Below, piece after piece: positions 1 to 31,000 of a DNA stretch of 31,000 bases; position 1 is the stretch's first letter, and each line of letters begins with the position of its first letter. This DNA comes from a virus: positions 1 to 31,000 of the IMG/VR virus record IMGVR_UViG_3300032282_004348, one strand, 5' to 3'. The position numbers and the translations under genes are program-made. The notes under the pieces were generated by a model, which saw only the letters and a list, made by a program, of their open reading frames with translations, ran no database searches and was not told where the DNA came from.

Positions 1-141
1 ATTCTGTTAACAGAAAAGTGGACAAAGAAATATAAGAAGTCTATTAACTGTAACAATCCCAAGGGTTTCAGCCAAAAAGCACATTGCGCTGGACGTAAAA
101 AACGCAAACGTGGTGGTGTAACTAAATCTAAACCGGTATAA
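1..141 (+). CDS. Small basic Cys-containing phage protein (3' end only)
   Basis: This is an open frame running from the window edge to a TAA at 139-141; the start lies outside, so only the last 46 residues are visible. The tail is strongly basic and holds a Cys-Asn-Asn-Pro-Lys-Gly-Phe-Ser-Gln block followed by His-Cys and a run of Lys/Arg. From memory, this 'NPKGFSQ..HC' block recurs at the C-termini of small proteins in aquatic T4-like phages; that is recollection, not a search. The two Cys and the His could bind a metal, but this is not established. The next gene begins three bases after the stop, so the two are probably co-transcribed. Function unknown. Confidence 0.6.
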   Translation: MLLTEKWTKKYKKSINCNNPKGFSQKAHCAGRKKRKRGGVTKSKPV

Positions 142-144
142 GAT

Positions 145-441
145 ATGACCAAAGAAGAAATTCTAGAAATGATACGGGAAGAATTAACAGCAGTTCTTCA
201 AGAAATGCAAAAACCAGAAGAAGAGGAACTCGACGAACGCACTGTTGCAAGTCGTGAACCACCACGAAAGATGACTAAGGGACAAGTTCAAGGTCGTGAT
301 AAGATTGGTAAAAAGTTGTTAAAGAACAAACGTTCTGTTCGTTATTTCAAAGATAAGTTTGGTGACGATTGGAAGTCGTATCTATACGCAACTGCTACCA
401 ACAAAGCAATTGATTCCAAGAAAAAGAAAGGTAAAAAGTAA
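145..441 (+). CDS. Small Lys/Glu-rich hypothetical protein
   Basis: The 98-residue product has an amphipathic, Glu-rich N-terminal helix (about residues 3-35) and a strongly basic second half ending in a Lys-rich tail (about residues 91-98). No catalytic motif or membrane segment is visible. A KDKFGDDWKSYLYATATNKA segment (about 69-88) looks like a folded helical core. Its stop overlaps the next ATG by one base (TAATG), which suggests translational coupling. The gene sits in a run of small genes before the portal gene. The acidic-helix plus basic-tail design would suit a head-internal or DNA-associated protein, but this is inference from position and charge only. Confidence 0.7.
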   Translation: MTKEEILEMIREELTAVLQEMQKPEEEELDERTVASREPPRKMTKGQVQGRDKIGKKLLKNKRSVRYFKDKFGDDWKSYLYATATNKAIDSKKKKGKK

Positions 442-974
442 TGAATTATAAAGACTATTATTCATACATCTTTGAGGACTGTGGTTGTATACACACGGAA
501 GATTGTGAATGCGGTCAACAAAAAGAAGTATATCCTTGGGGTACTTACGATTATACAAAGCGTGATGCAGAAACACAACCAAATGGTGGTTCTGAACCAA
601 AACAAGAACCAAACGATTTGGGGATGATATCGGCAAAAATTAGCGATATTATAGAAATTTTGGAACGTAGTATTCCTACGAACCCATCAAAATGGGCAGC
701 AGCAAAAGCGGCAGCTAAACGAAAATTTAAAGTTTATCCATCCGCATATGCTAATCTCTGGGCAGCTAAGAAGTATAAGAGTATGGGTGGTGGTTGGCGA
801 AGTGGTAAAAATGAAGTTCATTATCCACACAAACGCCGTGACGCGATGGGTCAAGAAGATTCTGATATCAATAATGATGGAAAGGTGGATTTACTTGATA
901 AAATGTTGAAAGCAAAACGTGATTTATATAAACGGTATTTAATAGCAAAAAAGAAGGGACAAACCTCCCTATAA
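441..974 (+). CDS. Hypothetical protein with YPSAYAN module and dockerin-like Ca-binding loop
   Basis: The product has 177 residues and at least three parts. Residues 1-30 are Cys-rich (C14, C16, C22, C24) and begin MNYKDYYSYIFE, which resembles the L/I-x-E leader of neighbouring genes. Residues 81-119 form a basic aromatic module (NPSKW ... KFKVYPSAYANLWAAKKYKS ... GGGW); from memory, this module recurs in small phage and giant-virus proteins of unknown function. Residues 142-153 read D-I-N-N-D-G-K-V-D-L-L-D, which fits a dockerin-type EF-hand loop with ligands at positions 1, 3, 5, 9 and 12. A helical basic tail follows. The start overlaps the preceding stop. Probably a virion-associated protein; function unknown. 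Confidence 0.7.
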   Translation: MNYKDYYSYIFEDCGCIHTEDCECGQQKEVYPWGTYDYTKRDAETQPNGGSEPKQEPNDLGMISAKISDIIEILERSIPTNPSKWAAAKAAAKRKFKVYPSAYANLWAAKKYKSMGGGWRSGKNEVHYPHKRRDAMGQEDSDINNDGKVDLLDKMLKAKRDLYKRYLIAKKKGQTSL

Positions 975-990
975 CACTTGGAGAAGTTCG

Positions 991-1635
991 ATGATTAGAC
1001 TAATGGGATTGGTAACTATACCAGCAGTAGGTAACAAACCGGTAGGATCTGTAAACGAAGAAGAAAAGTGGATTCAACACGCCATTAAGAAACCAGGAGC
1101 TTTAAAGAAGCAACTTGGTGTTGCTGCGGATGAACCAATTCCTGCTGGTAAATTAAAGACAGCTGCTGAAAAGGGTGGTAAGTTAGGTCAACGTGCCCGT
1201 TTAGCTATGACTTTAAAAAAGCTTAAAGAAGCAGAACTCTCCGAAGAACAATCCATGAAACTTGATGAATTGATTGCACAACTGGAAGCATTAGACCCAG
1301 TAGGCCAAGAAGATGGTGATATTGACAATGATGGTGACAAGGACTCAACTGACAAGTATTTGCAACATCGTCGTGATGCTATTGGCAAAGCAATGAAAAA
1401 GGAAGGTGCTGAGGGTGAAGATCACGAAGTATCAATGGCAAGTGGTGCATTGGATGATATTATCAAAAACGCAACGGAATTGAAGAGTAAGATGGGTGAA
1501 GATGAGAAGGATATTCCTGCATGGATACAAGATCACATTTCCCAAGCACAAAATTTTATTAATCAAGCAAATACCAATTATCACGAATACCAAACACCAG
1601 CGGACGCTACAGAACCAGACGCCGGAGCGATGTAA
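991..1635 (+). CDS. Modular hypothetical virion protein with acidic Ca-binding loop
   Basis: The product has 214 residues. Residues 25-80 hold a basic module (EKWIQHAIKKPGALKKQLGV, then an Ala/Lys/Gly-rich helix) that I recognise as recurring in T4-like aquatic phages without known function. Residues 110-121 read D-I-D-N-D-G-D-K-D-S-T-D, an EF-hand-like calcium loop, followed by a helix ending RRDAIGKAM. The C-terminal third (about 146-200) is helical, with DIPAWIQDHISQAQNFINQA, another common phage module. GGAG lies upstream of the ATG. The stop overlaps the next start by one base. No enzymatic motif is visible. Likely a structural or head-internal protein. Confidence 0.7.
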   Translation: MIRLMGLVTIPAVGNKPVGSVNEEEKWIQHAIKKPGALKKQLGVAADEPIPAGKLKTAAEKGGKLGQRARLAMTLKKLKEAELSEEQSMKLDELIAQLEALDPVGQEDGDIDNDGDKDSTDKYLQHRRDAIGKAMKKEGAEGEDHEVSMASGALDDIIKNATELKSKMGEDEKDIPAWIQDHISQAQNFINQANTNYHEYQTPADATEPDAGAM

Positions 1636-1997
1636 TGGAAACCGTAGCAAAGTTTTTATCCACACTATTCAATAGTCGTGACCAAGCACACATCTTCCAT
1701 TTACAAACTTCATCATATGCCGCTCATAAGGCATTGAATAAATATTATGATGAAATTATAGATTTGGCAGATAGTTACGCAGAAACCTGCCAAGGTCGTT
1801 ATGGTATTATTCGTGGATATACTCCACAAAAGCAATACTTTGAAGGTGACGAAGTAGTAAAATACTTTACAGGATTATCAACGTATATTGATACCATTCG
1901 CACAGGATTACCACAAGACGGTGACCTTAATAATATCGTTGATGAAATCTCTGGTTTGGTAAATTCTACCATTTATAAGTTAAAGTTCTTAAAGTAA
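1635..1997 (+). CDS. Small Dps/ferritin-like four-helix protein (putative)
   Basis: The 120-residue protein appears all-helical, with helices near 2-27, 29-54, 73-90 and 96-119. I recall a phage family of unknown function (possibly DUF5856) with this look, but am not certain. His19, His31, Asp46 and Glu50 have spacings of 12, 15 and 4. This is exactly the spacing of the ferroxidase ligands of E. coli Dps (H51, H63, D78, E82), and the surrounding helix pattern also agrees. At 120 residues it is shorter than typical Dps (about 150-190), mainly in the second half. A role in iron binding, DNA binding or oxidative protection is inference. It is coupled by TAATG overlaps to genes on both sides. Confidence 0.65.
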   Translation: METVAKFLSTLFNSRDQAHIFHLQTSSYAAHKALNKYYDEIIDLADSYAETCQGRYGIIRGYTPQKQYFEGDEVVKYFTGLSTYIDTIRTGLPQDGDLNNIVDEISGLVNSTIYKLKFLK

Positions 1998-2323
1998 TGA
2001 AACTAACCGATATTTTGGTCGAACTTACCGAAGATATTTTGGATGAGAAGTATAAACCAAAAGGTGAACTTGGTAAGTGGTTGAAGCAAAAATGGGTAGA
2101 TATTTCCCGTAAAGATCCAAAAACGGGCAAACATCCACCGTGTGGTGCTTCGGCAGGTAAGAAAGAACGTAAAGGTGGTTCGGCAAAATATCCCAAGTGT
2201 CGCCCAGCACGTTCAGCCGCGGCAATGACCAAGGGTGAAAAACGGTCGGCGGTAGTAAGAAAGAGAAAAGCAGGAAATCCAGGTGGAAAACCAACAATGG
2301 TTTCTACCTTTAAAAAGAAATAA
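1997..2323 (+). CDS. Cationic small protein with putative capsid-targeting leader
   Basis: The product has 108 residues. The N-terminus MKLTDILVE resembles the leaders of the genes at 2347 and 3249 and ends in an L-x-E site that a T4-type prohead protease could cut. The middle has W-V-D-I plus Cys-containing PPCGAS and KYPKCRPA segments. The C-terminal half is very basic and ends GNPGGKP ... KKK; from memory this cationic module is common in small phage proteins of unknown function. Charge and leader suggest a protein packed with the DNA in the head. That is inference; no enzymatic motif is visible. The start overlaps the upstream stop (TAATG). Confidence 0.7.
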   Translation: MKLTDILVELTEDILDEKYKPKGELGKWLKQKWVDISRKDPKTGKHPPCGASAGKKERKGGSAKYPKCRPARSAAAMTKGEKRSAVVRKRKAGNPGGKPTMVSTFKKK

Positions 2324-2346
2324 AACTCTTGACATTGAGAGAACGT

Positions 2347-2889
2347 ATGATTAGATTATCTGATATTCTTTGTGAGTCTTGTTGGGATGGATACAAGCAA
2401 GTTGGGATGAAGGAATTAAATGGTAAAATGGTTCCTAATTGTGTCCCAATAGAAGAACTTTATACTCGCCCAGAAAGTGATGTTACTTCTGATAGTGACT
2501 TCAAACCAGACCAAGACAACGAACGTGATCAGTTTGGGTCGGAAACACATACCCCGGGTCACGAAGATGAATTAAATGATGGTGAGTATTGTAAAGAATG
2601 TCTCATTGAAGTATTAAAGGGTGAACACCCAGATATGTTAGGTGAAGCAGAATATCACGGTCGTAAGGTTCCTCTTGGGAAGCCAATGCGAGGAGATGTC
2701 AAGAAGTTCAAAGTATTTGTTAAAGATCCAAAGACAGGTAATGTTAAGAAGGTTAACTTCGGTGACAAGAATATGAAAATTAAAAAGAGTATTCCTGCTC
2801 GTCGTAAAAGTTTCCGTGCAAGACATCATTGTGACACCAATCCAGGACCAAGAACAAAAGCTCGGTACTGGTCATGTCGAAAGTGGTGA
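2347..2889 (+). CDS. Cys-rich modular phage protein with putative capsid-targeting leader
   Basis: ATG 2347 was chosen over an in-frame TTG at 2329 because it yields MIRLSDILCES, matching the leaders of neighbouring genes. The leader ends L-C-E before Ser, a good fit to the T4 gp21 cleavage rule. The 180-residue protein then has a GYKQVGMKELNGKMVPNCVP module (about 13-32), an acidic linker (about 42-75), a segment with Cys81 and Cys84, and a basic C-terminus with HHCDTNPGPRTKARYWSCRKW-type Cys/Trp residues. Both terminal modules are, from memory, widespread in T4-like aquatic phages. The Cys/His content could bind zinc, but this is unproven. The next gene starts one base after the stop. Confidence 0.65.
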   Translation: MIRLSDILCESCWDGYKQVGMKELNGKMVPNCVPIEELYTRPESDVTSDSDFKPDQDNERDQFGSETHTPGHEDELNDGEYCKECLIEVLKGEHPDMLGEAEYHGRKVPLGKPMRGDVKKFKVFVKDPKTGNVKKVNFGDKNMKIKKSIPARRKSFRARHHCDTNPGPRTKARYWSCRKW

Positions 2890-2890
2890 T

Positions 2891-3256
2891 ATGAAGAAAA
2901 AAATATCACGAGAACAGTCCGACAAAATATTAGATACTATGGGTTATAAGTTTAATCCAACCGAGTTCTTTTTAGGAATGAATACAGAGTTGGAACATCA
3001 AGATGTGACTCACGGCAACGTGGTCAAGACTGCAAAAATTGCAGCGGCACACTTAAAAGAAAACCCAAAGTATTATTCATTATTAATAAAGAATGTAGAA
3101 AAAAAGGTTTCGGAACAAATGGCAGGAGCAGCACCAGCAGGAGCAGCACCCGCAATGGGATTAGTTGGACCTGGTGGCGTCATTAGAGGAGCACCGAAAC
3201 CAAAAGATGTAAAGAAAATGCGAAAAGCATTGAATAAGGAGAAGAAGCATGATTAA
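2891..3256 (+). CDS. DUF5661-like small phage protein
   Basis: ATG 2891 was chosen because it follows the previous stop directly; the open frame continues further upstream but would overlap conserved sequence of that gene. The 121-residue product has a conserved-looking core (about 21-65): FNPTEFFLGMNTELEHQD, then a KIAAAHLKENPKYYSLL segment. This matches my recollection of the DUF5661 family (GM..E.EH ... KIA..HL...P.YY). An Ala/Pro/Gly-rich linker and a Lys-rich tail follow. The function of this family is unknown. The last eight bases overlap the next gene, whose SD (aaggaga, about 3237-3243) lies inside this one. Confidence 0.65.
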   Translation: MKKKISREQSDKILDTMGYKFNPTEFFLGMNTELEHQDVTHGNVVKTAKIAAAHLKENPKYYSLLIKNVEKKVSEQMAGAAPAGAAPAMGLVGPGGVIRGAPKPKDVKKMRKALNKEKKHD

Positions 3257-3599
3257 GTTAACAGATATTATTACCGAAGCAGGTAAAGAAAATCGTATCA
3301 ATTCAATGCGTTTAGTCGCATTACTTGAAAAGTTGGTTCCTACATTAAAGGAAGCACAACTAAAAGAAGTAATGAAGTTGACCGCAGAACTCATCGCCGG
3401 AATCACACAAGTCAACGAAATGCCATACAACTACAACACAATGACAGAGTGGCACATGACAGAATTGGCAACGGTAGTATTACCAGCAAAAGAGCTACGT
3501 GAAAAGTTAAATAGTTTATTAAATAAACCAACAAAGGGATTAGATACACAATCCGTTCAAATGGTTCTTAATGCGATAGACGAATTGTATATCTACTAA
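3249..3599 (+). CDS. Helical small protein with putative capsid-targeting leader
   Basis: The 116-residue protein begins MIKLTDIITEAGKE. This closely parallels the capsid-targeting leader of T4 internal proteins, and it contains the cleavage pattern I-T-E followed by Ala. The remainder is predicted helical (about 18-50, 68-90, 98-113) with no Cys, catalytic or membrane motif. It overlaps the preceding gene by eight bases and ends 13 bases before the portal ATG. I do not recognise the mature domain. Best guess is a small head-internal or prohead-core protein; confidence in function is low. Confidence 0.7.
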   Translation: MIKLTDIITEAGKENRINSMRLVALLEKLVPTLKEAQLKEVMKLTAELIAGITQVNEMPYNYNTMTEWHMTELATVVLPAKELREKLNSLLNKPTKGLDTQSVQMVLNAIDELYIY

Positions 3600-3612
3600 A
3601 AGTTGAGGGGTT

Positions 3613-5505
3613 ATGGCGGATAATAGCATATTTAGCAGATTAAAGAAACTTTTTTCAACCAATACAGTTGTTCGTAATGTTGGTGGTAAAAAGTTAAAAA
3701 TCGCTGACACAGATAATATTCAGTCGTTTATTAATAGACGCGGTATTGATAGATACCACCGTGTTTATTCATCAATGACGGGTGGGTATGGGTCTGCGCA
3801 TGGGCGATACGAAGCCGCCGCAGCATTTCAGGGGTCACGACTCCAATTATTCCGTGACTATGATATGATGGATAATGATCCTATCATCGCATCGGTATTA
3901 GACATTTACGCCGATGAATCAACAGTGAAGGATGAATTTGGTAATATTCTTACCATTCATTCAAAAAATACACAAATCCAAGAAATCTTACATAACTTAT
4001 TCTATGATGTGTTGAATGTAGAATTCAACCTATGGCCGTGGGTCAGAAACATGGCTAAGTATGGAGATTTCTTTTTATATTTGGATATTGACCCAGAATA
4101 CGGTGTGGTTAATGTCTTACCACTTTCTGTATACGAAACTATTCGTATTGAAGGACAAGACCCAGGTAATCCATTTTCAGTCAAATTCAAGATTGAGAAT
4201 GATTTCTTGGCACTAGGTAAGACGGAATTTGATAACTATGAAGTAGCACATTTCCGACTGTTATCAGATACCAACTTCCTTCCATATGGTAAGAGTATGA
4301 TTGAAGGTGGTCGCCGTGTGTGGAAGCAACTCCAACTGATGGAAGATGCGATGTTAATCCATCGTATCATGCGAGCACCAGATAAACGTAAAATTTTAGT
4401 TGATATCGGTAATATTCCACCGGCAGAGATTGATACCTTTATGGGTCGTATTATCGACCGTATGAAGAAAACGCCACTGGTTGATCCACAAACGGGTGAC
4501 TATAATCTCAAATATAATATGCAGAATATTACAGAAGATTTCTTCTTACCAACTCGTGGAAAAGACAGTGGTACCGATATCCAAAATCTTCCTGGATTAC
4601 AGTTTAACGCAATAGAAGATATTGAATATCTTCGTAGAAAATTATTGGCTGCATTCAAAGTACCAAAGTCATTTATTGGATACGACGAAGATATTAGTGG
4701 GAAAGCTACCTTAGCGGCACAAGATGTTCGATTTGCACGTACGATTGAACGTGTACAACGTATTATGGTATCGGAACTTACCAAAATTGCAATCATTCAT
4801 TTGTACGTCCAAGGATATACAGACGAAGAATTAGTTGATTTTGAATTGTCTCTCACAAATCCTTCTGTTATTTATGAACAAGAAAAGTTGAATTTGTGGA
4901 AGGAAAAAATTGGTGTTGCGGAACAAATTGCAGGTAGTAAGATGTTGTCCCAGCAGTGGATTTACCATAATATTCTTGAACTATCTGACGATGAAATTGA
5001 AGAAGAGCGTCAACTAATTGTGGAAGATGTCAAACGTATGGCTGAGCTGACGGGAATTGAACAGTCCGCAGGACAACCAGAGCAGGTACCGGCCGGTGGT
5101 GAAACTCCTGAGGAACAACCAACTGACCAATCCGCACCGGAAGAACAAGAACAACAAATAGATGATGTGGATACAATTCTTTCTTCACTCGAAGAACCAT
5201 CGCAGGAAGAAAGTGAACTGGAAATCCCAGAAGAAGAATTGGAAGAGTCTAATATGGGTCGTCCGAGAGAAGGCGTAAAATTCGGACAAGACAGCCATCC
5301 ACGGGGTCGTGATCCTCTTGGACATAAAGAAAATAAAAAAGTTTTTAAAGTAGGTAAGCAAAGAAATGACAAACGTAAGTCACCACTGTCATTAGAAATA
5401 CAAGCATTTTTAAATAAAGCAACTTCGAAGAGTATTATTATGGAATCAACCCCACCTTCGCAGTCTTTATTGGATGAAAGTAATATTTTAGACCTTGAAA
5501 ATTAA
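3613..5505 (+). CDS. gp20: Portal vertex protein (T4 gp20-like)
   Basis: The 630-residue protein has the sequence character of T4-type portals: an N-terminal FQGSRLQLFRDYDMMDNDPIIASVLDIYADE segment (about residues 76-106), then YEVAHFRLLSD...LPYGKSMIEGGRRVWKQLQLMEDAMLIHRI (about 210-252), and FKVPKSFIGYDEDISGKATLAAQDVRFARTIERVQ (about 351-385) near the crown. The portal is a dodecameric ring at one capsid vertex; it starts prohead assembly, is the DNA channel and is the docking site for terminase and neck. T4 gp20 has 524 residues. The extra length here is mainly a C-terminal extension with a Gln/Glu/Pro-rich acidic stretch (about 480-545) and a basic GRPREG/RGRDPLG tail. A GAGGGG lies just before the ATG. 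Confidence 0.95.
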   Translation: MADNSIFSRLKKLFSTNTVVRNVGGKKLKIADTDNIQSFINRRGIDRYHRVYSSMTGGYGSAHGRYEAAAAFQGSRLQLFRDYDMMDNDPIIASVLDIYADESTVKDEFGNILTIHSKNTQIQEILHNLFYDVLNVEFNLWPWVRNMAKYGDFFLYLDIDPEYGVVNVLPLSVYETIRIEGQDPGNPFSVKFKIENDFLALGKTEFDNYEVAHFRLLSDTNFLPYGKSMIEGGRRVWKQLQLMEDAMLIHRIMRAPDKRKILVDIGNIPPAEIDTFMGRIIDRMKKTPLVDPQTGDYNLKYNMQNITEDFFLPTRGKDSGTDIQNLPGLQFNAIEDIEYLRRKLLAAFKVPKSFIGYDEDISGKATLAAQDVRFARTIERVQRIMVSELTKIAIIHLYVQGYTDEELVDFELSLTNPSVIYEQEKLNLWKEKIGVAEQIAGSKMLSQQWIYHNILELSDDEIEEERQLIVEDVKRMAELTGIEQSAGQPEQVPAGGETPEEQPTDQSAPEEQEQQIDDVDTILSSLEEPSQEESELEIPEEELEESNMGRPREGVKFGQDSHPRGRDPLGHKENKKVFKVGKQRNDKRKSPLSLEIQAFLNKATSKSIIMESTPPSQSLLDESNILDLEN

Positions 5506-5510
5506 AGTCT

Positions 5511-5518
5511 TATAAATA
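5511..5518 (+). promoter_or_regulatory. Exact T4 late-promoter-like box TATAAATA
   Basis: The gap between portal and the next gene contains TATAAATA, identical to the T4 late -10 element in the direction of transcription, about 51 bases before ATG 5570. A second AT-rich TATAAT (5543-5548) lies in the loop of a weak 5-bp hairpin (ATGAC 5536-5540 with GTCAT 5549-5553). Which of these acts as a promoter cannot be told by eye. Other late genes here carry the opposite orientation, TATTTATA. Confidence 0.35.
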
Positions 5519-5569
5519 TTCGTTATATTTAATATATGACGGTATAATGTCATTAAAAACGGGATGTGT

Positions 5570-6448
5570 ATGAAATCAAACGTCAAGCACAACAAAATAC
5601 GGAATACGGGCATTCTTTTTGAACTATTAGTCCGTAAAATTACCTCCGACGCATTGGAAAATCGTAGTAGTGATACTGCGGTGAAACTAATGAAGGAGTA
5701 TTTCAACTCTAAAACAGAGCTTGGTAAAGAATTAATTCTGTATAGATCATTCTTCAATGCGCAACAACTTAGCGAAACAAAGGCATTTGAATTATTAAAT
5801 CTTATTATTGAACAACGTAAGAAACTTAATGAAATAGCACTTAATACCCAAAAATATAAGTTGATTAAAGAAATCAAAAACAACTACGATTTAAAAGAAT
5901 TTTTAGGTGCTCGTATTCCGTCATATAAAGTTTATGCTTCTGTATACAAAGTGTTTGATGGTGTTATAAATGAAATTAAAGATTTTAATGAAATTGAGGG
6001 GATGGTGGAAGCGAAGTTTACCATCGTAGAACACCTCAGTGGTAAAATCTCCAACAAAGAAATTAAAAACGATACTGCCCTGTTTGAAACAGTGAAGGGA
6101 CAAGAAGAAGATTTACGTCTATTGTCTTATAAGATTTTGATGGAAAAGTTCAATGAAAAATATCAAGGATTGAACGACCGTCAAAAAAATCTTCTTCGTG
6201 AATACATCAACAACGTGTCAAATAGTGCAACTCTTCGTAAGTGTGCAGTTGAAGAATGCAACAGTCTAATTACAGAGATTAAGACAAAGTTGAGTAAAGT
6301 TCAAGATAAAATCGTAAAAATTAAATTGTCAGAAGTGGTCAGTCAGTTAGAAAAAATCAAGACTACCCAAGTTATTAAAGAAAATCATATGACTGCGTTA
6401 CTTATCGCTTTGGAAATTACCAAAACGTTAGACACTTTGAAGAGTTAA
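5570..6448 (+). CDS. Conserved T4-like phage protein between portal and protease
   Basis: The 292-residue protein is almost entirely helical and Lys/Glu-rich. It opens with a NVKHNKIRNTGILFELLVRK segment that I recall from T4-like aquatic phages, always unannotated. ATG 5570 is preferred over ATG 5564 because GGG at 5561-5563 then has a six-base spacing; the choice adds or drops two residues. It lies where T4 has prohead-core genes 67 and 68, between portal and protease. A prohead-core or assembly-chaperone role is therefore a positional inference, not a homology claim. No enzymatic or membrane motif is visible. Confidence 0.75.
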   Translation: MKSNVKHNKIRNTGILFELLVRKITSDALENRSSDTAVKLMKEYFNSKTELGKELILYRSFFNAQQLSETKAFELLNLIIEQRKKLNEIALNTQKYKLIKEIKNNYDLKEFLGARIPSYKVYASVYKVFDGVINEIKDFNEIEGMVEAKFTIVEHLSGKISNKEIKNDTALFETVKGQEEDLRLLSYKILMEKFNEKYQGLNDRQKNLLREYINNVSNSATLRKCAVEECNSLITEIKTKLSKVQDKIVKIKLSEVVSQLEKIKTTQVIKENHMTALLIALEITKTLDTLKS

Positions 6449-6450
6449 CT

Positions 6451-6948
6451 ATGGACAAGAAAGAAGCACTCCGTAATGCTATCCGTGAAATGATTAAAAA
6501 GGAATTAGACGAAATGACCACAACCGGAATGGTTGGTGGTTACTTAACTCCAATGGCATTTCGTGGCAATAAACAAAAAAATGTTGCTCGTGCAAAACAC
6601 ATAGCAACGGATACTACTGGATTCAAACTAACACCACGCGGTGAAAAGGATATCAATCGTCCAGCAGATAAGATGGAAGTTGTAACAAAAGAATTGTCCG
6701 AAAACAAGTATTACGCATATAAAAACGATTCAACAAAATCCGTACATAGAAAAATTGCAGAAGCAATTTCTCAACTAAATAAAAATTTACAAGAAGTTGA
6801 GCAAGTAATTAAAATGAATGCTCGACTAAAAACCGAATCTGGAATTGCAAGTGAACAACTATGGAAGCGTACCCAACAAGGATTATTAAAGTTGGAAGCA
6901 AAACTTCTCGGTATTGCTACCAGAATTCGTGAAATTAGAGGACAATAA
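6451..6948 (+). CDS. Putative prohead core protein (positional equivalent of T4 gp68)
   Basis: The product has 165 residues. The N-terminus is a charged helix ending KKELDEMTTTGMVGGYLTP; an L-x-E occurs here but is followed by Met. The second half (about 80-165) is helical, with YYAYKNDSTKSVHRKIAEAISQLNK and a coiled-coil-like stretch ending in TRIREIRGQ. I recall this arrangement from T4-like aquatic phage head genes without a proven role. It starts two bases after the preceding gene and ends one base before the protease ATG, whose SD lies within it. It is most likely a structural component of the prohead core. Confidence 0.7.
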   Translation: MDKKEALRNAIREMIKKELDEMTTTGMVGGYLTPMAFRGNKQKNVARAKHIATDTTGFKLTPRGEKDINRPADKMEVVTKELSENKYYAYKNDSTKSVHRKIAEAISQLNKNLQEVEQVIKMNARLKTESGIASEQLWKRTQQGLLKLEAKLLGIATRIREIRGQ

Positions 6949-6949
6949 G

Positions 6950-7537
6950 ATGCAAACATTACTTGTTGAATATAACGTCATATCGTACGATTCTTCATTA
7001 TTAACCGAAGCCTCAGACATCTCAAAACCATTGATGTTGAAGGATGTAATTTTACAACGTGCTGATCATAAGAATCAAAACGGTCGTGTATATCCAAAAG
7101 AAATTTTGGCACGTGAAGCAATGGCATATAAGCAAAATTTCGTTTCACAACGTAGAGCATTGGGTGAATTGGACCATCCAGAAAGTCCAGTAGTCAATCT
7201 CAAAAATGTATGCTGCAATGTTACCGATATGTGGTTTGAGGGTGATGACGTAAAGGGTAATATTGAAATTCTATCTACACCGTCAGGAAACATTGTTCGT
7301 GAACTAATTAAGAATAATATCCGATTGGGTGTATCTTCCCGTGGTATGGGATCTGTTAAACAAATTGGTGAAAGTACAGTCGAAGTTGGTGAAGATTTTA
7401 ACTTGATTTGTTTTGACATCGTGAGTAATCCTTCTACCTACGGAGCATTTATCAACGAAAATAAGGGTTCGCAAATTATCACCCCATATTCTCGTATTGA
7501 TACCCTCATCTATGACTTTCTAGGTGAGTTAAAATAA
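6950..7537 (+). CDS. gp21: Prohead maturation protease (T4 gp21-like)
   Basis: ATG 6950 has AGAGGA at 6937-6942; the open frame extends upstream to a TTG at 6914, which is less likely. The 195-residue protein has the T4 gp21 signature: LGELDHPESP with the catalytic His (about residue 83) and GVSSRGMG with the nucleophilic Ser (about residues 126-133). T4 gp21 has 212 residues. This enzyme sits in the prohead core and cuts scaffold, capsid and internal proteins after Glu in L/I-x-E sites before DNA packaging. Its own N-terminus contains L-L-T-E followed by Ala (Glu20/Ala21), a likely self-cleavage site. It follows the portal and core genes as in T4. Confidence 0.93.
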   Translation: MQTLLVEYNVISYDSSLLTEASDISKPLMLKDVILQRADHKNQNGRVYPKEILAREAMAYKQNFVSQRRALGELDHPESPVVNLKNVCCNVTDMWFEGDDVKGNIEILSTPSGNIVRELIKNNIRLGVSSRGMGSVKQIGESTVEVGEDFNLICFDIVSNPSTYGAFINENKGSQIITPYSRIDTLIYDFLGELK

Positions 7538-7558
7538 TCTATAAAACAAGGAGTTTTT

Positions 7559-7822
7559 ATGTTACTAACGTTCATAGTTCTCGTAGTTGTGGTAGCTGCT
7601 GGTGTATGGTGGATTAACCACAAGAACTCACAGCCACTTCCAAAGTCAGTTTTGACTGTCTCCCATAAGGTAGAAGAAGTAGCTAAAAATATTGCAGATG
7701 TCAACAATGATGGTAAGGTTGATATTAAGGACGCAGTTGCAGCAGTTAAGAAGGTTGAAGAAACCGGTAAAAAGGCTGTAAAGACTGCTAAGAAGATTAC
7801 CAGTAAAAAGAAGAGTAAGTAA
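7559..7822 (+). CDS. Membrane-anchored small protein with dockerin-like Ca loop
   Basis: The 87-residue product starts with one strongly hydrophobic helix (residues 2-19) ending in WWINHK, which would place most of the chain on one side of a membrane. Residues 47-58 read D-V-N-N-D-G-K-V-D-I-K-D, a dockerin-type EF-hand loop nearly identical to that in the gene at 441. The C-terminal 25 residues are mainly Lys/Thr/Ala and very basic. An AAGGAG precedes the ATG by six bases. The short hydrophobic head could be a signal anchor. Function unknown; candidates are a lysis-accessory or virion membrane-contact protein, both speculative. Confidence 0.7.
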   Translation: MLLTFIVLVVVVAAGVWWINHKNSQPLPKSVLTVSHKVEEVAKNIADVNNDGKVDIKDAVAAVKKVEETGKKAVKTAKKITSKKKSK

Positions 7823-7828
7823 TATTCT

Positions 7829-8209
7829 ATGCTGTTAAAAACTTTACTCACGGAAGTTTACCACAAAGAATTAGTAAATGAGTTTGTAAAGTTTGTTACA
7901 AAAGAATTACAACTCAAATCACTACCTGCCAAAATTAAATTTGCGGGTAGTGATTATTCTAAAAAACATCTGACATTTGGAACATATCAACCAAGTACGG
8001 ATGAAATTGTAATTGTAAAAAATGGACGACATATCGTAGATACTTTACGAACGTTGGCACATGAATTGGTACATCATAAACAACGCGAAGAAGGTAAAGA
8101 AGCAGATGGACATGATGGGTCACCAATTGAAAATGAGGCAAACGCGGTTGCGGGTACCTTGATGCGTAAATTTAGATATTTGTATCCTGAAATGTATTCG
8201 GAGAACTAG
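7829..8209 (+). CDS. Zinc metallopeptidase-like protein (HExxH) with putative capsid-targeting leader
   Basis: The 126-residue protein has HELVH at residues 78-82, preceded by a helix (VDTLRTLA) typical of zincin active sites. After it comes a GSPIENEANAVAG segment (97-109) in which Glu101 or Glu103 could be the third zinc ligand. I recall this layout from small phage-encoded SprT/IrrE-like peptidases. The N-terminus MLLKTLLTE resembles the leaders of other genes here, with L-T-E at 7-9, although Val rather than Ala/Gly/Ser follows. If packaged, it could be delivered with the DNA and cut host proteins, or act in virion maturation. Both are inference; the HExxH motif is directly seen. Confidence 0.8.
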   Translation: MLLKTLLTEVYHKELVNEFVKFVTKELQLKSLPAKIKFAGSDYSKKHLTFGTYQPSTDEIVIVKNGRHIVDTLRTLAHELVHHKQREEGKEADGHDGSPIENEANAVAGTLMRKFRYLYPEMYSEN

Positions 8210-8210
8210 G

Positions 8211-8693
8211 ATGCCATCAGTAAGTAAAGCACAACAAAAATTATTTGGTATTGTACATGCTATTCAAACTGGACGAGCAAAAGCAACTGATTTTAGTCCA
8301 ACGGCACAAAAATTAGCACATACTATGTCGAAAGATGATGTAAAGAAATATGCAAGTACACCAATATCCAAGTTACCACAGAAAAAGGATGAAGTAGCTG
8401 GAGCAATACCTGCATCAGATTTTCCTGTAGCGTCAGATGATACCACACCAACTGTATCCAACGATCCACATCTTGTATCTGTTGATGAAGATTATAGTGT
8501 AAAACAAAGTAAAATTCTAAGTATTGTTAAAGATAAGAAACCAGCTGAAGTTGGTGGGATTATGCTAGACATATACACCGCAGCATTAATTACTCGTATA
8601 TTACACAAGTTGTCACCTGAAAATAGAAAAAAAATGTTGGCATTACCAACTGACAAAATGGTAGCCACGGCATATAAACTAGTTACACGATAA
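8211..8693 (+). CDS. DUF3008-like two-module phage protein
   Basis: The 160-residue protein opens with PSVSKAQQKLFGIVHAIQTG and continues to KDDVKKYAST...LPQKK (about residues 1-58). This fits my memory of DUF3008, a short basic family of unknown function found in phages and bacteria. A Pro/Ser/Asp-rich linker (about 60-95) leads to a second helical module (about 103-160) with KKPAEVGGIMLDIYTAALI and a LPTDKMVATAYKL ending. The second module also recurs, from memory, in T4-like aquatic phage proteins. It begins one base after the metallopeptidase stop. Its position in the head module suggests a virion or prohead role, which is unproven. Confidence 0.7.
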   Translation: MPSVSKAQQKLFGIVHAIQTGRAKATDFSPTAQKLAHTMSKDDVKKYASTPISKLPQKKDEVAGAIPASDFPVASDDTTPTVSNDPHLVSVDEDYSVKQSKILSIVKDKKPAEVGGIMLDIYTAALITRILHKLSPENRKKMLALPTDKMVATAYKLVTR

Positions 8694-8697
8694 CATC

Positions 8698-9381
8698 GTG
8701 GGAAAGGCCGCGTATATTACAGACTTTGATGATACCCTAGTGCATACAGACGCTAGGGTTATTGTTATTGATAAGGACGGAAACCGAAGAACAATATCAC
8801 CCGCCGAATACGCTGCGTATGAAAAACAAGATGGTGATACATTTGATTTTTCTGAGTTTGAACAATTAAAAAATCCTCGTCCTATTAAAAAATATACAAA
8901 TTTATTGAAGAAAGTTATTGATCAAAAGAAGGCTGATAAAGTAGTGGTACTCACCGCCCGTGGTCATACAAAACCTATTGCAAAATTCCTTCAATTACAA
9001 GGAATTACTTCAGGAGTTACCATTGCTGCATTAGGTAATTCCGACCCAATGGCAAAGGCTCGTTATATTGAAAAACATATCAATGATGGATTTGATAGAA
9101 TTGTATTCGTAGATGATGCACCAAAGAATGTAAAGGCGGTCAAAACACTATTGGATAAATACCCACAGACTAAGTTGGTAGTCCAACAAGCCCAAGAAAA
9201 GGACACAAAAAAGACTGGTGCCACACCAACGAAGCAAACACGATTAAAAGATTTATTAAAACATCGTATTAAGAATCCACAGACGGGTAGAGATATTTTA
9301 GTTAAGAGTGCACTGGGATATAATCCCGACTCACAGGTCAGAAAGACGGCAATGAACTATATATCGAAAAATATGAAATAG
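8698..9381 (+). CDS. HAD-superfamily phosphatase fused to a phage C-terminal module
   Basis: The start is GTG 8698, because no in-frame ATG precedes the motif; no clear SD is seen. The 227-residue protein has a HAD motif I (D9-F-D11-D-T13), a motif II Thr in VVLTARG, Lys residues around KARYIEKHI and an acidic motif IV (FVDDAPKN). These support Mg-dependent phosphoryl transfer; the substrate is unknown, with nucleotide or nucleic-acid 5'/3' phosphates possible. After a Lys/Thr linker, residues 190-227 form a separate basic module (RIKNPQTGRDILVKSALGY) of a kind seen at the ends of phage and giant-virus proteins. This suggests an enzyme attached to a virion or DNA-binding tail. Confidence 0.8.
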   Translation: MGKAAYITDFDDTLVHTDARVIVIDKDGNRRTISPAEYAAYEKQDGDTFDFSEFEQLKNPRPIKKYTNLLKKVIDQKKADKVVVLTARGHTKPIAKFLQLQGITSGVTIAALGNSDPMAKARYIEKHINDGFDRIVFVDDAPKNVKAVKTLLDKYPQTKLVVQQAQEKDTKKTGATPTKQTRLKDLLKHRIKNPQTGRDILVKSALGYNPDSQVRKTAMNYISKNMK

Positions 9382-9382
9382 T

Positions 9383-10084
9383 ATGGATATAAAAAAAGTT
9401 ATTTTGGAATCACCAGAAGGTGCTTGCTTAAATTCAAATAATCACTTATTAGATAATATTGATTTCATCGCAGAACATATCGCAGATATATCTGGTGATA
9501 TAGTTGAATGTGGTGTGTGGAAAGGTGCTACGTTGTCATATATGGCGACCGTGTTTCCTACACGAACTATTTGGGCATACGACTCCTTTGAGGGAGTACC
9601 TACCAATAAAGAACAAACAAAATATCCAGATAAGTATTCAATACGTGGTACTGACTGGGCCACTTGTTGCACTGAGTTATCGGCGGACGTATCATTTTTA
9701 CACGATGCATTTGTTAAATACAACGTCCCCAATCCAGAAAGAATACAAATTGTAAAGGGATGGTTTAAGGATACATTACCGACTGCAACACAACAAATCG
9801 CATTGTTAAGAGTTGATGGGGACTTATACTCATCTACTTACGAAGTATTAGAATATTTATACCCATTGGTTGTAAAGGGTGGGTTTGTTATTTTCGATGA
9901 TTATTGCATAAGTGAATCACGAGAAGCAGTACATGATTATTTTTGTAGAATAGGTGAATTACCAACATTCTATGATATATCGGATGAATTACCGTGGATA
10001 AAAGAAGGGTTATATATTAATTCTGATGGATCTCACAATTTGGATGAAACCGGACATAGACAAGGTGTTTTCATTAGAAAATAA
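9383..10084 (+). CDS. TylF/MycF-family O-methyltransferase
   Basis: The 233-residue protein matches the macrocin O-methyltransferase (TylF) family. It has a SAM-binding VECGVWKG (41-48), YDSFEG (66-71), LRVDGDLYSS (142-151) and GGFVIFDDYC (166-175); the last two hold Asp residues that bind Mg and the catechol-like or sugar hydroxyls in this family. Known members methylate sugar hydroxyls of antibiotics, and others sit in surface-glycan clusters. In a phage it could alter host surface sugars or virion glycans. Its N-terminus MDIKKVILES contains I-L-E before Ser, so it may carry a capsid-targeting peptide. It lies oddly within the head gene block. Confidence 0.88.
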   Translation: MDIKKVILESPEGACLNSNNHLLDNIDFIAEHIADISGDIVECGVWKGATLSYMATVFPTRTIWAYDSFEGVPTNKEQTKYPDKYSIRGTDWATCCTELSADVSFLHDAFVKYNVPNPERIQIVKGWFKDTLPTATQQIALLRVDGDLYSSTYEVLEYLYPLVVKGGFVIFDDYCISESREAVHDYFCRIGELPTFYDISDELPWIKEGLYINSDGSHNLDETGHRQGVFIRK

Positions 10085-10085
10085 A

Positions 10086-10094
10086 CTATTTATT
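10086..10094 (+). promoter_or_regulatory. Late-promoter-like box CTATTTATT
   Basis: This is a near-copy of the recurring TATTTATA motif (last base T), 27 bases before ATG 10122, with GGAGAT in between. Spacing agrees with most of the other copies at 13700, 16200, 18912, 24418 and 25068. The promoter role is inferred from recurrence and position. Confidence 0.35.
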
Positions 10095-10121
10095 TTTTAG
10101 TTTCATATAACGGAGATAACT

Positions 10122-10445
10122 ATGGGAACAGAACAAGAAGTAATCAATCAAGAAAGTAAGTTTAGTCAATTACTCAATCAAACAATGTCCCGTCGCTGGG
10201 GAATCACAGCAATCGTATTAGCAACATTTTTGTTTATTGTTGCCGGTGTCTCGTTAGCCGTATATGGCAAAAGCCCACTTGACCAGGAATGGAAGGAAAT
10301 CCTTCTTCTTATGTTAGGTGCATTTATCGGTTCATACGGCAAAATCATTGATTATTGGTTCTCCGATACAGATAAGGATAAGATGTTAGTACAAAAGATG
10401 GACGAAGAAGATGGTACAGCAATGTCAAACACACTAGGTGGCTAA
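10122..10445 (+). CDS. Two-helix small membrane protein (candidate holin)
   Basis: The 107-residue protein has two predicted membrane helices, about 27-48 (GITAIVLATFLFIVAG...) and 58-76 (EILLLMLGAFIGSYGKIID), a charged N-terminus with Arg24-Arg25, and an acidic C-terminal tail. Size and topology fit a two-helix holin or a small inner-membrane protein. I recognise no specific family, and no endolysin is adjacent, so holin is only one possibility. GGAGAT precedes the start, and a TATTTATT box lies further upstream. The bS21 gene follows 12 bases after its stop. Confidence 0.7.
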   Translation: MGTEQEVINQESKFSQLLNQTMSRRWGITAIVLATFLFIVAGVSLAVYGKSPLDQEWKEILLLMLGAFIGSYGKIIDYWFSDTDKDKMLVQKMDEEDGTAMSNTLGG

Positions 10446-10446
10446 T

Positions 10447-10454
10447 AAGGAGGT
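10447..10454 (+). promoter_or_regulatory. Full-length Shine-Dalgarno site of the bS21 gene
   Basis: AAGGAGGT is a full match to the 16S rRNA 3' end, four bases (counted from GGAGG) before ATG 10458. It is one of the two longest SD matches in the window; the other is at 16228-16235. Confidence 0.7.
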
Positions 10455-10457
10455 TGT

Positions 10458-10676
10458 ATGTATGTTGAAGTAAAAGGAGATAGTTTGGGTGACTTAGATA
10501 GAGCACTCCGCCAATTCTCTAAAATGGTTAAGAAGGCAGAAATTGTTAATGAAGTTAAACGCCGTGAATTTTATGTGAAGCGGTCAAAGAAAAAGATACT
10601 AAAACAACAAGAAGCACTTCGTCGTAGAATTCGTGAAGAAAAGAAAGTTGAGAAGAGAAAAAACTCAGAGTGGTAA
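10458..10676 (+). CDS. rpsU: Phage-encoded ribosomal protein bS21
   Basis: The 72-residue, highly basic protein aligns by eye with bacterial bS21 (71 residues in E. coli). It has the ALRQFSKMVKKAEIVNEV stretch (16-33) and the hallmark VKRREFYVK (33-41), followed by a basic helical tail. bS21 sits at the 30S platform near the 16S rRNA 3' end and aids mRNA initiation. Phage copies are known from aquatic phage genomes and are thought to replace host bS21 and bias translation. The gene lies in the late structural block, immediately before the scaffold gene, with a perfect SD. Effects on phage translation are inference; the family call is firm. Confidence 0.92.
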   Translation: MYVEVKGDSLGDLDRALRQFSKMVKKAEIVNEVKRREFYVKRSKKKILKQQEALRRRIREEKKVEKRKNSEW

Positions 10677-10721
10677 AAAATGGTGTTTTTTGTAAAAATA
10701 CCAATATATATTATATAGATT

Positions 10722-10739
10722 ACACCTCTCTTGGGGTGT
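10722..10739 (+). promoter_or_regulatory. Hairpin after bS21 in the leader of the scaffold gene
   Basis: ACACCTC (10722-10728) pairs with GGGGTGT (10733-10739), including one G-T pair, around a TCTT loop. No T-tract follows, so it is not a classic terminator. It may protect a 3' end or modulate expression of the downstream scaffold gene. Confidence 0.4.
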
Positions 10740-10743
10740 GTAC

Positions 10744-10784
10744 CTATTTGTATTAATAACCGTATAATAGTTCGAATAACTATT
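10744..10784 (+). promoter_or_regulatory. Possible promoter region and inverted repeat before scaffold gene
   Basis: TATTTGTA (one mismatch to the recurring TATTTATA) begins at 10745, and a TATAAT lies at 10763-10768. An inverted repeat AATAGTT (10766-10772) / AACTATT (10778-10784) overlaps the latter. The gap of 130 bases from 10677 to 10806 holds no gene. Confidence 0.3.
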
Positions 10785-10806
10785 GAAACAACACGAGAGG
10801 CATTAT

Positions 10807-12024
10807 ATGGCAGAAATCACAAACGAACTTCTAAAGCAAGCAATTGCAGACGCAGAAGCTGTTCGTCAGACAGCTATCGCAAATGCAAAGATTGCATTGG
10901 AAGAAACATTCACACCCCAAATCAAGTCCATGCTAGCAAAGCGCTTACGTGCAGAAGCAATGGAAAGTGAAGTAGCAGAGGAAGCTGCAAAGGAAGAACC
11001 ATTCCAGGACGCAACACACGTAACTGGTGGTGGCCCGGAAGATACATCAACAATCGGTACAGCTGATAACAAGGAACCATCGGACGCATCGTGGGATTCG
11101 TCGGATATTGACCAAAGTGGTGAAGGTCATGGTGACAGTAAGGCTGATTGGTATGATGATTGGTCCGAATCAGATTTTGACCTTGACGAAGTAATCAAGG
11201 AATTAGAAGAAGATGTAAAAGCTCTTTCCGAAGCTGACGAAGAGGAAGAAGAAGATGAAGGTATGAAAAACGAAGGTTATCATGAAGAAGAGGAAGGTGA
11301 AGAGGACGATGAAAACGTCGTTGATCCAACTGCAACAGCTCACACCCCGCCAGAAGCAGCCAAGAAGATGTCAATGGCAATGCAAAAGAAGGGTGACGAC
11401 AAATCAAAGGCTCCGGCAGTAAATCCAATGGGTAGGGAAGAAGAAGATGAAACAGTAGCTTCCGACCCGTCTAAGTGGGCTCATGCACACAGTGGCGCAA
11501 TGCCAGAGATGGGCATGACTCATGGTTCCGAAGAAGGTGAAGGCGAAGAAGAACTTGATCTTGAAGCAATTCTCCGTGAACTTGAAGCCCAAGATGTTAA
11601 GGAAAAGGAAGCATCTGAAAAAATGGCTTCAGAAATGGCAGCGCTTCAACATGAGCTCGCAGAATATCGTAAGGTTGTAAATGTCCTACGAGGCAAGCTA
11701 AACGAAGTAAATCTTCTAAACGCAAAACTCTTATATACCAACAAGATTTTCCGCAAGGAAGGTTTAACCAACGAACAAAAGGTCACAATTCTTGAATCAT
11801 TTGACCGTGCAGTAAACGTTCGTGAAGTTAAGATGGTATACACAACCTTAGTTGAAGCAATGACTGTCGCAGCTAAGACTGTAAGTAAGGGTCGCACCGT
11901 ATCAAGTAAGGTGGTTACCGAAGGTTTGGCAAGTAAGCCAACTAAGAGTACCGCACCAAAGAAGGAAATTTTAGAAGAAAACACAGTCGCAAAGCGTCTA
12001 CAACAACTCGCAGGCATTCTATAA
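10807..12024 (+). CDS. gp22: Prohead core scaffold protein (T4 gp22-like)
   Basis: ATG 10807 has GAGAGG at 10795-10800; an upstream in-frame TTG at 10783 is less likely. The 405-residue protein has an N-terminal helix (LLKQAIADAEAVRQTAIANAKIALEE, then FTPQIKSMLAKRL) of the kind found in aquatic T4-like gp22. A long Glu/Asp-rich middle (about 60-265) follows, then a helical C-terminal part (about 266-360) and a tail ending AKRLQQLAGIL. Scaffolds of this type fill the prohead and are degraded by gp21. Several L/I-x-E sites followed by A or S are visible, for example Glu142/Ala143. It directly precedes the capsid gene as in T4. The exact ring of gp22 function is known from T4, not shown here. 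Confidence 0.88.
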   Translation: MAEITNELLKQAIADAEAVRQTAIANAKIALEETFTPQIKSMLAKRLRAEAMESEVAEEAAKEEPFQDATHVTGGGPEDTSTIGTADNKEPSDASWDSSDIDQSGEGHGDSKADWYDDWSESDFDLDEVIKELEEDVKALSEADEEEEEDEGMKNEGYHEEEEGEEDDENVVDPTATAHTPPEAAKKMSMAMQKKGDDKSKAPAVNPMGREEEDETVASDPSKWAHAHSGAMPEMGMTHGSEEGEGEEELDLEAILRELEAQDVKEKEASEKMASEMAALQHELAEYRKVVNVLRGKLNEVNLLNAKLLYTNKIFRKEGLTNEQKVTILESFDRAVNVREVKMVYTTLVEAMTVAAKTVSKGRTVSSKVVTEGLASKPTKSTAPKKEILEENTVAKRLQQLAGIL

Positions 12025-12043
12025 CTTTTAGGAGATAAATCAT

Positions 12044-13621
12044 ATGTCAGGTGTATCAGAATTTATCAACGAAGCCGGTTCAGCACACCGTGTAGTAGTT
12101 GAAAAGACCCGCCAATTGGCAGGTAAGTGGGAAAAGTCAGGCCTTTTGGAAGGCTTGAGTGGCCATGAAAAGCAAGGCATGGCAGTAATGTTGGAAAACC
12201 AAGCATCACAACTCCTCTCAGAAGCAACCACAACGAACCCAGGTGGTTCAGGCACAGCTGGTGAAAACTGGGCAGGTGTTGCACTTCCATTAGTACGTAA
12301 GGTCTTTGGTTCAATCGCATCAAAGAACTTCGTATCAGTTCAGCCAATGAACTTACCAGCAGGTTTGGTATTCTTCATGGACTTCAAGTATGCAAACACA
12401 GTAAACGGTAAGACAGCAGGTGGTTCAGTATACGGTACAACTTCAGGTTCAGGTACACTTCCACGTGGTGGTTTCTACGGTGCTGGTGAATATGCATATT
12501 CATTCAATGACCAAACATTGACACTTGCTCCACAAATTGCTTCATCATCTGTTGGTTATGGTGATGTAAATTACAACGATAACTGGTCATCATCTTTTGC
12601 ATCATTGCAGAAGTACGTTGTTCCAGCAGTAAGTTTCTCAAATGCTGACTTCAACGTAGTACGTTCATTCCGTCCATCCGGTTCATTCGGTAGTACAGCA
12701 TGGACAGCACTTCCAGAATTCACCAAGTATGATGGTACAAACGTAACCTTCATCGTAAGTGGTGCTGCAATTGCAGCAGGTACAATTGGTGCAGTTGAAT
12801 ACAGTAAGCAACCAACTGAAACCACACGTGGTGACTTCGAAGATCGTGACAATTCAGTAACAAACTTGAACATTCCACAAATTGATTTGGAACTTCGTTC
12901 AGAAACAATCGTTGCTAAGACACGTAAGTTGAAGGCAGTCTGGTCACCAGAACTTGCACAAGACTTGAACGCATACCACAGTGTTGATGCAGAAGCAGAA
13001 TTAACAGCAATGTTAAGTGACTACATCTCAACAGAAATTGATTTGGAAATCCTTGATATGTTAATTAACAACGCAACAACAACCGAATACTGGCACGCAG
13101 AAGTCGGTAAGGTATGGAACGGTTCAGCATTCGTACCAAGTGCAACACTCAGTGGACAAGCTTGGACAAACATGACCTGGTACCAAACACTTGGTCAGAA
13201 GATGCAGAAGGTTTCTAACAAGATTCATCAGTTGACAATGAGAGGTGGTGCAAACTTCGCAGTATGTTCACCAACTGTTGCAACAATCATCGAAACAATC
13301 CCAGGATTTATGGCAGCAACAGACGGTGATAAGATGGAATTTGCAGGTGGTGTAACAAAGGTTGGTTCATTCCAAAACCGTTACACAATCTACAAGAACC
13401 CATATATGACTGAAAATACTGTACTTCTTGGTTTCCGTGGAAGTAACTTCCTCGAAACAGGCGCAGTATACGCACCATATATCCCACTTATCATGACTCC
13501 GTTGGTATACGATCCAAACAACTTCACACCACGTAGAGGCGTAATGACCCGCTACGCGAAGAAGATCGTACGTCCAGAATTCTTCGGTAAGATTTACATC
13601 GACGGATTGGCAACAGTCTAA
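12044..13621 (+). CDS. gp23: Major capsid protein (T4 gp23-like)
   Basis: The 525-residue protein (T4 gp23 has 521) shows T4-type capsid features: ENWAGVALPLVRKVFGSIASKNFVSVQPMNLPAGLVFFMDF (about 76-115), LRSETIVAKTRKLKAVWSPELAQDL (about 285-309) and a C-terminal FTPRRGVMTRYAKKIVRPEFFGKI. An L-S-E before Ala at Glu60/Ala61 fits the known removal of an approximately 65-residue leader by the prohead protease. The first residues, MSGVSEFINEA, contain another such site (Glu10/Ala11). AGGAGA precedes the ATG. Codon use is more uniform here than in neighbours, as expected for a highly expressed gene. It is followed by a strong terminator. Confidence 0.96.
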   Translation: MSGVSEFINEAGSAHRVVVEKTRQLAGKWEKSGLLEGLSGHEKQGMAVMLENQASQLLSEATTTNPGGSGTAGENWAGVALPLVRKVFGSIASKNFVSVQPMNLPAGLVFFMDFKYANTVNGKTAGGSVYGTTSGSGTLPRGGFYGAGEYAYSFNDQTLTLAPQIASSSVGYGDVNYNDNWSSSFASLQKYVVPAVSFSNADFNVVRSFRPSGSFGSTAWTALPEFTKYDGTNVTFIVSGAAIAAGTIGAVEYSKQPTETTRGDFEDRDNSVTNLNIPQIDLELRSETIVAKTRKLKAVWSPELAQDLNAYHSVDAEAELTAMLSDYISTEIDLEILDMLINNATTTEYWHAEVGKVWNGSAFVPSATLSGQAWTNMTWYQTLGQKMQKVSNKIHQLTMRGGANFAVCSPTVATIIETIPGFMAATDGDKMEFAGGVTKVGSFQNRYTIYKNPYMTENTVLLGFRGSNFLETGAVYAPYIPLIMTPLVYDPNNFTPRRGVMTRYAKKIVRPEFFGKIYIDGLATV

Positions 13622-13649
13622 TTGATGTAAAGGGTAGGGAATAGAGATT

Positions 13650-13683
13650 GGGGTGGCCGAAAGGTCACCCCTTTTTCTTTTTT
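13650..13683 (+). terminator. Rho-independent terminator after capsid gene
   Basis: GGGGTGGCC (13650-13658) pairs with GGTCACCCC (13663-13671), with one G-T pair, around a GAAA tetraloop, followed by a T-rich run at 13672-13683. It lies 29 bases after the capsid stop. It should cap capsid transcripts and separate head from neck/tail expression. Confidence 0.9.
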
Positions 13684-13698
13684 ATAGAGTGATAACTA

Positions 13699-13708
13699 CT
13701 ATTTATAG
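13699..13708 (+). promoter_or_regulatory. Late-promoter-like box CTATTTATAG
   Basis: CTATTTATAG, with TATTTATA at 13700-13707, lies 30 bases before ATG 13738 and just after the capsid terminator, so a fresh start of transcription is expected here. The identical ten bases occur before the tail tube gene at 18911-18920. Confidence 0.5.
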
Positions 13709-13737
13709 TATAGAGTTTTTCTATTTGAGAGAATACT

Positions 13738-14904
13738 ATGGCAATACTAAGTGATGATCCAATTGTTTATGATGGAAGTCCTGTAAATCCAAGTGGTATA
13801 ACACCATTTGGTATATTTGATGACGAGTCTGCATTTCAATCCGATGCACCACGCGTCGCTGAGTATGTTGCTCGTCGTCTGGGGTATTCTGTTGTAGATG
13901 TAGAACTAATAGACAAATTATTTTATACTTGTTTTGAAGAAGCAATTATAACATATGGTTCACAAGTTAATCAATTTAACGCACGTGAAAATATGTTAAC
14001 GTTACAAGGAATGCCAACAAGTAATAATTTGACCCAAAAAAATATTATTGGGTCACCACTACCACAAATTATTAAATTATCGGCACAATATGGAACCGAG
14101 GCACAGTCTGGTGGTAACGTAGATGTAAAACAAGGATATATTTCTGCTTCCGCATACACACAATCGTATGATTTAAAAACATTGTGGGCAGACACACACG
14201 AAAGTGGAAAGGCAATAGAAATTCGTCGAGTATATCATTACATGCCACCCGCCATCGCACGTTACTATGATCCATTTGCAACCACTGGTCTTGGTTTAAC
14301 AAACTTAATGAGTGAATTTGGGTTTGATGGATATTCACCACCAGTCACATTCGTAATGATGCCAGCGTATGAAGATTTACTGCGTATTCAAGCAATTGAA
14401 GTCAACGATATGATTCGTAAGAGTCAATACGGATTTGAAATTTCTAACAATGTCATTAGATTTTCACCAGTATTCAGAAAAAATGCTACGGTATGGTTTG
14501 ATTATATTGTTGTTGATGAAAAACAAGGTGCAGACCAGACATATAATTCGTCAAGTGGAATAACATCTGATTATTCAAACGTACCATATAATCACATACC
14601 ATATACTACTATTAATTCTATTGGTCGTACTTGGATTTTCAAGTATACATTAGCGTTGGCAAAAGAAACGTTGGGAAATATTCGTGGTAAATATGAGAAA
14701 ATCCCCATCCCAGACGCAGATATTAAATTGGATGGTGATCTTCTTCGTCGAGAAGGTAAAGAGGAAAAGGATATTCTTGTCAAAGAACTTCGTGAAACAC
14801 TTGAAGAAACTGGTATGCAAGCACAGATGAAAAAACAAGCAGAAAATGCTAAGTTCATGCAAGAAATGTATGGGAAGGTTCCAACACTCATCTACATAGG
14901 ATAA
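13738..14904 (+). CDS. gp13: Neck / head-completion protein (T4 gp13-like)
   Basis: The 388-residue protein has a helical start with VAEYVARRLGYSVVDVELIDKLFYTCFEEAI (about 40-70). A central region (about 205-260) has a strand-rich NDMIRKSQYGFEISNNVIRFSPVF segment. The C-terminal helix region (about 300-360) has FKYTLALAKETLGNIRGKYEKIPIPDADIKLDGDLL. This order matches my recollection of gp13 in aquatic T4-like phages, though it is longer than T4 gp13 (309 residues). gp13 forms the first neck ring, closing the head after packaging and receiving the tail. It is followed after one base by the gp14-like gene. Upstream is a GAGAGA SD. Confidence 0.75.
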   Translation: MAILSDDPIVYDGSPVNPSGITPFGIFDDESAFQSDAPRVAEYVARRLGYSVVDVELIDKLFYTCFEEAIITYGSQVNQFNARENMLTLQGMPTSNNLTQKNIIGSPLPQIIKLSAQYGTEAQSGGNVDVKQGYISASAYTQSYDLKTLWADTHESGKAIEIRRVYHYMPPAIARYYDPFATTGLGLTNLMSEFGFDGYSPPVTFVMMPAYEDLLRIQAIEVNDMIRKSQYGFEISNNVIRFSPVFRKNATVWFDYIVVDEKQGADQTYNSSSGITSDYSNVPYNHIPYTTINSIGRTWIFKYTLALAKETLGNIRGKYEKIPIPDADIKLDGDLLRREGKEEKDILVKELRETLEETGMQAQMKKQAENAKFMQEMYGKVPTLIYIG

Positions 14905-14905
14905 T

Positions 14906-15364
14906 ATGCCACGTTTCGTATCTCAGAAAGACTTTAATTTTTTTCAACATATCAATCGTGAATTAATTAGTGATGTAGTTGATGTGGATGTAATTTTATA
15001 TAAGATTGCATTAGAAACAACTGCGATAAACTTATACGGTGAAGCAACCGAAAAGGCACGATATACTGGTGTGGAATTAAAGTCACTTGTAAAATTTCCA
15101 AAAACTATTTCAAGTACAAAAGATGGATTTGGTGCAGATGTTGACCAGAACGTTGAATTTAGATTTGTTCGTGCATTACTAGAACAAGTAAGTACTTATC
15201 CTGAAGTTGGTGATATTATTTACTATGACGAATCATATTATGAAATTGATAATGTAAATGATACACAACTTGTCGCTGGTCAACCACAATATACCACATC
15301 AATTTTATGTAACGCTCACTTAACTCGTCGTAGTGGTATTCAAATTGAGGAGGCTAACACCTAA
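14906..15364 (+). CDS. gp14: Neck protein (T4 gp14-like, short form)
   Basis: The 152-residue protein has a mid-segment NLYGEATEKARYTGVELKSLV (about 43-63), then FGADVDQNVEFRFVRALLEQ (about 76-95), and a strand pair YPEVGDIIYYDESYYEIDNV (about 99-118). The 'EGDIIYF..FEI' feature is shared with T4 gp14, although T4's is longer at 256 residues. This makes it a probable gp14 counterpart, joining the gp13 ring to the tail terminator. Position between gp13-like and gp15-like genes supports it. Its last base overlaps the next ATG, and GAGGAGG lies 11 bases before that ATG. Confidence 0.65.
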   Translation: MPRFVSQKDFNFFQHINRELISDVVDVDVILYKIALETTAINLYGEATEKARYTGVELKSLVKFPKTISSTKDGFGADVDQNVEFRFVRALLEQVSTYPEVGDIIYYDESYYEIDNVNDTQLVAGQPQYTTSILCNAHLTRRSGIQIEEANT

Positions 15365-16173
15365 TGGCTGATTATAGTAATAGAAAAGCCACTGATGCAG
15401 TGGCTCAGGTCAATGACGCCAATACGCCCTCAGTAACGCAGAATCGGGGTCTGGACACGAAAACACAGTCTGGGGATACCCCAATCACCGTTACGTTAAT
15501 GACAATTGACGAAACACTTATAAATTATTTAAGTAATAGAATACAACCTATTTTAACACAAGATGGAACAGGTATAAAAGTACCTATTATGTATGGTAAT
15601 CCAGAACGTTGGAAGAGTGTTCAAAAGGATGGTGTATTAAGAGATTATAAAGGTAAGATACAATTACCTATTATTATGATTCGTAGAACAAGTATGAAAA
15701 AGAATCTCGGAATCAATTCACCAGTAAACAAATATTTAGAACGTGAATTTGAAACTGGGTGGAACCGGTACAACCCATACGACAGATTTGCTGCGGTAAA
15801 TGGTATTAAACCTGTTAAACAGTATGTTACAACAGTAACTCCCGACTATTTTGATCTTACATACGAGTGTTTAATATGGACCGAATACGTAGAACAAATG
15901 AATCGTCTTATTGAGCAGGTATCGTTTGAAGATGATGAATATTGGGGTGATAGAGGACAATATAAGTTTAGAACCCGAATAGATGAGTATAAGACTGACA
16001 CGGTACTCCCCAACGTCCAGGACAGATTAGTACGAACCAGTTTTACCCTAAATGTATCTGCATATCTACTTCCAGAACGAATGATTAATAAAACTGGACA
16101 AATTATGCAAACCTCCCAACAACGATTTTCCAGCAAAAAAGTTGTTCTTTTTACCGAGGTAGAAGAGGGTTAA
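15364..16173 (+). CDS. gp15: Tail terminator / sheath stabiliser (T4 gp15-like)
   Basis: The 269-residue protein (T4 gp15 has 272) shows the gp15-type order. Residues about 73-85 are VPIMYGNPERWKS, about 99-107 a LPIIMIRRT strand, and about 135-140 RYNPYD. Residues about 158-185 are DYFDLTYECLIWTEYVEQMNRLIEQVS, equivalent to the T4 'YELSIFTRYEDDMFQIVEQI'. A C-terminal strand VRTSFTLNVSAYLLPE follows at about 219-234. gp15 hexamers cap the tail tube and sheath and bind the neck. The 40-residue N-terminus is Asn/Thr-rich and probably disordered. It precedes the sheath and tube genes, as expected. Confidence 0.78.
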   Translation: MADYSNRKATDAVAQVNDANTPSVTQNRGLDTKTQSGDTPITVTLMTIDETLINYLSNRIQPILTQDGTGIKVPIMYGNPERWKSVQKDGVLRDYKGKIQLPIIMIRRTSMKKNLGINSPVNKYLEREFETGWNRYNPYDRFAAVNGIKPVKQYVTTVTPDYFDLTYECLIWTEYVEQMNRLIEQVSFEDDEYWGDRGQYKFRTRIDEYKTDTVLPNVQDRLVRTSFTLNVSAYLLPERMINKTGQIMQTSQQRFSSKKVVLFTEVEEG

Positions 16174-16199
16174 AAGTAATGTTTGGACAAAATAATCTA

Positions 16200-16207
16200 T
16201 ATTTATA
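16200..16207 (+). promoter_or_regulatory. Late-promoter-like box TATTTATA
   Basis: The motif lies 31 bases before ATG 16239 in a 65-base gap; a full AAGGAGGT SD follows at 16228-16235. Confidence 0.45.
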
Positions 16208-16238
16208 ATACGAGTAATAATATATCTAAGGAGGTTAT

Positions 16239-16514
16239 ATGAGTGATGTAACTAAATTAGCAGATGATGAATTATTGTCTGTTAAGAGTTTACGTGATGA
16301 AATTGTTAATGTTATTTCTTCTGTTGGACAATTGAAACTATCGCATGATTTAATTGAAGAAGATCTAGCTACAGCAAAAACAAGATTGTCGGAACAAGTA
16401 ATAAAATATAAAGAATTACTTGTTAAAGAAAAAGAATTAATTGATACACTAATGAAGAAATATGGAATTGGTTCTTTGGATTTAGAAACTGGTGTATTTA
16501 CCCCTGAGCAATAA
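16239..16514 (+). CDS. Small coiled-coil protein upstream of tail sheath
   Basis: The 91-residue protein is a continuous charged helix (about 6-72) with heptad-like Leu/Ile/Val spacing, followed by KYGIGSLDLETGVFTPEQ. That ending is familiar from small proteins of T4-like aquatic phages placed before the sheath gene. No function is known to me. The strong SD and promoter-like box suggest high late expression. A tail-assembly or sheath-associated role is inferred from position only. Confidence 0.75.
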   Translation: MSDVTKLADDELLSVKSLRDEIVNVISSVGQLKLSHDLIEEDLATAKTRLSEQVIKYKELLVKEKELIDTLMKKYGIGSLDLETGVFTPEQ

Positions 16515-16533
16515 GTAATATTGGAGATTCCGT

Positions 16534-18885
16534 ATGGCAGAACGCATTGTGAGTCCTGGCGTTTTCACACAAGAACGTGACCTTAGTTTCTTAGAACAAG
16601 GCGTTGGTGAAATTGCTGGTGCATTTATCGGTCCAACACCAAAAGGACCAGCTTTTATTCCAACGATTGTTGAAAGTCAACAAGCGTTTGAAAACGTATT
16701 TGGTACCCCCGATGGTAAGTCATTTCTTGGATTAACTGTCAAAAATTATCTTAGAGAATCGGGACGAGCAACAGTAGTTCGTGTTTTAGGACTGGATGGG
16801 TATAGTCCAACCGCTGCAACACCAGCCTTACTATTTGCAACGGGTTCAAGTGGTTCATTCTTATATGCAGTTATCCACCCAACAGTATCGGGTAGTGATA
16901 TCGAAGCAATTAGTGCAACGGGGCCAGCAAGCAATTTCTCACTCACAGTTTCCTCATCAGCAGTTACAGATGTAACAACAACAGGACTCAGTACAACAAC
17001 ATCTGCAGCTTCTTATATTGGAAATTATCTTGGATATGGTCCAACTGGGGCAAAGAACGGATATATCTACGGAATTTTCCCAGAAGCAATCACAATGGCT
17101 GGTGCTTCTGTTAGTATGTCCGCAGTAACCAGTTCAGATGCACTCTACTTAACAGGAAGTACATATGGTAAGTATAGTTTTGCAAGTACACCGTGGATAC
17201 AATCACAAACACTCGGTGGTTCAAAAGATAACTTATTTAAAGTACATACACTAACGGATGGTAACGCTGCCAATAAGGACATTAAGATTTCCATTATTGG
17301 TCCAAAGAAAGCACAAATTGCAGATGATTACGGTACATTCACACTAGTAGTACGTGACTTTACCGATACCGATGCACAACCATCAGTACTAGAACAATAT
17401 GATAATTTAAGTTTGGATCCAAATAGTCCAAACTATGTTGCACGTAGAATTGGTAATAGTGCACCGGTAGAAAATGAATCTGGTGAACGTTATTTTGACG
17501 GTGAATACCGCAATAACTCACAGTACATTCGTGTTGAAATGGCACAAGGTGCTGATAACGTATCCCCAAACGCCTTACCATTTGGATTTGCCGCACTAAG
17601 TTCACCAGTAGGAACTTCAACATCGGTACTTCCAATTCCAACATTTATTAGTTCGTCGTGGATTTCTGGAAGTACACGTGGATATAGTACATTGGCAACA
17701 TACAATGTAAATGAATTCTACGGTTTTCAATATTCAGATACACCAAATACAAATATGTCATACTTAGCACCACTTCCAAGTGGATCAGCAACTCGTGGTG
17801 CAGCATTTAGTTTGGAAAATCTTCCATCAAATGAATTGTATGATGATACAGGAGCAGCAGTACCGGTTGCAAATTTCTTAACAACACCTTCGGTAACAGC
17901 ATACTTGAAGTTTACTGTACCACTTCAAGGTGGGTTTGATGGTGATAATCCAGCACGTTATATTAACATGTATGATGGTATTACTTCAAATAATACCCAA
18001 GGATTTAATTTACAAACCGCAACAAGTGCAGGTTCCCGTGCATACAAGAAGGCATTGGATGCAATAGCAAATCCAGATGCATATGACATTAACTTGTTGG
18101 TATTACCTGGTGTAATATATGAACTTCATCCATATGTTGCAAATTACGCATTAAGTATCTGTGAATCACGTGGTGATTGTTTCTACATTATGGACTTGGC
18201 ACAAGCAAGCTCAACAATTACAACGGCGGTTAACCAAGCTACATTGATTGACAGTAATTACGCAGCAGCATATTATCCTTGGATTAAGGTGTTGGATGAA
18301 AATACAAACAAGTTTGCATTTGTTCCACCATCGGCAGTTCTTCCAGAAGTATATGCATACAGCGATAATACTTCGGCAGAATGGTTTGCACCAGCAGGTT
18401 TAAATCGTGGTGGAATTCCAGGAGCAGCAGGAGTTAAGACACGTTTAAGTCAAGTACAACGAGATCAATTGTACGATGGTAAGGTTAACCCAATTGCACA
18501 GTTCCCAGGACAAGGTATCTGTGTCTGGGGTCAAAAGACATTACAACGCCGTTCATCGGCACTTGACCGTGTAAATGTTCGTCGCTTGTTAATTACCGTC
18601 AAGAAGTTCATCGCAAGTTCAGCACGATTCCTCGTCTTTGAACAAAACGTTGAATCAACTCGTCGTCGTTTCTTAAACATTGTCAATCCATATTTGGCAA
18701 ATGTCCAAGAACGTTCAGGTCTCTACGCATTCCGTGTTATTATGGATGAAACCAATAATACACCTGACGTAATTGACCGCAACATCTTGGTTGGTCAATT
18801 GTATCTCCAACCAACAAAGACTGCTGAATTCATCAAGCTTGAATTCAACATTCTCCCAACAGGTGCAGTATTCCCTGGGGCATAA
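16534..18885 (+). CDS. gp18: Contractile tail sheath protein (T4 gp18-like)
   Basis: The 783-residue protein opens with the classic sheath start (ERIVSPGVFTQERDLSF ... GAFIGPTPKGPAFIPT). It closes with the conserved C-terminal sheath fold: GQGICVWGQKTLQRRSSALDRVNVRRLLI (about 665-693), then FVFEQN-like and RRFLNIVNPYLANVQ segments. T4 gp18 has 659 residues; the extra length lies in Ser/Thr/Gly-rich middle parts (about 95-240 and 350-460), which are probably surface-exposed and variable. Sheath subunits form the contractile outer tube around gp19. GGAGAT precedes the ATG. The tube gene follows. Confidence 0.95.
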   Translation: MAERIVSPGVFTQERDLSFLEQGVGEIAGAFIGPTPKGPAFIPTIVESQQAFENVFGTPDGKSFLGLTVKNYLRESGRATVVRVLGLDGYSPTAATPALLFATGSSGSFLYAVIHPTVSGSDIEAISATGPASNFSLTVSSSAVTDVTTTGLSTTTSAASYIGNYLGYGPTGAKNGYIYGIFPEAITMAGASVSMSAVTSSDALYLTGSTYGKYSFASTPWIQSQTLGGSKDNLFKVHTLTDGNAANKDIKISIIGPKKAQIADDYGTFTLVVRDFTDTDAQPSVLEQYDNLSLDPNSPNYVARRIGNSAPVENESGERYFDGEYRNNSQYIRVEMAQGADNVSPNALPFGFAALSSPVGTSTSVLPIPTFISSSWISGSTRGYSTLATYNVNEFYGFQYSDTPNTNMSYLAPLPSGSATRGAAFSLENLPSNELYDDTGAAVPVANFLTTPSVTAYLKFTVPLQGGFDGDNPARYINMYDGITSNNTQGFNLQTATSAGSRAYKKALDAIANPDAYDINLLVLPGVIYELHPYVANYALSICESRGDCFYIMDLAQASSTITTAVNQATLIDSNYAAAYYPWIKVLDENTNKFAFVPPSAVLPEVYAYSDNTSAEWFAPAGLNRGGIPGAAGVKTRLSQVQRDQLYDGKVNPIAQFPGQGICVWGQKTLQRRSSALDRVNVRRLLITVKKFIASSARFLVFEQNVESTRRRFLNIVNPYLANVQERSGLYAFRVIMDETNNTPDVIDRNILVGQLYLQPTKTAEFIKLEFNILPTGAVFPGA

Positions 18886-18910
18886 TCGGTTCACATTTTT
18901 ACATTATAGA

Positions 18911-18920
18911 CTATTTATAG
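18911..18920 (+). promoter_or_regulatory. Late-promoter-like box CTATTTATAG
   Basis: This is identical to the box at 13699-13708 and lies 22 bases before ATG 18943, with AGGAGA between. No terminator separates it from the sheath gene, so tube transcripts may start here as well as read through. Confidence 0.5.
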
Positions 18921-18942
18921 TTAAATCTGTTAGGAGATACAA

Positions 18943-19437
18943 ATGGCAAACAATATCGTAGCCGAAAATGAAATATTTTTTACGGCATTCGAACCAAAGG
19001 TCAAAAATCGCTTTCTGATGTTGATTGAAGGAATTCCGGCTTACATCGTAAAGAAGGTAAGCCGTCCAGAACTCCGTCAAGATACAGTTAAGGTACCACA
19101 CATTAATACCGTTCGATTTGTAAAGGGTATCAGTGTGTGGCAACCAATGACCCTAACACTTTATGATCCAGTTGTACCATCCGGTGCACAAGCAGTGATG
19201 GAATGGGTCCGTCTACACCACGAATCAGTCACGGGTCGTGATGGATACGCAGAATTCTATAAGAAGGATTTAACCCTTCAAGTTCTCGGTCCAGTAGGTG
19301 ATAAAGTTGAAGAATGGATTATTAAGGGTGCACAAATTACACGTGCAACATTTGGTGACTTAGAATGGGCAGAAACAACTGATAATGTAGCAATCGAATT
19401 GGAAATACAACCAGACTATTGCGTATTGAACTACTAA
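18943..19437 (+). CDS. gp19: Tail tube protein (T4 gp19-like)
   Basis: The 164-residue product (T4 gp19 has 163) has the tube-protein pattern: FEPKVKNRFLMLIEGIPAYIVKKVSRPEL near the N-terminus, VWQPMTLTLYDPVVPSG in the centre and NVAIELEIQPDYCVLNY at the C-terminus. Hexamers of this protein stack into the inner tail tube through which DNA leaves. It directly follows the sheath gene, the usual T4 order, and has an AGGAGA SD. A terminator hairpin follows. Confidence 0.95.
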   Translation: MANNIVAENEIFFTAFEPKVKNRFLMLIEGIPAYIVKKVSRPELRQDTVKVPHINTVRFVKGISVWQPMTLTLYDPVVPSGAQAVMEWVRLHHESVTGRDGYAEFYKKDLTLQVLGPVGDKVEEWIIKGAQITRATFGDLEWAETTDNVAIELEIQPDYCVLNY

Positions 19438-19459
19438 TCAGTAGTTAAAAATAGAAGGT

Positions 19460-19516
19460 GTGTCCCACTGTCTGATACTTATATAGAGTATAATTGGGCA
19501 GTGGGACACTTCTTTT
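19460..19516 (+). terminator. Long two-tier hairpin terminator after tail tube
   Basis: GTGTCCCACTG (19460-19470) pairs perfectly with CAGTGGGACAC (19499-19509). Inside its 28-base loop is a second stem, ATACT (19475-19479) with AGTAT (19487-19491). TTCTTTTT follows. It probably ends transcription from the tail genes before the fibre cassette. Confidence 0.75.
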
Positions 19517-19528
19517 TAGGTATAAGCT

Positions 19529-19876
19529 ATGGCAGAACTTACTGAATTCAATGTCGGTCAGGGTGAAACATTTCGTATTGCAGCAACCATCATCAGTGAC
19601 AGTGGTAGCGTCCCACTTAATATAACAGATTATACATTCGTCGGTCAAGTTAGAGAAAATTATACTACTGATGAAATTGCTGCCTCATTTAATATTACAA
19701 AACTATTACCTTTTAATTCTGGGTCAGTTATTGTAGAATTAACTCCTGATCAAACCTTGGGGTTAACCCAAAGAAAATACGTATATGACGTTAATATGAC
19801 TAGCGGATCTGGTGCTCCAATAACACGAAGAATATTGGAAGGAGCATTAACAGTCCGTCCCACAGCTACGAGATAA
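19529..19876 (+). CDS. Small baseplate/fibre-associated beta-sandwich-like protein
   Basis: The 115-residue protein resembles the N-terminal domain of baseplate upper proteins (BppU-type): a GETFRIAATI strand, then 'VPLNITDYTFVGQVREN' and a VIVELTPDQTLGL...YVYDVNM pattern ending RRILEGALTVRP. This fold usually mounts fibres or receptor-binding proteins on the baseplate. It lies between the tube terminator and the first fibre gene and ends three bases before that ATG. The family match is by eye and could instead be a generic immunoglobulin-like virion domain. Confidence 0.65.
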   Translation: MAELTEFNVGQGETFRIAATIISDSGSVPLNITDYTFVGQVRENYTTDEIAASFNITKLLPFNSGSVIVELTPDQTLGLTQRKYVYDVNMTSGSGAPITRRILEGALTVRPTATR

Positions 19877-19879
19877 TTG

Positions 19880-22525
19880 ATGAGTGGTTCAATAAATCTA
19901 GGTATACCGGATATAGCGGTTGTAATACGAGAAAATTCTGATATAAATAATGTATTGGTAGATGTACCAAACGTTAGTGTAACCGTCAACCGCCAACCAG
20001 ATTACAAAGTAAGCGTACAACCTAGTTCAACAGTAGTTCATAGAACAGGTTCGTTACCACAATTAGCTGTTTCTGCATTATATGCAAACACTGCTAGTTA
20101 TGCGTTGGCAGTAAGTGGATCTATTGATAATTCGGTATCTGCTAGTTATGCACAAACTGCATCATACGCATTAAATGCGGGAGCTGGTGCGGGGTTTCCA
20201 TACAGTGGATCTGCTGTTATTACGGGTTCGCTACAAATGGTGGACACAGTAAATACCGGCGGTATTACTGGTTCGTTATACGGAACTGCAAGTGTTGCAG
20301 ATGCAATAGATATTATTTTTGCAGGAACATTTGAAACTGGTAGTGATACACCCATTGCTTTACAAGTTGGTGGTACAGGTAATGTAATTAGTGCAAGTTA
20401 TGCACTAACTGCATCGTACGTAGCAAATAGTAACACAAGTTTACCTAATGGTGTAATATCCAGTTCCGCGCAAGTACAAGAAGCATTGCCACTTGGAATG
20501 GTATCTAGTTCAATTGGAACTGCAAACTATATTCCTTTGTGGCAGGACACATACAGACTAACCAATAGTCCACTATATTACACGGCATCAAGTATACTTT
20601 GGGGTGCATCAAACTTTTTTGATAATAACGCACCTGATGTACTTGGTATTTATGCGGGGGTAGTAAATTCTTATAATTTAATATCTGCACACGGAACGGT
20701 AAATAAATATTTACAAATAAATCTTCGTAACTTTAGCACAGGATCTATTGCATCATCTGACTTTGTTGCAACATCGGATACTGGTAACGAAACCACTGGT
20801 TATATTGATATGGGTATCAATAGTGCTTTGTATAGTGGATCACACATATACGATACCGCACGAGATGGATATTTGTATACAATTGGTAATAATTTAGTTA
20901 TCGGTACTAGTACACCAAGTGCAAGTGCAAGTGTAACTATATTTGCAGGTGGTGATACATACGCAGCAGGTAAATTACGTTTAAGAGCAGATGGAGAACA
21001 CCAACTTACAGGTTCATTAACTACTACAACTGGTATTAATACACCCTCTGTATCAAATTTAAATGGTACTCTTGATTTAATAACTGCTGGAAATAATGTT
21101 CGTGTACTAGCAAGTAACTTCGCAGTACCTAATGGTGGTATATCAACAGGATTTAATGTTGTCGCAAATACATCGGTACAAACACCAATACTAAATAATT
21201 CTGGTAACGGTATATCAATTAATGACAATGTTAGTGTTACAGGGTCATTAACTGTTTCCGGTTCATCAACATTTACGAACATCGGACCAGCAATATTCAG
21301 CGGGTCATTAAATGTAACTACCGGTATTACTGGTTCATTCAGTGGTTCGTTTACTGGATCAGTAAATGGAAATACTACCAGTGCATCATATGCAACTACT
21401 GCATCCTATGCACTAAATGCAACATCTGTTCCTGCTGGTACAATTAGTAGTTCTACGCAAGTTAAAACAAATCTACCATCGGGTACGGTATCATCATCTA
21501 CCCAAATTAATACTGGTTCATTCAGTGGAAGTATCACAACTGCATCATATGCAACTACGGCAAGTGCGGCTACATCTATCACGTTTACACCCAGTACTGC
21601 TTCCTATGCACTAACAGCAAGTTATGCAACAAATGCTACGGCAACTGTTCCGGCGGGAACAGTATCTTCGTCCGCACAAATTAATACTGGTTCATTTACA
21701 GGATCATTTATTGGGTCGCATACAGGATCAATTTTAGCAGCCGGCGTGGTGTCGAGTTCTGCACAATATCCAGGATGGGTAACCAGTTCCACACAAATAG
21801 TAAATGCACTACCAACGGGAACACTATCGTCATCGGCGCAATTACCGGCTGGAACAATTAGTTCATCTACGCAAATAACTGGATATAACATATTTGCAAC
21901 TACTGGGTCAAATCAATTTAATGGTAATCAAACTATTACCGGTTCATTAACAGTTACATCCGCGAGTGTTGTGGCTACTGCAATGACAACAAATAGTTCA
22001 TCATTATATTTGACTAGTGGTAGTAATTTATATTTACAAAATAATGGAATTGCAGAAATTACCGGATCTTTGAATCTCAGTGGGTCAATTACTATAACCA
22101 GCGGTTCTGTAACGATGCCAAATAGACCTGCATTTAGAATAATCGGAACTGGGGGTCCAACTACTGCAACAACAGTAATATCCGGTAGTATGGTAAGTGT
22201 AGATTATAATGAAGGTGGTTACTACAACACAACAAACGGAACATTTACTGCACCAATCGCAGGTTTATATCAAGTAAATTTGGTTTGTAGAACATATTCA
22301 AATACTGGAGCCTTTTCACAAGCAGTAGTAGTTAAAAATAATACCGCAGGAAGTAATGGAACTGTGCAAATTATGATAGAATGGGGTGCAAGTACTTCTA
22401 TGAACCATGCTGGTGGTTCTACTATTTCTAAATTAGCAGTAGGAGACACTCTTAAAGCAATGGTATTTGCGGGAACTGCTTCATTTGATGGTAACGACAA
22501 TTTTTCAGTAGCATATATTGGATAA
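19880..22525 (+). CDS. Tail fibre protein with repeat shaft and C1q-like tip
   Basis: ATG 19880 was chosen; an in-frame TTG at 19877 precedes it. The product has 881 residues. A short N-terminal beta-rich region (about 1-60) probably anchors it. A long shaft (about 65-730) is built of loose repeats such as TASYAL, SSSTQ/SSSAQ and GSFTGSF, rich in Ser, Thr, Ala and Gly. The C-terminal 135 residues (about 745-881) resemble a C1q/TNF-like head: FTAPIAGLYQVNL, KNN, KLAVGDTLKAMVFAG and a final FSVAYIG. C1q domains trimerise and bind ligands. A 135-base stretch at 20141-20275 is nearly repeated in the gene at 27226. This is a probable receptor-binding fibre. Confidence 0.8.
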   Translation: MSGSINLGIPDIAVVIRENSDINNVLVDVPNVSVTVNRQPDYKVSVQPSSTVVHRTGSLPQLAVSALYANTASYALAVSGSIDNSVSASYAQTASYALNAGAGAGFPYSGSAVITGSLQMVDTVNTGGITGSLYGTASVADAIDIIFAGTFETGSDTPIALQVGGTGNVISASYALTASYVANSNTSLPNGVISSSAQVQEALPLGMVSSSIGTANYIPLWQDTYRLTNSPLYYTASSILWGASNFFDNNAPDVLGIYAGVVNSYNLISAHGTVNKYLQINLRNFSTGSIASSDFVATSDTGNETTGYIDMGINSALYSGSHIYDTARDGYLYTIGNNLVIGTSTPSASASVTIFAGGDTYAAGKLRLRADGEHQLTGSLTTTTGINTPSVSNLNGTLDLITAGNNVRVLASNFAVPNGGISTGFNVVANTSVQTPILNNSGNGISINDNVSVTGSLTVSGSSTFTNIGPAIFSGSLNVTTGITGSFSGSFTGSVNGNTTSASYATTASYALNATSVPAGTISSSTQVKTNLPSGTVSSSTQINTGSFSGSITTASYATTASAATSITFTPSTASYALTASYATNATATVPAGTVSSSAQINTGSFTGSFIGSHTGSILAAGVVSSSAQYPGWVTSSTQIVNALPTGTLSSSAQLPAGTISSSTQITGYNIFATTGSNQFNGNQTITGSLTVTSASVVATAMTTNSSSLYLTSGSNLYLQNNGIAEITGSLNLSGSITITSGSVTMPNRPAFRIIGTGGPTTATTVISGSMVSVDYNEGGYYNTTNGTFTAPIAGLYQVNLVCRTYSNTGAFSQAVVVKNNTAGSNGTVQIMIEWGASTSMNHAGGSTISKLAVGDTLKAMVFAGTASFDGNDNFSVAYIG

Positions 22526-22528
22526 GTT

Positions 22529-23623
22529 ATGGCAATAACATTTAGTAATGGATTAACCATAGCATCATTTATTAATAATTTATATGATTTTACCACATTT
22601 ACCTTTACCAATGTAAATGTAACAGGATCAAATCCTCCGTTGCTCTCACAATTTTTAGCAAGTTATACGGGGTCAAATAGTTGGACCTCTAACACAGCAT
22701 ACTATACCACACAATCTGGATATCAGGGATATCAATTGTGGACCGTTCCACAAACTGCTACATATGAAATAGAAGTCGCGGGAGCAAGTTCTGGAAAAAA
22801 TACTCAAACGAGTAATAAGTTCAGTAGTGGTTCCAAGATGCGAGCACGATTCGCATTACAACAAAATCAAAAAATTCTTATTGTCGTGGGACAACAATCT
22901 GGTGATTCCAACAACGCAGGGTTCTCTGGTGTTGGTGGTGGTGGTGGAAGTTTTGTTGTTCCTTCTGGGTCAAATAGTGGTTCTATCAATCCAATCATAG
23001 TTGCAGGTGGTGGTGGTGGAAATGGATGGTATACTACCGGAGGAGCACAATCAAGTTCGCAAGCATTTGGTAGAACCACAACCTATGGTGGTAGTTCCTC
23101 GTTTGGAGAACTTGGTGGAACAAATGGATTAGGGGGAAGGTCGCACATAACATCATCTGCTAACTCATATGACGGTGGAGGTGGTGGTGGATTTGCCACC
23201 AGTGTAAGTAGTAGTGGTATGAATGGACTTGGTGTATATGATGGTGGTGTATCATCACCAAGTGGCCAATACGGTGGTGGTGGTAAAGGATTTTGGAGAA
23301 ATCCATCTGGGTCAATTGGTGGATACTTTTCACCACTATACCCACCACCAGCAGCGATACCTGGTGGATTCGGTGGAGGTGGTGGAGCAGGACCAATTTG
23401 TGGAGGTGGAGGTGGAGGATATTCTGGTGGTGCGGGTACAGCAAGAAGTACAACCCCAGTATCAGACGGAGCAGGTGGTGGTGGGTCGTATATTAGTAGT
23501 AGTGGAACAGCTGTTGCAACCTCCGATGGAAATTACGAAACACTATCTACTTTTAGTGGAAGTGCAATAACTACTATTGGATACAATAGCGGTTCTGGAT
23601 ATGTAAAAATAACAAAATTATAA
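22529..23623 (+). CDS. Glycine-rich adhesin-like tail tip protein
   Basis: The 364-residue protein has a short N-terminus (1-70). Then comes a glycine-rich domain: YQLWTVPQTATYEIEVAGASSG (about 70-91), FALQQNQKILIVVGQQSG (about 110-127) and PIIVAGGGGGNG (about 154-165). This order fits the ALK/LTK-type Gly_rich domain family. At least seven oligo-Gly runs follow through residue 330. Glycine-rich loops of this kind form polyglycine-II helical bundles in the phage S16 tip adhesin, gp38. It may therefore be the tip bound to a neighbouring fibre. It starts three bases after the C1q fibre stop. Other-frame ORFs in this region are composition shadows. Confidence 0.78.
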   Translation: MAITFSNGLTIASFINNLYDFTTFTFTNVNVTGSNPPLLSQFLASYTGSNSWTSNTAYYTTQSGYQGYQLWTVPQTATYEIEVAGASSGKNTQTSNKFSSGSKMRARFALQQNQKILIVVGQQSGDSNNAGFSGVGGGGGSFVVPSGSNSGSINPIIVAGGGGGNGWYTTGGAQSSSQAFGRTTTYGGSSSFGELGGTNGLGGRSHITSSANSYDGGGGGGFATSVSSSGMNGLGVYDGGVSSPSGQYGGGGKGFWRNPSGSIGGYFSPLYPPPAAIPGGFGGGGGAGPICGGGGGGYSGGAGTARSTTPVSDGAGGGGSYISSSGTAVATSDGNYETLSTFSGSAITTIGYNSGSGYVKITKL

Positions 23624-23626
23624 TGG

Positions 23627-23634
23627 TATTTATA
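23627..23634 (+). promoter_or_regulatory. Late-promoter-like box TATTTATA close to start
   Basis: The same 8-base motif lies only ten bases before ATG 23645, much nearer than elsewhere. If it is a promoter here, the transcript would have almost no leader; no SD is seen. Confidence 0.3.
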
Positions 23635-23644
23635 CTTTTAATAT

Positions 23645-24409
23645 ATGACACTACTTTTATCTAATAGTAACAATACTGGAAAATTAAATTTTATTAAAGT
23701 TGGAAATGCTGGAAGCTTTTCTGCTACTGTTGCAACTTTTATTGGTGATACTACATCAACACCTACACCATCGGGTTCATCAACCGCAGCGGTATCTGGT
23801 AGTAGCCCATTTACTGGTGGTGGTAATAGTTACGGATTTTTAGGTACTGGTAACTCATCATACTTAGCATATCCTGGAAATAGTGGATTTGCGGTTGGTA
23901 CTGGTGATTTTACTATTGAATGGTTTCAATATGAAACAGATACCACTTCATTTCCTCGTATATTTTCTATCGGAATATATCCCTCCGCACCAATTGCCGT
24001 ATCTATTGAAGGTGGTACATTTTATGTTTGGACAAATGGATCAGCAAACTCATTTGGTTCTGCTGGTACATATAAAAATCAATGGGTACATTTTGCAATA
24101 GTACGAATAGGTACATCGTTAAAAGTATATAAAAATGGCGTACAGATGGGGTCTACCGTGACCAATAGTGCAAATATTGCTAACTCAACAAGTCCAGTAT
24201 ATATTGGTGTGGAATCACCATCACAAGTAAACACAGCATTCGGTGGATATATTACTTCATTTCGATGGGTGAAGGGATTGGGAGTCTACACAGGAACATT
24301 TACTGTACCGACTTCAAAATTGGGACAAACCGCCGGTGCAAATCCATATGGTGGTAGTAATACGCAAGCAATTTCCGCAGGACAGTGTGTTTTATTAATA
24401 AATCCATAA
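23645..24409 (+). CDS. LamG/concanavalin-like fibre or adhesin protein
   Basis: The 254-residue protein has a LamG-like jelly-roll pattern (about 75-225): GDFTIEWFQYETD, a central WVHFAIVRIGTSLKVYKNGVQMGS, then SPVYIGVESP and FGGYITSFRWVKGLGVYTG. Such domains bind sugars and are common at the ends of phage fibres and on surface proteins. The first 70 residues are Ser/Gly/Thr-rich and may form the connection to the tail. No SD is clear before the ATG. It is the third of six fibre-type genes in this cassette. A carbohydrate-binding role is family knowledge; the ligand is unknown. Confidence 0.78.
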   Translation: MTLLLSNSNNTGKLNFIKVGNAGSFSATVATFIGDTTSTPTPSGSSTAAVSGSSPFTGGGNSYGFLGTGNSSYLAYPGNSGFAVGTGDFTIEWFQYETDTTSFPRIFSIGIYPSAPIAVSIEGGTFYVWTNGSANSFGSAGTYKNQWVHFAIVRIGTSLKVYKNGVQMGSTVTNSANIANSTSPVYIGVESPSQVNTAFGGYITSFRWVKGLGVYTGTFTVPTSKLGQTAGANPYGGSNTQAISAGQCVLLINP

Positions 24410-24417
24410 ACACATAA

Positions 24418-24425
24418 TATTTATA
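24418..24425 (+). promoter_or_regulatory. Late-promoter-like box TATTTATA
   Basis: The motif lies 28 bases before ATG 24454, in a 44-base gap. Spacing matches most other copies. Confidence 0.45.
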
Positions 24426-24453
24426 GTTTAATGACATACAAATAGGTAAATAC

Positions 24454-25059
24454 ATGGCAGCAAATCGTTTTATACCATTAGTTAGTAGTCAATCGGGGGC
24501 AGTACCTACTGCAAGCGCATTATTCCCCGGTGAATTGGCACTTAATATTGCGGACGGACGATTATTTACCCGTTCAGGTTCTGCCATTCTATTATTAAAT
24601 GATTTACAAATTCCCGGTGGAGTGGTATCCGCATCGGCACAAGTAATCGGATATATTAGTGGTAGTGATATTGCACCTGCAAAAGTTACATCAAACGAAT
24701 ATAAACTAAATGCTGGTAATGTATCACTCACATTTACAGGATCAGTTAATACTGGTATATTTGGGGCAACCGAGTATGTGATGCCATTCATACCCACTAG
24801 CAGTTTTTGTGCCGCTACGGTAGAATATGTGGCGTCTAGACCAGGAGGGGTTCGTGTGGGTGTACTTTTGGCTGGATGGAGTGGTAGTAACAACACAGTA
24901 ACAGACGTATCAAGTACAGATATTGGAGATACATCGGATATACAATTTTCATTAGTCCAGAATGGTGGATATATGAAATTACGAGTGGAAAGTCTGGGTA
25001 GTGGATCATACCCCTGGACAGTACAGAGTTTATTCAAACTATTCCCAACTTTATCATAA
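24454..25059 (+). CDS. Short tail fibre protein with shared C-terminal tip
   Basis: The 201-residue protein starts with a common fibre-mounting pattern: FIPLVSSQSGAVPTASALFPGELALNIADGRLFTRSGS (about 6-44). The C-terminal half (about 105-201) is a beta-rich domain whose order TDVSSTDIGDTSDIQF...GGYMKLRV...WTVQSLFKLF closely parallels the C-terminus of the next gene (TDVSTNDIGNTAQAIF...GGFIRLKF...WTVKTIIRAL). The two genes therefore share a tip domain on different-length stalks. The function of the tip is unknown; placement suggests host binding. Confidence 0.78.
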   Translation: MAANRFIPLVSSQSGAVPTASALFPGELALNIADGRLFTRSGSAILLLNDLQIPGGVVSASAQVIGYISGSDIAPAKVTSNEYKLNAGNVSLTFTGSVNTGIFGATEYVMPFIPTSSFCAATVEYVASRPGGVRVGVLLAGWSGSNNTVTDVSSTDIGDTSDIQFSLVQNGGYMKLRVESLGSGSYPWTVQSLFKLFPTLS

Positions 25060-25067
25060 TAGTTAAC

Positions 25068-25075
25068 TATTTATA
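25068..25075 (+). promoter_or_regulatory. Late-promoter-like box TATTTATA
   Basis: This copy is preceded by AC (ACTATTTATA) and lies 33 bases before ATG 25109, with GGAGAT near the start. Confidence 0.45.
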
Positions 25076-25108
25076 TTTTAGATACTTAGCACCATTTGGA
25101 GATTCCCC

Positions 25109-27139
25109 ATGGCAAATGAATTTGTAGCAAGACGAGGTATAATAGCCCAATCTGGTGGGGTAAAAATCACTGGATCGTTACTGGTTAGTGGTACGGTAGA
25201 TGCAACAGGATATAATGTAATTGCATCGTCATTTACCGGATCATTTTCTGGTTCAATTGGAACCGCAACGACTGCATCATATGTAAGTCCATCAGGATTA
25301 CCGGCCGGTACAGTATCGGCATCTTCGCAAATTGATTATAATAGTATACAAAACAAATTGAGTGGTGTAGTATCATCATCCACACAGGTTCAACCATTAC
25401 TTCCTGGTGGTACGGTATCTTCGTCTGGACAAGTTACCGCATATCTCCCAACGGGTACCATATCAAGTTCAACACAATTTAATAATTTAACCAGTCCGTT
25501 TACCGGCTCCTTCACAGGATCATTTAAGGGTGATGGATCGGGGTTAACCGGTGTTACAGCAGCAGGTACAGTTTCTTCCTCTGCACAAATTGATATAACA
25601 CAAACTACCGGATATACTACATTTAGTTCATCGTTAGCAACAGTTGATGCAACACAACAAGTATCAATTAATGCATTAAATGCAGCAACCAGTTCTTACG
25701 CGTTACAATCACAACTTGCTGGTGTTGCGTCAAGTAGTAGTCAAGTTAAAGACTATCTACCAACTAATACAGTATCATCATCCACACAATTTAAGACACT
25801 AACAGATCCATTCACGGGTTCATTTACAGGATCATTTACAGGTGATGGTAGTGGATTAACTGGTATTGCCACAGTTCTTAATGTATCTGGTAGTACAGGT
25901 ACAAGTACGGTTAATCTTAAAACACAAGCATTAACTATTAATGGTGGTAATGGTGTTACAACTAGTGCAACAGGACAAACTGTTACCGTTAGTGCACCTG
26001 CAGGTACCGTATCATCATCTACACAGATTGATTATAATTCTATCCAAAATAAATTAAGTGGTGTTGTTTCTTCGTCTACGCAAGTACAAACACTACTACC
26101 AGGTGGTACAGTCAGTAGTTCGGCACAATATCCTGGGTGGGTAACAGCATCATCACAAATTGATATTACACAAACTACTGGTTATTCTACATTTAGTTCG
26201 TCATTATCTACTGTTGATGCAAACCAACAAACAGAAATAAATGCATTAAAGAATGTAACAGGATCATACGCAACAACTGGTTCAAATACATTTACCGCTG
26301 ACCAACGAATTACTGGTTCATTGTACATTAGTCAAAACTTATATGTACAAGGATCTTCCTCCATTAGTTATATTTCACAAAGTACGTTAAATATTGGTAC
26401 CAATGTCATCACCGTTAACACAAATACACCAGCTACACGATTTGGTGGATTGTCGGTAATTGATTCTGGTTCATCACCACAACGCAGTGGGTCATTGTTC
26501 TTTGATTCTATTAATGACCAATGGATATTTGTTCATCAAAATCAAACCAGCCCAACATCATCGCTATTGATAATGGGTCCGGAAACTTACAATAATGTTG
26601 GAAATGAAACAAGTTTAACAACCAATGTTATTCCTAAGTCAGTTAACGCAGAACATATTGGTGATTCACAAATCAGTGATAATGGCGTTACAGTATCTAT
26701 CACTAATGGATTGAATGTTGGTACAAACTTAACTGCATCACAAGCAGATATTACAACGGTTCGCTCAACAACAATTACAGCAACAGGTACGGTAAGTGCA
26801 AGTACCAGTGCATTTATTAACAATGCAATTTATTCTGGTAGTGCAGTTGCAAATATTGTTGGTCCTGTATCAAATCAAGTAGTAGCAACTATTGCAGCAG
26901 CAAGTTGTGATGGTGTACATTTTGATTATGTGGTTAAGGACGGAACTAATTATAGAACGGGTACTGTTATGGTAGTATCAAATGGTACAACAGTAGAATT
27001 TACTGATGTATCAACCAACGATATTGGTAACACAGCACAAGCAATATTTGCTGTTGATATTGTTGGTGGATTTATTCGATTGAAGTTTACTAATACCTCT
27101 GGTACATGGACTGTTAAAACAATAATCAGAGCATTATAA
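25109..27139 (+). CDS. Tail fibre protein with long repeat shaft and shared C-terminal tip
   Basis: The 676-residue protein begins MANEFVARRG, a mount shared with the gene at 27226. The shaft (about 30-390) repeats TGSFTGSF, DGSGLTG, SSSTQ and the block IDYNSIQNKLSGVVSSSTQVQ (twice). About residues 395-500 contain TADQRITGSLYISQNLYVQG and INDQWIFVHQNQ, a form typical of fibre knob-proximal domains. The C-terminal 100 residues match the tip of the gene at 24454. Long Ser/Thr/Gly repeats with hydrophobic spacing suggest a trimeric beta-helical shaft. It is ended by a strong terminator. Confidence 0.8.
   Translation: MANEFVARRGIIAQSGGVKITGSLLVSGTVDATGYNVIASSFTGSFSGSIGTATTASYVSPSGLPAGTVSASSQIDYNSIQNKLSGVVSSSTQVQPLLPGGTVSSSGQVTAYLPTGTISSSTQFNNLTSPFTGSFTGSFKGDGSGLTGVTAAGTVSSSAQIDITQTTGYTTFSSSLATVDATQQVSINALNAATSSYALQSQLAGVASSSSQVKDYLPTNTVSSSTQFKTLTDPFTGSFTGSFTGDGSGLTGIATVLNVSGSTGTSTVNLKTQALTINGGNGVTTSATGQTVTVSAPAGTVSSSTQIDYNSIQNKLSGVVSSSTQVQTLLPGGTVSSSAQYPGWVTASSQIDITQTTGYSTFSSSLSTVDANQQTEINALKNVTGSYATTGSNTFTADQRITGSLYISQNLYVQGSSSISYISQSTLNIGTNVITVNTNTPATRFGGLSVIDSGSSPQRSGSLFFDSINDQWIFVHQNQTSPTSSLLIMGPETYNNVGNETSLTTNVIPKSVNAEHIGDSQISDNGVTVSITNGLNVGTNLTASQADITTVRSTTITATGTVSASTSAFINNAIYSGSAVANIVGPVSNQVVATIAAASCDGVHFDYVVKDGTNYRTGTVMVVSNGTTVEFTDVSTNDIGNTAQAIFAVDIVGGFIRLKFTNTSGTWTVKTIIRAL
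25331..25432 (+). repeat. Fibre shaft repeat, copy 1 (IDYNSIQNKLSGVVSSSTQVQ block)
   Basis: This is an approximately 102-base coding repeat, also at 26027-26128 and 28330-28431, with a partial copy at 30121-30177. Protein identity is higher than DNA identity; many third-codon positions differ. Confidence 0.8.
26027..26128 (+). repeat. Fibre shaft repeat, copy 2
   Basis: This is the second copy of the block beginning attgattata. It lies in the same gene as copy 1, 696 bases further on. Confidence 0.8.
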
Positions 27140-27157
27140 TAAACAATCAATAGTAAC

Positions 27158-27193
27158 GGGGTGGGTACTAATCCTACCCACCCCTATTTTTTT
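27158..27193 (+). terminator. Rho-independent terminator between fibre genes
   Basis: GGGGTGGGTA (27158-27167) pairs perfectly over ten bases with TACCCACCCC (27175-27184), with a 7-base loop and then TA plus seven T (27187-27193). It ends transcripts of the upstream fibre gene. Confidence 0.92.
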
Positions 27194-27225
27194 AAAAACC
27201 TTTGGAAATGTGAAAAAGGGATAAT

Positions 27226-30200
27226 ATGGCAAATGAATTTGTAGCCCGCAAAGGTCTGGTATCCAGCGGGAGTATCAATGTATCTGGTTCAGTTACAGCA
27301 TCGTATTTTAAAGGTGACGGTAGCCAACTTACTAATTTACCATCGGCAACTGTATTAAGCAGTTCTGTCAATATTGATACATACACCTTTAATGGTGACG
27401 GTATTACAACTAACTACATATTATCCCAAAGTTACGACATCAATTCCCTTATAGTATCAGTCGATGGGTTAACCCAAACTAAAAATACTGACTATAATAT
27501 AGCAGCATCAACATTAACATTTGTTGATACTCCTCCATCCGCGTCAAATATATTAATTCGTGCATTAGTTAATGTAACTCAAAATATGACCGGTTCATTT
27601 AGCGGGTCATTTTTTGGTATAATTAGTACATCTAGTTATGCACAAACTGCATCCTATGCACTAAATGCAGGAGCTGGGGCTGGGTTCCCGTATAGTGGAT
27701 CTGCGGTCATTACTGGTTCACTACAAATGGTAAATACCGCAAATCAAGGTGGTATTACAGGATCAGTCAGTGGTGCATTAACGGGTACATTTCCATATAA
27801 CAGTTTAACTAATATTCCAACAGGCATTGTTAGTGGTGCAACGCAAGTTACACCATTACTTCCAACAGGAACAGTATCTAGTTCTGCACAAATAAACAGC
27901 GGATCTTTTACAGGATCATTTAGTGGTTCATTTAATGGAATAAATCTTACCGCTACAAGTGTTACAGCATCAAGATATACAGGATCATTTACTGGATCTA
28001 TATTAGCTAACAATGGTGTGGTATCTGGTGCGGCGCAAATACCCGCATTACTTCCAGCAGGTACAGTGTCATCATCTGCACAAGTTAGTTCCATTACCGC
28101 ATCATTAGCAACTACGGGGTCAAATACATTTGTAGGTACAGAAACTATTAGTGGGTCATTATTACTTAATGCTGATACAATAGTATTCACTGGGTCCATG
28201 TCCGTATCGGGTAGTGTGGCCATTACAGGAACTATTACAGGATCTATTCAAAGTGCATCTGTTGCTACTACGGCATCGTATGTTATTCCTTCCGGATTAC
28301 CAGCAGGGACTGTATCTAGTTCTGGTCAAATTGATTATAATAGTATTCAAAATAAGTTAAGTGGTGTGGTATCATCATCCGCACAGGTGCAACCATTACT
28401 TCCCGCGGGTACGGTATCGTCATCTGCTCAATATCCAGGATGGGTAACCGCATCATCACAGATAGTTGTTCAAAATACCACTGGTATCGCTGCAATAGCA
28501 ACCACAGGGTCAAATATCTTTATCGGTAATCAAACTGTTACAGGTAGTTTGTTTACCAGTGGGTCAAATACGCTTATTGGTAACACAAGATTAACAGGGT
28601 CATTTGGTATCTCTGGTAGTGAAATTGTTCAAGGGTATATACAGTTTGAACCTGTTACCACCAATATTGATACGTCAATTTCCGCATCATACATTTATGT
28701 AAGTGGGTCAACCAAAGACTTATACTTTGCACAAAGTAGTGCGGGATATAGCAACGTAACTCGTTTACGTTGGTTAGAAAGTAATATGTACACTGGTATT
28801 TTACACGGTGGTGTACTGTCATCAACACCTGGGTCAACCACATTTAATATCACTTCTGGTTCTGGTATTGTTGTTACACTTAATGCAAGTACTGGAAGCG
28901 CACCATATCCAACAATTCGATATGTAGAATGGGATACTAAAACTAACATTCCTATTACCTACTCTGGTTCTGGAAAAATTACTTATGTAGGTCTTGATAA
29001 TAGTGGTAATGTTGTTCAACAACTAGCTGTGTGGGGTAGTACCGATATCAACCAATGGGATACGCAAATCTCTCTTGGTGTCGTACTTCATTTAAGTGGA
29101 AGTGTTTCTACTGGTGTCTTTAACTCGCAACAAATCTCATATGGCGGTCCACAAAAAAATGATGACTTTTTACGAGCATTTGGTCCATTAAAAATTTCTG
29201 GTCACACCTTACAAGCAAGTGGAAGCAGCCCAACCCTAAGTATCAAAAAGACGGGTGGTACCTCGTATCGTGAAGGCGCAAATTACGTAATCAATCCAAC
29301 CCATCCATCAACGGTTATTGAAAACGATATTACCGTTTCCAAGATATACCGATATTATATCTCTGGGTCTACACCAGTTATTGACACCGGTGTTGCCGCG
29401 GCAGGATATACCACTATTGATAATACGCAATATGTTGATACAGCAACAGGTTTATTAGCAACGGTTAATTCTAACAATTACAGTATTCAACGTGTATTCT
29501 GGATTCCAAATTCTCCAACGAATGCATTTATCGTCTATTATGGTAACGCACAATATTCAAGTTTACTTAATGCGGTCAATGCAAAGGACAGTGAACCATT
29601 TACCGAAGCACCTAATACGGCACTTAATGCAATCTTCCTTGGATATATTATCGTACAAGGTGGAACCAATCCTGCAAGAGATTTATTAAATTCATCATAT
29701 GCGACCATTATCCCAGGCGGATTGTTCCGTTCAGTTGGTGGTATTGCATCAAGTGGTACGTCACCAGTAGCAACCGCACTTGCATCGTTATCTGATGTTA
29801 GTATTAGTGGTCAATCTACGGGTGATATATTAGTATACAACGGAGCAACTTGGAATAATACCAAATCATTAAATGGTACATATTCACTCACGGGTAGTTT
29901 AGCAACCAATGGTGGTATCACCGCAGTTACCCTTAATGCGACCTCCGTGACCGCATCTCTTTCTGGTAGTGGTGCTGGCATATACGGAGTAAATTATAAT
30001 ACATTAAGTAATATTCCATCGGGTATTGTAAGTAGTTCTACACAAGTCAAGACATTACTTACTGGTGGTACAGTAAGTTCATCAGCACAATACCCAGGAT
30101 GGGTAACATCATCTTCCCAAATTGATTATAATAGTATTCAAAACAAGTTAAGTGGTGTTATTAGTAGCTCTACCCAGTTCAATGCCCTAACAGGTACTTC

Positions 30201-30531
30201 TGCATCATTTGCTACCACGGCATCTGCCGCAACAAGTATTACTTTTACTCCCGCAACGGCATCATTTGCTACCACCGCATCGTACGCATTGACATCAGCA
30301 GGTGGTGGCGGCAGTTCAGTAACAGTCAGTGCTACTGCTCCTGTGGGTCCAAGTGCCGGAAATATGTGGTGGAACTCTACACTTGGAAAAATGTTTATAT
30401 ATTATAATGATGGTGATACAAGTCAGTGGGTAGAAGATATTTCTGCACGCAGTGGAACAAATATAGATTTAGATGGTGGAGTAGCATCCACGACATCATG
30501 GGCACAAACAATTAACTGTGGGACAGCATAA
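27226..30531 (+). CDS. Large tail fibre protein
   Basis: The 1101-residue protein begins MANEFVARKG, like the gene at 25109. Residues about 52-112 form a fibre domain with YTFNGDGITTNYIL, SLIVSVDGLTQTKNTDY and LTFVDTPPSASNILI, known from many phage fibres. A repeat shaft (about 115-480) includes a block almost identical to one in the 19880 gene. A non-repetitive region (about 485-855) holds QQISYGGPQKNDDFLRAFGPLKISG and ALNAIFLGYIIVQGG, probably a folded body or receptor-binding domain. Shaft repeats return, and the end has APVGPSAGNMWWNSTLGKMFIYYNDGD (about 1040-1066), a common fibre C-terminal module. The stop overlaps the next ATG. Confidence 0.83.
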   Translation: MANEFVARKGLVSSGSINVSGSVTASYFKGDGSQLTNLPSATVLSSSVNIDTYTFNGDGITTNYILSQSYDINSLIVSVDGLTQTKNTDYNIAASTLTFVDTPPSASNILIRALVNVTQNMTGSFSGSFFGIISTSSYAQTASYALNAGAGAGFPYSGSAVITGSLQMVNTANQGGITGSVSGALTGTFPYNSLTNIPTGIVSGATQVTPLLPTGTVSSSAQINSGSFTGSFSGSFNGINLTATSVTASRYTGSFTGSILANNGVVSGAAQIPALLPAGTVSSSAQVSSITASLATTGSNTFVGTETISGSLLLNADTIVFTGSMSVSGSVAITGTITGSIQSASVATTASYVIPSGLPAGTVSSSGQIDYNSIQNKLSGVVSSSAQVQPLLPAGTVSSSAQYPGWVTASSQIVVQNTTGIAAIATTGSNIFIGNQTVTGSLFTSGSNTLIGNTRLTGSFGISGSEIVQGYIQFEPVTTNIDTSISASYIYVSGSTKDLYFAQSSAGYSNVTRLRWLESNMYTGILHGGVLSSTPGSTTFNITSGSGIVVTLNASTGSAPYPTIRYVEWDTKTNIPITYSGSGKITYVGLDNSGNVVQQLAVWGSTDINQWDTQISLGVVLHLSGSVSTGVFNSQQISYGGPQKNDDFLRAFGPLKISGHTLQASGSSPTLSIKKTGGTSYREGANYVINPTHPSTVIENDITVSKIYRYYISGSTPVIDTGVAAAGYTTIDNTQYVDTATGLLATVNSNNYSIQRVFWIPNSPTNAFIVYYGNAQYSSLLNAVNAKDSEPFTEAPNTALNAIFLGYIIVQGGTNPARDLLNSSYATIIPGGLFRSVGGIASSGTSPVATALASLSDVSISGQSTGDILVYNGATWNNTKSLNGTYSLTGSLATNGGITAVTLNATSVTASLSGSGAGIYGVNYNTLSNIPSGIVSSSTQVKTLLTGGTVSSSAQYPGWVTSSSQIDYNSIQNKLSGVISSSTQFNALTGTSASFATTASAATSITFTPATASFATTASYALTSAGGGGSSVTVSATAPVGPSAGNMWWNSTLGKMFIYYNDGDTSQWVEDISARSGTNIDLDGGVASTTSWAQTINCGTA
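27631..27765 (+). repeat. Block shared with the fibre gene at 20141-20275
   Basis: This 135-base block encodes SSYAQTASYALNAGAG...GSAVITGSLQMV...GGITGS in both genes at equal length, with scattered, mostly synonymous changes. It suggests duplication or recombination between fibre genes. Confidence 0.8.
28330..28431 (+). repeat. Fibre shaft repeat, copy 3
   Basis: Copy in the 27226 gene of the block at 25331; the translated motif is nearly unchanged. Confidence 0.75.
30121..30177 (+). repeat. Fibre shaft repeat, partial copy 4
   Basis: About the first 57 bases of the block recur near the end of the 27226 gene, encoding IDYNSIQNKLSGVISSSTQ. Confidence 0.75.
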
Positions 30532-31000
30532 TGGCAACGAAAATTCAATATCGCAGAGATACTGCGGCTAACTGGACATCAACAAATCCTACTCTAGCAC
30601 CCGGTGAAGTTGGGTTTGAAACCGATACGGGATACATGAAAATTGGTAGTGGATCTACTGCATGGACATCGTTACCATATTCTGTGTACCCCAAGACATC
30701 TGGAAATATCACCACTATTCCAAGTGCATCTATCGGGACAGCAATTGGAACAATGACCAGTGCATCTATCACAACGGCGTCTATTACTACCGTTAATGCT
30801 ACTACTATTACATCTACCGTTGGTGCGGGATTTCAAAATGTAGATGTAAAAACATCAGGGTCAGCGGCTACATGGACATTACCTGCTGCGTTACAAGTTG
30901 CTAACGCTAAATTTAAGGTAACTATCATTGGTGGTGGTGGCGGTGGTGGAAGTACAGGAACCGGAGGTGCGGGATATGTTGGTGCAGGTGGTGGCGGTGG
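30531..31000 (+). CDS. Fibre/adhesin protein with Mtd-like N-terminus (3' end beyond window)
   Basis: The ATG overlaps the preceding stop (TAATG). The first 156 codons are visible and remain open at the window edge. Residues 1-50 (KIQYRRDTAANWTSTNPTLAPGEVGFETDTGYMKIG, then TAWTSLPY) match the mounting domain found at the start of phage tropism proteins such as Bordetella phage Mtd and hyaluronidase-type fibres. A Thr/Ile/Ser-rich repeat stretch (about 57-95) follows. Then comes a TWTLPAALQVANAKFKVTIIGGGGGGG segment (about 112-138) entering a glycine-rich region, similar in style to the adhesin at 22529. The tip type cannot be judged from the visible part. Confidence 0.82.
   Translation, partial: MATKIQYRRDTAANWTSTNPTLAPGEVGFETDTGYMKIGSGSTAWTSLPYSVYPKTSGNITTIPSASIGTAIGTMTSASITTASITTVNATTITSTVGAGFQNVDVKTSGSAATWTLPAALQVANAKFKVTIIGGGGGGGSTGTGGAGYVGAGGGG

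Follow-up and report, generated by a model that had tools for sequence, protein, structure and literature searches.

That phage T4 carries protein cargo in its head has been known for decades, and the N-terminal propeptides of T4 IPII, IPIII, and gp24 are known to be cleaved off. As summarized in PMC9026906, mutagenesis of the T4 capsid-targeting sequence MKTYQEFIAE mapped targeting to residues 4 and 7 and processing to residues 8 and 10 (Mullaney and Black 1996), and Asp at residue 10 gave targeting without processing. In SPN3US and phiKZ, a gp21-related protease cleaves head proteins behind the terminal Glu of a short motif, and N-termini are conserved on diverged paralogues (PMC5694885). 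In phage P1, a short N-terminal signal of DarB suffices for loading a reporter into the head (PMC9024508). Enzymes have also been detected in virions of T4-like phages other than T4, for which possible contamination is raised in PMC10665884.

We analyzed a 31,000-nucleotide stretch of DNA from a T4-like phage, carrying 35 genes (the window; IMG/VR record IMGVR_UViG_3300032282_004348, positions 1 to 31,000). Several of its proteins begin with leaders that are very likely capsid-targeting propeptides of the T4 type, carried by a large set of interchangeable cargo proteins. Like the T4 sequence (IPII/IPIII and the gp24 propeptide), these are 10-residue N-terminal leaders with hydrophobic residues at 4, 7, and 8 and Glu at 10; they sit on unrelated carrier proteins, and an S77 gp21 protease lies in the same head cluster. 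They differ from it in consensus (here MI[KR]LxD[IL][IL]xE, with MIKLKDLLxE in many uncultured contigs), in a far wider range of body types that includes enzymes, in tagging the major capsid protein as well, and in a looser P1' position. The S80 head propeptide class of giant phages was rejected as a model: several SPN3US and phiKZ propeptides exceed 100 residues, the P3 preference there is A/S-x-E, and the protease is of family S80, whereas the window protease matches S77 and its leaders are 9 to 17 residues long and end in L/I-x-E. The P1 system differs in that the Dar proteins have no consensus and the signal is longer than 9 and shorter than 30 residues.

Leaders and head genes of the window

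The leader pattern was M-x(1-2)-Φ-x-x-Φ-Φ-x-E, where Φ is hydrophobic (as searched, M.{1,2}[LIVFMY]..[LIVFM][LIVFM].E). It was settled on the window and T4, and other sequences were tested afterwards. The leaders and leader-like starts of the window are as follows, a slash marking the putative cut.

441 to 476, plus strand: candidate longer leader MNYKDYYSYIFE, an aromatic variant outside the strict motif, on a 177-residue basic protein
991 to 1020, plus strand: leader-like start MIRLMGLVTI, hydrophobic at 4, 7, and 8, no Glu at 10
1997 to 2047, plus strand: leader MKLTDILVE with second site ILDE/KYK, on a small, very basic, DUF5872-like protein (ORF 1997 to 2323, pI 10.2)
2347 to 2376, plus strand: leader MIRLSDILCE/S, on a 180-residue protein (2347 to 2889)
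3249 to 3278, plus strand: leader MIKLTDIITE/A, on a 116-residue helical protein (3249 to 3599)
7829 to 7855, plus strand: leader MLLKTLLTE/V, on an HExxH metallopeptidase (7829 to 8209)
9383 to 9409, plus strand: leader MDIKKVILE/S, fitting the motif, on a TylF-type methyltransferase (9383 to 10084; TylF PF05711, E=1e-39)
12044 to 12073, plus strand: leader MSGVSEFINE/A, start of the capsid protein (gp23), conserved in the close clade

A sequence-only reading of the window had proposed a leader shared by unrelated proteins. Every N-terminus that it quoted is present, including LLTEA at residues 17 to 21 of the protease at 6950, and the shared leader is real: one pattern covers all six genes and is enriched in families outside the window. 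In each of the six, a short N-terminal leader (taken as 10 to 19 residues) precedes an unrelated mature part. Conservation of the leader in relatives, which that reading made a test, is clear for two proteins, 1997 (core motif in 34/36 orthologues) and 3249 (45/48; in the alignment, conservation of L4 and E10 reaches 90% or more). It is partial for 2347, where 14/57 relatives have the core motif and another 18/57 a short M[ED]x[LIM]xE/A leader, and mixed for the metallopeptidase, where a 9- to 16-residue extension is present in 5 of 12 aligned same-body relatives and absent from the other 7. For the methyltransferase, no orthologue was found among the relatives, and search matches were limited to distant proteins of Mycobacterium phages; lacking an orthologue for comparison, its leader is the weaker case.

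Shorter orthologues of the 1997 protein read MILLKDIILDE/KYVPKG; hence its conserved cut site is probably the second one, ILDE/KYK. In the predicted structure of the 3249 protein, the leader has a pLDDT of about 53 and the body about 90; a fold search of a viral library with this protein gave no match at E <= 0.001. In the metallopeptidase model, the leader runs on into the first body helix and is not clearly detached. Two further starts look like related, less canonical forms. The 441 start is a weaker candidate; relatives of this protein begin MKYRDFFPE/G or MINYKEFFTE/L. Many members of the ORF 991 family start MIRLxGLVxL, which may, speculatively, be the targeting-type half of the signal without the processing Glu.

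The phage encodes the S77 protease gp21 together with gp20 and gp23.

3613 to 5505, plus strand: portal protein gp20, same head cluster (Pfam PF07230, E=6e-67)
6950 to 7537, plus strand: prohead protease gp21, Peptidase S77 (Pfam PF03420, E=3e-28), with self-sites LVE7 and LLTE20/A
10807 to 12024, plus strand: scaffold gp22-like protein between gp21 and gp23 (pI 4.5, net charge -47)
12215 to 12223, plus strand: gp23 delta-domain maturation site LSE60/A61 (QLLSE/A), with a further site, GLLE36/G, upstream

Both gp21 self-sites are also seen in relatives. Gene order points to a scaffold role for the gp22-like protein, which would presumably offer the docking surface for the leaders. The window capsid protein resembles T4-like capsid proteins by tblastn. 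Its leader-like start was confirmed, but its mature form does not begin directly after FINE; the usual delta-domain sites GLLE36/G and QLLSE60/A are also present. Many gp23 relatives have an [LI]xE[AGST] match at or near the QLLSE60/A position, and most have the GLLE/G site.

Enrichment, spacing, and the glutamate

The pattern occurs at the start of 6/35 window genes, against 0.18 expected on shuffling residues 2 to 20 (at most 4 in any of 5000 shuffles). Since those six leaders and T4 had served to fit the pattern, this figure is in part circular. In the 249 body families without a window member, there were 14.15 family-weighted matches, where shuffled sequences gave 1.1 (at most 6 in any of 1000 shuffles). 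Over all 282 families, the motif rate was 6.4% at the N terminus versus 0.42% at internal Met residues. The T4 positive control gave matches in 6/228 proteins, IPII, IPIII, and gp24 among them. A few probable false matches occur in T4 and the cyanophages, RNase H and RecA for example.

Could short helical N-termini with L/I-x-E simply be common in small phage proteins? The background, about 0.4% of proteins, is not zero, and matches such as RNase H and RecA are probably spurious. Against this, random AT-rich viral contigs had no excess over chance (3/1350 proteins, shuffle mean 4.8) while T4-like sets reached 2.5 to 5%, and the DNA pattern for MIKLK[DN]LLxE was found in at least 120 IMG/VR stretches versus 10 for a scrambled peptide. 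T7, lambda, and a crAss-like phage combined had the motif in 0/191 proteins. Chance, which we hold to be extremely improbable, is refuted for the leader set; single members, chiefly the methyltransferase at 9383, could still be chance matches.

All six window leaders match the Y4, F7, I8, E10 spacing of T4 IPIII. The 10-residue leaders have L4/I7 or V4/F7 at the targeting positions, and the 9-residue leaders are identical in this respect when counted from Glu. L4 is at least 90% conserved in alignments A1 and A2, most A1 members having been chosen by the motif. Where positions 4, 7, and 8 are hydrophobic, Glu occupies position 10 in 46 to 51% of cases and Asp in 3 to 4% in two S77-linked sets, and in 23% and 5%, respectively, in a third; in random contigs, Glu is not among the commonest residues at that position. 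The sequence-only reading had adopted the T4 rule of L/I-x-E followed by A, G, or S. The Glu holds, with E preferred over D, but the restriction after it does not: P1' in 366 leaders was A (17%), S (10%), V (9%), G (9%), E (8%), N (7%), or K (7%), and the positional signal weakened when P1' was restricted. Because P1' is so variable, the Leu at 1997 and the Val at 7829, once taken as poorer fits, are no misfits.

Alternatively, the leader might stay uncut and act as a helix that docks on the prohead core, or on some other partner in the head, with Glu as part of the interface. In relatives whose capsid proteins are 58% identical, the hydrophobic residues are retained while Gly takes the place of Glu (MDLKKLMTG), so docking and cutting are separable; the T4 Asp substitution (PMC9026906) likewise permits targeting without processing. 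Yet the cargo strongly prefers Glu with no enrichment of Asp, which fits a protease P1 residue and not an acidic interface. Moreover, 2347 orthologues without the long leader often retain a short one that lacks the docking part and still ends in LxE/A (MENLNE/ACWEGYKQVG). We consider an uncut helix unlikely and favor a cleaved propeptide.

Cyanophage virions and uncultured contigs

Cyanophage enzymes (NMNAT/cytidylyltransferase, kinase, SAM hydrolase) carry MKSFxQFLxE-type leaders that fit the pattern, with an aromatic, T4-like consensus instead of MIKLKDLL, and are reported from virions by mass spectrometry. With the motif already fixed, 5/6 motif ORFs of S-CREM2 (annotated starts) fell in the published virion proteome versus 47/213 others (p=0.003; PMC10665884); blind gene calls gave 4/5 (p=0.009). 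The detected proteins were a SAM hydrolase, a kinase, a cytidylyltransferase, and two unknowns. In S-SZBM1 (PMC9146016), only 1/5 motif ORFs was detected (p=0.5), and a strong candidate, MKSFKSFLSE, was absent from the detections. Virion-detected cytidylyltransferases with the motif include those of S-SZBM1 (MRFRQFIIE/A) and S-SCSM1 (MKSFLQFLKE/A; PMC9602691); among the cyanophages sampled, 6/8 homologues, S-SCSM1 included, start like the T4 tag. The consulted parts of these three papers (PMC10665884, PMC9146016, PMC9602691) make no mention of a leader or loading mechanism.

In uncultured contigs, an S77 protease was present in 22/40 contigs with a MIKLKDLLxE leader versus 3/41 random controls (p=3e-6). 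Of the 18/40 without a recognizable S77 protease, 17 also lack Gp23; many are fragments, although contigs of 125 and 207 kb are among them. About 125 body clusters, from relatives and leader-scan contigs, bear the leader. It is modular: metallopeptidase, HAD, and DUF5661 bodies occur both with and without it. The commonest leader-bearing body, WYPAHT (L255), had no cultured relative by tblastn. Leader genes are few in Flavobacterium phage immuto, the closest isolate, and our literature search found no paper on its virion proteomics. Confinement of leader genes to the head cluster was rejected as a general rule, since it holds for one genome (G001, 4/4 within 11 of 148 kb) and leader genes elsewhere are also distant. 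A second start type, MKKSELKxIIREE, is S77-linked; we kept it apart because it is absent from T4 and its spacing differs.

Shared starts could also reflect translation initiation or recombination, as gene starts copied without protein-level function. Leaders are slightly more alike within a contig than between contigs (similarity 0.43 versus 0.38), and codons within one genome are 63% identical versus 51% expected from codon usage. Even so, codons vary widely among the leaders of one genome, and this level of identity speaks against recent copying. The motif is also kept in orthologues only 20 to 35% identical overall, with Glu selected at one position, and enrichment follows S77 and virion presence. 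Copying is thus largely refuted and, in our judgment, highly unlikely.

Probable head loading and its implications

We favor, then, cleaved T4-type propeptides. The T4 analogy holds wherever it could be put to the test: in spacing, the choice of Glu over Asp, S77 co-occurrence, modular bodies, and leader-bearing enzymes in published cyanophage virion proteomes, the last unevenly (5/6 motif ORFs in S-CREM2, 1/5 in S-SZBM1). For the window phage, we infer that the leaders dock on the scaffold and are cut off, and that the cargo is packaged and injected. During prohead assembly, hydrophobic patches at P7 and P4/P3 (residues 4 and 7/8 of the 10-mer) would dock the new protein on a gp22-type core. 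Once the shell is complete, the S77 gp21 protease would cut after the P1 Glu of [L/I]-x-E and the leader would leave. Mature cargo would remain in the head beside the DNA and be injected at infection. This cargo would comprise the 1997, 2347, and 3249 proteins, the metallopeptidase, and probably the methyltransferase; the capsid protein would dock via the same start and then be trimmed further at QLLSE60/A. Comparison with other phages, published virion mass-spectrometry lists among them, points to the tag as a mark of enzymes inside the virus particle, and these are probably delivered into the bacterium.

Leader-tagged protein types include methyltransferase, metallopeptidase, zeta-toxin-like P-loop, NUDIX, ADP-ribosyltransferase-like, acetyltransferase, HAD, SAM hydrolase, kinase, and NMNAT. 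On balance, we think it probable that one sequence-readable address (hydrophobic-4, -7, -8, and Glu-10) serves head loading in T4-like phages that infect heterotrophs as well as in those of cyanobacteria, packing well over 100 interchangeable protein types for delivery at infection; DNA alone would then be enough to list what uncultured phages carry in their virions. Virion enzymes of other T4-like phages (NMNAT, kinases, SAM hydrolase, even a Cas9-like protein) have so far been an unexplained mass-spectrometry finding. A motif that predicts S-CREM2 virion proteins and recurs in uncultured phages on many kinds of body would let head cargo be read off genome sequences. It would also reveal a stock of counter-defence proteins and effectors for the first minutes of infection, and the leaders themselves offer tags that are ready to use for protein loading in non-T4 phages.

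The leader and the T4 capsid-targeting sequence

The 31 kb IMG/VR viral contig carries a T4-type head cluster, with genes named by their start coordinates. Small proteins, mostly of unassigned function, sit before and among the head genes; neck/tail-type genes and repeat-rich structural proteins come after them.

Head genes of the window
3613, portal gp20 (PF07230)
6950, prohead protease gp21 (PF03420, peptidase S77)
10807, scaffold-like protein, very acidic
12044, major capsid protein

Judged by capsid protein, the isolate nearest to the window phage is Flavobacterium phage immuto (53%), ahead of Microcystis phage Mel-JY01 (51%) and Rhodothermus phage RM378 (36%). A phage-encoded ribosomal protein bS21 (10458-10676) lies in the cluster between cargo-type genes and scaffold; Mel-JY01 has bS21 too, beside its protease gene. 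An acidic repeat-like module at 991-1635, DPVGQEDGDIDNDGDKDSTDKYL, resembles the N-terminal part of phage cytidyltransferases (phrog_764) and was found again in several head-cluster proteins. In the long repeat-rich structural proteins (19880-30531), SGSFTGS and VVSSSAQV units recur; those at 25109 and 27226 have the common start MANEFVAR.

The sequence-only reading had quoted six N-termini (1997, 2347, 3249, 7829, 9383 and 12044) as similar leaders that may mark head-packaged proteins, and all six were exact. Counted back from the Glu before the presumed cut (P1), positions P7, P4 and P3 are hydrophobic in every one (6/6). The spacing is identical in the T4 tag of IPII and IPIII, MKTYQEFIAE/A (Y4, F7, I8, E10; slashes mark presumed cuts). 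Mutagenesis of that tag, summarised in PMC9026906, assigned residues 4 and 7 to targeting and 8 and 10 to processing; Asp at 10 stops cutting and leaves targeting unaffected (PMC9026906). Because of this shared spacing and the mutagenesis, we chose the search pattern M.{1,2}[LIVFMY]..[LIVFM][LIVFM].E. It was set on the window and T4 first; relatives, controls and cyanophages were scanned afterwards, with gene starts called mechanically.

Enrichment and spread of the pattern

Within the window, 6 of 35 genes matched against 0.18 expected, a score that is partly circular. For relatives, we fetched 160 loci by capsid and portal proteins, called genes mechanically and grouped them by body, the mature part behind the leader. 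Family-weighted matches came to 17.9 of 282 families, whereas shuffling gave 1.35 (maximum 4.8 of 300). At the N-terminus the rate was 15 times that at internal methionines. Removing every family with a window member left 14.15 versus 1.1 in shuffles (maximum 6). Random AT-rich viral contigs, unmatched for habitat and phage type, gave 3/1350 versus 4.8 expected by shuffling; scans of T7, lambda and a crAss-like phage gave zero matches. T4 had 6 of 228 proteins matching versus 1.0 expected, four long T4-like relatives 18/717, and eight S77-positive leader genomes 31/737 with scan-pattern genes excluded. With the hydrophobics fixed, residue 10 was Glu in 46-51% of cases in two S77-linked sets and in 23% in the four long relatives, and Asp in 3-5% across all three; in random contigs, Glu lay outside the commonest residues at this position.

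So short a pattern picks up a few background matches in each genome (RNase H in T4, RecA in S-SZBM1). Hence, a single protein that lacks relatives, 9383 for one, may match by chance. T4 (NC_000866) matches also include gp61.1 (L205:8966-9130, MKTFKEFIKE/D) and gp2 (L200:16062-16886, MAIFQIINE/S); by its sequence, gp61.1 looks like an unrecognised head-cargo candidate.

Scanning IMG/VR DNA for MIKLK[DN]LLxE recovered at least 120 stretches, and a scrambled peptide of near-equal composition 10, the leader's DNA pattern being twofold more degenerate. S77 was encoded in 22 of 40 leader contigs, whereas random contigs matched for length had it in 3 of 41 (p=3e-6) and scrambled-pattern contigs, which were mostly short, in 0/10. 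The protease was not recognised in 18/40 leader contigs; Gp23 was also missing in 17 of these 18, and many are fragments. Two large members of this group of 17, G017 (125 kb) and G021 (207 kb), have a MIKLKDLL-type leader and no recognisable S77 protease or Gp23; they may be incomplete, or may come from phages whose head protease has diverged.

The leader stands on about 125 body clusters, a rough figure because one of them chains 125 sequences together. Pfam names on the bodies include TylF, NUDIX, zeta-toxin-like, poly(A)-polymerase head, peptidase M23, lysozyme, GNAT, HD and 2'-5' RNA ligase, with the ADP-ribosyltransferase of polyvalent proteins below the cut-off. The peptidoglycan enzymes among them could alternatively be tail parts. 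Leader genes also occur in tandem arrays, such as six in contig G014.

Another N-terminus that recurs, M[KND]xxELxxIIREExxx, is helical (e.g. MTKEEILEMIREEL and MDKKEALRNAIREMIKKEL) and was found at two places in the window and, among relatives, in families 19, 32 and others.

Second N-terminus in the window
145-441, M[KND]xxELxxIIREExxx start
6451-6948, M[KND]xxELxxIIREExxx start

A pattern for this start matched 6/717 and 7/698 proteins in S77-positive genomes, 0/1350 in random contigs and none in T4. This start is possibly another core-docking helix.

Conservation and modularity of the leaders

Relatives keep the leader of 3249 (core motif in 45/48 orthologues, with whole-sequence identity down to about 20% in the alignment) and that of 1997 (34/36), and keep those of 2347 and 7829 patchily. 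Shorter forms in the 1997 family read MILLKDIILDE/KYVPKG, which suggests from sequence that a second site, ILDE/KYK, is the functional cut. Among 57 relatives of 2347, 14 have the full leader and 18 a stub alone, with LxE/A kept (e.g. MENLNE/ACWEGYKQVG). Of 12 relatives that share the catalytic body of the metallopeptidase 7829, 5 carry the leader and 7 do not.

In the window and close relatives, the HAD protein at 8698-9381 starts with GTG and carries no leader; homologues in four other contigs (L215, L232, L264 and L484) have MIKLxDxLLE fused immediately ahead of the catalytic FDFDDTLV. DUF5661 proteins likewise carry the leader variably. Leaders within one genome use identical codons for the same residues in 63% of cases versus 51% expected from codon usage, and their codon differences argue that they are kept by peptide-level selection and are not fresh copies.

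The capsid protein has the leader in its close clade. Relatives of 58% identity retain the hydrophobics with Gly replacing Glu (MDLKKLMTG), and we conclude that docking is separable from cutting, as in T4. In capsid relatives without the leader Glu, later sites are still there: GLLE/G in most and QLLDE/A in many.

Cyanophage virions and the proposed head-cargo account

With the pattern fixed beforehand, we compared S-CREM2 matches with its virion proteome table (PMC10665884). Listed there are a SAM hydrolase (gp6, MKDFDSFLEE), a kinase (gp14, MKRFDAFLTE), a cytidylyltransferase (gp154, MKNFSSFLTE), gp13 (MKDLHSFLTE) and gp136 (MQTFSMFFSE); the motif ORF at 21651 is missing from the table. This makes 5/6 by annotated starts (p=0.003) and 4/5 by blind gene calls (p=0.009). 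The table's Cas9-like protein gp12 (OR473000 7704-10313) has RFASFMAE/A at residues 18-25, not at its start; from the sequence, the annotation may set the start too far upstream, or this leader may be longer. In S-SZBM1, the cytidylyltransferase, the sole enzyme reported in virions, starts MRFRQFIIE/A (PMC9146016); genome-wide, 1/5 motif ORFs was reported there, which is not significant. The reported S-SCSM1 virion NMNAT starts MKSFLQFLKE/A, and those of P-SSM2, S-SM2, S-SRM01, S-CRM01 and P-TIM68 start similarly, very close to the T4 tag; as annotated, NMNATs of S-CAM9 and C48C1 do not match. Virion lists report presence in the particle and are silent on particle face and cleavage, and the S-CREM2 authors state that carry-over is possible (PMC10665884).

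In the simplest, T4-like account, the leader would dock cargo onto the scaffold core, gp21 would cut after Glu upon prohead closure, and the cut cargo would stay with the DNA and then be ejected into the host. In this phage, we infer gp22 docking, cleavage, packaging and injection alike. Genes 1997 (very basic, pI 10.2), 2347, 3249 and 7829 encode probable head cargo, and the methyltransferase 9383 possible cargo. In AlphaFold models the 3249 leader is low-confidence, ahead of a confident helical body, whereas the 7829 leader prolongs the first helix; predicted structures thus give mixed support.

In the sequence features open to testing, the window leaders agree with T4 capsid-targeting propeptides, and they would work like them. 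The propeptides of giant phages and the P1 DarB signal share the principle and differ in protease family, length or consensus. Our search of the open-access literature found no report of such leaders outside T-even phages. The T4 tag has been suggested to be perhaps a general route for T4-like phages to acquire varied proteins (PMC9026906), and the present data carry that suggestion further, to phages without a cultured isolate and to enzymes in cyanophage virions.
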